This document shows, in pieces, positions 1 to 64,000 of a stretch of DNA of 64,000 bases. The notes beneath the pieces are model-generated. The model saw only the letters and a program-made list of their open reading frames with translations. It did no database searches and was not told the DNA's origin. Where the stretch lies: the NCBI RefSeq assembly GCF_004138485.1, contig NZ_ML142848.1, forward strand, positions 1-64,000, written 5' to 3'. Position numbers and translations under genes: made by a program. Positions within the stretch are counted from its first letter, which is position 1. Every line of letters starts with the position of its first letter. Source of the stretch: Peristeroidobacter soli. Lineage in GTDB: Bacteria > Pseudomonadota > Gammaproteobacteria > Steroidobacterales > Steroidobacteraceae.

Positions 1-1
1 C

Positions 2-829
2 AGCGGCCGGAATTGTTTGATCGGCTTCACCGACGTGGCGCCCGTGAAATGCATCTTTGGCGCGAGCGATGCCGCCAAGACCGTGGTGCTGTTCGGGGAT
101 TCGCACGCCGATCAGTGGTCCACCCCACTCGCCTCTTTAGCGAGCGCGCGCGGCTGGCGCTTGGTCACCGTTCTGAAGGCCTCTTGCGCAGTCTCGGACA
201 TCCCCTCCTACAGCCCTCGGCTGCGTCGAGACTGGCCGGAATGTGCCGAATGGCGCGCGCGGGCCATTGAGGAGATTCGCCAGTTGCAGCCCACCATGGT
301 GATCGTCTCTCAATACTCGAGCGGCTACGTCCGTGGCCCGTGGAGCGCTCGCGGCAAGCACGCCGTCACGCACGACGCCTGGGAAGCCGGCTTGCGCAGG
401 ACGTTGAGTCGACTGCGAGAAACGAATGCCTCCATCCTGCTCTTGCGCGACAGCCCGTCCCCCGGAAGAAACGTCGGTACATGCATCGCACGTTCGCGCT
501 GGCGCGGGCTATCCGAGTCGAACTGCGACACGCCTCGGATCGACGCACTCGACCCCGCGATATCGCCGCTCGAGCGCGCCGTGGCCACCTCGATGGGGGC
601 CCGCTTCGGCGATCTGTCGGCCCAGTTCTGCGATGACACGACCTGTCCGAGCATGCGTTCAGGCATCCTCGTTTATCGGGATGCGAATCACATGACCACG
701 GCGTTCGCCGCGCGCCAGGCGGCGAACTTGGAACCGATGCTCGAGCCGATGCTCGAGGGCACGTTGATGAGTCAGGAAGCGCCGAGGTCCTCGGGGTTGC
801 CGCGAGACTCGCATCCGCGAGCCAGGTGA
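2..829 (+). CDS. SGNH domain of a membrane O-acyltransferase (5' partial)
   Basis: The frame is already open at the window edge, so only the C-terminal part is seen. It is an SGNH-hydrolase-like domain of the kind fused behind acyltransferase-3 membrane domains (OafA/YrhL family), which O-acylate surface polysaccharides. Block I is visible as GDSHAD about 25 residues in, and the C-terminal catalytic block as DANHMTT near residue 230, giving the Ser and Asp/His residues. The membrane half must lie upstream. The tail after the last block runs antisense to the metE remnant, so the last residues may not be conserved. The family assignment is fairly sure; the acyl substrate is unknown. Confidence 0.75.
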   Translation, partial: SGRNCLIGFTDVAPVKCIFGASDAAKTVVLFGDSHADQWSTPLASLASARGWRLVTVLKASCAVSDIPSYSPRLRRDWPECAEWRARAIEEIRQLQPTMVIVSQYSSGYVRGPWSARGKHAVTHDAWEAGLRRTLSRLRETNASILLLRDSPSPGRNVGTCIARSRWRGLSESNCDTPRIDALDPAISPLERAVATSMGARFGDLSAQFCDDTTCPSMRSGILVYRDANHMTTAFAARQAANLEPMLEPMLEGTLMSQEAPRSSGLPRDSHPRAR

Positions 830-837
830 TATTGCCC

Positions 838-1241
838 ACACCGCCGCCCAGGCTGTGCAACTTTCGCAATGCCTCGATGTAGACGGGCACGAGTTTCGAA
901 ATCCGTGTGCTCCGGCAGTAAGCCGCGTCCGCGCGCTTCTTCCCCAAGGAAACATACGTCAGCGGTCCTACCAGCACCGGACGCGTTTGAATCCCGAGCG
1001 CCCGCGCCTGCGAGTATTCGTCGAATACCTTGGACGACGACAGTTTGAATGTTTGATTGGCCGCGAACTCCGGCACCAGATAGTGATAATTGGTGTCGAA
1101 CCACTTCGACATTTCCATCGCCGTCACATCCCGGGCGCCGCGAGCCATGGTGAATCCCGCGAGCAGGATCGGACCAAAGCGAGGATGCGACGGAGTGCCG
1201 GCGGAAAGAACGTATCCGCGAGCAAGACCCGCCAGCTCCAC
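838..1241 (-). pseudogene. metE: metE remnant (B12-independent methionine synthase fragment)
   Basis: About 105 residues match the N-terminal half of cobalamin-independent methionine synthase: ARG..VTAMEMSKWFDTNYHY, LVPEF, RPVLVGPLTYVSLGK and LVPVYIEALRKL appear in family order. The first roughly 95 residues and everything after about residue 195, including the zinc-binding catalytic half, are missing. The frame then runs into sequence antisense to the acyltransferase gene. It lies directly behind an intact-looking cobalamin riboswitch on the same strand, the usual arrangement for metE, which is repressed by B12. The gene is dead, which implies the cell relies on B12-dependent MetH. Confidence 0.8.
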
Positions 1242-1284
1242 CCCTCGAGAGCCCGACAGCCGACATCGCGCAATGGTTGTTACG

Positions 1285-1497
1285 CGACGGCCAGGGCAGG
1301 TCTTCGGACTCTCAGGCGGAAATCATCGCGAGCATGATTCGATCTAGTGGCGGTCGCTTCCCAGGCGCTTGCGCCCAGTGCCATGACCACGGTCGTTCCT
1401 GAATACCGCTGCGGGGCAGTTCCGGCATTGGGTTCATATAACAACCCGCACCGGATTCCCTATTAAGTCCGCTCGTTGAGGGCGGACACCGCTGGCG
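1285..1497 (-). ncRNA. Cobalamin riboswitch in front of the metE remnant
   Basis: Read on the minus strand, the cobalamin aptamer elements occur in order: GGTGTCC near the 5' end, AATAGGGAATCCGGTG, the B12-box segment CTGCCCCGCAGCGGTA, TGGGAAG, and GAGTCCGAAGACCTGCC at 1292-1308. The aptamer looks intact although the gene it served is reduced to a fragment that starts about 20-40 bases downstream. In other bacteria this class represses metE when B12 is present. Confidence 0.85.
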
Positions 1498-1503
1498 GGA
1501 GGA

Positions 1504-1533
1504 AAGATAAAGTTGCCGTCGGGGCCGCGGCAA
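1504..1533 (-). promoter_or_regulatory. Candidate sigma-70 promoter for the metE-side riboswitch
   Basis: On the minus strand TTGCCG and TATCTT are separated by 18 bases. Predicted initiation falls at about 1497, where the riboswitch begins. The boxes are only moderately close to consensus; the position is the main support. Confidence 0.45.
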
Positions 1534-1614
1534 TGCGCGCTCTGTTCCGAATCCGCGCGACGCCACGTTATGCCGGGCATAAAGAGTTTTCATCGCGCCC
1601 GGCCGGTACTTTGA

Positions 1615-1644
1615 TTGACCGTCCCGCCCGCGGGTCGGTATCAT
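1615..1644 (+). promoter_or_regulatory. Candidate sigma-70 promoter for the B12 operon
   Basis: TTGACC (1615-1620) and TATCAT (1639-1644) are separated by 18 bases, and initiation would fall just upstream of the plus-strand riboswitch. It diverges from the metE-side promoter, with about 80 bases between the two -35 boxes. Confidence 0.5.
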
Positions 1645-1649
1645 TTTGG

Positions 1650-1860
1650 TCGCTGAGGTGCCGTCCGGGGTCTTCGACCCCGACGGTGAAACGGGAAGCC
1701 AGTGACGTCCATCGAGGGCCATTCTGGCGCTGCCCCCGCAACGGTAAGCGAGTCGATGCGAATCACGATGCCACTGCCCGGCCGCCGGGTGGGAAGGCGA
1801 TTCGAATCCATACTCGCGAGTCCGGAGACCGGCCTCATGCATTGGCACTGATCTGCGGTG
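1650..1860 (+). ncRNA. Cobalamin riboswitch controlling the cobalt/B12 operon
   Basis: The conserved aptamer elements are present in order: GAGGTGCC (1655-1662), GACGGTGAAACGGGAAGCC, the B12 box CGCTGCCCCCGCAACGGTAA, and GAGTCCGGAGACCGGCC (1818-1834). About 105 bases of expression platform follow, with GC-rich inverted segments around 1858-1895, before the cbtB start at 1965. A translational or transcriptional off-switch responding to adenosylcobalamin is expected from the class. It would control cobalt import and cobaltochelatase genes together. Confidence 0.92.
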
Positions 1861-1964
1861 GGCAGGCGTCGGCCGGCGTCTGCATCCCGCGCACTTCGCC
1901 TATCCGATCTCCCCGCCTCCGAAGATTCAGTCGACTTGGCTGGTTCTGTCGTTCGGAGCGCTTC

Positions 1965-2162
1965 ATGGCTTCCAAAGATCTCTTTGCCTCTCCCGCCGTC
2001 GGTCAACAGGCCACCCGGTCGCTGGCTCAGCGCAAGGTCGTGGGCCTGGTGTCGTTGTTTGCCGGCTTGTTCTGCCTGTATTTCGTGGGCTTCGCGCCGA
2101 TGGCTGCGGTTCACAACGCAGCTCACGACACTCGCCACGGCGCCGCTTTTCCCTGCCACTGA
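1965..2162 (+). CDS. cbtB: CbtB, small subunit of predicted cobalt transporter
   Basis: A 65-residue protein with one membrane span (about residues 27-48) and the family's signature C-terminus HDTRHGAAFPCH, whose histidines and cysteine are thought to bind cobalt. The ATG at 1965 is chosen because upstream in-frame codons belong to the riboswitch leader. CbtB normally works with CbtA, which follows after six bases. The class is predicted to import cobalt for B12 synthesis and is commonly riboswitch-controlled, as here. Length and tail are typical for the family. Confidence 0.9.
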   Translation: MASKDLFASPAVGQQATRSLAQRKVVGLVSLFAGLFCLYFVGFAPMAAVHNAAHDTRHGAAFPCH

Positions 2163-2168
2163 TTCGCC

Positions 2169-2888
2169 ATGCTACGAGACACCCTGCTAGCGGCGGCTCT
2201 TTCCGGGCTGGTCGCCGCGCTGCTGCTCACTGTCGTGCAAGCGATGTGGGTCACGCCGTTGATCCTGGAAGCCGAGACCTACGAATCGGCGGGCGCAGCT
2301 CCACCGCACGGTGCCGAGTCGCATGATCATGAGCACGATCATGGCGACGCCGAGGAGTGGGAGCCTGCCAATGGATGGGAGCGCACGAGCTTCACGCTCG
2401 CGGCCAATCTCGTGATGGGATTGGGTTATGGCCTGGTGCTCATCGGCGTGTATTCATTGTGGCGTCAGCCGGGTGGACTCTGGAGTGGCGTGGCCTTCGG
2501 CGTCGCCGGCTTCATCGTTTTCTTCGCAGCCCCGTCGCTCGGCCTGCCTCCGGAATTGCCGGGCACCGTCGCAGCTCCAGTGCAGGAACGCCAACTGTGG
2601 TGGGCCATGACCGCGCTGCTCACCGGCGGCGCGCTGCTGCTGGTGTTCTCCAGCCCGTTTTCGTGGGTCAAGGCGGCCGCGGCTGTCGTGCTGGCAATTG
2701 CGCCGCACGTTCTCATCGTCGCACCGACACCCGAAGTGCACGCCGCGCTGGCACCGGAAGAATTGCAACATCGCTTTCAGCTTGCGACCACCTTCGCGAA
2801 TGCCGCCTTCTGGATCTTTCTCGGCGCGGCATCGAGTCTCGCGTTTCACAAACTGACGTCGTCGCATGGACGGCTCAGCGAGGCCTGA
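2169..2888 (+). CDS. cbtA: CbtA, membrane subunit of predicted cobalt transporter
   Basis: A 239-residue integral membrane protein with about five or six hydrophobic spans. A His/Asp-rich loop after the first span (HDHEHDHGD near residues 53-61) is a plausible metal-collecting site. Family recognition rests on the N-terminus, the loop position and the cbtB neighbour. It is likely co-translated with cbtB and overlaps the next gene by 23 bases. It should act in the inner membrane to bring cobalt in for the chelatase encoded downstream. Confidence 0.88.
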   Translation: MLRDTLLAAALSGLVAALLLTVVQAMWVTPLILEAETYESAGAAPPHGAESHDHEHDHGDAEEWEPANGWERTSFTLAANLVMGLGYGLVLIGVYSLWRQPGGLWSGVAFGVAGFIVFFAAPSLGLPPELPGTVAAPVQERQLWWAMTALLTGGALLLVFSSPFSWVKAAAAVVLAIAPHVLIVAPTPEVHAALAPEELQHRFQLATTFANAAFWIFLGAASSLAFHKLTSSHGRLSEA

Positions 2889-3288
2889 TCGCTCCACGGA
2901 GCGCGAACCGGTGGCTGTCGAGGCTGCGATCGAGCTCTTTGTCTGCGACACCTGCCGCTATCGGCCGGACCAGCGCGAATGCGAAGGCCGCAGCGGCGGC
3001 GTGCAGCTTGCCGAGCATCTCGAACGTCAACTGAGTGACGCGCCCATGGCAGGCGTCCAGCTCCGTCGCGTCTCGTGTTTGATGGCGTGCTCACGTCATT
3101 GCACCGTGCACATTCGCTCCGCCGGAAAGTTTGGCTATCTGATCGGCGACTTCCCGCCGGACGCGGCGAGCGCGGCGACCGTGCTCACCTACGTGGATCT
3201 GTATCGGCAGTCCGACACCGGGCAAGTCCCTTATCGATCCTGGCCTCAGGCCATCAAGGGCCATTTCATCGCCCGCACTCCTCCCTGA
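2866..3288 (+). CDS. DUF1636 metal-binding protein, ferredoxin-like
   Basis: A 140-residue soluble protein of the DUF1636 type. It has CDTC near residue 28 and a second cysteine group CLMACSRHC around residues 69-77, a pattern resembling thioredoxin-like [2Fe-2S] ferredoxins. Members cluster with cobW and cobN in B12 operons and may handle cobalt or electrons there; this is inference. Its start overlaps the cbtA end by 23 bases. A GTG further in (VAVEAAIELF) is an alternative start. No transmembrane segment is seen. Confidence 0.75.
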   Translation: MDGSARPDRSTEREPVAVEAAIELFVCDTCRYRPDQRECEGRSGGVQLAEHLERQLSDAPMAGVQLRRVSCLMACSRHCTVHIRSAGKFGYLIGDFPPDAASAATVLTYVDLYRQSDTGQVPYRSWPQAIKGHFIARTPP

Positions 3289-3305
3289 TTCGAACCGGAC
3301 GCGCC

Positions 3306-4385
3306 ATGTCACAATCCGCCAGCGCCACGCGCATTCCCGTCACCATCGTCACCGGCTTCCTCGGCAGCGGCAAAACCACGCTGCTACGGAATGTCTTGCA
3401 GATGGAGCACGGCAAGCGCCTGGCCGTCATCATCAACGAATTCGGCGAGCTCGGCATCGACCGCGAAATTCTCAAGGGCTGCGATATCGGCTGCGAGGAG
3501 CGCGAGCGTGCCGGCACGCTGTATGAGCTGTCGAATGGCTGCCTGTGCTGCACGGTGCAGGAAGAATTTCTGCCGGTCATGCAGCAGCTGGCCGAACGGC
3601 GCGCCGAGATCGATCACCTGCTGATCGAAACCTCGGGACTGGCATTGCCCAAGCCGCTGGTGCAGGCGTTCAACTGGCCGACGATCAAGAACGCGTTCAC
3701 GGTGGACGCGGTCGTGACCGTCGTCGATGGCCCCGCAACCGCCGCCGGTCAGTTCGCCGAGAGCCCCGCGGCCGTGGACCAGCAGCGGCGCGCCGATCCG
3801 AACCTGGATCATGAATCGCCGTTGCACGAGCTGTTCGAGGATCAGCTGATGTCCGCCGATCTGGTCGTCGTGTCCAAGTCGGATCTGATGACGGCCGATC
3901 AAGGCGCGGCCGTCGACTCGATCATTCGTGAAGAAATCCCGCCGACGGTGAAGATCGTCCGTTCCCAGAGCGGCCGGGTCGACCTGAACGTGTTGCTCGG
4001 CGTCGGCGCCGCCGCCGAAGAAACCATTCATCTGCGTCCGGATCATCACAGCGGCCACACGGACGAGAACGGCGAGCACGATCATGACCATGACGCGTTC
4101 GATTCGGTCGTCGTGCGCCTCGGCACAGTCGATCCCGAACAGCTCGTGACCCGGCTCAAACGGCTGGCCGAGCATCATCAGATCTATCGGATCAAAGGAT
4201 TCGCTGCCGTGCCCGGCAAGCCGATGCGGCTGGTGATCCAGGGCGTCGGTCGTCGCTTCGACACCTACTTCGATCGTCGCTGGCGCGACGACGAGGAGCG
4301 TCGTACCACGCTGGTGTTCATTGGCGAAGATCTGGACGCCACCGCGCTCGATACTGCCGTCGCGGACGTCGCGCTCGCCAGCTGA
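3306..4385 (+). CDS. cobW: CobW, GTPase metallochaperone of B12 synthesis
   Basis: A 359-residue G3E-family GTPase. Walker A is GFLGSGKTT at residues 17-25, and the metal-binding CxCC (GCLCC) lies near residue 80. A His/Asp-rich stretch around residues 243-260 (HDHDHD) and a CobW C-terminal domain from about residue 265 follow. It is proposed to deliver cobalt(II) to the CobN-type chelatase during aerobic B12 synthesis. The ATG at 3306 is chosen over an upstream in-frame codon that would overlap DUF1636. Its stop overlaps the cobN start (TGATG), so the two are translationally coupled. Confidence 0.93.
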   Translation: MSQSASATRIPVTIVTGFLGSGKTTLLRNVLQMEHGKRLAVIINEFGELGIDREILKGCDIGCEERERAGTLYELSNGCLCCTVQEEFLPVMQQLAERRAEIDHLLIETSGLALPKPLVQAFNWPTIKNAFTVDAVVTVVDGPATAAGQFAESPAAVDQQRRADPNLDHESPLHELFEDQLMSADLVVVSKSDLMTADQGAAVDSIIREEIPPTVKIVRSQSGRVDLNVLLGVGAAAEETIHLRPDHHSGHTDENGEHDHDHDAFDSVVVRLGTVDPEQLVTRLKRLAEHHQIYRIKGFAAVPGKPMRLVIQGVGRRFDTYFDRRWRDDEERRTTLVFIGEDLDATALDTAVADVALAS

Positions 4386-7300
4386 TGCATCTGTTATCTG
4401 CCAAGGCTGGTGGATATACCGATGCGACGGTCACCGTTCGCATCGAGCAAGAGCCTGCGGACATCGTCATTCTGAGCGCGGCCGATACGACACTGTCGTT
4501 GTTGGCCGCGGCCGCCCGGCGCTTGCCGAATGGCTTTCCGTCGATCCGCATTTGTAACCTCATGCATCTGCGGGCGCCGGCATCGGTCGATTTGTATGTC
4601 GACGAAGTGCTACAGCACGCGCGCGTAGTCGTCGTCGACCATGTCGGCGGCGAGTCCTATTGGGCTTACGGCCTCGAACGTCTGGTGACTCTGTCGAAAG
4701 AGCGCCCGCAAACGTTGGTGTTGTTCTCGGGCGATCGTACCGAAGACCCGAATCTGACCAGCAAGAGCACCGTTCCCTGGCAGCAGTGCGAACAGTTGTT
4801 GCGCTATCTGCGCGAGAGCGGACCGGAGAACGCGGTCGAGTTCTTTGTGAGCCTGGGACACGACTTTCTCGGCTGGCAGCAGCAGCCGCGCCCGCCCCGC
4901 CCGTTCCCGGAAGCGCTCGTCTACGTTCCCGATCATGCAGCGGCAGGGATCGACGCGTGGCGCGCGCGGTGGGTCGCAGGCGCTCCGGTCGTCGCAGTCG
5001 TCTTTTATCGCTCGCATCTATCGGCCGGCAATACCGAGGCCTTCGATGTCTTGATCGCATCGATGCAACGCGCCGGCTTGAATCCTCTGCCGCTTGCGCT
5101 GAACTCGCTCAAGGACCCGCTGTGCTTGCAGGTATTGCGCACGCTATGTTTCGAGCACGACGTCGCGCTCATCCTGAATACAACCGCGTTCGCCACTGCT
5201 GCGTTGGATGATCCAGAACCCGCTCCGCTGGCCGGCACCATTCCAGTGCTGCAAGTCGTGCTCAGCGGCGGCAATCGCGAGGACTGGCAGGCGAACGATC
5301 ACGGCCTCAGCCCCCGTGACATCGCCATGCAAGTGGCGCTGCCTGAAGTGGACGGCCGTATCGTCACTCGCGCCATCAGTTTCAAAGGCGCCGCCTATCG
5401 TTGCGAACGAACTCAGTACGAGCTCTCGAAGTATCAACCGGATCTCGAGCGCGTCGAGTTCGTCGTCGAGCTGAGCCGACGCTGGTGCCGGTTGCGACAG
5501 CTTGCGAACGAAAAAAAGAGGGTCGCGCTGATCATGGCGAACTATCCCTCTCGGGAAGGACGCATCGGCAATGGCGTGGGTCTCGACACGCCGGCCTCGG
5601 TCATCGCGATCCTGCGCGACCTGCAATCTCAAGGCTACGACCTCGCAGATATTCCCGACGATGGCGAGCAATTGCTCGCTCGGTTCCGCGACGGCGTGAC
5701 CAACGATCCAGCGAGCTGGAGCGCGCGTTGGGCCTTTCAGAGTGTCGCGCTCGACGACTATCTCTCCTGGTTCGCACAGCTGCCGACCGAAAACCAACGC
5801 GCGGTGACCGAACGTTGGGGCGATGCTTCGACCGATCCCATGCTTCGGGAGGGCCGATTCATGATCTCCGGCCTGCGGCTGCACAAGATCTTCATCGGCC
5901 TGCAACCCGCCCGTGGTTATGAGATCGATCCGCACTCGACCTATCACAGTCCGGACCTGGTCCCGCCGCATCACTATCTCGCCTGCTATTTCTGGCTGCG
6001 CCATGGCTTCGAGTGCGATGCCATCGTGCACGTCGGCAAACACGGCAATCTCGAATGGCTGCCCGGTAAGAGCGTCGCGCTCGGCAACAGCTGCTGGCCG
6101 GATGTGCTGCTCGGCCCGATGCCGCACTTGTATCCGTTCATCGTCAACGATCCCGGCGAAGGCAGTCAGGCGAAGCGTCGTTCGCAAGCGGTGATCGTCG
6201 ATCATCTGATGCCGCCGCTCACTCGCGCCGAGACCTATGGTCCGTTGCAGGACCTCGAGCGACAGGTCGACGAATACTACGAAGCACTGGTCATCGATCC
6301 GCGCCGTGCGGATATGCTGCGATCGACGATCCTCGCGAATGTCATCTCACAGAATCTGCACCAGGATCTGGGCATCGGCCGACCGGAGAATGCAGAGGCC
6401 GAGCGCGCCCTGCTCGTCCGGACCGATGCCTACTTGTGCGATCTGAAGGAATCGCAGATTCGCGATGGCCTCCATATCTTCGGCTGCTCGCCTCACGGCA
6501 CTCAGCGGCGCGACACGTTACTGGCGCTGGCCCGATTTGCCGTGGGCGACGGCAGGGGTCGCAATGCCGGCCTGCTCGCCGCGCTATCGGCGGATCTGGG
6601 CTTGGAAGGATTCAATCCATTCGACTCCGACTGGACTCGCGAATGGACCGGGGCTCGTCCGGAGCTGCTGATGCGGACGAGCGACAGCGCGTGGCGTCAC
6701 AACGGCGACACCCGCGAGCGGCTCGAAAAACTGGCTGCGACGTTGATTGAGCAGGTCGCGCCTGAGACCGATGCCACACCGCTCGACCTTCAAGGCCAAT
6801 TGCCTCGCACCTTCCAGGTCATGGAACGCTTGCGAACGCATCTGCAGCCGTCGCTCGACAATTGCGGCGCGAGCGAGCTGCAAGGCTTGCGCGATGGCTT
6901 GAACGGCCGCTTCGTTCGCTCCGGTCCGAGCGGCGCGCCCTCTCGCGGTCGACCTGACGTATTGCCCACGGGCAAGAATTTCTATTCCGTCGATACGCGC
7001 GCCGTTCCAACGCCCACCGCATGGCGGCTCGGCTTTGCATCGGCGGCGCAAATGATCGAGCGCTATCTGCAAGAGCATGGCGACTACCCTCGCACCATCG
7101 GTTTGTCCGTCTGGGGCACGGCGACCATGCGCACCGGCGGCGACGACATCGCTCAGGCGCTCGCGCTGATGGGGGTTCGGCCCGTGTGGGCTCAGGGCAG
7201 CCATCGCGTGGCGGACTTCGAAATCCTGCCCGTCTCGATCCTGGACCGACCGCGCATCGATGTCACATTGCGGGTCTCGGGTTTCTTTCGCGACGCCTTC

Positions 7301-8176
7301 ACCAACGTCATCGAGCTGTTCGATGCGGCCGTGCAAGCCGTCGCCGAACTGCCGGAAAGCGAGCATGACAATTTCATCCGCGCTCGCATTCTCAAAGACA
7401 CTCAAAAACTCATCGAGGCCGGCACCGACCGGGACGCAGCTCGCGCGCAGGCAGGTTGGCGGGTCTTCGGCTCCAAGCCCGGCGCTTACGGCGCGGGCCT
7501 GCAATCGCTGATCGACAGCGGCAACTGGTCGACCGACGCCGACTTGAGCGATGCCTATTGCACCTGGGGCGGTTACGCGTACGGCCGCGGAGTTGCAGGT
7601 GTGCCCGCAGTGGCTCGCTTCAGCGAACGGTTGTCGGCCATGCAGCTCGTGGTCCAGAACCAGGACAACCGCGAGCACGACGTGCTCGACTCCAACGACT
7701 ACTACCAGTTTCACGGCGGCATGGCCGCAGCCGTGCGTCACCTGAGCGGCTCCGCGCCAAGCGCCTATCACGCCGACCACAGCAATCCGGAAGCGCCACG
7801 CATCCGCACGTTGCGTGAAGAAATCGGCCGGGTGATCCGCTCGCGCGTGGTGAATCCGAAATGGATCGCCGGCGTGAAGCGCCATGGTTACAAGGGCGCC
7901 TTCGAGATCGCCGATACCGTCGACTATCTGTTCGCCTTCGACGCCACCGCGCACGTGCTCAGCGACTATCAGTACGCGCTGGTCGCCGACGCCTTCGTGA
8001 ACGACGTCGACACGCGCGAATTCATCCTGCGTCACAACGCCAACGCCATGCACGACATCTGCGAACGATTGCTCGAAGCCATCGATCGCGAGCTGTGGGA
8101 ATCGCCCGGCGAGTTCGAATCGACCCTGCGCCGGCACCTGCTCGACGCCGAAGCGCAGCTGGAGACTGTTTCATGA
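4385..8176 (+). CDS. cobN: CobN, large subunit of aerobic cobaltochelatase
   Basis: A 1263-residue protein, normal length for CobN/ChlH chelatase large subunits, which insert cobalt into hydrogenobyrinic acid a,c-diamide using ATP. The family motif VGKHGNLEWLPGK lies at about residues 549-561, and the region GDYPRTIGLSVWGTATMRTGG is in the conserved C-terminal half. It is flanked by cobW and a ChlI-type ATPase rather than cobS/cobT, so the chelatase is the CobN-ChlI-ChlD type. Both its start and stop overlap neighbouring genes by 1-4 bases, indicating a coupled operon. Confidence 0.95.
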   Translation: MHLLSAKAGGYTDATVTVRIEQEPADIVILSAADTTLSLLAAAARRLPNGFPSIRICNLMHLRAPASVDLYVDEVLQHARVVVVDHVGGESYWAYGLERLVTLSKERPQTLVLFSGDRTEDPNLTSKSTVPWQQCEQLLRYLRESGPENAVEFFVSLGHDFLGWQQQPRPPRPFPEALVYVPDHAAAGIDAWRARWVAGAPVVAVVFYRSHLSAGNTEAFDVLIASMQRAGLNPLPLALNSLKDPLCLQVLRTLCFEHDVALILNTTAFATAALDDPEPAPLAGTIPVLQVVLSGGNREDWQANDHGLSPRDIAMQVALPEVDGRIVTRAISFKGAAYRCERTQYELSKYQPDLERVEFVVELSRRWCRLRQLANEKKRVALIMANYPSREGRIGNGVGLDTPASVIAILRDLQSQGYDLADIPDDGEQLLARFRDGVTNDPASWSARWAFQSVALDDYLSWFAQLPTENQRAVTERWGDASTDPMLREGRFMISGLRLHKIFIGLQPARGYEIDPHSTYHSPDLVPPHHYLACYFWLRHGFECDAIVHVGKHGNLEWLPGKSVALGNSCWPDVLLGPMPHLYPFIVNDPGEGSQAKRRSQAVIVDHLMPPLTRAETYGPLQDLERQVDEYYEALVIDPRRADMLRSTILANVISQNLHQDLGIGRPENAEAERALLVRTDAYLCDLKESQIRDGLHIFGCSPHGTQRRDTLLALARFAVGDGRGRNAGLLAALSADLGLEGFNPFDSDWTREWTGARPELLMRTSDSAWRHNGDTRERLEKLAATLIEQVAPETDATPLDLQGQLPRTFQVMERLRTHLQPSLDNCGASELQGLRDGLNGRFVRSGPSGAPSRGRPDVLPTGKNFYSVDTRAVPTPTAWRLGFASAAQMIERYLQEHGDYPRTIGLSVWGTATMRTGGDDIAQALALMGVRPVWAQGSHRVADFEILPVSILDRPRIDVTLRVSGFFRDAFTNVIELFDAAVQAVAELPESEHDNFIRARILKDTQKLIEAGTDRDAARAQAGWRVFGSKPGAYGAGLQSLIDSGNWSTDADLSDAYCTWGGYAYGRGVAGVPAVARFSERLSAMQLVVQNQDNREHDVLDSNDYYQFHGGMAAAVRHLSGSAPSAYHADHSNPEAPRIRTLREEIGRVIRSRVVNPKWIAGVKRHGYKGAFEIADTVDYLFAFDATAHVLSDYQYALVADAFVNDVDTREFILRHNANAMHDICERLLEAIDRELWESPGEFESTLRRHLLDAEAQLETVS

Positions 8177-9189
8177 GCGACGCCATCCGCCCGGTGTTTC
8201 CTTTCTGCGCCATCGTTGGACAGTCGCGGCTGCAGCTGGCGCTGACACTCATCGCCATCGACCCTCGCATCGGCGGTCTGTTGATCGACGGGCCGCGTGG
8301 CACGGCGAAGTCCACGAGTGCCCGCGCGCTCGCCGAGCTGCTGCCCGGCGGCGCATTCGTCACGCTGCCGCTCGGCGCCACTGAAGAAATGCTCATCGGC
8401 TCGCTCAGCGTCGACGCAGCCCTGCAGTCCGGCAAAGTGACGTTCTCCCCCGGACTGCTGGCCAAGGCTCACGGCGGTGTGTTGTATGTCGACGAAGTGA
8501 ACCTGCTGCCCGACGTGCTCGTCGATCAATTGCTTGACGTAGCCGCCAGCGGCGTAAACTTCATCGAGCGCGACGGCGTCTCGCACAAGCATGCGGCCAG
8601 CTTCGCCCTCATCGGCACGATGAATGCGGACGAAGGCGAGCTGCGGCCACAGCTGCAGGATCGGTTCGGTCTGGCACTATCGCTCACCGACTGCACCGAT
8701 TCAGCGATGCGCGCGGATATCGTGAAGTCGCGGCTGGCGTTCGATCTGGATCCCGACGCGTTCCGTCATCGCTTCGCCGAATCGCAGAGCCGGCTACGCG
8801 ACACCATCGCGGCTGCGCGGGCAGCGCTGCCTTCGATCACACTGGGTGACGCGTTGATCACCGAGGTGAGCGAGCTGTGTCTCGCCGCCGGCGTCGAGGG
8901 TTTGCGTGCCGATCTCGTGATCGTTCGTGCCGCTTGCGCCCTCGCTGCCTGGCAGCGCGATCCGCAGGTCACCATCGAGCACGTAAAGCAGGTCGCGCCG
9001 CTCGCTCTTCATCACCGATCGAGCAAGGGAACATCGCAGCAACCGCAGTCGACGCAGCGACCGTCGAAGTCGCAGGAGCAACCGCGCTCGAAGCCGGACG
9101 ATGCCAAATGGGGCGCGATGGCCCCCGCTCCGGTCTCGGCCCTTGCGGCGCCTGCCCTTCAGCCTCCGGCTCAAAAAAAAAGTTTCTGA
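8173..9189 (+). CDS. ChlI/BchI-like AAA+ ATPase of cobaltochelatase (zero-frame product)
   Basis: A 338-residue AAA+ chelatase ATPase. Walker A is GPRGTAKS at residues 40-47, Walker B is VLYVDEVNLL near residue 103, and GTMNADEGELRPQLQDRFGL supplies the sensor and arginine-finger region. A Pro/Gln/Ser-rich linker covers the last 45 residues. The start overlaps the cobN stop (ATGA). Translation in this frame ends at TGA 9187-9189, two codons after a run of nine A. A -1 slip there would continue into the VWA frame, so this may be the short product of a single chlD gene. Confidence 0.9.
   Translation: MSDAIRPVFPFCAIVGQSRLQLALTLIAIDPRIGGLLIDGPRGTAKSTSARALAELLPGGAFVTLPLGATEEMLIGSLSVDAALQSGKVTFSPGLLAKAHGGVLYVDEVNLLPDVLVDQLLDVAASGVNFIERDGVSHKHAASFALIGTMNADEGELRPQLQDRFGLALSLTDCTDSAMRADIVKSRLAFDLDPDAFRHRFAESQSRLRDTIAAARAALPSITLGDALITEVSELCLAAGVEGLRADLVIVRAACALAAWQRDPQVTIEHVKQVAPLALHHRSSKGTSQQPQSTQRPSKSQEQPRSKPDDAKWGAMAPAPVSALAAPALQPPAQKKSF
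9172..9182 (+). other. Candidate -1 ribosomal frameshift site (A9 run)
   Basis: CAAAAAAAAAG spans the end of the ATPase frame. In zero frame it reads CAA AAA AAA AGT; after a -1 slip it reads AAG TTT CTG and enters the VWA frame. The zero-frame stop is only five bases beyond the run. Short arms GCTCA and TGAGC flank the run. Programmed frameshifting that yields two chelatase subunits from one chlD gene has been described in other bacteria. Confidence 0.6.
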
Positions 9190-9224
9190 GCAGCGGGCCG
9201 CGAGGCACGAAGAGCCGTACTGGC

Positions 9225-9899
9225 ATGGCGCCCGCCACCCGACAACTCACATCGATCCGTAGGCGCGCCAGCCGGCGCGTGCACTGGGTGCGCACGCTGG
9301 CGAGCAAGGGCCCGGAGCCTCTGCGATGGGAGCATCTTCGGTTCCGTCCTGGCGCCAGACAGATTCGAACCTTGCATTGTCTGCTGATCGATTGTTCCGC
9401 CTCGATGCTCCTGTCCCAACAACTCGCTGCTGCCAAAGGCATGCTGATGCAGCTCATCCAGATGGCGTACGACCAGCAAGCGGATATCGCCATCATCGGC
9501 TTTGCTGGCGCTGAAGCCCGCGTGTTCGTCGGCCCGACGCGAGCGCGCCCGCCGACATCGATCCATGCCGAGGAATGGTTGAGACCGGTCCGTGGCGGAG
9601 GCGCTACTCCACTAACGCGCGGCATTGCCGCTGCTTCCAGGCTGCTCGCGCAGGCCAAGCAGTCGCGATCTCAGCAAAACACCTGGCTCTGGCTGCTGAC
9701 CGATGGCCGAAGCACCGAGTCGCCGCCACGCCCGACCGCAGCGGACAACATCGTCGTCATCGATTGCGAACGCAGCCGGGTCCGATTGCGAGGCTGCCTG
9801 ACGCTGGCCGAGCGTTGGGCGGCCCAGTACATCGATCTCGGCAACCGCCCTTCGCGGCAGACTGCCAGCGTCGAGGCACAGCGAGGCATCGAGTCTTGA
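9225..9899 (+). CDS. ChlD-like VWA domain of cobaltochelatase (-1 frame)
   Basis: The frame holds a von Willebrand A domain with an intact MIDAS motif DCSASM near the middle, followed by GGGATPLTRG and LLTDGRS, as in the C-terminal half of ChlD/BchD. The frame is open from well upstream of the A9 run without a strong ribosome site. The ATG at 9225 is the first usable independent start. A -1 frameshift from the ATPase gene would instead give a fused protein of about 575 residues, 8173-9899. The product should bridge the ATPase ring and CobN. Which start is used cannot be settled from sequence. Confidence 0.78.
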   Translation: MAPATRQLTSIRRRASRRVHWVRTLASKGPEPLRWEHLRFRPGARQIRTLHCLLIDCSASMLLSQQLAAAKGMLMQLIQMAYDQQADIAIIGFAGAEARVFVGPTRARPPTSIHAEEWLRPVRGGGATPLTRGIAAASRLLAQAKQSRSQQNTWLWLLTDGRSTESPPRPTAADNIVVIDCERSRVRLRGCLTLAERWAAQYIDLGNRPSRQTASVEAQRGIES

Positions 9900-9904
9900 G
9901 CGAG

Positions 9905-10180
9905 ATGACCTGGCGCGCGGATGTCGACTCGCTGGCGTTTCAGCCGCCGGATCATGCTGGCCATTGTTTCATTCATCGGCGCGCATTCGTCACGCTGTGC
10001 GCGGCGGAGACGATCGAAGATTGTGCGCGCTACTACCAGTCGAATCGAGCCGCGATCTTTCAGGCAGCGGCGGCCAAGATACAGCGTGACAGTTTGAGTC
10101 TTGAGGCGAACTTCCATTTGAACAGCCGAGACATCGCTCGCGTCGTGCGCTCCACCACCGACATCGAAGGCGCGACATGA
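9905..10180 (+). CDS. Small uncharacterised protein of the B12 operon
   Basis: A 91-residue soluble protein that I do not recognise. It has a mixed composition with HCFIHRRAFVTL near residues 20-31, a central helix-rich part and the C-terminal phrase EANFHLNSRDI. It lies six bases after the VWA frame and its stop overlaps the btuF-like start (ATGA), so it is firmly inside the operon. TTG at 9896, overlapping the VWA stop, is an alternative start. A role linked to chelatase or B12 salvage is only implied by position. Confidence 0.6.
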   Translation: MTWRADVDSLAFQPPDHAGHCFIHRRAFVTLCAAETIEDCARYYQSNRAAIFQAAAAKIQRDSLSLEANFHLNSRDIARVVRSTTDIEGAT

Positions 10181-11055
10181 ACATGCGCTGGCTCGCACTC
10201 GCGCTCCTGACGCTCGCCGCGCCCCTGGCGCTGGCGAATGATGCGCCGATGCGAATCGTATCCATCAATGCCTGTCTCGATCCGATGCTGCTGGAACTGG
10301 TTCCCAAGGAGCGCATCGCTTCGCTGAGCCGCTATTCGAGCGATCCGTACCGTTCGGCGATTGCAGACGCCGCCAGGGAATTCCCCGCGACCCGCGAGTC
10401 CGCCGAAGAAATCGTGCTGCTGAAACCCGATCTGGTGTTGGCCAGCCGGCATACAGCGATGTTGACCCGCAACGCGCTGGGGCGCGTCGGGGTTCGCTTG
10501 GAGCTCTTCGAAATACCGCGAACCGTCGAAGCCAGCCTTGCCCAGGTGCAGCGGCTCGCCGAGCTCGTCCAGGAACCCGAGCGAGGCCGCGAGTTGGTCG
10601 CTCGCATCCAACGAGCCATCGAGGACGCCAGCCCGCCGCCGGGCGCCCAGCCATTGAGGGCCGTCATCTATCAGGCCGCCGGACTGAGCGCGGGCAAAGG
10701 AACGATCACCGACCAGCTCATGAGCATCGCGGGCCTCACGAACATCGCGGCACAGGCGCAGTTGAAAGGCTATCGCGTGCTGCCGTTGGAGTCTTTGATC
10801 GGCGCCGAGCCCGACATCGTCCTGCTCGGCGACACTTTGGGAGGCGCGACCCGCGCGGAGAAGCTGGTTCATCATCGCGCCCTCCGCACGCTCGAGCCCC
10901 GGAGCAGCTTCGGATCGTTTCCCGCCAAATATATGAATTGCCCGGGCCCGGTCATGATCGCCGCGCTGGATGCGCTGGTTGCCGCCAGGGATCAGGCGCT
11001 GAGCCGGGCTCGTGGGGGCCAGCCTGTTCTGCGAACCATGCGAGCGTCGCCGTAA
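10177..11055 (+). CDS. btuF: BtuF-like periplasmic B12/corrinoid-binding protein
   Basis: A 292-residue protein with a Sec signal peptide (about residues 1-20, ending ALA). It has the metal/B12 binding-protein fold: an N-terminal RIVSINACLDPMLLEL strand-helix, a middle ESAEEIVLLKPDLVL block and a C-terminal EPDIVLL segment. It would bind corrinoid in the periplasm for an ABC importer, but no permease or ATPase gene adjoins it. It is the last gene of the riboswitch operon, translationally coupled to the preceding small gene, and ends against the convergent kinase gene with no gap. Iron-siderophore binding is a less likely alternative. Confidence 0.75.
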   Translation: MNMRWLALALLTLAAPLALANDAPMRIVSINACLDPMLLELVPKERIASLSRYSSDPYRSAIADAAREFPATRESAEEIVLLKPDLVLASRHTAMLTRNALGRVGVRLELFEIPRTVEASLAQVQRLAELVQEPERGRELVARIQRAIEDASPPPGAQPLRAVIYQAAGLSAGKGTITDQLMSIAGLTNIAAQAQLKGYRVLPLESLIGAEPDIVLLGDTLGGATRAEKLVHHRALRTLEPRSSFGSFPAKYMNCPGPVMIAALDALVAARDQALSRARGGQPVLRTMRASP

Positions 11056-12066
11056 TCAGCACGAGTTCGCCGGCACATCCATCGCAGCTTCGCCTGCCAT
11101 CACGCTCTGCTGATCTCCGACGGGAATACGCGCGAACAGCGTGAAGCCCTGGCCGTGGCCGGTCATGACCTTCCATTCCCCGCCGAGCATGTCCACGCGT
11201 TCGCGCATGCCGATCAGTCCCAGCCCGGGATGAGTCTGGTTTGGATCGGCCCCCTCGCCGTCGTCGCTGATACTGACCTCCACGGCATCGGCAACGCCGG
11301 CACCCGGCTCGGTACGCACCACGCGAACCGCGACATGGCTGGCTCGTGCATGACGGGACACGTTTGTCAGCGCTTCCTGTGTGAGCCGGTAGATGACCAG
11401 ATTGAGCGGCTCGCTGAGCGAGTCGAGATCGCCATCCAACGTGACGCTCAACTGCACCTGCGACAGCCGTTGCCGGCAATGATCCAGGTAATGCTCCAGG
11501 GCCGCTTGCAGACCGAGATCGTCTAGAGCGATCGGTCGCAGTTCCCGGATCAGATCGCGTACCACCGCATGCAGATGATCCGCGTGCTGGATGATCGCGG
11601 CCACCGCCACCGCCGGCGGTCCACTCATCCGGGCCTGAATCGATACCGCATCGGTCTTGATCGCATTCAAATACTGGCCGAGCTCGTCGTGCAATTCGCG
11701 GGCGATGGACTTGCGCTCGGCTTCCTGGGCACGCAGATACTGTTGCGCCAGGCGGCGATTCTCGAGCAGCAGCGACTCCAGGCGCTGTTCGGCGGCGCGC
11801 CGCTTGATGAGCTCGCCGAGCATCTCCCGATATCTTCGCCACGCAAACCAGCATAGACACGACGCCAGCACGATGAGCGTGGGAAAGGCTTCGTCGACTT
11901 GCATCGACTCCCAGGCGCGCGTATGCGCAAACAGCCACTCGTTGAATTCGAAGTGCGTGAACAGCAAAACTGCCGCGAGCACCGCGAATGCCACGCAAGC
12001 AAGGTCTCGCCACAGCGCCGTTTTGTCCCCGGAGAACTGCCGGTCCACGCCACGACCTGAATTCAT
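11056..12066 (-). CDS. NarX/UhpB-type sensor histidine kinase (orphan)
   Basis: A 336-residue kinase. Two N-terminal membrane spans (about residues 20-40 and 62-78) enclose a short periplasmic loop of roughly 25 residues. A coiled coil and a HisKA_3 dimerisation domain with the phospho-acceptor in ARELHDELGQ (near residue 124) follow. An HATPase_c domain closes the protein, with N-box LTQEALTNVSRHA and G-boxes DDGEGAD and GLGLIGMRERV. A GGGAGG-type ribosome site supports the start. Such kinases pair with NarL/LuxR-type regulators, but none is adjacent. The signal is unknown. Confidence 0.88.
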   Translation of the reverse strand: MNSGRGVDRQFSGDKTALWRDLACVAFAVLAAVLLFTHFEFNEWLFAHTRAWESMQVDEAFPTLIVLASCLCWFAWRRYREMLGELIKRRAAEQRLESLLLENRRLAQQYLRAQEAERKSIARELHDELGQYLNAIKTDAVSIQARMSGPPAVAVAAIIQHADHLHAVVRDLIRELRPIALDDLGLQAALEHYLDHCRQRLSQVQLSVTLDGDLDSLSEPLNLVIYRLTQEALTNVSRHARASHVAVRVVRTEPGAGVADAVEVSISDDGEGADPNQTHPGLGLIGMRERVDMLGGEWKVMTGHGQGFTLFARIPVGDQQSVMAGEAAMDVPANSC

Positions 12067-12317
12067 TGCCGCGCCTCCCTTCGGATGGTGTCACCTGTGT
12101 CACGCCCGGCCGTGAGCCTTTCCCAAGCGGCTCAGGAACATTTCTACACCTGTCGAGGGCTGCGTGTGAAATTCCAGGCCCCGCGGCGCCGGCTATAGCG
12201 CCGGGCCGCCGTTTGGCACGTGGCTGAGCGTCCGGGCCAAACTGTAGGCGATCGGGAGCTCATGCGAGTACCCTGCGATTGCGACAGCCCCGAAGCGGTC
12301 GCCTGGGGGTACCGTTC

Positions 12318-13154
12318 ATGCTCGAGGCGTTTGCCGCACTACTGAAAGCTCTGCTGTATGCGGGAGTTCTGCTCTGTGCCGGCGCCGTCTTCGCTCAGGC
12401 CACGCTGCGGCCGCCACCCAACAGCAGCCATCTTCTCTCGCGACTGGTACGCCCCGGTGCCGCACTCACGATTTTCTCGGCGCTGGCTCACGTTGGATGT
12501 TTGTTCCTGCGACTGGGCGCGGGATTCGATACGGTCACGCTCTCGGCCGTGTTCCTGTCCGGAGTCGGTGCCGCGATGTGCTTGCAGATTACTGGTGCAG
12601 CACTACTTCTCATCACCGACCCGAGCGACGAGACCGCTCGCGGCACACAACTCAGCAATGCCGCTCTCGTCACTGCATCATTCGCCTTCAATGGTCATGC
12701 CGCCGCGGAGGGCCTCACCTCAGGGCTCGTTGCATTCCTGCATGTATCGTTCGCAGCTTGGTGGTTCACCGCGCTGTGGGTCCTGCGGGATGCGTGCATT
12801 CGTATGGAATTCCCGGCGGTCACGGCGCTGGTGATGCGATTCAGCGCCATCGCTTTCGGACTGGTTGGCGGACTGGTGATCGCCGGATTGCTGCTGATAG
12901 GAATGCTGGTGGAGTTCGCCAACGATCCGTGGCTGTCGGGCTACGGCCGATTGCTGGCCCTCAAGATCTTCCTGGCCCTGCTCGCTCTGGCGCTGGCAAG
13001 TTATAACAAAGTTCGCCTCACCAAGCGCCTGGCAGCAGGCGATGCGAGCGCCATTCGCTCGCTGCGCACGACGGTTGGCGCGGAGCTCACCTGCATCGGC
13101 GCGGTGCTCGTCGTCACCGCAGTTCTCACGACCTACACCTCGCCGCACCAGTAG
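12318..13154 (+). CDS. copD: CopD-family copper import/resistance membrane protein
   Basis: A 278-residue inner-membrane protein with about eight hydrophobic segments. Conserved-type histidines sit in membrane contexts, for example SALAHVG, FNGHAAAEG and LHVSFAAWW. The phrase GYGRLLALKIFLALLALALASYNKVRLTKRL is typical of the CopD C-terminus (PF05425). The start at 12318 has a GGGGGT ribosome site seven bases upstream. It converges on copC with about 20 bases between stops. CopC hands copper to CopD for transport into the cytoplasm in known pairs, so the two probably work together although transcribed towards each other. Confidence 0.82.
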   Translation: MLEAFAALLKALLYAGVLLCAGAVFAQATLRPPPNSSHLLSRLVRPGAALTIFSALAHVGCLFLRLGAGFDTVTLSAVFLSGVGAAMCLQITGAALLLITDPSDETARGTQLSNAALVTASFAFNGHAAAEGLTSGLVAFLHVSFAAWWFTALWVLRDACIRMEFPAVTALVMRFSAIAFGLVGGLVIAGLLLIGMLVEFANDPWLSGYGRLLALKIFLALLALALASYNKVRLTKRLAAGDASAIRSLRTTVGAELTCIGAVLVVTAVLTTYTSPHQ

Positions 13155-13175
13155 GCACATCGCGAAGGAGACCTC

Positions 13176-13544
13176 TCAAGGCGCCTTTGCGGCCCCTGTC
13201 GCCGGCTGCACGGTGAGGACGATCGTGCCGCTGATCGGGTGCCCGTCCCTGGATAACGCCCGCCATTTGATTTCATTGCGCCCGGGTTCCAGTTGCGGCA
13301 CAGCGGTGGTGAACGATGTGGCTTCGGCTTCGGGCGCGAAGGTCAACTTCCGTTCCGGCGCGCCGGCGTGCACGACGCTCACCGACACCAGACGAGCGGG
13401 TTCGTTGAAATTGATGACCACCGCCGGCGGTGACGCCGGCAGCACCGCCTCGTTGGCTGGAACCGTGTTCTTGACGGTGGAGTGAGCCAAGGCCGTTGTC
13501 GCAATACCTAGCATCGCGAGCGCTGCAAACATACGGGTCGACAT
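13176..13544 (-). CDS. copC: CopC, periplasmic copper-binding protein
   Basis: A 122-residue exported protein with a signal peptide ending ALAHS, so the mature protein begins with the histidine that commonly ligates Cu(II) in CopC/YobA. The domain has the usual P.N.A.LP..P..V.I.FN.P start, and SRDGHPISGTIVLTV near the end carries the second conserved histidine. The start is set by AGGAGG about eight bases upstream of ATG. No methionine-rich Cu(I) loop is visible, which suggests a Cu(II)-only form. It lies end-to-end with copD. Confidence 0.9.
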   Translation of the reverse strand: MSTRMFAALAMLGIATTALAHSTVKNTVPANEAVLPASPPAVVINFNEPARLVSVSVVHAGAPERKLTFAPEAEATSFTTAVPQLEPGRNEIKWRALSRDGHPISGTIVLTVQPATGAAKAP

Positions 13545-13721
13545 CGCCGTCCTCCTGTTCGAGTGCTGACAACCGCATTTCACGAAGAATCGGCAAAGCA
13601 CGGTTGCTCGAGAAAGGCATCATCGGCCGAGGAGTGTAGAAATGCCAGCAGATCCCGGACATTCACATTCCGCTCGGCAACCCGACTTGCCATGCGAGAG
13701 CAAGGCGACTACGTTGTGGCC

Positions 13722-14816
13722 ATGAGCGAAGCCAAACAAACATCCAAGCGTATGTTATTCGCCATTGCACTGGCGGCCTTGCTGCCAATGAGCGCCCCGG
13801 CGCGGGCGGCGGACAGCTACCAGATCTACGTCAGCAACGAGCGCTCCGGCGATGTCACGGTCATCGACGGCGCCAGCCTCAAAGCGGTCGCAACGTTTCC
13901 GGTCGGCAAACGGCCGCGCGGAATTCATGCCAGCCCGGACGGCAAGACGGTCTACGTCGCGCTCAGTGGTACGCCCATCGAAGGCCCGCCGGAACTGGAT
14001 GCCCAGGGCAATCCGGTATTCAAGCGAGACAAGGATGACGACGACGATGACGTGGATGCCGATAAAACGGCAGACGGCGTCGGCGTCGTGGATGTGGCGA
14101 CACGCAAGCTGGTCAAGAAGATCGCGGTCGGCTCGGATCCCGAAGAGTTCGACCTCAGCCAGGACGGCCGGCGTCTGTATGTCTCCAACGAGGACGTGAA
14201 GACCGCCAGCGCCGTCGATGTCGCCAACGGCAAGGTCGAGAGCATCGTCCCGCTGACTCAGGAACCCGAGGGCGTGGCCGTGTCGCCCGACGGCAAGACC
14301 CTGGTCGTCACCTGCGAGACCGGCGGCGATGTGTTCTTCATCGACCTCGCCACGTTCAAGGTGAAAGGTCACGTCAAGGTCGGTCCCCGGCCGCGCTCGG
14401 TGGCGTTCCTGGAGGGCGGCAAGCTGGCGGTCGTTCCTTCCGAATCGGCGGGCAATCTCTACGTCATCGATACGGCTCAGCTCGAGCTCGTCAAAACGTT
14501 TGCCCTGCCCAAAGGCTCGCGCCCGATGCGCCTGCGTGCCTCCGCCGACGGCAGCAAGCTATACGCGAGTACGGGCCGCGGTGGCACGGTCGCAGTGATA
14601 GATGCCAAAAGCTTTGCAGTGCTCGCCAACATCGCCGTGGGCAAACGGCCCTGGGGCATCGTGCTGTCACCGGACGGCAAATATCTGTTTTCCGCCAATG
14701 GCCCTTCCAACGACGTGTCGGTCGTGGACCTCGCGAGCAACCGCGAAATTGCCAAAGTGAAAGCCGGCGACAGTCCCTGGGGGCTGGCGGTCGTGAAGAC
14801 CGGCGCTAAGGACTGA
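13722..14816 (+). CDS. Periplasmic YVTN-family beta-propeller protein
   Basis: A 364-residue exported protein with a signal peptide (about residues 1-30, ending ARA) and seven-bladed propeller repeats. Examples are IYVSNERSGDVTVID, PRGIHASPDGKTVYVAL, PEGVAVSPDGKTLVVT and PWGIVLSPDGKYLF. A very acidic loop, KDDDDDDVDADK, lies at about residues 103-114 and may bind a cation. Such proteins often accompany c-type cytochromes or PQQ/copper enzymes. Here the dihaem cytochrome gene converges on it with an 11-base overlap. ATG codons at 13692 and 13752 are alternative starts. Molecular function is unknown. Confidence 0.8.
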   Translation: MSEAKQTSKRMLFAIALAALLPMSAPARAADSYQIYVSNERSGDVTVIDGASLKAVATFPVGKRPRGIHASPDGKTVYVALSGTPIEGPPELDAQGNPVFKRDKDDDDDDVDADKTADGVGVVDVATRKLVKKIAVGSDPEEFDLSQDGRRLYVSNEDVKTASAVDVANGKVESIVPLTQEPEGVAVSPDGKTLVVTCETGGDVFFIDLATFKVKGHVKVGPRPRSVAFLEGGKLAVVPSESAGNLYVIDTAQLELVKTFALPKGSRPMRLRASADGSKLYASTGRGGTVAVIDAKSFAVLANIAVGKRPWGIVLSPDGKYLFSANGPSNDVSVVDLASNREIAKVKAGDSPWGLAVVKTGAKD

Positions 14817-16134
14817 TCACATAGATCTGCTGTGCGACGACGCTGCGTGTGAATCCTTCCTTGTACACACGGGCTCGCAGTACGGCCGGGCCGTCAATGT
14901 GAATCGGCCCGTCGTAACGGGCGTCTTTCGGGCCCGGCACGCTGCCATCCAGTGTGTAGCGAATCTCGGCACCCGGTTCGCTACTCGTCAGCATCACACT
15001 CAGGGAATGTTCGAAGTTACCGCCGCTCGGTGAAATCGACGGGGGCGGCAGCACGTCGCGGCCCGGCAGACTCTCGATCCACTGACGTATCAGATTCACG
15101 CCTTGGGCATCGATGACATTGCGCGCGAGCGGCGGCATCCGAATCTCGCCATTGGTATCGATACGCATCAGCGCGACCGATCGCCAGGGATCGTGTGGCG
15201 AAATCACACGCGCACGGTCGATGTTCTGATCGATCAATACTGGACCGTCGATGAGCTGCTGCTCCGACAACGGCGTCTGGTAGCGCGCGTCGAAATTCGC
15301 CACGGTGGCACCGGGGCGATGACAATTTGCGCAGTTGGCGTCGAGCCAGGAGCGCGCGCGGTCCTCAACGCTGCAAGTCGTGTCGTCCGGTCGCGCCAGC
15401 GTCGGGAACGATGCGATGTCGGGGTCATTCAATTTCGTATCGAACAGACCGAGCCGGTTCCAGTGACGCAGCTGGTTTTCGCTCGACCCATCCTGGTAGC
15501 GTAGATCGCGATTCATCTGCCGCGTCTTGGGCCCCAGCGCACCTGAAGTGTGACTGTTGTGACACTCGAGACAATCCTTGCGGCTGGGGTAGTACCACGA
15601 TTGAACATGCGTTCCGGCAGCGTCGCGGATCGTGATGTCTTCGTGCAAACCCTCCTCGGGCACCAGATCGGCGTCACTCAGATCCGGACGCCACTTGTAG
15701 GTGACACCGTAAACGCCGCCTGCCCGATCGAACACCAGCAGGCGTGTTTCCAGTCGCCGCGCGAGGTGTGGCTGAGACGCGTCGGTCGGCAGTTCGAACG
15801 TTTTGACGAAGACCGTACCGGGGGGAAACGTCCAGTCGCCGGCCGGTGAGAAGCCTACCTTGCCCTCGGGAATGGCCACGAACCGCGTCTTCCGTGCGCC
15901 ATCGGACCAGAAGGCGAGCACCAGATCATAAGGAAGCAACGTTCTGGCAGGCTCGAGTTGCCTCAAATCGGCCAATGCGCCCGTCTGGGACAGCACCGGC
16001 GGGATCTTGCCGCTGGCGGTATCGGGCATGCCGAGCCAGGGCTTCGAAGGGACGCGAGAGGACGCAGGTGACACCGCGTACGTGCAACCCGCGAACCAGA
16101 CCGCCAGCAGACATGCGACCACTCGATGAAGCAT
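14806..16134 (-). CDS. Dihaem c-type cytochrome lipoprotein (SO_2930-like)
   Basis: A 442-residue exported lipoprotein with lipobox FAGC (Cys17). Two haem-attachment sites are visible, CLECH at residues 188-192 and CANCH at 268-272. The region between carries the layout of the SO_2930-family dihaem proteins, and PPLARNVIDAQGVNLIRQWI resembles the end of a cytochrome domain. The last 75 residues form a chitobiase-type C-terminal domain (EPGAEIRYTLDGSVP). It probably transfers electrons at the outer or inner membrane surface. The role with the neighbouring propeller is an inference from position. Confidence 0.83.
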   Translation of the reverse strand: MLHRVVACLLAVWFAGCTYAVSPASSRVPSKPWLGMPDTASGKIPPVLSQTGALADLRQLEPARTLLPYDLVLAFWSDGARKTRFVAIPEGKVGFSPAGDWTFPPGTVFVKTFELPTDASQPHLARRLETRLLVFDRAGGVYGVTYKWRPDLSDADLVPEEGLHEDITIRDAAGTHVQSWYYPSRKDCLECHNSHTSGALGPKTRQMNRDLRYQDGSSENQLRHWNRLGLFDTKLNDPDIASFPTLARPDDTTCSVEDRARSWLDANCANCHRPGATVANFDARYQTPLSEQQLIDGPVLIDQNIDRARVISPHDPWRSVALMRIDTNGEIRMPPLARNVIDAQGVNLIRQWIESLPGRDVLPPPSISPSGGNFEHSLSVMLTSSEPGAEIRYTLDGSVPGPKDARYDGPIHIDGPAVLRARVYKEGFTRSVVAQQIYVISP

Positions 16135-16328
16135 TGCCCGGAATCATGCCACGACTGGAACAGTGTATTAGCGTCGCGAGACCGCACCAGTCAGCATATT
16201 CAGGATAACTCACTCATGAAAATCTTTTTTTGCACAGGACCGGCCCGCCTCGCCATTCGACAGCGGGCCTCGAGTCGGCAATCTCACATCGCGCTTGGCC
16301 CCGCGGAACTTGCGGCCGTTCGCCCCAA

Positions 16329-16343
16329 GGACCCGCAGGGTCC
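16329..16343 (-). terminator. Small hairpin after the mipA stop
   Basis: GGACCC and GGGTCC form a six-base-pair stem with a three-base loop, seven bases beyond the mipA stop. Only TT follows, so an intrinsic terminator is weakly supported. The rest of 16135-16349 shows no gene. Confidence 0.3.
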
Positions 16344-16349
16344 ACTCCC

Positions 16350-17159
16350 TCAAAACGCTCGAAGCACACCGATGAACAGACGCAACGACTGCCCCGACTC
16401 CAGCAGCGGGCTGTCTTCGAGCTTGCCCGGCAACGCGCGATACTTCAGGCCGCTCATCAGTACCCAGCGATCGGCGAAACCGTATTGCAGATCCAGCCCC
16501 ACCTCCGGAATGACCGCTGTTCCGGGACGATAGCCACGCACACCGCGCGCGACTTCTTCGTCGAGGATGCCGTAGTAATAATCGGATCGGTCGGCGGACA
16601 ACCAGGTCGCGCCGAGACTGGGCGTGAGCACGATGCTTTGCCCCAACTGGACGGGGTAGCCGTATGACACGCTCGCCTCGTAGCCGCCGCTGGCGCCGAG
16701 CACATCGGCGAGCGCCTGGAACTTCAGCTCGCCGTATCGACCGCTGAAGCCCACCTCGAAACCGGCATCCGCGCTGTCCTTGCGATCGGCGAGCAGGCTG
16801 CGATCGATGCCGTTGCGCGCGAGTCTCGATGCGCCGAAATCGTCGGCATCGATGCCATCGAAGTTGGGCGCCACGATCAGGTCGATCTCGAGCGCGCGGG
16901 TATCGAGCAGATGCACGCCGCCAGTGATGCCTTGGAAGAACAGGCGTGGGCTCTCATAGGTAATCAATGGAAAAGGCGTATAGCGCACTCCCCGGCCGGC
17001 GTAGGGGTTGTCGCTTGCGACCGCGCCGAGGCCGAGCCCCCATCGCGATGAGTCTTCCTCGGCGATCGCCTCGCCCGATGTCAAAGCGGCCAGCGACACG
17101 GCGAATTTCAATACAGTCGAAACGATGGAAACATTGGATTTCAAGACCGGGCTCTCCAT
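16350..17159 (-). CDS. MipA/OmpV family outer-membrane protein
   Basis: A 269-residue outer-membrane protein with a signal peptide (cleavage near AIAEED) and amphipathic beta-strands throughout. The family-like elements are WGLGLGAVASDNPYAGRG near the N-terminus, PFPLITYESPRLFF, and a C-terminus ending in phenylalanine after LRLFIGVLRAF, as barrels usually do. MipA was described as a scaffold for murein hydrolase and penicillin-binding proteins, and OmpV relatives respond to osmotic or antibiotic stress; the role here is unknown. It stands alone between the cytochrome gene and leuD. Confidence 0.8.
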   Translation of the reverse strand: MESPVLKSNVSIVSTVLKFAVSLAALTSGEAIAEEDSSRWGLGLGAVASDNPYAGRGVRYTPFPLITYESPRLFFQGITGGVHLLDTRALEIDLIVAPNFDGIDADDFGASRLARNGIDRSLLADRKDSADAGFEVGFSGRYGELKFQALADVLGASGGYEASVSYGYPVQLGQSIVLTPSLGATWLSADRSDYYYGILDEEVARGVRGYRPGTAVIPEVGLDLQYGFADRWVLMSGLKYRALPGKLEDSPLLESGQSLRLFIGVLRAF

Positions 17160-17236
17160 GATCGAAACAGCAGAGACACAAAATCTTCGGTTGGACGCGC
17201 CCTGTCCGCTGTTTCAATCGCACGCGCATCAAAAAA

Positions 17237-17875
17237 CTAACAAACACGCGCGCGAACCATCGCTCCCACGGATTGCAGCCAGGGTTGCTCTTCCCAATGC
17301 TTGCGCTCGAAGGCTGCAATTGCCTCGACGCTGGCCAGCGAGGCGCCGACCAGATCCAGCCCGTCCAGAAACATCTGCCGATGCCGCGCGGACATCGCGA
17401 ACTTCGCGAGGTGCGTTCGGCTGCGCACCTGTAACCGTGCCACGTCGATGTCGATGCGGTTGGTCGCCGGATTGCGCACGTCGTTCATGAATCGATCGAC
17501 ATCCAATTGCGCGACCACGATCAGCAACAGGCCGTTGTTCATCGCATTCGAGTAGAAGATTTCGCCGAAGCTCGGCGCGATCACCGCGCGAATACCCAAC
17601 TGCACCAGTCCCCAGACCGCGTGTTCCCGGCTGGAGCCGCAACCGAAATTCTGTTCGGCCACCAGGATCCGGCAGCCGGCATACTCGGGTTGGTTCAGAA
17701 CGAAATCACTGCGTGGCGCGCCGTTGGCGTCGAAGCGCAGATCGTAGAGAACCCCGCGATCCAGCCCCGCCTTGTCGATGCCGCGCAGGAACTGCTTTGG
17801 CATGATCTGATCGGTGTCGAGATTCGGGATTGGCAATGCCGCCGCGACGCCCGCGATCGATGTGTCAGCGGACAT
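17237..17875 (-). CDS. leuD: LeuD-type dehydratase small subunit
   Basis: A 212-residue small (swivel) subunit of an isopropylmalate-isomerase-type enzyme, normal length for bacterial LeuD. It shows PNLDTDQIMPKQFL near the start and the signature AEQNFGCGSSREHAVWGL in the middle, which carries the substrate-binding Ser-Ser-Arg-Glu. It overlaps the leuC stop by 11 bases, so the pair is coupled. No leuA or leuB lies nearby and the neighbours are catabolic, so the substrate may be a different hydroxy-di- or tricarboxylate; true leucine synthesis is the alternative. Confidence 0.9.
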   Translation of the reverse strand: MSADTSIAGVAAALPIPNLDTDQIMPKQFLRGIDKAGLDRGVLYDLRFDANGAPRSDFVLNQPEYAGCRILVAEQNFGCGSSREHAVWGLVQLGIRAVIAPSFGEIFYSNAMNNGLLLIVVAQLDVDRFMNDVRNPATNRIDIDVARLQVRSRTHLAKFAMSARHRQMFLDGLDLVGASLASVEAIAAFERKHWEEQPWLQSVGAMVRARVC

Positions 17876-19280
17876 GCGATGACTCCAAACGGCGGACGTC
17901 GGTGATACAGCCCGCGATGGCGGCAGCGGCGGCCATCGCCGGACTCATGAGATGAGTGCGGCCGGCGCGTCCCTGTCGCCCTTCGAAATTGCGATTGGTC
18001 GTCGACGCGCAGCGCTCACCCGGTCGCAGTACGTCGTCGTTCATCGCAAGACACATGGAACATCCCGGCTGGCGCCATTCGAAACCGGCCGCGATCAATC
18101 GCGCGGCAATGCCCTCGGCCTCCGCCTGATCGCGAACCGCACCTGAACCCGGCACGATCATGGCGCGCACGCGCGGATCCACCTTGCGATCGCCGACGAT
18201 CTTGGCCACTTCACGCAAATCTTCAATCCGTGCGTTGGTGCACGAACCGATGAATACGCGATCGATCGCCAGTCCGTCCAGCGACGCGCCCGCCTCGAGT
18301 CCGATGTATCGAAGCGCGCGGGTTGCGGCCTCTCGCTGCTGCGGACTTCCGGCTCGAGCTGGATCGGGCACACGCTCGTCGATCGGAACGGATTGATCCG
18401 GACTGGTCCCCCAAGTCACGCGCGGCCCGACGTCACACGCATCGAACGAGAGCTCCACATCGAAGCGGGCATCATCGTCGGAGCGCAGTTTGCGCCACTG
18501 TTCGATGGCTCGTGGCAGATGCCGCTTCATATCAGGTGCGCGTGCCGACACGTATTCGATAGCTACGTCATCGGGCGCGATCAGCGCCCCGCGAGCGCCC
18601 GCCTCCACCGCCATATTGCAAATGGTCATTCTGGCTTCGACGGACAGCGCAGCAATGCCCTCACCCACAAACTCGACCACGTAACCCCGCGCGCCCTGCG
18701 CACCGATGTTCGCAATGATGTGCAGGACCAGATCCTTGGCCGTGCAGCCTACCGACAATCGCCCATCGACTCGAATGCGCATGTTGCTCGCGACTCGATG
18801 CACGAGCGTTTGCGTCGCAAGGACATGCTCCACTTCTGAAGTGCCGATGCCAAAGCCAAGCGCACCCAGCGCGCCATAGGTGGTCGTGTGACTGTCACCG
18901 CACAACACCACCATGCCGGGCCGGATCATGCCCAGTTCGGGCGCGATGACGTGCTCGATCCCCTGCAACGGATCGTTGGTATCGAACAGAGGAATGCCGT
19001 GGAGCTCACAATTGCGCGCCAGGTTGCTTGCTTGCAGCGCCGACGCGGGATCCACGATCACCCGATGTTTCAACGGATGGGTAGGAATGATGTGATCGAC
19101 CACCGCGACGTTCTGCCAGGGACGGCGCACCGGCAAGCCTCGCTGCCGCAGCCCGGCGAACGCTTGCGGACTGGTGTACTCGTTCATGAGGTGCAGGTCC
19201 GCATACAGCAGGACATGCTCTTCATCGAGCCGTTGCACGCAGTGACTGTCGACCAGCTTTTGGTACAAAGTTCTCGACAT
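17865..19280 (-). CDS. leuC: LeuC-type dehydratase large subunit, 4Fe-4S
   Basis: A 471-residue large subunit of the bacterial LeuC type. CGDSHTTTYGALGALGFGIGTSEVEHV lies near residue 125 and all three cluster cysteines are visible, in GSCTN and in GCSMC with the following LAMNDD. It should hold a [4Fe-4S] cluster and interconvert hydroxyacid isomers through an unsaturated intermediate. The ATG at 19280 follows the aldolase gene by 16 bases. The gene set downstream of a TonB receptor and beside CitMHS suggests use in carboxylic-acid catabolism rather than leucine synthesis. Confidence 0.9.
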   Translation of the reverse strand: MSRTLYQKLVDSHCVQRLDEEHVLLYADLHLMNEYTSPQAFAGLRQRGLPVRRPWQNVAVVDHIIPTHPLKHRVIVDPASALQASNLARNCELHGIPLFDTNDPLQGIEHVIAPELGMIRPGMVVLCGDSHTTTYGALGALGFGIGTSEVEHVLATQTLVHRVASNMRIRVDGRLSVGCTAKDLVLHIIANIGAQGARGYVVEFVGEGIAALSVEARMTICNMAVEAGARGALIAPDDVAIEYVSARAPDMKRHLPRAIEQWRKLRSDDDARFDVELSFDACDVGPRVTWGTSPDQSVPIDERVPDPARAGSPQQREAATRALRYIGLEAGASLDGLAIDRVFIGSCTNARIEDLREVAKIVGDRKVDPRVRAMIVPGSGAVRDQAEAEGIAARLIAAGFEWRQPGCSMCLAMNDDVLRPGERCASTTNRNFEGRQGRAGRTHLMSPAMAAAAAIAGCITDVRRLESSHVR

Positions 19281-19296
19281 GAGGATCGCGGCGCCG

Positions 19297-20070
19297 TCAG
19301 GTCGCGTAGGAAGGATCGATGCGATCCAGCATGCGAAGCAACCCGGGCCAGGCCAACAACCCGCCCAGCGATTTCGTCGCCACCGCAGCCTGCGCTTGCG
19401 CGCCCGCAATCATCTTCGCAGGGATCGGTGACAACGGAGTGCCGCCAGCCTGTGCGCGAACCTGGATGGTGCAGGCCGCTTCGAAGATATACATCGCGAG
19501 GAAGGCGTCGGCGATGGTCAGACCGACGGTCAACAAGCCATGATTGCGCAACATGAGGAACGTCTTATCGCCCAGATCGGCGACCAGACGCGGCTTCTCC
19601 TCGTCGTTCAACGCCACGCCTTCGTAGTCGTGATACGCCAGACTCGACAGAACGAACATCGACTGCTGCGAGATCGGCAGCACGCCATCGCGCTGAGCGG
19701 AGACCGCCACTCCGTTCAGACTGTGGACATGCAGGACGCATTTCGCGTCGTGACGCGCCGAATGCACCGCGGAGTGAATGACGAAGCCGGCGGGATTGAC
19801 CGGAAAGGGCGAGTCGTCGAGCTTCTCCCCGGATACGCCGATCTTGACCAGCGACGACGCGGTGACTTCGTCGAACATCATGCCGTACGGATTGATCAGG
19901 AACTGATTGTCGGTGCCCGGCACGCGCGCGGTGATGTGCGTGAACACCAGATCGCTCCAGCCGAAGCGCGCGACCAGCCGATAGCAGGCGGCGAGATCGA
20001 CTCGGGCCTGCCACTCCTCGGCGGACACGCGGTGCTGAACACTGGGAATCGACAGCTTGTTGGCACTCAT
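19297..20070 (-). CDS. Class II aldolase/adducin family protein
   Basis: A 257-residue cytoplasmic protein of the class II aldolase/adducin fold, usually Zn-dependent. The metal-site histidines are visible in LHVHSLNG (near residue 118) and LRNHGLL (near residue 180), and GWSDLVFTHITARVPG matches the N-terminal substrate loop. Families with this fold include L-fuculose-phosphate aldolase and decarboxylases acting on hydroxy/keto acids; the substrate is not evident. It sits between the LeuCD pair and a hydroxyacid dehydrogenase in one minus-strand operon. Confidence 0.85.
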   Translation of the reverse strand: MSANKLSIPSVQHRVSAEEWQARVDLAACYRLVARFGWSDLVFTHITARVPGTDNQFLINPYGMMFDEVTASSLVKIGVSGEKLDDSPFPVNPAGFVIHSAVHSARHDAKCVLHVHSLNGVAVSAQRDGVLPISQQSMFVLSSLAYHDYEGVALNDEEKPRLVADLGDKTFLMLRNHGLLTVGLTIADAFLAMYIFEAACTIQVRAQAGGTPLSPIPAKMIAGAQAQAAVATKSLGGLLAWPGLLRMLDRIDPSYAT

Positions 20071-20077
20071 GGACGAC

Positions 20078-21085
20078 TCACCGGGTAACTGTAGTTCGAC
20101 CGTCGGCAACGACACATTCCGACGGCGGATTCTCACCGTTCAGAACAGCAACGACACAGCGCGCGGCAATCATGTTGGTACGGTCCAGACCTTCCCGGGT
20201 CGACGCGCCGGAGTGCGGTTGCGCTATGACATTGGGCAGCGACGCGAGTTCCTGTGTCACGGACTGGTAACCGGAATCGGATTCGCTCATGAACACATCC
20301 AGGCCGGCCCCCGCCAGTCGCTGGTTCTGGAGCGCATTCAACAGATGCCGATCTTCGACCAGGCCGCCCCGCGCCGTGTTGATGACGAACGCGGTCGGCT
20401 TCATCGCGCGAATCGTCTCGTCGCGAATCAGAAAGCGGGTCTGTGGCGTGAGTGGCGCATGCAAGGTCAGGTAATCGCTCTGAGCTAGCACGGCATCGAG
20501 ATCCACATACTCGAAGCCGAGCCGAGCAGCGAGATCCGCATCCTCACGAGGTGCGTGAACCAGCACTTTGCACTCGAACGCGGCGAGACGTTTGACGACG
20601 CTCCGACCGATCCGGCCGAGACCGATGACCCCTACGGTCTTGCGATAGAGGTCCGTGCCCAGCGGAATAGCCCACGAGCCGCGAGCAATACCCGCCTGCC
20701 CTTCGCGGAACCGTCGACCCAACGCGAGCATCATTCCGATGGTTTGGTCGGCGACAGTGGCATCGTTACCGCCGGCAGCAATCGTCGCGACCCGTCCGAG
20801 ATCCCGAATCGCAGCGACATCCACCCGTTCGTAACCGACGCCTCGGCGCGAGACGATCTTCAACTGCGGCAACGCCAGGAGCAACTCGCGAGTCACACGC
20901 GCATGACCGACGATCCAACCCTTCGCGTCCTGCAACCAGTCTCGAAGCGTGGACTCCGGCACGTCGCCGTCCGCCTTACCGGCGGGCAGCTCGGCGATGA
21001 CCACATCGCAGCCGTTGTGACGAAGGTAATCGATGGTGGCTTCGTCGAAGAAGCGCTGAGTCACGACCACCTTGCGCGCGCTCAT
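20078..21085 (-). CDS. D-isomer-specific 2-hydroxyacid dehydrogenase
   Basis: A 335-residue NAD-dependent dehydrogenase of the phosphoglycerate-dehydrogenase fold. The Rossmann motif GVIGLGRIGRSV lies near residue 150. RRGVGYERVDVAA contains the substrate-binding segment, NTARGGLVE gives the catalytic Arg, and QPHSGASTREG supplies the conserved His. It would oxidise or reduce a D-2-hydroxyacid/2-ketoacid made by its neighbours. Its start overlaps the DUF4387 stop by four bases. It has no ACT domain, arguing against serine biosynthesis. Confidence 0.87.
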   Translation of the reverse strand: MSARKVVVTQRFFDEATIDYLRHNGCDVVIAELPAGKADGDVPESTLRDWLQDAKGWIVGHARVTRELLLALPQLKIVSRRGVGYERVDVAAIRDLGRVATIAAGGNDATVADQTIGMMLALGRRFREGQAGIARGSWAIPLGTDLYRKTVGVIGLGRIGRSVVKRLAAFECKVLVHAPREDADLAARLGFEYVDLDAVLAQSDYLTLHAPLTPQTRFLIRDETIRAMKPTAFVINTARGGLVEDRHLLNALQNQRLAGAGLDVFMSESDSGYQSVTQELASLPNVIAQPHSGASTREGLDRTNMIAARCVVAVLNGENPPSECVVADGRTTVTR

Positions 21086-21399
21086 GCCCTGTCGTCCAAC
21101 TCGACGTCCAGCAGTCGCACGAACTGTTGTCCGCAATGCATGTCGCGCTCGACCTCGCCGCCTTGCACGTTGGTGCGGGCGTACGAGATCTTCACCATGT
21201 GCAGCTTCGGCACCGGATAACGTTTGACCAGGCGCGGATCGGCGCCATACAGGCGCTGAAACAGCTCCGGACCCAGCACCGGCGACTCGCCATAACGCCT
21301 GAAGCTCGCGTCGCCGTCGAAGAACAGATCGATGGTGACCCAGAACGGCCCGGCGTTCTTGGAACGGATGTGATGACAAACCTGTCTGAGCGTGGTCAT
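21082..21399 (-). CDS. DUF4387 family protein
   Basis: A 105-residue protein recognised as DUF4387 from HHIRSKNAGPFWVTIDLFF, the YGADPRLVKRYPVP middle and the C-terminal HCGQQFVRLLDVEL. This family nearly always travels with AtuA/DUF1446 proteins and is sometimes fused to them, so it is probably the second subunit of an enzyme acting on an acyl or carboxylic substrate. It is coupled on both sides by four-base overlaps. Molecular activity is unknown. Confidence 0.82.
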   Translation of the reverse strand: MTTLRQVCHHIRSKNAGPFWVTIDLFFDGDASFRRYGESPVLGPELFQRLYGADPRLVKRYPVPKLHMVKISYARTNVQGGEVERDMHCGQQFVRLLDVELDDRA

Positions 21400-22805
21400 G
21401 GCGCGCGCTCCTGCCTGGACAGATCGAGCCATTCGGTGCGCACCAGCGCCTGGGGGTCGTCGACTTCGACCACATGATTCAATTTGAATTCGTACACGGG
21501 GCCGCGCTCGATGTCGGCCGGCGAGAACGCGAATCCGTAGCTCGGCAGCTCCTTGTCGAGCTCGATGGGAAAGTGAAAAAAATAGGGATTGCACGCCTTG
21601 GCGATCTGCGTGGCCATCTCCTGCGTATCGGCGGTGGCAACGAACAACACCCCGATCTCACGCGGTGCCGGCGTGCCCGCCGGCGGCTTATCGCCCGACA
21701 CTGCATTCCACCCGTACATGCGCAACGAGATATGAAAGTCGCCGGCGGCCGGACCGATGGTGTCCCTCGTGCGCCGATACAGCCATGCCAGCATCTTGTC
21801 GTGGAACTCATCGACGCGCGTCAGCACGTCGGGATCCTGAATACCGATCAACATGATCGTCTGGTAGCGACCGCGCCCCGCGCCTTCGAGCTTCATGGTG
21901 TACGGTTGCGGCTTCCACACCGATCCGGTGACGCGCACGGCGCGATGATCGATGGCCGTATAGTCGGCCTCGGTCACGTCGAGCGTGCCGCCTGGCTCGG
22001 TCAGCAGGAAAGGATTGCTGTTCTCGTACAGCATATGGGCCGAGACGCTGTGCGGGCTGCATTGATTCTCGAGCGACGGCGGCTCGACCTCGAACCCGTT
22101 GCGATCGATGCTGATCAGCACGCCCGCGCTGGCGAGACGATTCACTGCGCATTGACCGCCACACTCGGCCACCTTGGCGGCGTGCCATGCCGGACCGGGC
22201 GGCGCGCCTTTCCACAGCGCGTACGAAGCGATGACGGCAGTATCGGTCGTGCGTCCACCGATGATGATGTCCGCGCCCGCTTGCAACGCTGCGATGTAAG
22301 GTTCGGCGCCCATCACCGCGACGATGTGATCGCAGGAATCGATCGTCGCGTCATCCAGCGCGCCGAGCGGCGGCAACGCACGCACCTTTCCCAACGCATT
22401 GCGAGCCTTGAGCGTCGCCTTGTCGATCTCTGAATAAAGGATAGCGATGCGCGGCTTGATGCCCAACTCCGCGGCGACTTCGAGAGCGATCTCCTTGGTC
22501 CAATCGACGTTGGCATCGCCGCCCGCCTGGCCGGCACTGCCGATGATCAAGGGAATGCGCGCGTCCGACGCCGCCTTCATCAACACCGTCAGATCCCGCT
22601 TGACCGAGCCTCGATTGTTCTTAGAGATCCCCAGCGCGAGATACGCGGCGCCGCTATCGGTCGACCCCGCGTCGGTGGCAATCGCGTGCATGCCGCGAGC
22701 CATGGCATAGCGAATCTCTTCCTCGCGCGCCCCCGCACCCAGCGATCCCGTGGGCACGAGTATCCGGATCGGACCCGCAAACGTTTCTGTGGTCTCAATA
22801 CGCAT
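21396..22805 (-). CDS. AtuA-like (DUF1446) acyl/carboxylate catabolic protein
   Basis: A 469-residue DUF1446/AtuA-like protein. Recognised by ILVPTGSLGAGAREEEI at the N-terminus, AIATDAGSTDSG, GGRTTDTAVIASYALWKG and the C-terminal YEFKLNHVV. AtuA acts in acyclic terpene/citronellol degradation in pseudomonads, while other members occur with citrate-type transporters; the reaction is not established. It is coupled to DUF4387 and overlaps the TonB receptor stop by one base. In this locus it probably acts on the same imported acid as LeuCD and the aldolase. Confidence 0.82.
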   Translation of the reverse strand: MRIETTETFAGPIRILVPTGSLGAGAREEEIRYAMARGMHAIATDAGSTDSGAAYLALGISKNNRGSVKRDLTVLMKAASDARIPLIIGSAGQAGGDANVDWTKEIALEVAAELGIKPRIAILYSEIDKATLKARNALGKVRALPPLGALDDATIDSCDHIVAVMGAEPYIAALQAGADIIIGGRTTDTAVIASYALWKGAPPGPAWHAAKVAECGGQCAVNRLASAGVLISIDRNGFEVEPPSLENQCSPHSVSAHMLYENSNPFLLTEPGGTLDVTEADYTAIDHRAVRVTGSVWKPQPYTMKLEGAGRGRYQTIMLIGIQDPDVLTRVDEFHDKMLAWLYRRTRDTIGPAAGDFHISLRMYGWNAVSGDKPPAGTPAPREIGVLFVATADTQEMATQIAKACNPYFFHFPIELDKELPSYGFAFSPADIERGPVYEFKLNHVVEVDDPQALVRTEWLDLSRQERAP

Positions 22806-24961
22806 CAATAATTCCAATAGAAAGTTGCGCCGTAGGTGCGCGGCGGGTTGTAGGCACCGAAGTTGGCGCCGAGAAACACAGCCTGGAAGGTCCGCGTGAG
22901 CTCATCGGTCAGATTCTTGCCCCACACCGAGACTGCCCATTTGTCGTTGGCGCTCGTGTACACCATGCGAGCGTCCAGGAAGTGCGTCGGTTCGCGAAAC
23001 TCCGGCCCCACATTGGAGTTGTCGTCGAAGATCTTGCTCTCATAGCTGTAGTCGGCCGCGAAACCGAGTGTCGCGCCCTGAGACAACGTCCAGTCATACG
23101 CGGGCGATACGACGAGTTTGTGCTCCGGCGTGCGCGATACACGATTGCCCGCGTAGTTCACTCCGGGCTCCGGCGTGAACTTGTCGAAGGTCGCGTCGGT
23201 GTACGCATAGCTCAACGTCAGACGCGCGCCGTTGAACGGCCGCCAGCGCAGATAGGTTTCGTAACCTTTGATGGTCGCCTCGCCGGCGTTGTCCGTCACG
23301 ATGGCCAGATTGGGCAGCGTGCGGCGCGTCTGCAGGTCGGTGTAGTCCATCCAGAACACGGTGTTGTTCCACACCAGCGAGCCGCCCGCGAAGCTGCTCT
23401 TCTGACCGAGCTCGTACTGCGTGGCGTACTCGGGTTCGAAATCGTCGGCCGCATCGGCCGCCGAGGACGGGTTGTCCTGAAAGCCGCCGCTCTTGAAGCC
23501 GCGCGAAATCATCACGTACAGCAAATGATCGTCGACCGGCGTGAACGACGCGCCGACTCGATAGGTCAACGCGTCGTAACGCTTGCCCACGGTCACATCG
23601 AATCTTTCCTCGGCGCGCACGATGTCGGCGCCCGCCGTGTTGGAGACGCGATAGTCCTTGTCGTCTTGCGAGTAGCGCACGCCGCCCGTGATGGAGAATC
23701 GCTCGGACACGGGCATGCTCACGTCGCCGAACACAGCGTAGCTGTCGAGCGTGGCCCGCTGCGTGTAGGTCTCGTTGAGCGCGTTACCCGCGAGATCCAA
23801 CGCCAGGGTGTCGAGCCGGTCGGTCTCGCTGCCGAAGTTATAAAGACCCGCGACCCACGACACTCGCGAGCCCGCCAGCGAGCTGATCCGGAATTCATTG
23901 CTGTAGAAACTGCTCTGCTCGATATTGCCGCCGGCGATGTCGATGAAGTTGGTGGTCGGATTGCCACCGTCGAAGTCATAGGCCACGTCGTAGTCCAGAT
24001 CGCGATAGGACCCGAGGTAGATCAGCGTCGCGAACGAAGTGTCGTAGTCCACCTGGACGCGCACACCCCAGGTATCGCGGTTCTGATAGCCATCCGTCGA
24101 GCCCGCGGTATGGTCTCTGTCGCGGTCGACGGTCCAGAACATCGCTTCGTCGGCGTCTTGGTCGAGATCGAACACGTGCTGCGCCGGCCCGGTGGCGCGA
24201 TCCCGAGTGCCGTCGAGCGCCAGCGACAGACGCAGCTTGTCGTTGGGTTCGCCGAACAACTGGATTCGCGCACTGGAGGTGTCCTGGTCCTCGACGCGGT
24301 TGCCAGTGAAAGTGTTGCGAACGTAGCCGTCGTGCGTGCGCCAACTGCCGCTGGCACGTAACGCCGCCTTGCCATCGGCGAACGGTGCGTTCACGAAGCC
24401 GGCGCCATCGAGTCTTTGATAATTGCCGGCAGTGAATTCGGCGCCGGCATCGAACGAGGAAACATCGGGGCGGCGGCTGATCACATTGACGGCGCCGCCG
24501 ACCACATTACGACCGTAGAGCGTGCCTTGCGGTCCCTTCAATACTTCGATGCGCTCCACGTCGAAGGCATCGAAGGCCACGGCCGCGGGTCGGCCGAGAT
24601 AGATTTCATCCAGGAACACGGCGGCACTGGGATCGCCGGCAGCGCCGCGATCGTAGGAACCGATGCCACGAATGGCGAGCCGAGGTTGCGAGGCCGGATA
24701 AGCATCCATACTCAACCCCGGCGTGCGAGCGGCGACATCGCCGATCTGTTGCACGCGAGCCTGCCGGACCTGCTCCGCGTCCAGCACGGTCACTGTAATA
24801 GGAACGTCCTGCAGGCGTTCGCCACGCCGTTGGGCGGTGACCAGCACCTCTTCCAAGGCATTCGGCGAGTCGCTCGTCGACTGCGCCCGACTCGGACCCG
24901 CCACCGCAACCATCGCACCCGTCACTCCGCAAACCAGCAGTCCTCGGCCGATTGCACGCAT
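22805..24961 (-). CDS. TonB-dependent outer-membrane receptor
   Basis: A 718-residue receptor with a signal peptide (ending SRAQS) and a TonB-box-like EEVLVTAQRR. The plug domain contains RLAIRGIGSYDRG and VLKGPQGTLYGRNVVGGAVNVIS, and a 22-strand-type barrel ends ...YGATFYWNY with a terminal aromatic. There is no STN signalling domain. It heads the minus-strand catabolic operon (receptor, AtuA-like, DUF4387, dehydrogenase, aldolase, LeuCD) and probably imports the substrate. Its upstream region carries a REP-like palindrome and an AT-rich stretch that may hold the promoter and the GntR site. Confidence 0.9.
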   Translation of the reverse strand: MRAIGRGLLVCGVTGAMVAVAGPSRAQSTSDSPNALEEVLVTAQRRGERLQDVPITVTVLDAEQVRQARVQQIGDVAARTPGLSMDAYPASQPRLAIRGIGSYDRGAAGDPSAAVFLDEIYLGRPAAVAFDAFDVERIEVLKGPQGTLYGRNVVGGAVNVISRRPDVSSFDAGAEFTAGNYQRLDGAGFVNAPFADGKAALRASGSWRTHDGYVRNTFTGNRVEDQDTSSARIQLFGEPNDKLRLSLALDGTRDRATGPAQHVFDLDQDADEAMFWTVDRDRDHTAGSTDGYQNRDTWGVRVQVDYDTSFATLIYLGSYRDLDYDVAYDFDGGNPTTNFIDIAGGNIEQSSFYSNEFRISSLAGSRVSWVAGLYNFGSETDRLDTLALDLAGNALNETYTQRATLDSYAVFGDVSMPVSERFSITGGVRYSQDDKDYRVSNTAGADIVRAEERFDVTVGKRYDALTYRVGASFTPVDDHLLYVMISRGFKSGGFQDNPSSAADAADDFEPEYATQYELGQKSSFAGGSLVWNNTVFWMDYTDLQTRRTLPNLAIVTDNAGEATIKGYETYLRWRPFNGARLTLSYAYTDATFDKFTPEPGVNYAGNRVSRTPEHKLVVSPAYDWTLSQGATLGFAADYSYESKIFDDNSNVGPEFREPTHFLDARMVYTSANDKWAVSVWGKNLTDELTRTFQAVFLGANFGAYNPPRTYGATFYWNY

Positions 24962-25014
24962 ACCGCCCCCTGGGATTGCCCATAAAAGTCATTGTTCTAG
25001 TCCGCTCCGGAGTA

Positions 25015-25082
25015 AGAGGCCCTCAATCGCCGTACGGCTCGGAACGGATCGGTCCGAGCCGTACGGCGACTGAGGGCCTCCG
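25015..25082. repeat. REP-like inverted pair, locus A
   Basis: Two head-to-head copies of a REP-like unit, TCGCCGTACGGCTCGGA and its complement, are separated by nine bases and framed by AGGCCCTCA/TGAGGGCCT. They can form a stem of about 28 base pairs with one or two mismatches. The unit core GCCGTACGGC is itself a palindrome. The pair lies between the TonB receptor start and its likely promoter. The same unit recurs near 48016-48093 and 50127-50178. Confidence 0.8.
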
Positions 25083-25104
25083 AACGGGGCGGGATGGGGG
25101 GCAC

Positions 25105-25204
25105 GATACGGCGACAGGATTCAATCTGTCAATATTTTGGATGCAAAACTATTGTTCTTTGGATTTTATTCTTGACAACATTGGATTCGACGACGGAGCA
25201 TCTC
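25105..25204. promoter_or_regulatory. AT-rich candidate promoter/operator of the TonB receptor operon
   Basis: This 100-base stretch is far richer in A and T than its surroundings. It includes TTGACAAC and ATTGACAG words and the minus-strand arrangement TTGTCA, 17 bases, ACAATA. It lies upstream of the receptor gene and downstream of the GntR gene. It is the most likely place for the operon promoter and a FadR-type operator; no exact palindrome could be fixed. Confidence 0.35.
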
Positions 25205-25963
25205 TCAACGCAAAGTGGCGATGGCGTGCAGTCGGGTCTTGGTGGCCAGGACGTGCGCGGACATCAACCGCCCCGCCTCCTCGCCGTCACCGGCGCGAAT
25301 GGCCGCGAGCACGTGCTCGTGATCCGTTTGTGAAGCCCGGATGTGATCGGGGACCGTGGCGGAGAGTTGTCGATCCCGCTGGGGGACGTGGGCGGCGACG
25401 CTGGGACAGATGCGAGCCACGTCGCCCATCAGCGGATACACCAGCGTCATGCGGATGGAATTTCTCAGCACAGCATTGTGCGTGTTGAAGTGAATCGAGC
25501 GATGAAACAATCGATTGATGCCATACCATTCGAGCTCGATGGCCTCGGACCACTCGCCTCTATCGACAATGGCGCGCGATTGCCGGACCGCGGTGTCGAG
25601 CTTGTCCAGTTCCCTGTCGCTCCAGCCCCGCTCCACCGATTGCTGACACGCCAGCGCTTCGAGCGCGGCTCGCACGTCGATCGAATCGAACACATCGCGA
25701 ATGGTGACGGCGCGAACGGTGTAGCCGCGATTCATGCTGTAGCTCACCAGGCCTTCGGCCGAGAGCAACGCCAGCGCACTGCGCACCGGCGTGCGCGAGA
25801 CCTCCAGTTGTTCGGCCAGCGCCTCAGCGCGCAGCCGGGTGTCCGGCGCGATGTTTCCAGTCACGATCAATTCGCGCAGCTTGGACAGCACCGTGTGCGT
25901 CGCCATCTCGGCGTACTGGGGATCGGCCAACACGTCCGCGCTTTCATTCGTCTGCCCGACCAT
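25205..25963 (-). CDS. GntR-family (FadR-type) transcriptional regulator
   Basis: A 252-residue regulator. The winged helix-turn-helix is at about residues 17-85, with LRAEALAEQLEVSRTPVRSAL as the recognition part. An all-helical FCD ligand domain follows, with histidines in LFHRSIH and TDHEHVLAAI that normally bind a metal and a carboxylate effector. The start at 25963 has GGAGG ten bases upstream. It is divergent from the CitMHS gene, 30 bases away, and lies next to the receptor operon. It likely senses an organic acid and controls both. Confidence 0.88.
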   Translation of the reverse strand: MVGQTNESADVLADPQYAEMATHTVLSKLRELIVTGNIAPDTRLRAEALAEQLEVSRTPVRSALALLSAEGLVSYSMNRGYTVRAVTIRDVFDSIDVRAALEALACQQSVERGWSDRELDKLDTAVRQSRAIVDRGEWSEAIELEWYGINRLFHRSIHFNTHNAVLRNSIRMTLVYPLMGDVARICPSVAAHVPQRDRQLSATVPDHIRASQTDHEHVLAAIRAGDGEEAGRLMSAHVLATKTRLHAIATLR

Positions 25964-25993
25964 CGTCGTTACGTCCTCCAGGAAAACTAGCCC

Positions 25994-27346
25994 TTGAGCG
26001 CCACTCTGCTGCACCCGGCCGTGCTCGGCACGGCGATGGTCGTCACGTTCATGACGCTCATCATGACCAAACGCCTGTCCGCGATCGCGGCGCTGATCGC
26101 CGTGCCCATCGCGTTCGGCCTCATTGCCGGCGCGGGCGAGGGGCTCGGCGACATGATGTTGGAAGGCGTCGCACAGGTCACGCCCACCGCGTTGATGCTC
26201 TGCTTCGCCGTGCTGTACTTCGCCATTGTAATGGATGCCGGACTGTTTGATCCGCTGGTGCGCAAGGTCCTGGCGGTGGTCGGAGAAGATCCTCTGCGGA
26301 TCAGCATCGGCACCGCGGTGCTGGCCATGCTGGTCTCGCTCGACGGCGACGGCACGACCACGGCGCTGATCGTCATCACGGCGTTTCTGCCCGTGTATCG
26401 ACGGGTCGGCATGAATCCGCTGATCCTGGGCACGCTGCTGGCGTTGAGCAATTCGCTCATGAACTATTTGCCGTGGGGTGGCCCGTCGGCGCGAGCGGCA
26501 ACCGCGGTCCATGCCGATCTCAACGACGTGTTCCTGCCGCTGCTGCCGGCGATGGGCGTGGGACTCGGGGCCACGCTGTTCCTGGCATGGCGCTTCGGCC
26601 TGGCCGAAAGACGCAGGCTTGCGATCAGCCCTGTTGTCATCCAGAACGACCCTGCGCAAATACCTGTATTGCCCGCGTCAATGACGGATGAGAGCGCGCG
26701 CCGGCCTCGCCTGTTCTGGCTCAATCTCGTGCTTACGGTCGGACTGGTGCTCGGCATGCTGTTGAGTCTGGCTCCGTTGCCGGTGCTGATGATGGGCGCG
26801 TTCGCCGCCGCGATCACCGTGAACTACCCTCATCTGAAGGAACAAAAGCAGCGACTGGCCGCGCACTCCGAAAACGTCGTCAACGTCGTGGTGCTGATCT
26901 TCGCGGCGGGCGCCTTCACCGGCATCTTGAACGGCACCGGCATGACGGATGCGATGGCCAGGGCCGCGTTGTCCATCGTGCCCGCCAGCGTCGGCCCGCT
27001 GCTCGCGCCGATCACGGCCCTGGTCAGCATGCCGCTGACTTTCGTGATGTCGAACGATGCTTATTACTTCGGTGTCGTGCCCGTCATCGCGCAGACCGCC
27101 GCGATGTACGGCATCGAGCCCGAGGCGATTGCCCGCGCCTCGCTGATGGGGCAACCAGTGCACTCGTTGAGCCCATTGCTCGCGCCAATTTATCTGGTCT
27201 GCGGGCTGCTCAAAGTCGACGTGGCCGACGCCCAGAAATTCTCGTTGAAGTGGGCGGTGTTCATCGGCTTGATCACGCTGACTGCAGCCATCGTGACGGG
27301 CGCCATTCCACTCGCGGGTGATGGCGTCGCGCTGGCGCCGAAGTGA
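25994..27346 (+). CDS. CitMHS-family citrate/dicarboxylate transporter
   Basis: A 450-residue inner-membrane protein with about twelve hydrophobic spans. The SLDGDGTTTALIV motif near residue 118 and SNDAYYFGVVPVI near residue 355 are typical of CitMHS carriers, which import metal-citrate or related acids with protons. The start is the TTG at 25994, preceded by AGGAAA; no better ATG gives the first span. It is divergent from the GntR gene and overlaps the next gene by a few bases. It probably brings into the cytoplasm the acid that enters through the TonB receptor. Confidence 0.85.
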   Translation: MSATLLHPAVLGTAMVVTFMTLIMTKRLSAIAALIAVPIAFGLIAGAGEGLGDMMLEGVAQVTPTALMLCFAVLYFAIVMDAGLFDPLVRKVLAVVGEDPLRISIGTAVLAMLVSLDGDGTTTALIVITAFLPVYRRVGMNPLILGTLLALSNSLMNYLPWGGPSARAATAVHADLNDVFLPLLPAMGVGLGATLFLAWRFGLAERRRLAISPVVIQNDPAQIPVLPASMTDESARRPRLFWLNLVLTVGLVLGMLLSLAPLPVLMMGAFAAAITVNYPHLKEQKQRLAAHSENVVNVVVLIFAAGAFTGILNGTGMTDAMARAALSIVPASVGPLLAPITALVSMPLTFVMSNDAYYFGVVPVIAQTAAMYGIEPEAIARASLMGQPVHSLSPLLAPIYLVCGLLKVDVADAQKFSLKWAVFIGLITLTAAIVTGAIPLAGDGVALAPK

Positions 27347-27354
27347 CATTCGCG

Positions 27355-28437
27355 ATGAGTGACGGTATGCGCCGGGTGGCGACGTGGCTGGCGCTGATCG
27401 CGCTGGCGTCTGTGTTCATCGTCTTGCTGCGCGCGGCCGAAATGCCCGCGGCATTTCTCTTGGGCCCGATGGTCGCGGCCATCGTTCTCGCCGTCAGTGG
27501 CGCTCGCCCGCGCTTGCCTCGCTTCTTCATCATCGCGGCTCAGGCCGTGCTGGGTTGTCTCATCGCGGCGGCCCTCGACGATGAGCTCGTCCACGTGATC
27601 GCTGCGAGCTGGGAGATCTTCGTCGCCTTCAGTCTGGCTACCATCGTTATCACAGCGGTGCTGGCCGTACTGGTGACACGGACCGGCTGGTTGCCTGGAA
27701 CGACGGCGATCTGGGGCCTGTCGCCCGGCGCCGCTTCAGCAATGGTCTTGCTTGCCGATGAATACGGCGCGGACAAGCGCATGGTTGCGATGATGCAGTA
27801 CTCGCGCATCGTCCTGGTTGCGATCGCCGCGATTCTGCTGGCGAAGGTCGTTGGACTCCCGGGCCTGCCGAGTCAGGTCACTACGGCAGGCAATCTGCCC
27901 CCACAGTGGTTCACGCTCCCGCCGCTCATGCCATTTCTCGAAATGCTGTTGCTGGCCGCGAGTGGCATCGCTATCGCCATCTATTCCGGCAAAGCCAGCG
28001 CCGCGCTGTTCGTGCCAGCCTTCGCCGGCGCAGCGCTGCAGGCAGCGGGAGCCATTCACATCACCGTGCCGCCGATGCTTGCAACGCTGGCGTTCTGTGC
28101 CGTGGGCGTCTATGTGGGTTCGAGTTTTACACGCGAAGTGCTGGTGCATTCGTTGCGGGTCATGCCGGCCATGCTGGTCGCCATCCTGGCGATGATCCTG
28201 TTGTGCGGATTGTTGTCCCTTCTGTTCGGCCTGCTGCTGCCCGGCACGGACCCGTTGACCGCCTATCTCGCCATGAGCCCGGGCGGCATCGACGCCGCGG
28301 TGATCATCGCGAGCCAGGCGAGCGTATCGCTGCCGTTGATTCTTGCATCCCAATTCACGCGCCTGCTCTTCGTCATCGCCGGTGCGCCGACGCTGGCAAA
28401 ATGGCTGGCACGACGACATCAACGACGCATGGGATGA
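27355..28437 (+). CDS. AbrB-family membrane protein (putative transporter)
   Basis: A 360-residue integral membrane protein with ten or more spans, recognised as the AbrB/ammonia-monooxygenase-named membrane family. FLLGPMVAAIVLA near the start and WLPGTTAIWGLSPGAASAMVLLADEYGAD in the middle are repeated later as PLTAYLAMSPGGIDAAVIIASQ, showing an internal duplication. Members are found with carboxylate catabolic genes and may be carriers; the 'ammonia monooxygenase' name has no support. GTG at 27343, overlapping the CitMHS stop, is an alternative start. Confidence 0.8.
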   Translation: MSDGMRRVATWLALIALASVFIVLLRAAEMPAAFLLGPMVAAIVLAVSGARPRLPRFFIIAAQAVLGCLIAAALDDELVHVIAASWEIFVAFSLATIVITAVLAVLVTRTGWLPGTTAIWGLSPGAASAMVLLADEYGADKRMVAMMQYSRIVLVAIAAILLAKVVGLPGLPSQVTTAGNLPPQWFTLPPLMPFLEMLLLAASGIAIAIYSGKASAALFVPAFAGAALQAAGAIHITVPPMLATLAFCAVGVYVGSSFTREVLVHSLRVMPAMLVAILAMILLCGLLSLLFGLLLPGTDPLTAYLAMSPGGIDAAVIIASQASVSLPLILASQFTRLLFVIAGAPTLAKWLARRHQRRMG

Positions 28438-28440
28438 GTC

Positions 28441-28542
28441 ATGGCTCAGTACGGCGACTATCAACTGGAAATCTATCGCGCCGGACTGCGCGGCGTGGTA
28501 CTCGACGTTGGCGCCGCCGGCGCGAAACGAGCTCCCTGCTAA
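28441..28542 (+). pseudogene. N-terminal stub of a lactate 2-monooxygenase-like gene
   Basis: A 33-codon frame beginning MAQYGDYQLEIYRAGLRGV matches the N-terminus of FMN-dependent alpha-hydroxyacid oxidases of the lactate 2-monooxygenase type, which start GDY.NEIY..GL.GV. The match stops after about 20 residues and a stop codon comes 13 codons later. It begins three bases after the AbrB stop, so the intact gene was probably the next member of this operon and has been deleted down to its first codons. The similarity is short, so the call is moderate. Confidence 0.5.
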
Positions 28543-28691
28543 ATTCGTCCCATCAACAACAGAACGATCAAGACGATCAGCACCACGCCCAACAATCCGC
28601 TCGGCCCATAGCCCCAACTGCGGCTGTGTGGCCAGGTCGGCAGCGCGCCGACCAGAATCAGGATCAGGATGATCAGCAGAATCGTGCCCAT
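28539..28691 (-). CDS. DUF3309 small membrane protein
   Basis: A 50-residue protein, MGTILLIILILILVGALPTW followed by a Ser/Tyr/Gly turn and a second hydrophobic run ending in LLLMGRI. This is the exact layout of DUF3309: two short membrane segments around a PTWPHSRSWGYGPSG linker. The family is widespread in soil and plant-associated proteobacteria, and its function is unknown. It stands alone; its stop overlaps the hydroxyacid-oxidase stub on the other strand by a few bases. Confidence 0.85.
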   Translation of the reverse strand: MGTILLIILILILVGALPTWPHSRSWGYGPSGLLGVVLIVLIVLLLMGRI

Positions 28692-28791
28692 TCGTGCAAC
28701 CTCGATGACCGGATGTCGTAGCGAAACAATGCCTGCCTGTCGGCAAAAGTTTCGCCACCCGATCGAGAAGAGTTACACGGTTCGGGCCCGT

Positions 28792-29433
28792 TCAGCGCGC
28801 CTTGGCCATCAGCTCCATCACTTCGCGATGCCGGCCCTCATCCGCGAGCTCACGCCCCGGCCGGGGCGCCGCGCCGGCCGCGCGCTGCAGGTAGCGCAAG
28901 GCGTCGCGACATTCATTGCGATCGCAAAGATACTGGGCATAGAAATAATTCGGATCGATGCCATCGGGATTGAGCTGCAGCGCCTTGGCAAACAGCTCCT
29001 GCGCTTTGTTGTCGCTGCCGAATCCCAACGGAAAGCCGGGCACCTTGGAGTACAGGGCGCCGAGGCTCGTATAGGCCGAGCCATCCAATGCCCGGTCGTC
29101 GATCTTGAGCGCCGCTTCGAGCACGGCGCGGGATTTCTTCGCCAGGCTCAGCGCACCCAGGCCACCCTTGGCGCCGGCATAGGTGCTCAGCACGATGCCT
29201 TCCCAGATCAACGGTTCGGCGCGTTGCGGATTGTCGGTCGAGAATCGATGTGCCTCCGAGCTCAGTGCCTCGAACGCCTTGATCTTCTCGTCCTTCGAGG
29301 TGAGCTGATAATTCGCCACCGCCCACTGCTGTTGAATATGGGCGAGCTCGGTGTCGAACGGCGTTTGCGCCTGAGCGACACCGAGCAGCAGACCGACCAG
29401 CGGCACGATGCCGCGAAGGATGCGAGCGCTCAT
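28792..29433 (-). CDS. Exported TPR-like protein
   Basis: A 213-residue exported protein with a signal peptide ending AQAQT. The region from about residue 65 to 190 consists of paired helices resembling TPR units, including GSAYTSLGALYSKVPGFPLGFGSDNKAQELFAKALQ and PNYFYAQYLCDRNECRDALRYLQRA. The gene overlaps the SDR stop by four bases and is last in the five-gene T_hemolysin operon. It may act as a periplasmic scaffold for the pathway product. No catalytic motif is seen. Confidence 0.75.
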   Translation of the reverse strand: MSARILRGIVPLVGLLLGVAQAQTPFDTELAHIQQQWAVANYQLTSKDEKIKAFEALSSEAHRFSTDNPQRAEPLIWEGIVLSTYAGAKGGLGALSLAKKSRAVLEAALKIDDRALDGSAYTSLGALYSKVPGFPLGFGSDNKAQELFAKALQLNPDGIDPNYFYAQYLCDRNECRDALRYLQRAAGAAPRPGRELADEGRHREVMELMAKAR

Positions 29434-30302
29434 GAAACTTTCCTCGACTGGACTGTGCTGTTGACGAAAGCGGGCGTGGCCCGCGCCAAGGGTATCGACG
29501 CAGATCGGCTGCGGCTGGCGAAGTCGCGGATCGTGGCCAGCTTCTGCAACAGCGCCCGGTCGACCAGACGCGGCAACAATGCGTTGATACGAGCGAACAA
29601 CTTCTCCGGCGTGCCGAATACCAGTTCGGTCTCATCGTCGCGCAGTGCCTGTACGATGCGATTGGCGACTGCCGCCGGCTCATCCGACACATTGCCGAGC
29701 GCTTGGTTCAGACTGTTGACCAGATCGTTGTTGAAGGCAGTGCGCGTGGCCCGGGGCGCGAAATAGTGAACGCGAATGTTGGTATCGGCGAGCTCGCGCC
29801 GGAGCGCTTCGGAGAAGCCGCGCAGTCCGAACTTCGTAGCGCTGTAAGCGCAGTTGCCCGCGAAGCCGATGGTGCCGAATACCGATCCAATGTTGACGAT
29901 ATGCGCCTCCCCGCTCAGCTCCAGGCGCGGGACCAGACGACGGCACAAGTCGATCGGAGCGGTCAGGTTGGTGGCAATCGCAGTCTCGATCGACTCCGCA
30001 GATTGTGCCGCCAGAAAACCAAAGTCGCCGACCGCCGCGTTGTTGACGAGCATGTCGATGCCGCCACCCCACCGCGATGCGAAGTCACATAGCCTCGCCC
30101 GATCCGACGCGCTGGTGATATCGGCGGCAAAGACTGCCGAACGCTCGCGGTCCGCGTGATGTTCGACCACGCTTGCGAGCGCCGCATGATCGCGGCCGGT
30201 CAGCAGGACCCAGGCGCCCTCATTCAGCAACGCGACGACCAACTCCCGTCCGATCCCGCCGCTTGCGCCGGTAATCAATATGCGTTTGTCTGTCAGATTC
30301 AT
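29430..30302 (-). CDS. Short-chain dehydrogenase/reductase
   Basis: A 290-residue classical SDR. The cofactor motif TGASGGIG is at residues 12-19, NNAAVGD is the NNAG-equivalent, and the catalytic Ser and Tyr-Lys are visible in NIGSVFGTIG and YSATKFG. The tail of about 40 residues after the core is basic and may touch the membrane, as in lipid-acting reductases. It is coupled to its neighbours by four-base overlaps on both sides. A role reducing or oxidising a fatty-acid-derived intermediate fits the operon but is inferred. Confidence 0.87.
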   Translation of the reverse strand: MNLTDKRILITGASGGIGRELVVALLNEGAWVLLTGRDHAALASVVEHHADRERSAVFAADITSASDRARLCDFASRWGGGIDMLVNNAAVGDFGFLAAQSAESIETAIATNLTAPIDLCRRLVPRLELSGEAHIVNIGSVFGTIGFAGNCAYSATKFGLRGFSEALRRELADTNIRVHYFAPRATRTAFNNDLVNSLNQALGNVSDEPAAVANRIVQALRDDETELVFGTPEKLFARINALLPRLVDRALLQKLATIRDFASRSRSASIPLARATPAFVNSTVQSRKVS

Positions 30303-30997
30303 GCTGCTCTCCCCGCGGTGGCTGCCAGGGACGGTTCATCCAGCTCGCGAAAGACATTCCCATACAACCGAAACATCACTTGCGCGCACCGCTCGACGGC
30401 CGCGCGATCCTGATCCTCGTCGAAGCGATTCAGGATCGCGTAGAGATCCTGAATGTGTTGCTGATCCAGCTGCCCGTGGCTGCGCAGATAGGTCAGCGCC
30501 TTGTTCGGCACTTGCAACGACGCCTGAATGCGATCCGCCGCATTGCATGCCAGCGCGATACTGGCGCCTTCCAGAACGAAGACCATGCCGAAGAAGCCAG
30601 CCGGATTGCGCCGCATGGCCGTGTCATAGGCGTATGCAACCATCGCATCGGTAGCAGTCGACGGCGGACTGCTCTGCGCCACTGATGGGTCGCCGCCCGC
30701 GGCCGCGATGTCATTCAAGATCCACTGATCGTGGCCCTCCTCCTCTTCCGTGTAATGAATGATCTCCTTGCGCAACCAATCGAGCCGCGCGGGCAGACGC
30801 GAGCCCACCGCCATCATCAACGGCACGGTGTGCCGCACGTGATGAAAGGCTTGAGTCAGAAAGGCGATGTACTCCTCGCGCTGGATCTGACCCGCGAGCG
30901 CACGGCGAATGATGGGCGCGCTCGTCAAGTACTCGCGGCCGTGCGCGGTCCGCGATGCGAGCTGCTCATGAAACTTCAGAGAAGTGATCGATTGCAT
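30299..30997 (-). CDS. TenA-fold non-haem iron oxidase, UndA-like
   Basis: A 232-residue protein of the TenA/haem-oxygenase-like fold. The four metal ligands known in the olefin-forming oxidase UndA have counterparts with similar spacing: E86 and H89 in EEEGHD, E143 in VLEGAS and H181 in DQQHIQ. The thiaminase cysteine of TenA is not in place. UndA turns medium-chain fatty acids into terminal alkenes; relatives act on other acyl substrates. The start overlaps the ligase stop by 32 bases. An oxidative step on an acyl chain activated by the upstream ligase is a reasonable inference. Confidence 0.75.
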   Translation of the reverse strand: MQSITSLKFHEQLASRTAHGREYLTSAPIIRRALAGQIQREEYIAFLTQAFHHVRHTVPLMMAVGSRLPARLDWLRKEIIHYTEEEEGHDQWILNDIAAAGGDPSVAQSSPPSTATDAMVAYAYDTAMRRNPAGFFGMVFVLEGASIALACNAADRIQASLQVPNKALTYLRSHGQLDQQHIQDLYAILNRFDEDQDRAAVERCAQVMFRLYGNVFRELDEPSLAATAGRAA

Positions 30998-32468
30998 GAT
31001 CGTAGAGGGACTCGATGAGTTGGTGATATCTGGTCGCGATCTCCGCGCGACGCAGCCGCCCGTTGGCGGTCGACAAACCGTTCGCTGGCGTGGGCGCTTC
31101 AGGAAACACGGCCCAATTGCGTACCCGCGCATAGTCGGGCAGGCGTGAGTTGGCTCGGGCGATGGCCTCATCGACGGCGCTTTCATCCGCCGTGGGATGG
31201 GCGACGATCAGCGCCACGGGGTGCGCCCGTGCTTCGCCGCTGACCATTGCCACAGCGAGCGCCGGCTCGGACAGCAGTTCGCTTTCCACCCATTCGGGCG
31301 TGATATTTCGGCCCATGCTGGTGATGAACAGGTTCTTCACACGGCCGCGCACGTGAACGAAGCCGTCCGCATCGATCTCGCCGAGATCGCCGGTGCGCAC
31401 TTCAGCGCTGTGCTGCTGTCGAGCACCGAGATAACCCGCCATCGTCGCGCCGCTGACGCAGATTTCACCGCTCGCATCGATGCGCACCTTCGCATGCGGC
31501 AAGGGACGCCCGACGCTCTCGGGCTTGTCATGGTCTGGCGTGTTGAGACACACGACCGAAGCGCACTCACTCAAGCCATAGCCCTGAAACACCGGCAGGC
31601 CGGCGCGCCGCGCCTGTTGCAGCAATTCCGTGGACACCGCGCCACCACCGACAGCGATGAACTTCAAAGATGCCGGCGCTCGCCAGCCGGCTCTGACAGC
31701 GTGAAGCAGAACGCGCAGCAGCTCCGGCACGAGAATCAGGCTTTCGGGCGTCGCTGCATCGATGGCCCGCAACAGCAGCGGCACTTTCAGGCCGGCATAG
31801 CCGACCCCCATCGTGTGGCCGGGAGGCACCACCACCTTCGCGCCCATCGTGAGCGGCACATACACGCCAGCGATGTTTTCGAGCAACGTCGCGAGCGGCA
31901 GCAAGCACAGGTGTGTTCGCACGCCCAGCCCCGCGGTTGCCGCGACCAGCGAACCGGTGACGGATTCAACGGTGCTTTGTCTCAGGCATACGCCTTTGGG
32001 CGCACCGGTGCTCCCCGAGGTGTAGGTCACTTTGCTGATGCCGGTCGATGGCGCGGTCTGGATGAAACATTGCTCTCGTCGTAGCAATGTCAGCCCGGTT
32101 CGAGGCGAGGTGGCGACATACGCAAATGTCGGGTGATCCCGTGTCAGTCGCTCGGGCGCATCGGTGAGTAGCCACTCGATACCCGCATCCTCGAACACAT
32201 GCGCCACTTGTTCGCGGCTGAAAGATGGCGGCAATGGCACATTCAACGCCTCGCATGCCAGCAGCGCGAGGTCGCTCAGAATCCAAGGAGCGCCATTCTC
32301 GGCGAGCAGAGCGCATCGACGTACTCTCATCGACTGGAGCCAGCGTTGCTCATCCGCGACGAACTGCCGAACCTCGGCGTAGCTCAGCCGCAGCGTGCCG
32401 TCATCGATTGCCGGCAACGCGCCCTCGATCGCGCTCAACCTGTCGAGCATCGTGGTCGGCATGCTCAT
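30966..32468 (-). CDS. AMP-forming acyl-CoA/acyl-protein ligase
   Basis: A 500-residue ANL-superfamily enzyme. The ATP loop YTSGSTGAPKGV lies near residue 148, GYGLSECASVVCLN near residue 297, and TGDLGEIDADGFVHVRGRVKNLFITSMGRNI near residues 365-395 carries the hinge Asp and Arg. The layout is that of long-chain fatty-acid ligases, with a rather small N-terminal domain. Its start overlaps the T_hemolysin gene stop (ATGA). It would activate a fatty acid for the downstream UndA-like oxidase or SDR, or for the acyltransferase-like upstream protein. Confidence 0.85.
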   Translation of the reverse strand: MSMPTTMLDRLSAIEGALPAIDDGTLRLSYAEVRQFVADEQRWLQSMRVRRCALLAENGAPWILSDLALLACEALNVPLPPSFSREQVAHVFEDAGIEWLLTDAPERLTRDHPTFAYVATSPRTGLTLLRREQCFIQTAPSTGISKVTYTSGSTGAPKGVCLRQSTVESVTGSLVAATAGLGVRTHLCLLPLATLLENIAGVYVPLTMGAKVVVPPGHTMGVGYAGLKVPLLLRAIDAATPESLILVPELLRVLLHAVRAGWRAPASLKFIAVGGGAVSTELLQQARRAGLPVFQGYGLSECASVVCLNTPDHDKPESVGRPLPHAKVRIDASGEICVSGATMAGYLGARQQHSAEVRTGDLGEIDADGFVHVRGRVKNLFITSMGRNITPEWVESELLSEPALAVAMVSGEARAHPVALIVAHPTADESAVDEAIARANSRLPDYARVRNWAVFPEAPTPANGLSTANGRLRRAEIATRYHQLIESLYDHAIDHFSEVS

Positions 32469-33109
32469 TGTCTCCGGCGACGGCGCAAGCTCAGGCCATC
32501 GGGGAGATAACCCACCATCACTCGCGGATGGCTGTCGTAGTAGCGTCCCCATTCATCGCCGGTACTCTGCGCGCGAGACGCTGTGGCCGCAGCGAGATCC
32601 AGCAACGGAGCGTGATAACTCGCAAGTATTCCGCGCACGGTGTCGGTCGCCGTGAACACCATCCATCGATGGCCGCGATCCAGCAGAATGCGCGGCAGAT
32701 CGAGCACCAGGCGCATCGCCGAGCGACAATTGAGACCCGCAAGATTGCCGACTTCGACGATCTGAGAACGACTGACCTGCTGTCCGCAGGAGGATGCAAT
32801 CGCGCGCTCTATCGGCTCGTCCAGATAGCGTTCGAGGAACAGCGCTTCATCGGCGGCGCATCGGAAGCCGGCAACGCTACAGATCGCCCCGCCGTCGTTG
32901 CGCATGGCCAGCAGGCTGGGCATGAACGAGCACACGCGTGCGCCGTGCCTCGCTGCAAATACCTCATGAACGAATCGCTCCAGAGCCTCGCGGCCAGGAT
33001 CGTTCGCGTGATGAAGCGAGAGCTCATGACCCTGGCAACGACGCCTTTCATTGGCGTGCACCAGCGCCGGCCCCGCCGACAGCCGCGCTTCCGACATCTT
33101 CGCGCCCAC
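32465..33109 (-). CDS. T_hemolysin-family protein, GNAT-like acyltransferase candidate
   Basis: A 214-residue soluble protein recognised as the 'thermostable hemolysin' family. ALERFVHEVFAARHGARV near residue 40, the middle VEVGNLAGLNCRSAMRLV and the C-terminal MVFTATDTVRGIL..Y fit. The fold is thought to be related to GNAT and autoinducer synthases, so an acyltransferase role is more likely than a lytic one. It has no signal peptide. It is the first gene of the five-gene operon with an AMP ligase, UndA-like oxidase, SDR and TPR protein. Confidence 0.75.
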   Translation of the reverse strand: MGAKMSEARLSAGPALVHANERRRCQGHELSLHHANDPGREALERFVHEVFAARHGARVCSFMPSLLAMRNDGGAICSVAGFRCAADEALFLERYLDEPIERAIASSCGQQVSRSQIVEVGNLAGLNCRSAMRLVLDLPRILLDRGHRWMVFTATDTVRGILASYHAPLLDLAAATASRAQSTGDEWGRYYDSHPRVMVGYLPDGLSLRRRRRQ

Positions 33110-33181
33110 CTTAGTGCTTGGATGCCAGGTAGGACGCGGGGTCCCGGCTTAATCAATCGGCGCGGTGCGACAGATGAGGTT

Positions 33182-33871
33182 TCATCCCCCGAAGAGTGAG
33201 CCGACAGCCGCGGTCGCGGCCATTGCCAGAGCGCCCCAGAATGTGACCCTGGTCGCGGCCGGGCCAATCGGCGCGCCCCCCGCTCTCGCCGCAACCGAAC
33301 CGAGGACTGCGAGACATAACAGAGAACCCAGAGGCGCGACCCACAACAACGAGGACATTGGAACGAACAGGACCATCAGCAGAGGTAGAGCAGCCCCAGT
33401 GGCAAACGTCACAGCGGATGCCATTGCCGCCTGCACCGGTCGCGCGGCCAAGGCATCGGAAATGCCCAGCTCGTCGCGTGCGTGCGCTCCCAAAGCATCG
33501 TGCCGCATGAGTTGCGTGGCCACCTGCGAGGCAAGCTCGGGCTCCAGTCCACGCTTGACGTAAATTGCCGTCAGCTCCATCTGTTCCTGCGCGGGACTCG
33601 TCGCCAACTCCTGTCGCTCCCGGGCCAGGTCGGCACGTTCGGTGTCGGCTTGCGAGCTGACCGAAACATATTCCCCGGCGGCCATCGACATCGCGCCGCC
33701 GACCAGCCCGGCGATTCCGGAAAGCAGGACGCCGGAGGAACTCGTTCCTGCGGCGGCCACGCCCACGATCAGACTGGCGGTTGACACGATGCCGTCGTTC
33801 GCACCAAGCACCGCGGCGCGCAGCCAGCCGGTCCGCTGCGTTCGATGTCTTTCGGAATGGGCCTTCTTCAT
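33182..33871 (-). CDS. VIT1/CCC1-family iron/manganese transporter
   Basis: A 229-residue membrane protein. The family start GWLRAAVLGANDGIVSTASLIVGVAAA is followed by a second span with GAMSMAAGEYVSVSSQAD, a cytoplasmic metal-binding helix region of about 60 residues, and three C-terminal spans. These are the usual VIT1/Nodulin-21 features. It would move Fe(II) or Mn(II) out of the cytoplasm. It stands alone next to the iron-type FecIR receptor locus, which may be a functional link, though nothing in the spacing shows shared control. Confidence 0.88.
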   Translation of the reverse strand: MKKAHSERHRTQRTGWLRAAVLGANDGIVSTASLIVGVAAAGTSSSGVLLSGIAGLVGGAMSMAAGEYVSVSSQADTERADLARERQELATSPAQEQMELTAIYVKRGLEPELASQVATQLMRHDALGAHARDELGISDALAARPVQAAMASAVTFATGAALPLLMVLFVPMSSLLWVAPLGSLLCLAVLGSVAARAGGAPIGPAATRVTFWGALAMAATAAVGSLFGG

Positions 33872-33893
33872 ACGCGACCTGCCGAGCTGTTGA

Positions 33894-33922
33894 GGCGTCT
33901 TATTCTACAGAATAGGAACGCC
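33894..33922 (-). terminator. Hairpin downstream of the long TonB receptor
   Basis: GGCGT/ACGCC outer arms enclose TATTCT-AC-AGAATA, giving an 11-base-pair imperfect stem in the 59-base gap after the receptor stop. There is no clear run of T on the minus strand, so it may be a processing or protective hairpin instead. Confidence 0.4.
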
Positions 33923-33930
33923 CCCTCGAA

Positions 33931-36900
33931 CTAGGTGCGCTCCCCGCCCAGGTCGAAATTCCAACGGAACGCCAGGGAGAGCGACGGGTCCTTCAGGTCG
34001 CCGCTGAAATGTTTCAGCTCATAAGGAATGGGACCGTCGGGGCCTGAAGAATCGGCGGTGATATCCCACTGCAGATTCGGTACATACAAGTAGCGATAGG
34101 TGAGATCGGCACTCAGTCGCGGCAACAGCTTCACCGTCAATCCTGCGAGCACTTGCGCGGCCGGCCTCACGACCATGTCGTCGGCGCCACCGAGAACCGG
34201 GAGACCGTCGCTCGATAGCCTTGCCAGCCGCCCGCCGATTTCCACTTGCGAGACAGCGACGCCAGCGCCCACGCCGATGAAGGGAGCGACGCGCCGCGCT
34301 TCACCCCAAGGAGCGTAGATCGCGTTCAGCATGGCCGTGGATGTATCGAACTTGCCGGTCATCGGCTTGCAACCGGGATAGCCCGGTGCGCCAGAACTGT
34401 TGGAGCAAAATCCCGACGGCCCTGCTTGTGGTGTGTAGGTGCTGTCGATATCCGTGGGCCGGAAGCCTGCCTCGAACTCCATGCGCCAGCGCTCGCCGAA
34501 GTGATGTCCGATGCGCCACAACGCGACGAAATTCGAGCTCAGCTGCCAATCCCACCGCTCACGCAAACCGCTGGCGTCACGCAGCGGCGACGTCGCCGAA
34601 ATATCGGCGGGCACGTGCAGTCCGAGATCCAATACTGTGTACCAGCGGCTCGGGTCGCCCAAGGGGAAGTAGTCCGTCCGTGACGAACCGCCGCCCCATC
34701 GGCCGATCGAGACATCGCGCCATTTCACGTTGAGCGACACGTTGCGCGGCCGGCCGTAGTAACCGAAGTAGGTGTCCGACGAGGACAGATAGCTTTCATC
34801 GGTGACGTTCTCGGCCAGTAGCGACAGTTCAAGATTCGGCGTTATCTCGTAGCGCGCGCCGACATCGAACAGGTGATAGCCGGGCTCCGTGTAGTCGAAA
34901 GGCAGCGCGCCGATCAGCGCACCGGCGTCGTCGAACACCCGGCGCACGCCCGAGCTATAAATGTCGCTGCGATGGGAGTAACCGAGACTCAGGCTCAACT
35001 TCGGTTGCCAGCGCGGCGTCCAGCTGATGAACAGCTTGGCCAAGGACTCCGGTGATTGCGAATACACCGGCGCCCGCAGCGTCTTACGTTCGGTTTCGTT
35101 GTGGGTGTAGCTGAGCGACACGTCGAGCTGATCGAACAACTGCCCGGCGAATTCCAGCTCGTAGCCCGACGATGCGATCGTGGAGCCGCCCTCGTGATAG
35201 CACTGGCTGGTGCGGGTGGGCCCACAAGTGCTCAAGCCGTCGATGGGCTCCGCGACGTTGCTGTTGTCGGCGGTGTAGTAGCTGGCGCTCGCGACCCAGG
35301 CCGGCGTCGTATATCGCACCAGCAGTTCCTGGTTCTGATAAGCCATCGCCCCCAGTGGCCGGCCGGACAGGTCGTAATAGCTGTACTGGGAGGTGGTGCC
35401 TTCGGCGTAAGCCGGCGCGATACTCAAGCCACGCCACGGTTTGAGAACCACGGCATAGGTCGGTGTCCAGATGCCTGGTACGGGATAGTTGGCGACCGTC
35501 GTCGCATCGACGTAGTTGCTGCCGCCGGCCGAGGTCCAGGGATAGGACGGCGTGAACTGAAACTGATTGGAATTGAAGTAACTCAGGCCCAGCCGCAGAT
35601 CGAGCTTGTCCCGCCACGCAATCAGATCCTCGACCGAGCCTCGCACGTTTCGCTGAGAGTACTCGGAGTGAAAGCCCCTGACGTTCGCCGGTACGCCGCT
35701 GTTGTCGTCGAACAGCTGTTCGACCGACGTCAAAGCCACTGGAAAGCGCCGCAACCGGATACTGTCATCGTCGAACTGCGCATCGTAATAACCTCCCTGC
35801 ATGAGCAGGTTATGGGTGAGCCCCCAGGTTTCGAATCGGCCGCTGAGGCGCACGTCGCCAGCCAAGGTGGTGCTGTCGCTATCGGTGGCGAACATGGCAC
35901 TCGGATTGGCGGGATACTGCGTAACGTCGCCATTGCTCAGGAAAGTGACGTTGCCGCTCTGAACTCTGTTCGTTTGAAAGTACGTCAGGACCGTGCGCGC
36001 AACGCCGATGCTGACATTCCAGTCCGCCGAGAAATCCGTCTCGATGCGCGTGAACAGTTCTGTTTCGTTGCTGTCCGAGCGTGCCCACTTCGGACCGAAA
36101 TTGGTCGAGCGCGGCACATCGAATAGCGGTCCATCCGCGTATCGATAGATAGGCTGATACGGCGCATCCATTCTGGTCTCAGAGCGTCGCACGCCCAGTT
36201 CGCCGCGAGAGCTGGCCGAGAGCGGGATGTCGACGATGCCGTAGTAGAGCCGGCTCTCGCTCTTATATTTATCGTAAAAAGCGCCGGTGCTCTGCAGATT
36301 CAACACACCGCGCACGGCGATGTTCGAGCCGCCGACATCCGGCACGGTGACGTCATAGAGCCCTTCCATCCGATCCCAGCTGCCGCCGGTCAATGAGATC
36401 GTTTCGGCCGGCACGGTGCCGGGTCGCTTGCGAATCAGGTTGAGCGTGCCGCCGAGCGAGCCTTCGCCGACGGCGGCGGCATTACCTCCGCGTACCAGCT
36501 CGACCCGATCATAGGCGGCGAGATTGAAACGATTGCCGAATTCCGGTCCTTCACGTCCCATGACGAAGACCATCGGCAGCGCCACGCCCCCGTCGATCTG
36601 ATAGGAGTCGATCGTCTGGCCGCGCGAGTACACGCCGTCCGATACCGCCACTCCTGGCAATCGCGCCAGCGCCTCGCCCAGATCGGTGACGTCCTGATCT
36701 TCCATCTGTTCACGCGTCAGCACCGACACGGCGCGCGCGTTGTCTTCGATGGCAATGGGACGGCCGCTGCCAACACTGGAGACCACCGGTCGATAGCCGA
36801 CGGTTTCATCTTCCTGATGTCCACGCACGCCACCGAGCGACGCGACGCCATCACCGATTCTTGGCGGAGCTTCCGTTCGGGCGCCCTCGACACGCACAGG

Positions 36901-37260
36901 ACCCAGCGTGCGCGGACCTCCGTCGCCCGGGACGCGCTGGATGGTCACGGTCGTCTCGTTGACGAAACGAAATGTGAGTCCGCTGCCGGCAAGGAGTTTT
37001 TGTAAGGCCGCCGCTGGTTCGAATACGCCGCTGAGCGCGGGTGCTTGCAAGCCGTCCACCAATCGGCCGTCGTAAACCAGCTGCAGTTTGCACTGGTCGG
37101 CGAGACTGTTCAGCGCCGCCGCCATCTTCTGTTGGGACACCTCCACTCGCAGCGGTTCCGCCGCGAAGCCCGCAACACTGAACACATTCAACAGGCCCGT
37201 CAGCACGGCTGTTCGCAGCCGCCGACTGCAATCTTTCTGTAACGAATTCCGCCGGGTCAC
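33931..37260 (-). CDS. FecA-type TonB receptor fused to a second small beta-barrel
   Basis: A protein of about 1109 residues. The GTG at 37260 is chosen because GGGGAG lies nine bases upstream. A signal peptide is followed by an STN signalling domain (EVSQQKMAAALNSLADQ), a plug with GGNAAAVGEGSLGGTLNLIRK, and a barrel whose expected last strand lies near residue 845 (RPRNVSLNVKW). About 250 extra residues follow, with OmpA/OmpW-like strands (FIGVGAGVAVSQVEIGGR, LSADLTYRYLYV) ending LSLAFRWNF. FecA-type receptors are usually 700-850 residues. The divergent FecI/FecR pair should respond to its ligand, probably an iron chelate. Confidence 0.85.
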   Translation of the reverse strand: MTRRNSLQKDCSRRLRTAVLTGLLNVFSVAGFAAEPLRVEVSQQKMAAALNSLADQCKLQLVYDGRLVDGLQAPALSGVFEPAAALQKLLAGSGLTFRFVNETTVTIQRVPGDGGPRTLGPVRVEGARTEAPPRIGDGVASLGGVRGHQEDETVGYRPVVSSVGSGRPIAIEDNARAVSVLTREQMEDQDVTDLGEALARLPGVAVSDGVYSRGQTIDSYQIDGGVALPMVFVMGREGPEFGNRFNLAAYDRVELVRGGNAAAVGEGSLGGTLNLIRKRPGTVPAETISLTGGSWDRMEGLYDVTVPDVGGSNIAVRGVLNLQSTGAFYDKYKSESRLYYGIVDIPLSASSRGELGVRRSETRMDAPYQPIYRYADGPLFDVPRSTNFGPKWARSDSNETELFTRIETDFSADWNVSIGVARTVLTYFQTNRVQSGNVTFLSNGDVTQYPANPSAMFATDSDSTTLAGDVRLSGRFETWGLTHNLLMQGGYYDAQFDDDSIRLRRFPVALTSVEQLFDDNSGVPANVRGFHSEYSQRNVRGSVEDLIAWRDKLDLRLGLSYFNSNQFQFTPSYPWTSAGGSNYVDATTVANYPVPGIWTPTYAVVLKPWRGLSIAPAYAEGTTSQYSYYDLSGRPLGAMAYQNQELLVRYTTPAWVASASYYTADNSNVAEPIDGLSTCGPTRTSQCYHEGGSTIASSGYELEFAGQLFDQLDVSLSYTHNETERKTLRAPVYSQSPESLAKLFISWTPRWQPKLSLSLGYSHRSDIYSSGVRRVFDDAGALIGALPFDYTEPGYHLFDVGARYEITPNLELSLLAENVTDESYLSSSDTYFGYYGRPRNVSLNVKWRDVSIGRWGGGSSRTDYFPLGDPSRWYTVLDLGLHVPADISATSPLRDASGLRERWDWQLSSNFVALWRIGHHFGERWRMEFEAGFRPTDIDSTYTPQAGPSGFCSNSSGAPGYPGCKPMTGKFDTSTAMLNAIYAPWGEARRVAPFIGVGAGVAVSQVEIGGRLARLSSDGLPVLGGADDMVVRPAAQVLAGLTVKLLPRLSADLTYRYLYVPNLQWDITADSSGPDGPIPYELKHFSGDLKDPSLSLAFRWNFDLGGERT

Positions 37261-37391
37261 GCTCGCTCTCCCCTTCTCATGGCTGCGATTTTTCGCCCCT
37301 CGCGGGATAGACGAACCGCCGGCACCAACCATGACAAGAAAGTCGCGCGTTGCGGTGTCGCGCGCCCACGCTCGTTCAATTGCGAGCAGCC

Positions 37392-37907
37392 ATGCGCGAC
37401 ATCACGATCATCCCCCCCGGCCAGACCACGCGGGCCTTCAACGAGTACCGCCGCGAGGTTCGGGACTTCCTGCGCGGCCTGCTCAAATGCAGCCACACAG
37501 CGGACGACCTGACGCAGGAAACGTACTTGCGCGTGGCACGCCTGGACGAGACCACGGACGTCAAGAACTGGCGCGCCCTGATCCTGCGCATCGCGCGCAA
37601 TCTCGCCATCGATCACCTGCGGGGGCGCGAGCGTCGTTTCGAAGTCGAACAGGAAATGGACGCTCTGTACGACGTCACCGACGAAGCCCCTGGCGCCGGT
37701 GAGACGCTGGCCAACGAGGAAAGCCTGCGGCTGCTCGAAAGCACCTTGCTAGAGCTGCCGCCCGTGCCTCGCCGCGTGCTGGAGTTATATCGCCAGCATG
37801 GCTATTCCCACCCGGAGATCGCACGCGAACTCGGGCTCTCTGTGCGAACCGTCGCGCGGCACATGGCGTTCGCCGTGAGCTACCTGCGGGAAAGGATGCA
37901 CCGGTGA
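37392..37907 (+). CDS. FecI-type ECF RNA polymerase sigma factor
   Basis: A 171-residue ECF sigma factor. Region 2 contains TADDLTQETYLRVARL and WRALILRIARNLAIDHLR. A short linker leads to region 4 with LPPVPRRVLELYRQHGYSHPEIARELGLSVRTVARHM, a helix-turn-helix reading the -35 box. The gene is divergent from the STN-containing receptor and coupled to fecR (GTGA overlap), the standard cell-surface signalling layout. ATG 37392 is preferred over an upstream in-frame ATG because family members start close to this point. Confidence 0.9.
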   Translation: MRDITIIPPGQTTRAFNEYRREVRDFLRGLLKCSHTADDLTQETYLRVARLDETTDVKNWRALILRIARNLAIDHLRGRERRFEVEQEMDALYDVTDEAPGAGETLANEESLRLLESTLLELPPVPRRVLELYRQHGYSHPEIARELGLSVRTVARHMAFAVSYLRERMHR

Positions 37908-38833
37908 TCTCTAACGATGGCGATCGAAGCAGCGTCGACCGGGCCGCCGACGAATGGATGGCGCTGCTCACATCGGGCACTGCCAAGGCCGAAGACTTCG
38001 CCGCCGCTCGCGAATGGTGCAGCCAGAACGACGAACATCGCGCCGCCTTTCAAAGAGCACGGCAGTTCTGGGATGCCTTCATCCGACCGCCGGCTGCAGC
38101 GCCTGCTGCCAAACCGACCGGACTCAGACGACCTCATCTGGCTGCGGCAGCCTGCGCTCTGCTCGTGGTGGCGGCTGGGTGGCAGGTTCGGGAGCAGCAA
38201 TGGACCGCCGACTTTCGAACCGCGACCGGCGAGCAGAAAAGCATCGCATTGGAAGATGGCTCGACCGTAGTGCTGGACTCCGCCAGCGCGCTGGATGTGC
38301 ACTACTCCGCCACGACGCGGGTTCTCAGCTTGCGCCGGGGCCAGGCGATGTTTCATGTGGCCCACGATGCGCAACGGCCATTCGTCGTGCATGACCGCGA
38401 CGTGACGGCAACAGCGCTCGGCACTGTTTATGCGGTCTCTCGCCTGGATGAAGGCGCGCAAGTCAGCGTGCTCGAGGGGCGCGTCGCGGTGTCCAGGCAG
38501 GGCGCCGATCTCGTTACGCTGACCGCCGGACAGCGCGTCAGCCTCAGTTCAACGGGTGCGATCCACACCACCATCGATGCGGACAGCGAACTGGCCTGGG
38601 AACGCGGCATGCTGGTGGCGCAGAAACGTCCGCTCGATGCAGTGCTCGAAGACCTGGATCGCTATCAGCCGGGCGTGATCCTGCAGGCCGACGATCTGCG
38701 CGACCTGCCGGTGAGCGGCACGTTTCGCCTGGACACACCGGGAGCCACCCTCGGCGCCCTCGCCGCCGTCTTTCCCATCGAGATCACCAGACTGACGGAC
38801 TACGTCACCATAGTCCGCCGGCGCGTCGACTGA
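37904..38833 (+). CDS. FecR-type anti-sigma/sigma regulator
   Basis: A 309-residue inner-membrane regulator. An N-terminal cytoplasmic domain of about 75 residues (ADEWMALLTSG, AFQRARQFWDAF) precedes one membrane span near residues 82-96. The periplasmic FecR domain with GEQKSIALEDGSTVVLDSASAL and an STN-like C-terminal module follow. It should pass the signal from the TonB receptor's STN domain to the FecI-type sigma factor. GTG start overlaps the sigma stop. It ends directly against the convergent O-demethylase gene. Confidence 0.9.
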   Translation: MISNDGDRSSVDRAADEWMALLTSGTAKAEDFAAAREWCSQNDEHRAAFQRARQFWDAFIRPPAAAPAAKPTGLRRPHLAAAACALLVVAAGWQVREQQWTADFRTATGEQKSIALEDGSTVVLDSASALDVHYSATTRVLSLRRGQAMFHVAHDAQRPFVVHDRDVTATALGTVYAVSRLDEGAQVSVLEGRVAVSRQGADLVTLTAGQRVSLSSTGAIHTTIDADSELAWERGMLVAQKRPLDAVLEDLDRYQPGVILQADDLRDLPVSGTFRLDTPGATLGALAAVFPIEITRLTDYVTIVRRRVD

Positions 38834-41156
<2,323 letters not shown>

Positions 41157-41171
41157 GCGAAGCTCGACGCA

Positions 41172-42080
41172 TCAGGGCATCGGGTACTCGTCGGCGTTTT
41201 TCACCCAGCCCTGCTGCTGTGAAAAGTCGAGCCGCGGCGGCGCGAAGATATCGGCCATGCGATTGCCTTCCGGACCCGGTGCCTGCGCTTCCGAGGTATG
41301 AATGATCCGAGCCGGGATCATGGTCGCCGACGGCGCTCCCACCTGAGCATGCTCATCCTCGCGCCAGTCGCTCTTGTTGGGGCCCCACGGCCAACGCAGG
41401 TGATGCACATAATTGCCCGCGAACACCAGCGAACATTGATCGAAGTCGTAATGGCTGTGCGGCGACATCTTGCTCGCGTCGCGCGCACGGCGGCTGGTGG
41501 GAGGAAAGCTCACCATGATCGTGGTACAGCGCCACATCGGGCCCATCTGTCCCGGCGTTCTCTCTCCTCGTTGCAGTTCATATTGTCGCAGCTTGTAACC
41601 CGCGGGCGGCGCCGGCCAGGGTTGGAAAGGAGGATGCGATGGATCGGGCTGCGCATAGGTCGCGGCGTTCGCGCACTTGGCATTCAAATCCGAGGACTGC
41701 GTCGAGAACAGCCGAACGATGCGCCCGCCTTTGGGCAAGCTGATCTTGCTGTCTCCGGGCGGCACGATGAGCAGCTGATGCCCCTCACCGCGCACTGACT
41801 CGCCGCCCGCCGTAATCTCATAAGGCGTGTCGTCGTCGGGCACGATGATCATGTACTCATCCGCCTGCGCGGTACGCGAGAAGCTCGCGCCCGGATTGGC
41901 TTCGATCCAATGGACGATCAGATTCTGGCTGCGGGTATACCAACCGCGGCCATTGGCATCGTTATCGATCGCGCTGTCCAGGTAGTAACGCCCGTACGAC
42001 GCCGGCATCGCCGTCGTGCCGGACTGCGGATTGCCTTTCGGCGCCGCTAGCGCCGCGCGCGGATCTGACTTTTCGTACAT
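41172..42080 (-). CDS. Bicupin-like protein of unknown function
   Basis: A 302-residue cytoplasmic protein with two cupin-like halves. The first has DEYMIIVPDDDTPYEITAGGE, and the second has MSPHSHYDFDQCSLVFAGNYVHHL, whose histidines form a plausible metal site, followed by ATMIPARIIHTSE. I do not recognise a named family. It is the last gene of the seven-gene LeuCD/M24 operon, four bases after the small-subunit stop. It could be an isomerase, dioxygenase or lyase acting on the pathway product. Confidence 0.65.
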   Translation of the reverse strand: MYEKSDPRAALAAPKGNPQSGTTAMPASYGRYYLDSAIDNDANGRGWYTRSQNLIVHWIEANPGASFSRTAQADEYMIIVPDDDTPYEITAGGESVRGEGHQLLIVPPGDSKISLPKGGRIVRLFSTQSSDLNAKCANAATYAQPDPSHPPFQPWPAPPAGYKLRQYELQRGERTPGQMGPMWRCTTIMVSFPPTSRRARDASKMSPHSHYDFDQCSLVFAGNYVHHLRWPWGPNKSDWREDEHAQVGAPSATMIPARIIHTSEAQAPGPEGNRMADIFAPPRLDFSQQQGWVKNADEYPMP

Positions 42081-42084
42081 ACGG

Positions 42085-42594
42085 TCACCGGGGAGCGGCC
42101 CCTGCTTCGAGCGTCGATTTCAGATAGTTGGCCAGCCCGCCGAGCTGAAGAATTTTTGCCACTGACTCGGGGATGCGTGGAAACTCATAATCGCGGCCTG
42201 AGTGTGAAATCAGGCCGGCGGCGAGGTCGATCGACAGCTCATCGCCCTCCGCGACCGCATCGTACACCGCCGGGCATTCGAAGATGGGCAATCCATCGTT
42301 GATAGCGTTGCGATAGAACGTGCGAGCGAACGACGCCGCCACGACTGCCTTGATGCCGAGCCCCTGGATGGCGGTCGAGGCCTGCTCGCGAGCGCTGCCA
42401 CAGCCAAAGTTGCGACCGGCCACCAGAATATCGAAGCTGCGCAGCCTGGCCGGAAAGCCCTCGCCGAGCATTTCGAAAGCATGCTCGGCGAGCTTCACCG
42501 GATCGATGTAAATCAAATAGCGGCCGGCGATGATGATGTCCGAGTTGACGTTGTCGCCGAACTTATAAATGCGGCCGGTAATCTTGTCTTGCAT
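42085..42594 (-). CDS. LeuD/DmdB-like dehydratase small subunit, canonical
   Basis: A 169-residue small subunit of the short (archaeal-type, DmdB/HacB-like) aconitase-superfamily group. It has the substrate loop GRNFGCGSAREQASTAI, intact with the Ser-Ala-Arg-Glu residues, and ends with the usual C-terminal helix. It lies 21 bases after its large-subunit partner and four bases before the cupin gene. With that partner it should form an active dehydratase/isomerase for a hydroxy-dicarboxylate; dimethylmalate, methylcitrate-like and isopropylmalate-like substrates are all possible. Confidence 0.85.
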   Translation of the reverse strand: MQDKITGRIYKFGDNVNSDIIIAGRYLIYIDPVKLAEHAFEMLGEGFPARLRSFDILVAGRNFGCGSAREQASTAIQGLGIKAVVAASFARTFYRNAINDGLPIFECPAVYDAVAEGDELSIDLAAGLISHSGRDYEFPRIPESVAKILQLGGLANYLKSTLEAGAAPR

Positions 42595-42615
42595 CTCATC
42601 CTCGCTCGGAAAGAC

Positions 42616-43878
42616 TCATCGAAGGAACTCGCGCGGATCGGCGATCGCGCCCTTGAGCGCGGAGGCCGCGAGCGTCGCCGGGCTCGACAGATAGATACTG
42701 CTCTTGTTGCTTCCCATGCGACCGACGAAATTCCGGTTCGCCGTGGACAGCGACACTTCGCCGTCGGCCATGGTGCCACCATCACCCGCGCAGGCACCGC
42801 ACCCCGGGTTCGTCACCAACGCGCCGCTTTCGATCAACGTCGCGAGCACGCCGGTGCGCATCGCTTCCAGCATGATCTCTTTCGATCCGGGCGTGACGAT
42901 CAATCGCACGCGGGGATCGATCTTGCGTCCCGCCAGAATGTCGGCCGCAACCACCAGGTCCTCGTACTTGCCATTGGCGCAGGATCCGAGAAACGCCTGG
43001 TCGATGCGCGTGCCCATCACCTCGGCGACCGGTTTCGTGTTCTCCACCTGATGGGGACACGCGATCATGGGCGTGAGCTTCGCGAGATCGATGTCGATGC
43101 TCTGCTCATACACAGCCTCCGGATCGGCAAACACCGGCTGGTAACTCGCCGGATCCTTCAGACGCGGCAGCAGCCATTCGCTGGTCTTCTCGTCGGGCGG
43201 AATGAACACGCACTTCGAGCCCATCTCCATCGCGAGATTGGCCATGGTCATGCGCTCGGAGACGCTCATCTGGGGCAAGGCGCTGCCGTAGAACTCCACC
43301 GACTTGTATCCACAGCCATCCGCGCCGAGGGTACCGATGAGATACAACATCAGGTCTTTCGCGCTGACGCCGGCGGCAAAGCGGCCGTTCAGTGTCAACT
43401 TGATGGTGGTCGGCACCTTCATCCACAACTTGCCGGTCACCCACACGGAAGCAACTTCGGTGTAGCCAATGCCCGATCCCAGCGCTCCCAGCGCGCCATA
43501 GATCGTGCAGTGAGAGTCTGTGCCGACGATCAGATCCCCGGGCTTGACGTGCCCGTGCTCCATCAGCACCAGATGCGCGATCCCGGCATCGACGTCGTAA
43601 AACTTCTCGATGCCGTACTCCCGCGCAAAGTTGCGCGAAGTCTGCTGGTCGGCGGCGTACTTCTCGGTCTTCGCCGGCGAGATGTGGTCGAGAACGATGG
43701 CGAGCCGGTTGGGATCATACAGCCGCTTCGCGCCGATCTTCTTCATGACACTGACGGAGCGCCACGTTGCCGTGTGGCTCATCACGAGATCGGGATACGC
43801 ATCGACGATCTGTCCCGGCTTGACGCGCTCGAGGCCTGCCTTCGCTGCCAGAATCTTTTCCGCGATCGTCTGACTCAT
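42616..43878 (-). CDS. LeuC/DmdA-like dehydratase large subunit, canonical 4Fe-4S
   Basis: A 420-residue large subunit of the short LeuC/DmdA/HacA type. GTDSHCTIYGALGALGSGIG lies near residue 120. All three [4Fe-4S] cysteines are present: GSCANGKYEDL near residue 293 and GCGAC near residue 352. A strong AAGGAGG ribosome site precedes ATG. It pairs with the following small subunit and is 121 bases after the cluster-less paralogue in the same operon. It likely catalyses reversible dehydration/hydration of an imported or ring-derived acid. Confidence 0.87.
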   Translation of the reverse strand: MSQTIAEKILAAKAGLERVKPGQIVDAYPDLVMSHTATWRSVSVMKKIGAKRLYDPNRLAIVLDHISPAKTEKYAADQQTSRNFAREYGIEKFYDVDAGIAHLVLMEHGHVKPGDLIVGTDSHCTIYGALGALGSGIGYTEVASVWVTGKLWMKVPTTIKLTLNGRFAAGVSAKDLMLYLIGTLGADGCGYKSVEFYGSALPQMSVSERMTMANLAMEMGSKCVFIPPDEKTSEWLLPRLKDPASYQPVFADPEAVYEQSIDIDLAKLTPMIACPHQVENTKPVAEVMGTRIDQAFLGSCANGKYEDLVVAADILAGRKIDPRVRLIVTPGSKEIMLEAMRTGVLATLIESGALVTNPGCGACAGDGGTMADGEVSLSTANRNFVGRMGSNKSSIYLSSPATLAASALKGAIADPREFLR

Positions 43879-43999
43879 CGCTCCTCCTTTCTTACCACCC
43901 AGATCTGGACATTCCTGGCAAAGAATCTGCTGCGGGCATGGTCTGCCGGGCAGCGGGTTTGTCCACGGCAGGGTAGTCGCCCTGTTCGGTTGCGGTTCA

Positions 44000-45274
44000 T
44001 CATCTTAGGGTACGCGGGTCGGTGATTTTGCCGGTGAGCGCCGAAGCTGCCACGGTGAGCGCGGAAGCCAGGAAGTGACGGGCTTTGGGATGGCCGTTAC
44101 GGCCGGGAAAGTTACGGGCCTGCGTCGAGATCATGACCTCGTCCTCCGCCAGCGCGCCCATGTTGAAAGCCTGATTGGAGCCGGCGCTCGGCGGGAAGAT
44201 ATTGGCACCCGCGACATGCAGCGTCTCGAACAAACCTTCCTTGAGTGCGGCAAGATAGATATCGCGCGACGCCGGCACGACCTGCAGACGCACGCCCGGA
44301 TGAACACGCCGATTGGCGAAGCAACGAGCGAGCGTGCGTATGTCGCTCAGCCGTCCGCCAGTGCTGCCGCCCGCCTCCGCCACGTTGATCGGCGTTCCGA
44401 CCGCGACATCGATGGGATGCACATTGCCGACCGTCGGCGGACACGCCACCTGAGGTTCGATCCGGCTGACATCGATATCGACGACCTCGGCATAGCGACA
44501 ATCGGCATCGTTCTGGAAGAGCTCGAACTGCGGAGTGCCCGGCTTGTTCCCAAACAACGCCCGCACGTGACGCAGCGTCTTGTCGTCCGGATTCACGAAG
44601 CCGCATTTGCCGCCCACGTCGATCGCCTGCAACGGGAACAGGGCGCGATCGTTAACGTCCAGCGATTCGATGTAAGGCCCTGCGTACTCCAACGCCTTGT
44701 AGATGGCGCCGTCCTCGCCGAGCTTGCCGACCAGGAACTGCGAGATGTCACGCGGCTGAACGGCCGTCATCGGCGTGCCATGGAAATGAATCTTCACGGT
44801 CTCGGGAACCTTGAACCATCCCTTGTTCTGCGTGAAGCCCAGCGCGGCCATCGAGTTGTTGCCGACACCGGTGCTGAAGGCACCGAGCGCGCCATAGATG
44901 GGTGTGTGCGAATCGCAGCCGATGACGATCATGCCGGGCGTGACCAGCCCCGCCTCCATGACGACGTGATGGATGCTGCCGCAACCGCTGTCGAAGAGAT
45001 TCTTCACGTTGTGTTTGGCCGCGAACCTGCGCACGGCCGCGAGCGCTTCGGCCGCGTCGCGCGTGGCCGGAGCGAAGTTGTGGTCGAAGGCGAAGACCAG
45101 CTTGGACGGGTCGGCGATGCTCGCGCCTTCCATCTCGTTCTCGAACACCTTCATGACGAAGTTGGCGCTCAGATCGTGCATCAACATCAGGTCGATGTCG
45201 GTGAGCACGACGTCGCCAGGCGCTACGCTCTTCTGGCCGCTCTTGCGGGCCAGGATTTTCTCCACCATGTTCAT
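44000..45274 (-). CDS. LeuC-like protein lacking all Fe-S cysteines
   Basis: A 424-residue LeuC/DmdA-family protein. The N-terminal and middle motifs are kept (CDSHTPIYGALGAF at residues 120-133). The three cluster cysteines are not: the GSC(A/T)N position reads GGSTGGRLSD (Ser304), and the GCxxC position reads PSAGSNQ (Ala364, Asn367). Frame and flanking motifs are intact, so this is divergence rather than decay. Without the cluster, aconitase-type dehydration is not expected. The gene overlaps the upstream M24 gene by four bases. The LeuD-like gene at the head of the operon may be its partner. Confidence 0.85.
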   Translation of the reverse strand: MNMVEKILARKSGQKSVAPGDVVLTDIDLMLMHDLSANFVMKVFENEMEGASIADPSKLVFAFDHNFAPATRDAAEALAAVRRFAAKHNVKNLFDSGCGSIHHVVMEAGLVTPGMIVIGCDSHTPIYGALGAFSTGVGNNSMAALGFTQNKGWFKVPETVKIHFHGTPMTAVQPRDISQFLVGKLGEDGAIYKALEYAGPYIESLDVNDRALFPLQAIDVGGKCGFVNPDDKTLRHVRALFGNKPGTPQFELFQNDADCRYAEVVDIDVSRIEPQVACPPTVGNVHPIDVAVGTPINVAEAGGSTGGRLSDIRTLARCFANRRVHPGVRLQVVPASRDIYLAALKEGLFETLHVAGANIFPPSAGSNQAFNMGALAEDEVMISTQARNFPGRNGHPKARHFLASALTVAASALTGKITDPRTLR

Positions 45275-46206
45275 AGCACACGCAGTCCTTCCTGACTCTG
45301 CAGACAGGTATCGCCGTAGTAGAGCTGTCGACCGGCAGCGGGGATCTGCACTTGCAGAGAGACGATCGCGGTGGCCGCGGTATCCTCGAGGCTCTCCCAC
45401 GAGTAAGGCCCTGAAAGGATCTCTCGCAGCTGTGTCTCGCTATCGGGCGAGCTCAGATTCGCGGTCAGCCCCGCGAAGTTGCGAGTGACTTTCGCCCAGT
45501 GGCCGTTGTATTCGATAGCGACCACCACCGAGGAATGCGGACCGATCGGGCGACCTTCCGCCGGAATCGGCGGCCCTTCGCCATCGGACACCAGAATGAC
45601 CACGTCCTCCGCGCCGGCACGACGCAACACGCGTTCGAGCTGCCCGGTGAGCTCGTGGTCGCTCTGTTCCTCGAACGTCGCGATTTCCTGCTCCAGCACC
45701 TCGCGCGCCATCGAAGCGGCGCGCCCATGCATCCGGACTTCGACGTCGGCGGGCGCCGGGTGAATTTCACTGCGAGGCAAATCGATGAGTTCGACCTTGC
45801 CGGCAGTCATCTCGGCATGCAGATCGGTGGGCAAGCCTTCGAGATCGCCTACTCCCACCCGCTTCCAGCCACGCTCTTCGCAGAGCTTGAACAGGGCAGC
45901 CGGCGGGCTCGGGCTTGCGATGATTGTTTCGTGCACAGTCACCGTCTTGATCCACGGATAGACCCGAGGCGACAGCGCGCACAACAAGATGGGCGGCTCC
46001 TCGAGGGGCACGACCACGAAGGCCCGATTCCAATACGGCATGTAGTTCGACACGTAGCGCGCGTCGTTCGAGCGCCACACATCGGAGTACACCACAACTG
46101 CATCGACGCGCTTGCTGCGCGCGATCGCACGAATCGAAGCGAGCCGGGCCGCGAGTTCTTCGGGGGGCAGCTCTTTCTTTTCCCAACTGACGAGTCCTCG
46201 TTTCAT
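45271..46206 (-). CDS. M24-fold (creatinase/prolidase-like) protein, shortened, no metal site
   Basis: A 311-residue protein with a creatinase N-terminal domain (RVDAVVVYSDVWRSNDARYVSNY) and a reduced M24 'pita-bread' domain. The first two metal-ligand aspartates of active M24 peptidases are replaced by Val and Lys (in VVVAIEYNGHWAKVTR). The segment that carries the GHG-type histidine and a glutamate is missing, while the end YYGDTCLQSQEGLRVL resembles a family C-terminus with Glu changed to Gly. It overlaps the second M24 gene and the LeuC-like gene by four bases each. It may form a heterodimer with the next protein. Confidence 0.78.
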   Translation of the reverse strand: MKRGLVSWEKKELPPEELAARLASIRAIARSKRVDAVVVYSDVWRSNDARYVSNYMPYWNRAFVVVPLEEPPILLCALSPRVYPWIKTVTVHETIIASPSPPAALFKLCEERGWKRVGVGDLEGLPTDLHAEMTAGKVELIDLPRSEIHPAPADVEVRMHGRAASMAREVLEQEIATFEEQSDHELTGQLERVLRRAGAEDVVILVSDGEGPPIPAEGRPIGPHSSVVVAIEYNGHWAKVTRNFAGLTANLSSPDSETQLREILSGPYSWESLEDTAATAIVSLQVQIPAAGRQLYYGDTCLQSQEGLRVL

Positions 46207-47306
46207 GCCTGGAACAGCCTCTTTTCGGTCTGACTCAGCGACACGCACCCCGTTTCTGTCACCAGCAGCGTGTCACCGAACACCATGTATCCCGACAGCG
46301 GCAGATAGGTGTTGGGGTGACAGATGATCACCATGTCCTTCTTGCAGGTGTAATGCGTGCTTTCGAGAACGTGCGGCAACTCATCGGGATACAGCCCCAG
46401 GTTGTGACCTCGCACGCGCGTGTACTTCGAACCGGTGTACTCACCGTAGCCATGTTTGCGGAAGACATCGTTCTGCACGCGAGCCACATCCGAGATATCC
46501 ACCCCGGGGCGCAGTAGGTCCTGCGCGGCTTGTTGTGCCTCGGCAAAAATGGCGTATGACTCCAATTGTTTCTCCGAGGGCGGGCCGATGATGAGCGTGC
46601 GACAGATCTGCGCGTAGTAGCCGTTGATCTGCGGTGTGAGCTCGGTGATCACTGAATCGCCATTGCGGAGCTTGCGAGCGGTAGGCGGTTTCATTGCCGT
46701 CACCTCGATGCCTCCGGAGGCCACCAGCATGAAGTTGTCTTCCGCGCCGTGCGCCTTGACGAAGCCCTCCACTTCCGCGACCAGCTCGTATTCCGTCATC
46801 CCGGCGCGGGCCACGCTCACGAAGTGTTCGTAACCTCGATCGGCCAACCGCGCGGCCTTGCGAATCCACTCGATCTCTTCCTGGGTTTTGACTCGGCGAA
46901 TTTCCTCCACCGCCGCGGTCGCCGACACGGGCGCCGCGCTCGAGCTTTCTTTCACGGCACGTGCGAAACGCGCCTCCATTTGTTCGAGGCCATTGACGGC
47001 GACCACCGCAGAGCCGGCGTCGTGCAACAGCGTCTTCAACCCCTCGACGAGTTTGGGTACATAGGTGACGGAGCCACCCGTCCCCGCCTTCACGGGTTCC
47101 ACATCCCAGGGATGAGTCACGACGGCGCGCACCTCACCCTCTTTGGTCAGCAGCGCGACTGCTTGCGGGCCGGAGAAACATACGCTGACCAGACAGCGGA
47201 AATGGTCCTTGCGCCACGTATCGCCGTAGAACAGCAGCATGTCCCAGCCACGCTGCGCCATCAGATCCAGAAACTCTCGCTTGCGCTCGGGATTCAACTT
47301 CAGCAT
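46203..47306 (-). CDS. M24-fold (creatinase/prolidase-like) protein with altered metal ligands
   Basis: A 367-residue protein with a creatinase N-terminal domain and a full-length M24 domain from about residue 140. Of the five usual metal ligands only His301 (RGHNLG) is kept. The Asp/Asp pair is Glu222 and Gln233 (ITELTPQINGYYAQICR), and the two glutamates read His330 (ICHPNTY) and Gly344 (FGDTLLV). Creatinase shows that the fold can hydrolyse C-N bonds without metal, so a hydrolase or lyase role remains possible. It is coupled to the shorter M24 gene and follows the LeuD-like gene by seven bases. Confidence 0.82.
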   Translation of the reverse strand: MLKLNPERKREFLDLMAQRGWDMLLFYGDTWRKDHFRCLVSVCFSGPQAVALLTKEGEVRAVVTHPWDVEPVKAGTGGSVTYVPKLVEGLKTLLHDAGSAVVAVNGLEQMEARFARAVKESSSAAPVSATAAVEEIRRVKTQEEIEWIRKAARLADRGYEHFVSVARAGMTEYELVAEVEGFVKAHGAEDNFMLVASGGIEVTAMKPPTARKLRNGDSVITELTPQINGYYAQICRTLIIGPPSEKQLESYAIFAEAQQAAQDLLRPGVDISDVARVQNDVFRKHGYGEYTGSKYTRVRGHNLGLYPDELPHVLESTHYTCKKDMVIICHPNTYLPLSGYMVFGDTLLVTETGCVSLSQTEKRLFQA

Positions 47307-47313
47307 GGGTCGT

Positions 47314-47850
47314 TCACCGTGTCGCCGAGCCGGGAAAACTTCCGGACTTCAAGAGCGGAATGAGCCCGCCCGCTTGCAGCATGCCCAGCAGAAACTGCGA
47401 CGGCGGCGCGCCTTGCAGGCGCTTGCCAGTGGTGAGGTTCTCGAGCGTCGCCGCCTTGATGTCGACGCGCACTTCATCGCCGTCGTTGACCAGCGCATGC
47501 ACACCGGTCGCTTCCAGCAGTGGCAAGCCGATCTCCAAACAGTTGCGATAGAACGTACGAGAAAACTGTTCCGCGACGACAGCGCCGATGCCGGTGGCTT
47601 TGAGTGCCTTGGTGGCCAGAGCGCGCCCCGACGAACAGCCGAAGTTGCGACCCGCGACCAGAATGTCGCCCGGCCGGACCTGTTTGGGAAACTCCGGATT
47701 CAGGGTTTCGAGCACGAAGGCCGCCATTTCTTGCGGCGACTTGAACATGACGTGCGTGGGAGTCAGGGCGTCGGTGGGAATATTGTCACCAAACTTCCAG
47801 CACCGCCCTTGAAAGATCCAGTTCGTTGCCAAGCGCCTCTTCCTGTCCAC
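47314..47850 (-). CDS. LeuD-like small subunit with altered substrate loop
   Basis: A 178-residue LeuD/DmdB-type protein and the first gene of the seven-gene operon. It keeps FGDNIPTDAL and VAGRNFGCSSGRALATKAL, but the canonical GS(S/A)RE reads SSGRA, so the conserved glutamate is lost. It is the probable partner of the cysteine-less LeuC-like protein three genes downstream. GTG 47850 is taken as the start; a TTG eight codons in, close behind AGGAAGAGG, is an alternative. The 23-bp palindrome lies 75-97 bases upstream. Confidence 0.8.
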   Translation of the reverse strand: MDRKRRLATNWIFQGRCWKFGDNIPTDALTPTHVMFKSPQEMAAFVLETLNPEFPKQVRPGDILVAGRNFGCSSGRALATKALKATGIGAVVAEQFSRTFYRNCLEIGLPLLEATGVHALVNDGDEVRVDIKAATLENLTTGKRLQGAPPSQFLLGMLQAGGLIPLLKSGSFPGSATR

Positions 47851-47924
47851 ATGCCGTGGTTGCCTCTGACAACAAACATTCTCAAGGGCCCGCGCCCATG
47901 CCGTCCATTAGCCCTTGCTCAACG

Positions 47925-47947
47925 AGTCATAGCGAGTCGCTATGACT
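47925..47947. promoter_or_regulatory. 23-bp palindrome, candidate LysR operator of the seven-gene operon
   Basis: Arms AGTCATAGCGA and TCGCTATGACT are perfect complements around a single G. The inner ATAGC-N5-GCTAT fits the T-N11-A box typical of LysR regulators. It lies 75-97 bases upstream of the first operon gene and about 160 bases downstream of the LysR gene that probably acts on it. No other copy was seen in the window. Confidence 0.6.
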
Positions 47948-48015
47948 TTGAGTGAGCCGTTGGAGTTAGCAGTTGGAGATAGCTCCTGCACCGATCCATT
48001 GACCGCCGGCCCTTC

Positions 48016-48042
48016 TGAGCCGTACGGCGATTGAGGGCCTCC
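48016..48042. repeat. REP-like unit, locus B first arm
   Basis: TGAGCCGTACGGCGATTGAGGG is the complement of the REP-like unit. It faces a second copy at 48068-48093, so the two can pair across a 25-base loop. The pair lies between the LysR stop and the operon it is presumed to control. Confidence 0.75.
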
Positions 48043-48067
48043 GTTATTCCTTTCGTACGATCTAAGA

Positions 48068-48093
48068 AGCCCTCAATCGCCGTACGGCTCGGA
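48068..48093. repeat. REP-like unit, locus B second arm
   Basis: Contains CCTCAATCGCCGTACGGCTC, inverted relative to the copy at 48016-48042. It ends about 12 bases from the LysR stop codon. Confidence 0.75.
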
Positions 48094-48104
48094 GCGACTG
48101 TGGC

Positions 48105-49082
48105 TCAGGATCTCCCGCGTCGGGAGGCCTTTCGCCTCGGAAGCAGTGGATATCCCAGCGTCGGACACAGCGCATAGATTTCCTTCTGCAACACCCGTGC
48201 AAGCTCGGACAGCTGCGCGTCCGCGCGCATTAGAAATCCCATGGGCCGCTCCACCGCCGCCGTCGCCACCTGCGCTCGCTGCGATGGTTTCAACACCACC
48301 TCCAGCAGCTTCCCGGCAATCACCTGATCCTCCACCGAATCCATCGATAGAATGCCGATGAACTCGCTGCCGATAGTTGCGGCGTTCAGATAGATCACCG
48401 AATTGCTGGTGATAGTCGTCGCTCGCGGCTCCACGCCGCGACTGTGCGCGAGCGCGCAAAGCGCGTCGTAATAGGAAAGAACGTCCGCGGAATAGAGCCA
48501 GCAATACTTCGTGAGCTGCTCGATACTCACCGCGCCGACGCTGGCGAGCGGGTGATTCGCATCGACGAACAGCCCGCAGCGATCATGAAACAACGTCTCC
48601 CCCACGAGATCCGGCTTGCCCACGATGGCATCCAGCGGCGCGATAGCGAAATCCAGCTCGCCCAGTTGCAGCGCTGGCACCAGTTCCTCCGCCACGCCAC
48701 TCACCACGCTGAGCCGCACCGAATAGCGGCTTTGCGACAACTTCGCATTCGCCGCCGGAATCACGCGGCCCAGAAACCCCGTGCCACGAGCAACGCCCAC
48801 CGTGACATGGCCGGTGAAGCCGCCGGAAATGGCGGCGCGCTCGTTGTCGAGTTGACGCCATTCGGCAAGCACGCGCTTGCCGCGACGATAGACGGCCTTG
48901 CCGAGCTCCGTCGTCGTCACGCCTTTGGTGCCTCGATAAAGCAGCGGCTCGCCGAAATAGGCCTCCAACTGATGGATGCTCTTGCTCAAGCCAGGCTGCG
49001 ACAGGCTGAGACTCTCGGCCGCCTTGCCGAAGCTGCCCCCCTCGACCACGGCGATGAAACGTTTGAGCTGTGCGAAATCCAT
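48105..49082 (-). CDS. LysR-family transcriptional regulator
   Basis: A 325-residue LysR regulator. The N-terminal helix-turn-helix is clear (MDFAQLKRFIAVVEGGSFGKAAESLSLSQPGLSKSIHQLEAYFGEPLLYR), followed by a periplasmic-binding-protein-like effector domain from about residue 90. It is divergent from the DUF6282 gene, 101 bases away, and lies upstream of the seven-gene LeuCD/M24 operon on the same strand. It is the natural candidate to bind the 23-bp T-N11-A palindrome at 47925-47947. The inducer is unknown. Confidence 0.9.
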   Translation of the reverse strand: MDFAQLKRFIAVVEGGSFGKAAESLSLSQPGLSKSIHQLEAYFGEPLLYRGTKGVTTTELGKAVYRRGKRVLAEWRQLDNERAAISGGFTGHVTVGVARGTGFLGRVIPAANAKLSQSRYSVRLSVVSGVAEELVPALQLGELDFAIAPLDAIVGKPDLVGETLFHDRCGLFVDANHPLASVGAVSIEQLTKYCWLYSADVLSYYDALCALAHSRGVEPRATTITSNSVIYLNAATIGSEFIGILSMDSVEDQVIAGKLLEVVLKPSQRAQVATAAVERPMGFLMRADAQLSELARVLQKEIYALCPTLGYPLLPRRKASRRGRS

Positions 49083-49183
49083 GAAGTCACATCCTTTGGC
49101 TATGACCTGTATCGGGCGGGCTATTGGACAGTGAGGGGCCAGTCGACCAGAATCGCGCTGGCAGCAGCATGCGAGGGGGAACA

Positions 49184-50116
49184 ATGGCCGCGAACCTCAA
49201 ACCCGACAGCACCGATGAAGCGCTCGAAGAGCGCATCTCGCGCCTGCTCGTGGGCGCCGTGGACATGCATTGTCATTCCGGCCCATCCGTGATGGCCCGT
49301 GACATGAATCACATCGAGGCCATGCAGGAAGCGTCCGCGGCGGGCTTTCGCGCAATGCTGATCAAGGACCACTATTACTCGGCGACCCCCGTCACCGAGA
49401 TGCTCAATCAGACGCACGGACATCTGAAAGTCACGATGTTTTCCGGCGTGCCGCTCAACAATGCGCTGGGCGGCTTCAACAAGCACGCGGTCGATCATGG
49501 CATCGCGCTCGGCGCCAAACTCGTTTGGCTGCCGACTTTCTCCTCGAAGAATCACTGCGAATCCCGCTACGGCATCAGGGCCGGGTTCCCGCACACGAAA
49601 AAGAAGCTGCTGCCGATCGACCAGCTCACGCCGCTCGACGCCAACGGCAACGTCAAGGATGAGGTGAAGGAGATTCTGGATCTGATCGCGCAAAACGACG
49701 TCATCCTGGCCGGCGGTCACTGTCATGTCTCGGAGATCTTCCCGGTGTTCGAGGAGGCGAAGCGGCGCGGCGTGAAGCGGCTGCTGGTCAACCACCCGAG
49801 CTTCATCGTCGATGCCTCGCTCGAGGATGTGAAACAGTTTGTCGCGATGGGGGCCTATATCGAGCATTCGCTATGCATGTTCATTCCGGTTGCCAGAAGA
49901 AAAAGAGATCCGTTTCCGCCCGAGGAGCTGGACCGGTTGATCAAGGCGGGCACGGTGGATCGAACCATCCTCGCTTCGGACCTCGGCCAGCAAGGCGCTG
50001 ATCATCCGGTCGTCGGATTTCGGAACGTGATCAGGATTTGCATGGGGTTGGGGTATTCGGATGAGGACATTCATAAGATGGTGTCGCGCAATCCGGTGGA
50101 GCTGTTGGGGATATAA
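49184..50116 (+). CDS. DUF6282 amidohydrolase-like protein, cytoplasmic
   Basis: A 310-residue metal-dependent-hydrolase-like protein. HxH is in VDMHCHSGPSV (near residue 29), further histidines lie in GGHCHVSE and VNHPSF, and ILASDLGQ gives the distal Asp, the usual amidohydrolase order. I assign it to DUF6282 by resemblance to the second copy at 61093. It has no signal peptide. The start is supported by GAGGGGG six bases upstream. It is divergent from the LysR gene. It may hydrolyse or decarboxylate an aromatic or ring-opened acid; the reaction is unknown. Confidence 0.72.
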   Translation: MAANLKPDSTDEALEERISRLLVGAVDMHCHSGPSVMARDMNHIEAMQEASAAGFRAMLIKDHYYSATPVTEMLNQTHGHLKVTMFSGVPLNNALGGFNKHAVDHGIALGAKLVWLPTFSSKNHCESRYGIRAGFPHTKKKLLPIDQLTPLDANGNVKDEVKEILDLIAQNDVILAGGHCHVSEIFPVFEEAKRRGVKRLLVNHPSFIVDASLEDVKQFVAMGAYIEHSLCMFIPVARRKRDPFPPEELDRLIKAGTVDRTILASDLGQQGADHPVVGFRNVIRICMGLGYSDEDIHKMVSRNPVELLGI

Positions 50117-50126
50117 GAGAGTCGGA

Positions 50127-50178
50127 CCGGAGGCCCTCAATCGCCGTACGGCTCGGAACGGCTTCGTTCCGGCCTCCG
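50127..50178. repeat. REP-like unit, locus C, with nested hairpin
   Basis: A single REP-like unit (TCGCCGTACGGCTCGGA) is followed by CGGAACG-GCTT-CGTTCCG and enclosed by CCGGAGGCC/GGCCTCCG. It fills the 64-base gap between two convergent genes and could act as a bidirectional transcription stop. Confidence 0.75.
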
Positions 50179-50180
50179 CT

Positions 50181-50981
50181 TCAGGTCTCGGGTTTCGCCA
50201 GTTTCCTGAAATGCTCCAACTGCGTCAGCGCCCCCGACCTCAGCAGGCCTTGATCGCTCGCAACCATCAACGCCGTAACCCCAAGGTCGATCATCTTCTT
50301 GGCATCGTCCGAGGCCATATTCTGCGTGACCGCGCACAGGGCCTTGCCACTGTTGAGCACCGCTTTCGCAACGATACGCACAGCCTCTTCCACGCTCGGC
50401 GCAGGGCCGGTCGCATTACTTAGCGACAGGCCGAGATCGCCGCGTCCCAGAAAGAAACCGTCGATGCCCTCGACAGCCACAATCTCATCGATGTGCTCGA
50501 GCGCCTCGCGGTCCTCGATCATCGCAATCACCGTAGTGGTCGCATCCGACGCTGCGTAGTGAGCTTCGAACGACCGGCCGCCGTAGTCACCACCGCGACC
50601 GACACCCGAACCTCGCGTGCCGCCCTTGTAACGGGCCCATGACGCAATGTTTCGAGCCTTCTCCACCGAGGCGACGTGCGGAACCATGACCCCGATAGCT
50701 CCATCGTCCAGCGCGGAGAGGATGCTGTTCGCATCGGGCCGTGCAACGCGCACCAGCCCCGCGGTGTTGAAAGCCCGGGCGCCGAGGAAACCGACCTCGA
50801 GCGATTGCCGTGTCCACGGCGCATGCTCCTCGTCGAGCATGACGAAGTCATAACCCAGCGACCCCAGGATCTCCGTCGAGTGCGACGTGGGCGTTTTGCA
50901 GAACGTGCCGATCAGCAACTCGCGGGCGAGCAGGCGCTTGCGGAAGTCGCGTGGCGCGGGGCGTGGCAGTGAAGACGTCAT
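50181..50981 (-). CDS. HpcH/HpaI-family aldolase
   Basis: A 266-residue class II pyruvate-aldolase-type enzyme. Visible elements are GYDFVMLDEEHAPW near residue 43, LVRVARPDANSIL, the metal-ligand Glu in AMIEDREAL (near residue 153) and Asp in GRGDLGLSL (near residue 180). It would cleave a 4-hydroxy-2-oxo acid into pyruvate or oxaloacetate plus an aldehyde. It is divergent from the BKACE gene; the gap contains a FerC-type operator, so it probably belongs to the ferulate regulon. Confidence 0.87.
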   Translation of the reverse strand: MTSSLPRPAPRDFRKRLLARELLIGTFCKTPTSHSTEILGSLGYDFVMLDEEHAPWTRQSLEVGFLGARAFNTAGLVRVARPDANSILSALDDGAIGVMVPHVASVEKARNIASWARYKGGTRGSGVGRGGDYGGRSFEAHYAASDATTTVIAMIEDREALEHIDEIVAVEGIDGFFLGRGDLGLSLSNATGPAPSVEEAVRIVAKAVLNSGKALCAVTQNMASDDAKKMIDLGVTALMVASDQGLLRSGALTQLEHFRKLAKPET

Positions 50982-51088
50982 GACGAGCGATGCCTCGATT
51001 CAAACCCAAGAAAACTGGCGAATCCGCTCGCCCCCTGCCAATCCCTTGCACGAATATTTTTGTCGAGCCGGTTCAATCGACCGATCTA

Positions 51089-51103
51089 ATCAGCTAGGCT
51101 TAT
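51089..51103. promoter_or_regulatory. FerC-type operator between HpcH aldolase and BKACE genes
   Basis: ATCAGCTAGGCTTAT matches the repeated ATCAGCCnGGCTGAT site at 13 of 15 positions allowing any centre base. It is 44 bases before the BKACE start and 108 bases before the aldolase start. Confidence 0.6.
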
Positions 51104-51146
51104 CTAAATTAGACCGATCGCCCTCGCCTGTCAAAGGAGTCGTTGC

Positions 51147-52067
51147 ATGAGCCGGAAAGTGGTCCTCACCTGTGCCGTCACCGGCGGCGGACGCCCGCAT
51201 CCCCGTCATCCCGCCATCCCGATCACCCCGGCCCAGATCGCGGACAGCTGTCTGGAGGCGGCGAAGGAAGGCGCCTCCGTCGTTCACATCCACGTGCGCA
51301 ATCCCGAGACGGGAATGAGCTCCGACGACCCGCGGCTGTTCGACGAAGTGGTCGATCGCGTGCGTTCGAGCGGCGTCGATGTCGTCATCAACCTGACCTG
51401 CGGCATGGGTGCGCTGTTCGTGCCCGATCCCGAAGACGAGTCGCGCCCCGGGCCGTACTCCAAAATCTACCCCGTTCCCAAGCGGATGCGCCACATCGAG
51501 CGCAATCTGCCGGAGCTGGCGTCGTTCGATATCACCGCCGGCAACCGTCACTATGGCCGCTTCGAAGCCATCTACATGAACACGCCGCACTCCATGCGCC
51601 TGATGGCCAGGCGCTTCAAAGAGCTCGGCGTGAAGCCGGAGCTGGAAGTGTTCGACGCGGGCAACATCGTGCTCGCCAAGGAACTGATCGCCGAAGGCTT
51701 GATCGACGGCCCGCCGCTGTTTCAGATGGTGTTCGGCGTCAAATGGACCGCGCCGAGCGGCATCGAGCCGTTGCTCTATCAGCGCAACCTGTTGCCGTCC
51801 GACGCCGTGTGGCAAGCATTCGGCATCGGCACCGAACAGATGCCGATGCTGGCGCACACAGCGCTGCTGGGTGGACACGTCCGGGTGGGCCTGGAAGACA
51901 ACTTGTATCTTTCGCGCGGCGTCTTCGCCACCAACGGTCAGCTGGTCGAACGCGCCCGCAAACTCTTGGAGTGCCTCGATCTAACCGTCGCGACGCCCGA
52001 GGAAGCGCGACAGATCTTTCATTTGAAGAAGCAACCCGCGCTTACAGAGCCAAGCCTGCCACGCTAG
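51147..52067 (+). CDS. BKACE, beta-keto acid cleavage enzyme (DUF849)
   Basis: A 306-residue enzyme of the BKACE family, which joins a beta-keto acid with acetyl-CoA to give acetoacetate and a shortened acyl-CoA, using Zn. The catalytic metal pair is visible in VHIHVRNPETG (near residue 48), and LTCAVTGGGRP at the N-terminus and EVFDAGNI near residue 170 are typical. AAAGGAG precedes the ATG. Its stop overlaps the convergent thioesterase gene by 26 bases. The neighbouring acyl-CoA ligase and thioesterase suggest an acyl-CoA pathway; the precise keto acid is not evident. Confidence 0.88.
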   Translation: MSRKVVLTCAVTGGGRPHPRHPAIPITPAQIADSCLEAAKEGASVVHIHVRNPETGMSSDDPRLFDEVVDRVRSSGVDVVINLTCGMGALFVPDPEDESRPGPYSKIYPVPKRMRHIERNLPELASFDITAGNRHYGRFEAIYMNTPHSMRLMARRFKELGVKPELEVFDAGNIVLAKELIAEGLIDGPPLFQMVFGVKWTAPSGIEPLLYQRNLLPSDAVWQAFGIGTEQMPMLAHTALLGGHVRVGLEDNLYLSRGVFATNGQLVERARKLLECLDLTVATPEEARQIFHLKKQPALTEPSLPR

Positions 52068-52980
52068 CTTCGCGATAAGCGGCCTGTGCCTCGGCGGTCA
52101 ACGGAATGGACCGCCGGGCATCCAGATCCAGCGCGATACCCACCGTCCTGACGGCTGCCCAGGGCGCACCCGTCTCCGGGTCGAGCAGCCAATGTGAAGC
52201 GTGGGTGACTCGGTCCGTGCAGCCCGCGAGCGCCGAACGCACTTCACAACCGTCGCCTGCCTTGGGCCAGCGTACGTGCACGGTCTGAAACTCGATGAGC
52301 GCCGAGCCGACTCGCGATGTTCCGCCTGGCATCGTGCGCGCGAGCACGTCGCGCCAATCGCCATTTCGCAAGTGAGGAATGCTATCGGCAACACGCCCCA
52401 TGAATGACGACATCCGCCAGTAGCCGTGGACATCGCAGCCGTCCGGCATGATCGTGCCGACGCCAGTCGTACGCATTCCCAATTGCCGCGCCCGTTCCAA
52501 TGAGGCGGTGACCTCGACGTGATCGAGAACCAGGCTGCGCGGCTTCGCTTCACTGGGCGCTTCGCAAATCAAAGCGCTGGCCGCACGCGTCGCCTGTGCG
52601 GGCCAGGCTTCAGGCCGGCCACTGTCGCGCTCGATGTAACCGATCGAAAGCCGGAACGTCGCGGCCATCTTGCCGGAATTGGAGTGATGCAACAGAAACA
52701 ATACCACCGCATCGTCGTGGCCCCAGCTGAGCACTTGCGCTGTCGCATGCAGGGCCGCGCCGGCTCGCGCCTCATGCAAAAAGCGCATGTGCTGTGCTTT
52801 GATGAATAGATGATGTGCGCCCGAGCCGTCATTGACATCCGTGAGCCCGAGCCATCGCGCGAGACCGGCAAGTGCCTGCTCCACGCGCGTCACGTAGTAG
52901 CGCGTGTTGAAGTGACCGACGTGGTCGCACTCCCAGGCATTGGCGCAACCTCTCCAGACCTCGATGGGCGCGCCGTTCAT
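52042..52980 (-). CDS. Double-hotdog acyl-CoA thioesterase
   Basis: A 312-residue protein with two hotdog domains. The first has the 4-hydroxybenzoyl-CoA-thioesterase-like motif ECDHVGHFNTRYYV (near residues 18-31), and the second begins near residue 150. Related two-domain proteins hydrolyse betainyl-CoA after BKACE cleavage of dehydrocarnitine, so a pairing with the convergent BKACE is attractive. Its start overlaps the ferA stop (ATGA), tying it to the ferBA operon. It may release vanillate-side or acetyl-type CoA products. The substrate is unproven. Confidence 0.78.
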   Translation of the reverse strand: MNGAPIEVWRGCANAWECDHVGHFNTRYYVTRVEQALAGLARWLGLTDVNDGSGAHHLFIKAQHMRFLHEARAGAALHATAQVLSWGHDDAVVLFLLHHSNSGKMAATFRLSIGYIERDSGRPEAWPAQATRAASALICEAPSEAKPRSLVLDHVEVTASLERARQLGMRTTGVGTIMPDGCDVHGYWRMSSFMGRVADSIPHLRNGDWRDVLARTMPGGTSRVGSALIEFQTVHVRWPKAGDGCEVRSALAGCTDRVTHASHWLLDPETGAPWAAVRTVGIALDLDARRSIPLTAEAQAAYREASVAGLAL

Positions 52981-55073
52981 GAGTTCCCCACGACGAACAG
53001 CGCATCCAGCACAGTCGCTCCCTGCCCTCGTGGATGAATCCTGACCGGATTCAGATCCGCTTCGACGATCTCGGGATGCTGGAGCAGCAACGTGCTCAGG
53101 ATTTCGACCACGGTGATGGCCGCGTCGAGATCCGCGGGCGGCGCGCCCCGATAGCCGTCGAACAGCTTCGCGCCCTTGAGTGAGCGCAATGCCTGCTCGA
53201 TCTGCGCACGTCCCACGCCTGCCGGAATGAAGACCACATCCTGCAGCAACTCCGTGAGGATGCCGCCGAGCCCGACCATGATGACGGGACCCCAGCCGGC
53301 CTCGTTGCGCGCACCGATGATGATCTCGATGCCCGCCTCGCTCATGCGTTCCAACAGCATGCCATCGATCGACACGCCGGGCCGTTCGAGCGACAACCGT
53401 TGTTTCATCGCAGTCCACGCCGACCGCAACGAGGCGTCGTCGCGAATATCGAGCGCCACGGCGCCCGCTTCGGATTTATGCGGCAGCTGACTCGACTGTG
53501 CCTTCAGAGCGAGCGGAAAGCCGAGCTCGTCCGCAGCCTTCAGCGCCTCTTCGAATGACACGACGAAGCGGCTCGCAGGCATCGTCAAGCCGCGACGCGC
53601 GAGCAACTGCTTCGCACGGTATTCGGGAATCATCCCCGCATCGAGCGGCGCTTCGAGAGCGCGCGCAACGGCGGGCGTGACGTCAAACGAACGCGCCAGT
53701 CGCTTCACGGCCGCCAGCGCTCTGAACGCGCGCTCGGGCGATCGAAAGAACGGCGTGCCTGTGCTTCTGATCTGCTCCACGTACGTCTGCGGGATCGGAC
53801 AGTCCTCGCCCAACATGGCAAAGACCACATCCGGTTTGCCATCGAGCGAACGCAAGGCCTCGATGATCAGCGGCAACTTGCGATCGGCCGACTCGGCGCT
53901 CGGCAACGATAGGGTGAGGACGACACTGCCGAAGGCTGCATCGACGGCGATCAGCTCCAGCACTCTGCGGTACAGGCCGGTGTCGCTCATGGCCTGCGCC
54001 GTGAGATCCAGCGGATTGCTGGGCGGAGAAAAAACCGGCAGCTGACTCACCAGCGCTGCATGAGTCGAAGCGGACAACGGCGGCAACTGCAGCCCGACCG
54101 TCTCGCAGAAATCGAGCGCCAGACCCTTGAAGGCTCCAGATTCGCCGACGATCGCAGTCCCTCCGGCGGCGCGCGGATTCCGCAAACGGATCAACAGCTC
54201 GGGAACATCGATCAACGCTTCGAGGCTATCGACCAGACAAACCCCACGCGCCGTCACCTGCGCCGCCATGACGGAATAATCACCGGACAACGCGCCGGTG
54301 TGAGTCTTGGCCGCATCACGCCCAGCGGCGCTGCGCCCGAGGTGATGCAAGACGACGTACTTGCCGGCCTCGCGCGCACGCGTGGCCAGATCCAGGAATC
54401 TCGCCGGCCGACGGATCTGCTCCATCAACATGGCGATGACTCGCGTATGAGGATCGCCGATGAACTCTTCGAGGAAGTCCTCTGCGCCGAGCGACGCTTC
54501 GTTGCCGGTCGACACCGAATATGACACACCGACGCCGCGTGCCTGCAGAGCAACTCTCACGGCCGAAGCCATCGCGCCACTTTGTGAAACGACTGCAACG
54601 CCCGGTCGATCGCCGAGCGCCTCGAACGGCGCCACGCCGAACATCAACGGGACGCTGTCGACATAGTTGATCGATCCGAGGCAGTTCGGCCCCTGCAGAG
54701 CGATGCCAGCGCTCTGCGCGATGGCCGCGATCTCCTGCTGCGCACGCTTGCCCTCTTCGCCAGCTTCAGCGAAACCGCCGGCAAGCACGATCAAGCCGCC
54801 GATGTTTTTTTCGGCGCAGGCACGTACCGCATCCGCTATGTGAGCTTGTGGAATGGCCAGTACCGCGCAGTCGATGCCGTCGGGGAGCTCGGCGATGGAA
54901 CGAACACAGCGACGATCCCCGATGCGGTCGTAGCGGGGATTCACCAGATGCAGGGGTTTGGCGAAGCTGAATCGATCGAGGTTCGCCAGCACGCCCGCGC
55001 CGAGCGAGCCCCGAGTCGAAGATGCACCTACGATCGCCACGCTGCGAGGACGCAGAAGCCGACTGATCGACAC
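52977..55073 (-). CDS. ferA: FerA-like feruloyl-CoA synthetase (NDP-forming acyl-CoA ligase)
   Basis: A 698-residue NDP-forming acyl-CoA synthetase: CoA-binding domain (SVAIVGASSTRGSLG), succinyl-CoA-synthetase-like middle with VVSQSGAMASAV and the catalytic-histidine region GEDCPI/KTHTGALSG, and ATP-grasp part from about residue 470. Sphingobium FerA is of this unusual class and converts ferulate to feruloyl-CoA. The order ferC-ferB-ferA is the same here, with three bases between ferB and ferA. It overlaps the thioesterase gene. Activity on p-coumarate or caffeate is likely too. Confidence 0.85.
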   Translation of the reverse strand: MSISRLLRPRSVAIVGASSTRGSLGAGVLANLDRFSFAKPLHLVNPRYDRIGDRRCVRSIAELPDGIDCAVLAIPQAHIADAVRACAEKNIGGLIVLAGGFAEAGEEGKRAQQEIAAIAQSAGIALQGPNCLGSINYVDSVPLMFGVAPFEALGDRPGVAVVSQSGAMASAVRVALQARGVGVSYSVSTGNEASLGAEDFLEEFIGDPHTRVIAMLMEQIRRPARFLDLATRAREAGKYVVLHHLGRSAAGRDAAKTHTGALSGDYSVMAAQVTARGVCLVDSLEALIDVPELLIRLRNPRAAGGTAIVGESGAFKGLALDFCETVGLQLPPLSASTHAALVSQLPVFSPPSNPLDLTAQAMSDTGLYRRVLELIAVDAAFGSVVLTLSLPSAESADRKLPLIIEALRSLDGKPDVVFAMLGEDCPIPQTYVEQIRSTGTPFFRSPERAFRALAAVKRLARSFDVTPAVARALEAPLDAGMIPEYRAKQLLARRGLTMPASRFVVSFEEALKAADELGFPLALKAQSSQLPHKSEAGAVALDIRDDASLRSAWTAMKQRLSLERPGVSIDGMLLERMSEAGIEIIIGARNEAGWGPVIMVGLGGILTELLQDVVFIPAGVGRAQIEQALRSLKGAKLFDGYRGAPPADLDAAITVVEILSTLLLQHPEIVEADLNPVRIHPRGQGATVLDALFVVGNS

Positions 55074-55076
55074 GAG

Positions 55077-55928
55077 TTACTCCGGTCGCTTGTAACCCGA
55101 CAGGCCGGGCCGATAGCTCTTCTCGTCGAGGAACTGCGTCAGCCCCTGACTGCGACCCCGCTCGGGATCGTGGAACTGCGATTCCGCGCTCTTGGCAAAC
55201 AAATAATCGTTCGATACTTCCCACGGCATCTCTTGCACCATGCGCACGGCCATCTTCGTGCCACGCAGGACCGTCGGGTTCTTGCTGCGCAGGAGCGTCG
55301 CGAGCTCACGGGTATGCTGCTTCAGCTCGCTGAGCGGCACGGCCTCGTTGACCAAGCGCATCTCCGCAGCTTTGCGGCCATCGAACGTCTTGCCGGTCAG
55401 GGCGTAGTACATGGCATCCCGATGCGACATCACGGCAGTGATCGCCTTGGTCACCTGGCCGCCAGGCAGGATGCCCCAGTTGATTTCAGAGAGCCCGAAC
55501 TGCGCTTCTTCGGCGGCGATCGCCAGATCGCACGCCACCAGCGGTGTGAACGCTCCGCCGAAGCACCAGCCGTTGACCATGGCGATGGTGGGCTTCGGAT
55601 AAGTCAGCAGCATCTTCCATTGCCACTGCCACGCGGAGCGCTTGATGCGCATTTTCTTGGAATACGGCAGCGGATCCAGATCGCGGAAGAATTCCTTCAG
55701 ATCCATGCCGGCGGAGAACGCATCGCCGGCGCCGGTCAACACCACCACCGCGACCCGATCGTCGATCTCCAGTGCATCCAGCACCCGCACCATCTCGTCG
55801 TTCAGCGCCGGACTCATGGCATTGCGCTTGTCGGGCCGGTTGAGAGTGACCCAGGCGATGCCTTCGTCGATTTCCACCAGCACAGTGGCCAGCGGTGGCT
55901 GCAACACGAGTTGCTCAGAGGTAGTCAA
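55077..55928 (-). CDS. ferB: FerB-like feruloyl-CoA hydratase/lyase (vanillin-forming)
   Basis: A 283-residue crotonase-fold enzyme very close in layout to hydroxycinnamoyl-CoA hydratase-lyases. Seen are IAWVTLNRPDKRNAMSP, GAGDAFSAGMDLKEFFRD, IAMVNGWCFGGAFTPLVACDLAI with the oxyanion glycines, FGLSEINWGILPGG holding the catalytic Glu, and the C-terminal FLDEKSYRPGLSGYKR. It hydrates feruloyl-CoA and splits it into vanillin and acetyl-CoA. A GGAGGGA ribosome site precedes ATG, and two FerC-type operators lie 53-90 bases upstream. Confidence 0.93.
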   Translation of the reverse strand: MTTSEQLVLQPPLATVLVEIDEGIAWVTLNRPDKRNAMSPALNDEMVRVLDALEIDDRVAVVVLTGAGDAFSAGMDLKEFFRDLDPLPYSKKMRIKRSAWQWQWKMLLTYPKPTIAMVNGWCFGGAFTPLVACDLAIAAEEAQFGLSEINWGILPGGQVTKAITAVMSHRDAMYYALTGKTFDGRKAAEMRLVNEAVPLSELKQHTRELATLLRSKNPTVLRGTKMAVRMVQEMPWEVSNDYLFAKSAESQFHDPERGRSQGLTQFLDEKSYRPGLSGYKRPE

Positions 55929-55980
55929 CTTATATCCCTCCTGAAGGGAAACGCGAACCCATGAGCGCCACCATAATTCA

Positions 55981-55995
55981 ATCAGCCTGGCTGAT
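55981..55995. promoter_or_regulatory. FerC-type operator 1 upstream of ferBA
   Basis: ATCAGCC-T-GGCTGAT, perfect seven-base arms. It lies 53 bases upstream of ferB, in the gap between ferB and ferC. Confidence 0.75.
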
Positions 55996-56003
55996 CAAAT
56001 AAA

Positions 56004-56018
56004 ATCAGCCAAGCTGAT
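56004..56018. promoter_or_regulatory. FerC-type operator 2 upstream of ferBA
   Basis: ATCAGCCAAGCTGAT, one mismatch in the arms. Its centre is 23 bases from operator 1, about two helical turns, so two MarR dimers could bind one face. Confidence 0.7.
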
Positions 56019-56028
56019 AACTTATTCC

Positions 56029-56520
56029 TCATTCCTCCTCGTTGTCGGGAATGTCGTGCAGCCCGGCCAGCACCTTCTCCATGAGCGCGCGATACGACTC
56101 GAGCTCGCCTGGCTCGAAGCTGGCAAAAATGGCCGCTTCCACCGCCGTGGCCGCCTTGTCGCAGGCGCGCAGAGTGCCCCGGCCCGCCTCGGTCATCGAA
56201 ACTTCCAGAACGCGCTTGCTGCCCTTGGCGAGATTGCGCTCGATCAGGCCATTGCCCTCCAGATTCACGATCTGCTTGATCATGGTCTGCGGCTTGACGC
56301 CGAACAGGCGCGACAGCTCCGCCGAGGAGCGTTTGTTGTCGCCGCGCGAGAGCGCCGTCAGGATACGGAACTGGGTGGTGGTGACTCCCAGCGGCTGCAG
56401 AGCGGCCTCCAGGCGCAGGAACGTTTTGTACTGAACCTGCTTGACCAGGTAGAGGGTGCGGAACGGGGCCCGGGCGGCACCGCTGCGCGCGTTTTTCGAG
56501 GGTGGCTGTTTTTTCGCCAT
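56029..56520 (-). CDS. ferC: FerC-like MarR-family repressor
   Basis: A 163-residue MarR regulator. The winged helix contains ILTALSRGDNKRSSAELSRLFGVKPQTMIKQIVNLEGNGLIERN, followed by a wing with AKGSKRVLEVSMTEAGR and a C-terminal dimerisation helix. Known FerC/FerR proteins repress ferulate genes and release DNA on binding hydroxycinnamoyl-CoA. It lies between the ALDH gene and ferBA. Its likely sites, ATCAGCCnGGCTGAT, recur at six places here. ATG 56520 is chosen; an ATG three codons upstream is also possible. Confidence 0.88.
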   Translation of the reverse strand: MAKKQPPSKNARSGAARAPFRTLYLVKQVQYKTFLRLEAALQPLGVTTTQFRILTALSRGDNKRSSAELSRLFGVKPQTMIKQIVNLEGNGLIERNLAKGSKRVLEVSMTEAGRGTLRACDKAATAVEAAIFASFEPGELESYRALMEKVLAGLHDIPDNEEE

Positions 56521-56584
56521 GCCGGTCATCGTGCTCCAATCGTGTCGGTTCGGAGCAGTATATAACTCCGGCGCGCTCATCCAC

Positions 56585-57994
56585 TCATGGGAGATACGAG
56601 ACACGCGGTTCTACGTATGACTTCAGCCCCATCAACCCCATGCCGCGGCCGATACCGGATTCCTTGCAGCCGCCGAAAGGAATTTCCGGCAAGGAACCGC
56701 CGTGAGAATTGATCCAGACTGTGCCCGCCTCGAGCCGCTGCACGATCTGCACGGCACGTTCCGGATGTCCGCTCCAGACCGAGGCGCCCAGACCGAAGCG
56801 AGTCGCGTTGGCGCGGGTCACCGCTTCATCGATCTCACTGAACGTCATCAGTGGCAGCACCGGTCCGAATTGCTCCTCGTCCACGAGGGGCGTGCCTTCG
56901 GCAACGCCGGTGATGATGGTTGGCGCAATGAAGTAGCCGGGCCTGTTCAGCGCCGCGCCTCCCGCCAGCGCGCGCCCGCCCCGACTCAGTGCATCGTCGA
57001 TCAGACCCAGGACACGCTCGAACTGGGGGCGATTCTGAACCGGCCCCAGCTCCACCCCCGGCTCGAAGCCATCGCCGACTTTCGCCTGTTTCGCCAACTC
57101 GGCCAGCGCCGCACCGAGCCGGTCGAGTAGTGACTCGTGCACCAGCACTCGTTTGATGGCCATGCACCGCTGGCCGCTGTTGGCGAACGCCGCCGAAAAA
57201 ATTTTCGGCGCGATCGTCTCGACCTCGGCGTCGGCCAGGACGATGGCGGCATCGTTGCCGCCGAGCTCGAGTGACACCCGCTTGAGATTCGACGCGGCGG
57301 CACTGGCCAGCACGCGTTTGCCGGTCGCGACCGAGCCCACGAAGCCGATCTTGTCGATGCCGGGATGTTCGGTCATCCATCGGCCCAGATCGTTGCCTCC
57401 GGACAGCGTGTTGAAGAGGCCTGGCGGCAAGGTCCTCGCTGCAATCTCTCCCAGCTGCAGCGTCGCGAGCGGCGTGAACGGCGAGGGTTTCAGGATCACG
57501 CTGTTGCCGGTCACCAGCGCCTGCGCGGCAATCTGTGTCGCCAGCAACACGGGCGAGTTCCAGGGCGCGATCGCCCCCACCACTCCCATGGGCTGGTAAT
57601 CGAGTACCACACGGCCGCGTTCATCGGCGCGCAACGTTTCGGGAGTCAACTCGAATGCGAGCAGTCCTTCGATTCGAGCCGCGGTGGATTCGATCTCGCG
57701 AACCGCCGCCGCCAGCGGTTTGCCCTGCTCACGAGTCAACAGCGGTGCGAGGATCTGCGTCTCGGCGCGAATCGCCGCGGCGAATCCAGACAGGATTTCT
57801 CGTCGGCTCGCCGTTGGAACCGCTCGCCAGCGTTGGAACGCGCGCCGTGCCGCCTCCACCGCCAGGTCGAGCTGCGCGTGACTTGCGTCCGGCGCCTGAG
57901 CGAACGCACTGGCGGTTGCCGGGTTGATGACATCGAAGAGCCCGACTCCGTCGACCGGGCGGCCGTCGATGGTGTGTGTATGTCTCATTGCCAT
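56585..57994 (-). CDS. Aldehyde dehydrogenase, vanillin dehydrogenase-like
   Basis: A 469-residue NAD(P)-dependent aldehyde dehydrogenase. GAIAPWNSPVLL near residue 140, the Glu in SLELGGNDAAIV near residue 243, the catalytic Cys in NSGQRCMAIKR near residue 279, and GPVLPLMTF are visible. Its place beside ferC and ferB, and the FerC-type operator just upstream of its start, point to oxidation of vanillin to vanillate, which the LigM-like enzyme could then demethylate. Broad aldehyde use is possible. Confidence 0.85.
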   Translation of the reverse strand: MAMRHTHTIDGRPVDGVGLFDVINPATASAFAQAPDASHAQLDLAVEAARRAFQRWRAVPTASRREILSGFAAAIRAETQILAPLLTREQGKPLAAAVREIESTAARIEGLLAFELTPETLRADERGRVVLDYQPMGVVGAIAPWNSPVLLATQIAAQALVTGNSVILKPSPFTPLATLQLGEIAARTLPPGLFNTLSGGNDLGRWMTEHPGIDKIGFVGSVATGKRVLASAAASNLKRVSLELGGNDAAIVLADAEVETIAPKIFSAAFANSGQRCMAIKRVLVHESLLDRLGAALAELAKQAKVGDGFEPGVELGPVQNRPQFERVLGLIDDALSRGGRALAGGAALNRPGYFIAPTIITGVAEGTPLVDEEQFGPVLPLMTFSEIDEAVTRANATRFGLGASVWSGHPERAVQIVQRLEAGTVWINSHGGSLPEIPFGGCKESGIGRGMGLMGLKSYVEPRVSYLP

Positions 57995-58011
57995 GAAAGA
58001 ACTGTAGCTAT

Positions 58012-58026
58012 GTCAGCCAGGCTGAT
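58012..58026. promoter_or_regulatory. FerC-type operator upstream of the ALDH gene
   Basis: GTCAGCC-A-GGCTGAT, 18 bases from the ALDH start on the minus strand. Only the first base departs from the perfect palindrome. Confidence 0.72.
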
Positions 58027-58056
58027 CAATGTGCGTTGACAAGCCGCCCGCCATAT

Positions 58057-58086
58057 ATCATCTTAGCTGATATCAGCTCGGCTTAC
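58057..58086. promoter_or_regulatory. Tandem FerC-type operator pair upstream of the TonB receptor
   Basis: ATCATCTTAGCTGAT (58057-58071) abuts ATCAGCTCGGCTTAC (58072-58086). Both are degenerate versions of the site. The second ends 51 bases before the receptor start, and the gap also serves the divergent ALDH gene. Confidence 0.5.
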
Positions 58087-58136
58087 ATAAGATCGAAACA
58101 GATCATCAGCTCTGCAGATGCAGATAAGGGGGAAAG

Positions 58137-61016
58137 ATGCTGAAGAAAAGGAACGTTCCCGCGCGGGGTTCGCGCATGGGGATGCCGTTGCGTGAGACGC
58201 TGCTGGCAGCGACTGCTCTGGGCGCGATGCCCGCCCTGGCGCAGGACACGCCTGCGCCGGAAACGGCGGAGCTCGTGGAAATCGTAGTCACCGGTACCCG
58301 CGCGGCCCGCGACGGCTATCAGGCACCCAGCCCGACCAACGTCATCAACGCCGCGGTCATCGACAATCAGGCCGCCACCGGCCTGGGCGAAATTCTCGAA
58401 CAGACCGGCATGGTCAAGGGCACTCGCAATCCCAATTCGAACGCGGTCAACACGGCCAGCCCGGGTCAATGGACCGCCGACCTGCGCGGCCTCGGCGGGC
58501 AGCGAACGCTGGTGCTGGTCGACAGCTCGCGCATCGTGCCCTTCGCGCCGGCGAGCAATCTGTCCGTGCCGACCACGACCGATCTGAATCTGATCCCGAC
58601 CTTGATGGTGGAACGGGTCGAAACCGTCACCGGCGGCGCCTCGGCGCAGTATGGTTCCGATGCCGTGTCCGGCGTCGTGAACATTCTGTTGCGCCGTGAA
58701 TTCGACGGTGTCCGCGTGCGTGCGCAGACCGGCATCTCCGAAGAAGGCGATGCCGAGGAAAATCGCGTCGGCGTGCTCGGCGGCTGGAATTCGGACAGCG
58801 GTCGCGCGCATGTGGTCTTCAGCGCCGACTGGGTCGACAGCGAAGGCATGGGCGACATCTACACCCGCGATTGGGGCCGTCGCGAAACCATGATCGTTTC
58901 GACACCCGGCAACCCCTCGCTCACCTGGGGCGACAACGTCCATACCGCGCTCGGTGTCGGCGGCGTCATCGGCCAGGGCCGCAATGCCGCCAACACGGCC
59001 AACGCGGCATTTACGTTGACCGGTCAGACCTTCAATCCCGACGGCTCGATTCGTCCGTTCCAATACGGCTATCCGCTGGCGCCCGGCGCCACCTCCAGCA
59101 CCATGATCGGCGGCGAAGGCGAGTCCATCACCAAAGGCGTGTCGCAGGTCCCTGGCGTCGAACGTGCCTCGACCTATGCTCGTTTCGGCTTTGACTTCAG
59201 CGACCGTCTGTATGGCTACGCATCGCTCGGCTACTCGCAGTCCAAGGGATTGTTGACGGCGGCCCAACCGCGCCTCACCTCCACACAGCTGTTCATTCGA
59301 GCGGACAACGCGTTCCTGCCCACGGCCGTCCGAGATGCGATGACCGCGCAAGGTGTCGGCGGCTTCCGGATGACGCGTCAGGGCAACGACCTTGGCAACA
59401 ACTCCTACGACGTCGAAAACAAATCGCCGCGCTTCTCGGCGGGCCTCGAGGGTTCATTCGCCAACGGCTGGGACTGGGATGCGCACGTTTCCTATGGGCG
59501 CAACGACTACAACTACGATTCCGAAAACAATCCCATCACGGCCAATCTGGCATTCGCGGTAGACGCGGTCCGCGACGGCAACGGCAATATCGTCTGCGCG
59601 GCGACCATTCCCGGCCACGCCCGCTTCAATGCCGCCGCCGCCGGCTGCGTCCCGCTCAATCTGTTCGGCGAAGGCAACACCTCGGCCGAAGCGCGCGATT
59701 ATTTCCAGGGCAATCCGCACGCCGAAGTGGTCTACAAACAGAAGACCTTCGGCGCGAATCTGAGCGGCAAGCTGTTCGCCACCTGGGCGGGCCCGATTGC
59801 CGTTGCCACGGGTGTCGAATATCGCGATGAAGAGGAAGATGTGACGGCGGATCCGATCGCCACGGCGGGCGGATTCTTCACCGGCAACAACTCGCCGTAC
59901 TCGGGTTCCTTCGACGTGTCGGAAGGCTATGTCGAAGCGATCGTCCCATTGGCGCGCGAGAACAGCTTCGCCAAGCTGATCGACCTCAACCTCGCCTACC
60001 GTTACGCCGACTACAGCACGGTCGGCGGGATGGAAGCATGGAAGACCGGCCTGGTGTGGGAACCGTTCGATTTCCTGCGCCTGCGCGTGAGTCAGTCTCG
60101 CGACATCCGCGCCCCCGCCATCAATGAGCTGTACAGCCCGGGCGCCGCCGTGACCAACAACATCACGATGATCAACATCAACGATCTGGGCACCGCCAAC
60201 CCGACCGTGCGCAACTATGTGATTCCGCAACGGACCGCGGGCGGCGACGTGAACGTGCAGGCCGAGGAAGGCGACACCACGACCATCGGCTTCGTGTTCT
60301 CGCCCAATTACGGGCCGCTGACGGGTTTCAATTTCTCGGCCGACTACTACGACATCCAGCTCGACAAGGCGATCACCAATCTGAACGGTGCGAACATCGC
60401 GAACTTGTGCATCTCCGGCGTGCGCTCCTTCTGCAACCTGTTCACGTTCAACGCGGCGGGCGATCCCACCGCGTTGAATGCGGGCTCGATCAACCTCGGC
60501 AGCTTCGAGCAACGAGGCTACGATCTGCAGCTGGACTACTCGCATGAGCTGTTCAACGGCACGTGGACCATCGGCTACACCGGCACGTTCGTCACGGACT
60601 CGATCGTCGACACCGGCCTGCCCGGTGCCGTTCCGGTGGACCGCGCCGGCGAGCATGGCGCAGCCAACTTCGCAGCAGTGCCGGACTTCCGCGGCAACCT
60701 GACGACCAGCTTCAAGACCCATACCTGGTCGACCACGCTGCAAGCGGTCCACGTCAGCGCGGGCAAACTCGACAACCTCTACAACACGCCGGGCAATCCG
60801 ACGATCAGCAAGAACGATATTCCTTCCTACGTTCTGTTCAACGTCTACGGCTCGTACACCATCAACGACCGGGTCCGACTGTTCGGCTCGATCCGGAACG
60901 CGCTGAATCGCGATCCGGTGATGACGCCCTACACGGTGCTCAACACTCCGGTGTACGGCGCCTACTACGATAAGGTGGGACGTCAGTACTCGCTCGGCTT
61001 GGACGTGACCTTCTAG
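58137..61016 (+). CDS. TonB-dependent outer-membrane receptor of the ferulate regulon
   Basis: A 959-residue receptor. The signal peptide ends ALAQD, the TonB-box region is ELVEIVVTGTR, and the plug contains DLRGLGGQRTLVLVDSSRI and GGASAQYGSDAVSGVVNILLR. A long barrel ends ...QYSLGLDVTF with terminal Phe, as required for assembly. GGGGG lies seven bases before ATG. The FerC-type sites upstream and the MFS and ferulate genes nearby suggest it imports lignin-derived aromatic compounds, perhaps esters or dimers, not siderophores. No STN domain is present. Confidence 0.9.
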   Translation: MLKKRNVPARGSRMGMPLRETLLAATALGAMPALAQDTPAPETAELVEIVVTGTRAARDGYQAPSPTNVINAAVIDNQAATGLGEILEQTGMVKGTRNPNSNAVNTASPGQWTADLRGLGGQRTLVLVDSSRIVPFAPASNLSVPTTTDLNLIPTLMVERVETVTGGASAQYGSDAVSGVVNILLRREFDGVRVRAQTGISEEGDAEENRVGVLGGWNSDSGRAHVVFSADWVDSEGMGDIYTRDWGRRETMIVSTPGNPSLTWGDNVHTALGVGGVIGQGRNAANTANAAFTLTGQTFNPDGSIRPFQYGYPLAPGATSSTMIGGEGESITKGVSQVPGVERASTYARFGFDFSDRLYGYASLGYSQSKGLLTAAQPRLTSTQLFIRADNAFLPTAVRDAMTAQGVGGFRMTRQGNDLGNNSYDVENKSPRFSAGLEGSFANGWDWDAHVSYGRNDYNYDSENNPITANLAFAVDAVRDGNGNIVCAATIPGHARFNAAAAGCVPLNLFGEGNTSAEARDYFQGNPHAEVVYKQKTFGANLSGKLFATWAGPIAVATGVEYRDEEEDVTADPIATAGGFFTGNNSPYSGSFDVSEGYVEAIVPLARENSFAKLIDLNLAYRYADYSTVGGMEAWKTGLVWEPFDFLRLRVSQSRDIRAPAINELYSPGAAVTNNITMININDLGTANPTVRNYVIPQRTAGGDVNVQAEEGDTTTIGFVFSPNYGPLTGFNFSADYYDIQLDKAITNLNGANIANLCISGVRSFCNLFTFNAAGDPTALNAGSINLGSFEQRGYDLQLDYSHELFNGTWTIGYTGTFVTDSIVDTGLPGAVPVDRAGEHGAANFAAVPDFRGNLTTSFKTHTWSTTLQAVHVSAGKLDNLYNTPGNPTISKNDIPSYVLFNVYGSYTINDRVRLFGSIRNALNRDPVMTPYTVLNTPVYGAYYDKVGRQYSLGLDVTF

Positions 61017-61026
61017 CTCCGCGGCG

Positions 61027-61057
61027 ACGACGGGCGCTTTTCTCAAACGCCCGTCGT
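61027..61057 (+). terminator. Hairpin between the TonB receptor and DUF6282 genes
   Basis: ACGACGGGCG and CGCCCGTCGT form a perfect ten-base-pair stem with an 11-base loop, ten bases after the receptor stop. No T-run follows, so partial attenuation or mRNA protection is as likely as termination. Confidence 0.5.
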
Positions 61058-61092
61058 TGCATTCGCGGTATGTACAGGCAGGAGAACGCGCG

Positions 61093-62082
61093 ATGCCCAC
61101 GGTTAGCAGGCGCAAGTTGATCGGGATGGGCGCCGGCCTGGCGTTGGTGACGAGCGCGGCATCGTATGCGCAGGAGGCGAGCCCCGCCGCACGCGCCTTG
61201 TTACGCGACGCTATCGACGTTCATACCCATCTCGACCCCGACAGTTTCGGTCCCCACAGCAATCAAGCGGCCCGTTCGCTCGATGTCCTCGACATGGCCC
61301 ATCGCGCGCAACGCGCGGGCATGCGCGGCTTTGTGATCAAACAGCATTACGATCAAACCGCGCACCTCGCTTATCTCGCTCGCAAGGCAGTTCCTGGTGT
61401 TGAAGTGTTCGGCATGCTCTGTAGCAACCGGACCGTCGGTGGCCTGAATCCCGAGGCGGTACATCATTTCGCCGAAGTCCTTGGCGGGCATGCGCGCATC
61501 GTCAGCATGCCGACCTGGGATGCCGAGAATTACGTGCGTCAGTCGAAGAATCCCGCTCGTCCGGCGGTTCCCATCGCGCGTGACGGCGTGCTTCTGCCTG
61601 AAACCGTCGCACTGATAGAAACCATCGCTCACGCGCAGGTTCGTGATAGCAACGTCAAACTCGCCCTGGCCACCGGTCATGTGTCCGCTGCAGAGGCGCT
61701 GCTCGTCATTCGCGAGGCCCGGCGACGAGGCATCGAGCGGATCGTCGCGACACACGCGATGGGCCATCCGATCAACATGAGCATGGCGCAGATGAAAGAA
61801 GCCGCCGGGCTCGGCGCGTATGTCGAATTCGTCGCCAACTTCCTGAGCGGCCCGCGCGGCAGCTTCACCGTCCGGCAATATCATGACGCGATCCGCGAGA
61901 TCGGACCGGCGCGAGTGATTTTGAGCAGCGACGGCGGCCAGGCCAATCGGCCGTTCCCCGACGATCTGATCGCGCAGGCCGCTCATCAGTTGCACGAGCA
62001 GGGCCTGAGCACCGCCGAGTTGCGCACGATGCTGGTCGAGAATCCGGCGACGTTGCTCGGTCTGCCACAGCGGCCGGGCTGA
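61093..62082 (+). CDS. DUF6282 amidohydrolase-like protein, Tat-exported
   Basis: A 329-residue protein with a twin-arginine signal (SRRKLIGMGAGLALVTSAASYAQ), so it is exported folded. The mature part has the amidohydrolase-like metal order: IDVHTHLDPDSFG, LATGHVSAAEALL, VATHAMGHP and ILSSDGGQ. It is a diverged paralogue of the cytoplasmic protein at 49184. AGGAGA precedes the start, 77 bases after the receptor. A periplasmic hydrolase that processes an imported aromatic before the MFS carrier takes it in would fit; the reaction is unknown. Confidence 0.75.
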   Translation: MPTVSRRKLIGMGAGLALVTSAASYAQEASPAARALLRDAIDVHTHLDPDSFGPHSNQAARSLDVLDMAHRAQRAGMRGFVIKQHYDQTAHLAYLARKAVPGVEVFGMLCSNRTVGGLNPEAVHHFAEVLGGHARIVSMPTWDAENYVRQSKNPARPAVPIARDGVLLPETVALIETIAHAQVRDSNVKLALATGHVSAAEALLVIREARRRGIERIVATHAMGHPINMSMAQMKEAAGLGAYVEFVANFLSGPRGSFTVRQYHDAIREIGPARVILSSDGGQANRPFPDDLIAQAAHQLHEQGLSTAELRTMLVENPATLLGLPQRPG

Positions 62083-62127
62083 TGCGCATGATGCGCCTTC
62101 GCGATGCTTCGAGTTTGCATGGATAAT

Positions 62128-62142
62128 ATCAGACAGGCTGAT
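62128..62142. promoter_or_regulatory. FerC-type operator upstream of the MFS gene
   Basis: ATCAGACAGGCTGAT, one departure from the consensus arms, 38 bases before the MFS start. TATCAT follows directly and could be a -10 box overlapped by the operator. Confidence 0.65.
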
Positions 62143-62179
62143 ATCATCGGCCCAACCATTTGAGAGAGGAGAGCATCGT

Positions 62180-63529
62180 ATGGCGGCACCCTCCACGTCC
62201 GGGGTGAAATCGATTGGCCAGGATGGGCCGCTCACGTTCTGGCAGATCGCCGTCGTCGCTCTGTGCGTGCTGGCGAACATCTGCGATGGCCTCGACACCA
62301 CCTCGATCGCCTACGCCGCGCCGACGCTGCTGCGTGAATGGAACATCTCGCCGCAGGCTTTCGGCATCGTCCTGAGCGCGGGCGCTCTGGGCATGCTGGT
62401 CGGCGCCATCCTGGTCGCGCCACAAGCCGACAAAGTGGGCCGCCGCGCCATCATTCTCGCCGCCACCACCACCTCCTCGATCTGTATGTTCGGCCTGGCC
62501 GCCAGTCAGAACCTGACCCAACTCATGATCTTCCGATTCATGGTCGGCACCTGCGTCGGGGCGCTGCTGCCATCGCTGAGCATCATGGTGGTCGAGTTCT
62601 CGAACGAGAAACGTGGCAACCTCTTTCTGGCCCTGGTGCACATCGGCTTTGCCATCGGCGCGATCCTGGGCGCCGCGATCGGCGCGACCGTGGTCGAAAC
62701 CTATGGCTGGCGAGCAATATTCCTTACGGGTGCGATCGTCACCAGCATTACGACGCTTGCCTGTTACGCCGCCCTGCCCGAGTCGGTGAACTTTCTGCTG
62801 GCGCGGCAGCCGCCGAATGCGTTGGCGCGCGTCAACAAGATTCGCGAGCGCTTCGGCCAATCGCTGCTGACCGAGCTGCCGCCGAGGCCGCAAGCCAAGG
62901 TGCGAACATTCGACGGCATCGCCGCGATCCTGTCGCCCCAACTGATCCGTGCGACGCTGCTGCTGTGGCTGGCATCGTTCACGCGCTTCTTCATCAGCTA
63001 CTTCCTCACCGGCTGGAAACCGCAAGTGCTGGTCATGGCGGGCTTCACCGACAAGGCGGCCATCGCCGTCGGCATGGCGACCAGCTCAGCGGCTTCCGTA
63101 GGCGTCCTGTGCATGGGCCTTTTCGCAGCGAAGATCGGCGCCGCGCGCGCCACAGCGATCATGCTTGCTGGCTGCGCCGCTGCGCTCATGGGCTTCGGCT
63201 TCACCCAATCGCCACTGCCACTCGTCCTGCTCGCCGTGGCGTGCATGTTCACGATCGAGGCTGCGTTCACCGGCATCCTCATCACCAGCACCCGTTTCTA
63301 TTCGGTCGAGAACCGCAGCACCGGCGTCGGCTTCACGGTCGGCATCGGCCGCCTCGGCGCGATCGTCGGGCCTTACGTCGGTGGCGCTCTCATCGGCATG
63401 GGCTTCGACCGATCGGTGTACTTCCCGGTGTATGCCTCCGCGGCGGTCATCGGCGCAATCGCCATCGTCGCCGCCATGTCCCGTCGGCCGCCTGATGTTC
63501 GCGAAGGCCAGCCCGTCAACGCCAACTGA
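62180..63529 (+). CDS. MFS transporter, aromatic acid:H+ symporter type
   Basis: A 449-residue inner-membrane carrier with twelve predicted spans. The AAHS-type elements are DGLDTTSIAYAAPTLLREW in span 1 with its Asp, and the loop 2-3 motif VAPQADKVGRRAIIL. GAGAGAG-type AGAGGAGAG precedes the start. The FerC-type operator upstream links it to ferulate, vanillate or a related hydroxycinnamate as substrate. It is followed nine bases later by a lipoprotein hydrolase gene. Confidence 0.87.
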   Translation: MAAPSTSGVKSIGQDGPLTFWQIAVVALCVLANICDGLDTTSIAYAAPTLLREWNISPQAFGIVLSAGALGMLVGAILVAPQADKVGRRAIILAATTTSSICMFGLAASQNLTQLMIFRFMVGTCVGALLPSLSIMVVEFSNEKRGNLFLALVHIGFAIGAILGAAIGATVVETYGWRAIFLTGAIVTSITTLACYAALPESVNFLLARQPPNALARVNKIRERFGQSLLTELPPRPQAKVRTFDGIAAILSPQLIRATLLLWLASFTRFFISYFLTGWKPQVLVMAGFTDKAAIAVGMATSSAASVGVLCMGLFAAKIGAARATAIMLAGCAAALMGFGFTQSPLPLVLLAVACMFTIEAAFTGILITSTRFYSVENRSTGVGFTVGIGRLGAIVGPYVGGALIGMGFDRSVYFPVYASAAVIGAIAIVAAMSRRPPDVREGQPVNAN

Positions 63530-63537
63530 CAAAGCTC

Positions 63538-64000
63538 ATGCGTGTGATCGCACGACTATTCGTTTTCGCCGCGGCGGCACTCATCACCGGTTGCTCGTCA
63601 CAAAAACCGCTGCTCATCGCTTCTCAAGGAAGCATTGCCGTCGGCGGAAAGATCGTGGGCGACCCCGGGAAGGCGTCGCTCCATTGCGATCACGGTGTCG
63701 CTGAATATCAGATTCCTCCTCGAGCCCGCGCGGTGAATCTGTTGATGTGGCACAGCGCCAGTGCCGTCGCCTGGCAACGACGATGGGATGGTGGCGAAGG
63801 CTTCCAGAGCATCTTCGTGAGGCGTGGCTACCCCGTCTATCTTTGGGACGGGCCACGCGTCGGCCGCGCCAACTGGGGCTGCGCCGAAACCACGTACACG
63901 CCGCGCGCGCGGGCCGATCAGCAGAACTTCGTCGCGTGGCGCTTCGGCCTCACCTATCCGAGCTGGTTCGAAAATGTGCAGTTCCCGAAAAACGATTCCG
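63538..64000 (+). CDS. Lipoprotein alpha/beta-hydrolase (3' partial)
   Basis: The frame is open to the window end (154 codons seen). A lipoprotein signal with lipobox LITGCSS is at the N-terminus. The later LLMWHSASAVAWQRRWDGGEGFQSIFVRRGYPVYLWDGPRVG resembles the substrate-entry part of alpha/beta-hydrolases that act as esterases; the nucleophile elbow should lie beyond the edge. Starting eight bases after the MFS stop, it is probably in the ferulate regulon and might release hydroxycinnamates from esters at the cell surface. This is inference. Confidence 0.65.
   Translation, partial: MRVIARLFVFAAAALITGCSSQKPLLIASQGSIAVGGKIVGDPGKASLHCDHGVAEYQIPPRARAVNLLMWHSASAVAWQRRWDGGEGFQSIFVRRGYPVYLWDGPRVGRANWGCAETTYTPRARADQQNFVAWRFGLTYPSWFENVQFPKNDS

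Follow-up and report, generated by a model that had tools for sequence, protein, structure and literature searches.

The 64,000-nucleotide stretch of the Peristeroidobacter soli genome analysed here (the window) carries an apparently undescribed conserved gene set, in which a LeuC/HacA-type large subunit devoid of Fe-S cluster cysteines (LeuC2x) and its presumed small subunit (LeuD2x) are encoded beside a canonical LeuC1-LeuD1 pair and two M24-type proteins. The gene set is well supported, and from it we infer a substrate and reactions: taken as a whole, the module is best, if tentatively, explained by catabolism of a nitrogen-containing organic acid. Searches of open-licence full texts for the gene set, DUF6282, a heterodimeric M24 enzyme or a cluster-less LeuC returned no paper on point, in agreement with an earlier sequence-only reading of the same DNA, which knew of no described system of this kind. 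Seven genes lie on the minus strand at 41172-47850, in the order LeuD2x, M24, short M24-like, LeuC2x, LeuC1, LeuD1 and cupin-like, and they and their neighbours are as follows.

47314..47850, minus strand: LeuD2x, small subunit (swivel domain), Pfam Aconitase_C
46203..47306, minus strand: M24-fold protein, Pfam Peptidase_M24
45271..46206, minus strand: short M24-like protein, Pfam Creatinase_N at 19.4 bits, under the cut-off of 22
44000..45274, minus strand: LeuC2x, cluster-less LeuC/HacA-type large subunit, Pfam Aconitase
42616..43878, minus strand: LeuC1, canonical LeuC/HacA-type large subunit, Pfam Aconitase
42085..42594, minus strand: LeuD1, canonical small subunit and LeuC1 partner, Pfam Aconitase_C
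41172..42080, minus strand: cupin-like protein (name taken from the sequence-only reading), without a Pfam or NCBIfam match
48105..49184, minus strand: what we take, from its sequence, to be a LysR-type regulator
49124..50116, plus strand: DUF6282 protein, in one module with the cupin
50181..50981, minus strand: HpcH/HpaI-type aldolase, also of the cupin module
40329..41156, plus strand: presumably, from its fold, an SDR-type oxidoreductase; possible accessory gene

The order of the seven reading frames on one strand had already been proposed and is found unchanged in the ORF list. The spacing proposed with it, four to 20 bases or overlaps, describes most of the intervals (7, -4, -4, 121, 21 and 4 bases from LeuD2x to the cupin gene), but the 121 bases between LeuC2x and LeuC1 are more than was claimed. 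Correction of two starts, from 46248 to 46206 for the short M24 gene and from 45400 to 45274 for LeuC2x, gives each an ATGA-type overlap with the preceding stop. All seven genes are under purifying selection (dN/dS 0.06-0.17), and a scan for promoters and terminators was uninformative (2 and 7 sites observed, 2.0 and 5.5 expected). A LysR gene also adjoins the cluster in loci L012 and L013, and the SDR protein is 54% identical to an SDR encoded upstream of the cluster in L014.

The two large subunits differ at the cluster site, as the sequence-only reading had stated. LeuC1 has all three cluster cysteines, and all 14 large-subunit active-site positions checked are kept in 14/14 sequences. LeuC2x has none of the three, a loss common to all 14 sequences compared; the comparison took in the loci other than L026, known from its first 123 residues, and L025, whose frame is broken, and the two pieces of the L025 protein, read separately, are missing the cysteines too. 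Six of the 14 aconitase active-site positions are changed in every full copy of LeuC2x, namely the three cysteines and N258 (to Leu), E262 (to Asp) and N446 (to Ala or Ser). Retained in the same 14 sequences are D100-H101, D165-S166-H167, R447 and R452. An alignment of 14 sequences also shows Asp219 to be invariant, along with two motifs, Gly-Gly-[Ser/His]-x-Gly-Gly-Arg and Gly-Ser-Asn-Gln. LeuD2x retains the equivalents of Ser642, the general base, and Arg644 in 11 of the 11 proteins examined, as well as that of D568, and has Gly for Ser at position 643. Judged by alignment, the iron-side residues of LeuC2x are uniformly changed and the catalytic residues are kept, in a protein with a dN/dS of 0.10. 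LeuC2x exceeds the NCBIfam cut-offs of two LeuC/HacA models, NF001614 and TIGR01343, so automatic annotation would name it an ordinary dehydratase subunit. The presumption that LeuD2x is its partner comes from the adjacency of the two genes in L022-L024; LeuD1 likewise adjoins LeuC1 in loci without LeuC2x (L049-L053), and the LeuC1 neighbours in L049, L050 and L052 included no recurring partner among the ORFs scanned. Seven of eight additional LeuC2x candidates proved to be canonical LeuC proteins with all three cysteines and were removed from the count, and the reference locus L003 is also canonical at these positions.

The set recurs, whole or in part, in 15 other genomes, which is more than chance; all 15 LeuC2x loci outside the window's genome come from metagenome-assembled genomes. 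The two LeuCD pairs and the M24 pair belong to the conserved set, as proposed from the DNA alone. That proposal had missed a gene for an OCD/mu-crystallin protein, related to imine reductases, which is found in 13 of the 15 genomes with LeuC2x. M24 is likewise found in 13/15, and so is LeuC1, which in five of these lies on another contig; an MFS transporter gene is present at seven of the 15 loci. Among other sampled genomes of the acidobacterial phylum, LeuC1 was found in 0/375 and OCD in 0/226, counts that exclude the one match per sample, the centre genome, which had been chosen for holding the set. LeuC1 and LeuC2x, on separate contigs in five Acidobacteria, seem both to have moved into Gammaproteobacteria. 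An Actinophytocola genome has LeuC1-LeuD1 and LeuC2x with a broken frame, and searches of it for M24 and OCD gave no match. At 1e-70, M24 was found in 1 of 398 genomes of the Pseudomonadota sample, the window's own. Plasmid records matching LeuC2x numbered 491 of 72,556, none at 60% identity or above (best-ranked, 38.6%).

The OCD gene is absent from the window and from L012. Elsewhere in the window's genome there are five OCD hits, but the best has 30% identity, against 48-82% among seven cluster OCDs, and is thus not an orthologue. The best solved relatives of the cluster OCD are pyrroline-2-carboxylate reductase, alanine dehydrogenase and iminosuccinate reductase; the L013 protein scores 59.8 with the model for LhpI (pyrroline/piperideine-2-carboxylate reductase, NF045512), far from its cut-off of 400. 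The cupin, which had been counted as part of the set, occurs in only one of the 15 genomes at E 1e-20 and is not core but part of a distinct DUF6282-aldolase-cupin module, whose DUF6282 and HpaI genes sit just outside 41172-47850.

Both M24 proteins had been described as lacking most metal ligands, and this holds. By-eye alignment of M24 to prolidase D209/D220/H284/E313/E327 reads E222/Q233/H301/H330/G344, with one of five kept, so that the five-ligand set of the M24 metallopeptidases (prolidase, aminopeptidase P) is not present; these E, Q, H, H and G residues are invariant in 10 aligned sequences and in the Neorhizobium locus L033. The short protein consists of a creatinase N-terminal domain followed by a degenerate, truncated M24 domain, much of which is missing. 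Because of this truncation we disfavour two independent M24 enzymes and regard the short protein as probably the partner subunit of M24. The creatinase-like label given earlier stands as an analogy of fold, but the residues of M24 are those of neither prolidase nor ectoine hydrolase. Scores with the DoeA models are 52.0 for TIGR02993 (cut-off 613) and 57.3 for NF038259 (cut-off 575), and no creatinase model matched. With a Glu the sole residue common to M24 and DoeA at the five ligand positions, creatinase-like chemistry is an analogy only.

In the pathway that we propose, LeuC2x-LeuD2x would be a metal-free eliminase on the aconitase scaffold, with a Ser642-type base, carboxylate clamps of the Arg447, Arg452 and Arg644 type and acids of the His101 and His167 type. 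Elimination of water (or an amine) adjacent to a C-N carbon would yield an enamine or imine that the OCD enzyme would then reduce. The window lineage is without an OCD orthologue; there the imine may hydrolyse to a 2-oxo acid, which the HpaI-type aldolase would cleave together with the DUF6282 and cupin proteins. The window and L012, both without OCD, imply that not every lineage has the imine step. M24 and its short partner may assemble as a heterodimer whose single active site hydrolyses a C-N bond as in creatinase or ectoine hydrolase. For LeuC1-LeuD1 we propose the role of an ordinary Fe-S hydratase/isomerase, acting within this pathway on an unsaturated di- or tricarboxylate. Of the pathway envisaged by the sequence-only reading, the conserved combination of Fe-S and cluster-less LeuCD with a metal-less M24 pair survives, the cupin does not, and the second M24 enzyme probably does not. 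Against a cluster-free dehydration to an imine in the aconitase fold, the structurally solved AcnX enzymes of both types have clusters (PMC8184944, available portion).

Several known systems resemble parts of this module. The HacA/LeuC/DmdA heterodimers (IPM isomerase MJ0499, homoaconitase) have the same fold, a separate small subunit and the same catalytic Ser and Arg, and are 34-37% identical to LeuC2x; unlike them, LeuC2x-LeuD2x has no cluster cysteines and carries the substitutions described above. Aconitase X (cis-3-hydroxyproline dehydratase, mevalonate-5-phosphate dehydratase) is likewise a superfamily member outside the canonical cluster scheme, and its type I pairs with an imine reductase in cis-3-hydroxyproline catabolism (PMC5144071, PMC8184944, available portions). 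The cluster cysteines of AcnX are a set of its own, and its similarity to other superfamily members is described as insignificant (PMC8184944, available portion). LeuC2x does not belong to this family; it scores as HacA/LeuC, and its structural model gives a TM of 0.87 with IPM isomerase (4kp1) versus at most 0.56 with AcnX. A parallel trio occurs in eutABC-doeAB of ectoine/hydroxyectoine degradation, which comprises a dehydratase, the OCD-family EutC and the M24 protein DoeA without metal ligands; among the matches listed, EutC is about 29-31% identical to the cluster OCD and DoeA about 24-27% to M24. However, that system has no LeuCD genes, its DoeA differs from M24 in the residues noted above, and Rhizobium EutA, EutB and DoeB matched no ORF in the window or in the 15 loci at E 1e-5.

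The Neorhizobium galegae plasmid cluster L033 (HyuA-HyuB-M24-short M24-MmgE/PrpD-ABC transporter) has the same M24 and short M24 pair, with HyuAB, nearest caprolactamase (496 and 267 bits, against cut-offs of 1000), and MmgE/PrpD in place of the LeuCD pairs. Literature searches aimed at other subjects met no paper on it. A link from this cluster to the acidobacterial LeuC1 locus L051 through MmgE/PrpD and an NMT1-type transporter was not counted, since identity between the two MmgE/PrpD proteins is just 24% (E 2e-5) and the NMT1-type binding proteins show no similarity. Creatinase (1CHM), which requires no metal, and the DMSP lyase DddP exemplify small-molecule rather than peptide chemistry on the M24 fold, as proposed here. 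DddP retains its metal ligands and is a homodimer, a mode also described for creatinase (PMC4108388, available portion), in contrast to the truncated paralogue that is the presumed M24 partner here.

Other explanations of LeuC2x are less probable. The strongest, unlikely in our view, makes LeuC2x-LeuD2x a C-N (amine/ammonia) lyase giving an unsaturated dicarboxylate that LeuC1-LeuD1 hydrates next. An ammonium leaving group would need no iron Lewis acid, and such a lyase accounts for the loss of iron-side residues while base and arginines stay, and for the co-inheritance of two pairs of one family; alone, however, it does not explain the frequent OCD gene, and we know of no precedent for C-N lyase activity in the aconitase family. 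Rather less likely is an ordinary metal-dependent hydro-lyase with a different mononuclear metal in the emptied pocket. The invariant Asp219 and glycine and Ser-Asn motifs fit this, a cryptic metal may sit at Asp219, Ser/His304 or Asn367, and an earlier proposal gave AcnX type I a mononuclear Fe (PMC5144071, available portion), but a later AcnX structure showed a cluster and LeuC2x has no recognisable ligand set, with its E262 equivalent shortened to Asp and N258 replaced by Leu.

Slightly less probable again is a cluster that makes and exports a small molecule, such as an amino-acid antimetabolite or metallophore, through the MFS protein. The OCD matches the model of SbnB, of diaminopropionate synthesis, at 92 bits (cut-off 327), and the TonB receptor of the L013 cluster is nearest siderophore receptors at 161 bits (cut-off 224). 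Against this stand the LysR regulator, the catabolic neighbours in the window, core genes among which no synthase or ligase was seen, and the MFS proteins, nearest aromatic-acid symporters in L013 and lactate/oxalate carriers in L014, both below curated cut-offs. A LeuC1 paralogue with a regulatory or scaffold role instead of catalysis would explain the lost cofactor ligands but is improbable for a protein with its own LeuD2x bearing Ser642 and Arg644, kept substrate arginines and both Asp/His motifs in all 14 copies, strong constraint and, in five genomes, a contig apart from LeuC1. Sequencing error, which the sequence-only reading had named as a possible cause of the missing cysteines, or a decaying pseudogene is excluded for practical purposes by identical changes in 14/14 copies, open frames and the low dN/dS of all seven genes, L025 alone having a broken frame.

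We return to the proposed catabolic module with a metal-free LeuC2x-LeuD2x, and give roughly even credence to its fullest form, a nitrogenous-acid pathway of Acidobacteriota and Gammaproteobacteria, perhaps also Actinomycetota, that would combine an active Fe-S-free HacA/LeuC branch, a metal-less M24 heterodimer acting as C-N hydrolase, an imine reductase and an Fe-S LeuCD. Because its partly unlinked genes are inherited together almost without exception, this pathway is open to direct tests. The aconitase superfamily is the textbook case of Fe-S Lewis-acid enzymes. A cluster is bound by the enzyme branches, among them AcnX, that are named in the available portion of PMC8184944, and a cluster-free ancestor of the superfamily is proposed there. 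If our reading is true, the LeuC2x branch would show this scaffold working without iron, and would bear on that proposal.

The cluster in the window is an operon holding a canonical Fe-S LeuC/HacA-type pair (LeuC1-LeuD1), a second pair that lacks the cluster cysteines (LeuC2x-LeuD2x), and two M24-fold proteins, one full-length (M24) and one truncated (short M24). The features of this region are as follows.

41172-47850, minus strand: seven ORFs, ordered LeuD2x, M24, short M24, LeuC2x, LeuC1, LeuD1, cupin-like
48017-48090, minus strand: long inverted repeat seen by eye, lying between LeuD2x and the LysR stop, with one arm at 48090-48069 and the other at 48038-48017; absent from the terminator scan output
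48105-49184: gene which we take to be LysR-type, just upstream of the operon; also adjoins the cluster in loci L012 and L013
49124: DUF6282 gene, of the same module as the cupin-like gene
50181: HpaI-type aldolase gene, also of that module

Alignment with relatives places the starts of short M24 and LeuC2x at 46206 and 45274, each overlapping the preceding stop, and the intergenic spacing along the operon is 7, -4, -4, 121, 21 and 4 bases. Both LeuC1 and LeuC2x belong to the HacA/LeuC family and score above the curated NF001614 and TIGR01343 thresholds of NCBIfam, while the cupin-like ORF had no match in Pfam or NCBIfam family scans.

Scanning 84,980 species genomes once with a pattern gave 15 further loci with LeuC2x (L012-L026), all titled MAG, from Gammaproteobacteria, Acidobacteriota and one Actinophytocola; three of them (L012, L023 and L024) duplicate records already obtained in an earlier search for relatives, and so are not independent of it. 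Locus mapping shows that the set recurs, whole or in part, and that its core is larger than in the sequence-only reading, with an MFS transporter and an ornithine cyclodeaminase/mu-crystallin-family protein (OCD, PF02423). Among proteins of solved structure, this OCD is closest to pyrroline-2-carboxylate reductase, alanine dehydrogenase and iminosuccinate reductase. The order MFS - LeuD2x - OCD - M24 - short M24 - LeuC2x is found in L014, L016, L017 and L021, and without the leading MFS in L013 (followed by TonB, MFS, LeuC1 and LeuD1), L019 (contig cut) and L020 (with LeuD1-LeuC1 convergent). L022 reads OCD - LeuD1 - LeuC1 - LeuC2x - LeuD2x - short M24 - M24 - MFS, an order of which L023 and L024 show parts; L015, L018, L025 and L026 are cut. 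A shared gene content in rearranged order is an argument for a single pathway. The adjacency in L022-L024, together with loci that carry LeuC1-LeuD1 alone, points to LeuC1-LeuD1 and LeuC2x-LeuD2x as the probable subunit pairs.

The components are also inherited together. Among the 15 LeuC2x genomes, LeuC1 (E <= 1e-90) is present in 13 (missing with L019 and L023), OCD (1e-60) in 13 (missing with L012 and L025) and M24 (1e-50) in 13 (missing with L018, where the contig is cut, and L025); at stricter limits, LeuC1 is retained in 13 (1e-145) and OCD in 11 (1e-90, two of the hits being partial). Around the genome of L021, a centre chosen for having the set, samples of the acidobacterial phylum gave LeuC1 (1e-145) in 1 of 376 genomes, OCD (1e-90) in 1 of 227 and LeuC2x proper in 1 of 396, in each case the centre genome alone; the comparison is uneven, with the 15 genomes spanning several phyla and the background one, and in the LeuC2x and LeuC1 samples four first-look candidates were scored in most listed genomes. 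Seven other matches to the LeuC2x search among the 396 genomes proved to be canonical LeuC. A gammaproteobacterial sample contained LeuC2x in 1 of 369 genomes, the window's own. A tree built from 39 sequences sets LeuC1 and LeuC2x apart, each by a branch of its own (100/99 and 100/100). By eye the two subtrees are similar, and both place the window, L012 and L013 within acidobacterial sequences. LeuC1 and LeuC2x occur together in the gammaproteobacterial loci L012, L013, L022, L024 and the window, and on separate MAG contigs in five Acidobacteria (LeuC1 loci L049-L053).

The loss of the cysteines is part of a consistent pattern. We compared 14 LeuC1 with 14 LeuC2x sequences (the window and L012-L024) at 14 large-subunit positions equivalent to what we take, in list and numbering, to be the active site of mitochondrial aconitase. 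LeuC1 retained all 14 positions in 14/14 sequences. LeuC2x retained D100, H101, H147, D165, S166, H167, R447 and R452 in every sequence, and in every sequence had changed N258 to L, E262 to D, C358 to S/H, C421 to A/T, C424 to Q/N (depending on gap placement) and N446 to A/S. The partial L026 and the frame-broken L025 were left out; L025, read as two pieces, has Leu/Asp/His at 258/262/358 and, in the other frame, Thr/Ala at 421/446. In the small subunit, LeuD2x retains D568, S642 and R644 with Gly at 643 (11/11 examined) and is variable or gapped at R580, while LeuD1 has Ala at 643 (10/10 examined). Ser642 and Cys358/421/424 of aconitase are given in PMC8184944. The LeuC2x changes therefore affect the iron side and leave intact the base and the residues that bind carboxylate. 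LeuC2x is 89% identical between the window and L012, with a dN/dS of 0.10 (0.06-0.17 across the seven genes), and on this sequence evidence the cluster-less LeuC is genuine and conserved. Its AlphaFold model (mean pLDDT 83) matches isopropylmalate isomerase 4kp1 with a TM of 0.87, in contrast to aconitase X, which reaches 0.56 at best.

The residues D209/D220/H284/E313/E327 of Pyrococcus prolidase, presumably its metal ligands, align to E222/Q233/H301/H330/G344 of the M24 protein, which are invariant in 10/10 aligned M24 sequences, as are the motifs GAEDNFM, ELTP, QICRT, YTRVRGH and HPNTY; M24 is therefore a conserved protein with a new residue set at the old metal site. Short M24 comprises a creatinase-type N-terminal domain and a truncated M24 domain (model pLDDT 85; TM about 0.7 to prolidases and creatinases), and adjoins M24 in every locus whose contig extends far enough. 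According to PMC4108388, DddP forms a homodimer, in a manner shared with creatinase and prolidases, and its second subunit nears the active site. We infer that M24 and short M24 may form a heterodimer with a single active site.

This pair also has a second setting. Among 72,556 plasmid records, short M24 matched three, each from Neorhizobium galegae, and two of these were inspected (HAMBI 1141, L033; VafX2, L032). The HAMBI 1141 cluster and two acidobacterial loci near LeuC1-LeuD1 are as follows.

L033, 6171-13433: HyuA-HyuB-M24-short M24-MmgE/PrpD cluster, then an ABC transporter
L053, 525-2680: second M24 and short M24 pair in the acidobacterium that carries L016; an NMT1-type binding protein and an outer-membrane protein accompany the pair, and LeuC1-LeuD1 and a UbiD gene are some 7 kb away
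L051, 2865-7408: genes for an NMT1-like binding protein, an ABC ATPase, a permease and MmgE/PrpD, which run divergently from LeuC1-LeuD1 in the acidobacterium that carries L017

HyuAB of L033 is closest to caprolactamase, in L032 the pair follows hydantoinase-type genes, and the Neorhizobium M24 has the same five ligand-position residues. Of the pair, at least M24 has a split annotation in VafX2, as two pieces, while its frame is open in HAMBI 1141. The similarity of the L051 transporter and MmgE/PrpD genes to the Neorhizobium cluster was too low to count as a link. The M24 pair is thus a reusable unit, and the enzymes beside it here may open cyclic amides, in keeping with C-N chemistry.

The window lineage differs from the general pattern. 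Neither its genome (best match 30%) nor that of L012 has a cluster-type OCD. The cupin-like gene, which the sequence-only reading had counted in the set, is shared only by the window and L012 among the genomes tested, and is in none of the other 14 at 1e-20. It has relatives in 27 of 72,556 plasmid records (43-49% in the best 12 of 27), adjoining DUF6282 and aldolase genes in all three inspected (Microvirga, Parasedimentitalea and Paracoccus). In these alphaproteobacterial plasmids (L059, L060, L062) the trio DUF6282 - HpcH/HpaI aldolase - cupin-like lies beside CoA-transferase, fumarase or dihydroorotate-dehydrogenase-type genes; the word DUF6282 was absent from the open-licence literature searched. 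As the cupin-like relatives travel with DUF6282 and aldolase, and the window has both, this lineage seems to have combined a separate aldolase module with the LeuCD/M24 core, the module perhaps standing in for the OCD step. A vanillate O-demethylase (NF047885, 726 against a cut-off of 580 bits) and a p-hydroxycinnamoyl-CoA hydratase/lyase (NF006588, 442 against 276 bits) lie near the operon, and the island therefore holds lignin-aromatic genes. We note that 38834-62082 contains LigM-type demethylase, hydroxycinnamoyl-CoA hydratase/lyase, ADP-forming-type acyl-CoA synthetase and BKACE-type genes, and ORFs which we take to be an aldehyde dehydrogenase (56585) and a second DUF6282 protein (61057). 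The MFS of L013 has aromatic-acid symporters as its nearest family (TIGR00895, with 310 bits short of the cut-off of 419) and that of L014 to lactate/oxalate carriers, a hint from these nearest families that the substrate may be an organic acid.

Three further observations concern other loci.

1278-1509, minus strand, and 1639-1851, plus strand: two divergent cobalamin riboswitches (91 and 112 bits), near ORFs that we presume to be cobalt-chelatase and GTPase genes
17237-22817, minus strand: LeuC with all three cysteines and a LeuD-like ORF, with neighbours presumably class II aldolase-like, 2-hydroxyacid dehydrogenase-like and DUF1446/AtuA-like; apparently a further LeuCD cluster of catabolic type
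L061, 8679-11269, on a plasmid of Skermanella mucosa: one LeuD with a tandem pair of LeuC-type genes; as all cysteines are retained in both, neither is of the cluster-less type

What our data show is the parts list and its co-inheritance, and each reaction given here is inferred. In cis-3-hydroxyproline catabolism, according to PMC5144071 and PMC8184944, the enamine produced by an aconitase-superfamily enzyme turns into an imine, which is taken up by a reductase. By analogy with this pathway and with hydroxyectoine catabolism, LeuC2x-LeuD2x would form an enamine/imine without iron and OCD would reduce the imine; in the window lineage the imine would hydrolyse and its product pass to the aldolase. 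The M24 pair would open a C-N bond, and LeuC1-LeuD1 would hydrate an unsaturated acid. Amine elimination by LeuC2x-LeuD2x, the chief alternative, is almost as simple as this enamine/imine route. Hydroxyectoine catabolism combines a dehydratase (eutB), an OCD-family protein (eutC) and an M24 protein without metal ligands (doeA), with EutABC proposed to turn hydroxylated into plain diaminobutyrate intermediates. However, EutA, EutB and DoeB were unmatched in the window and the 15 loci, and the DoeA residues at the metal-site positions are unlike those of the cluster M24. The gene set is undescribed in the open-licence literature searched. We judge that these proteins are new enzyme subfamilies of known kinds, in an apparently undescribed pathway.
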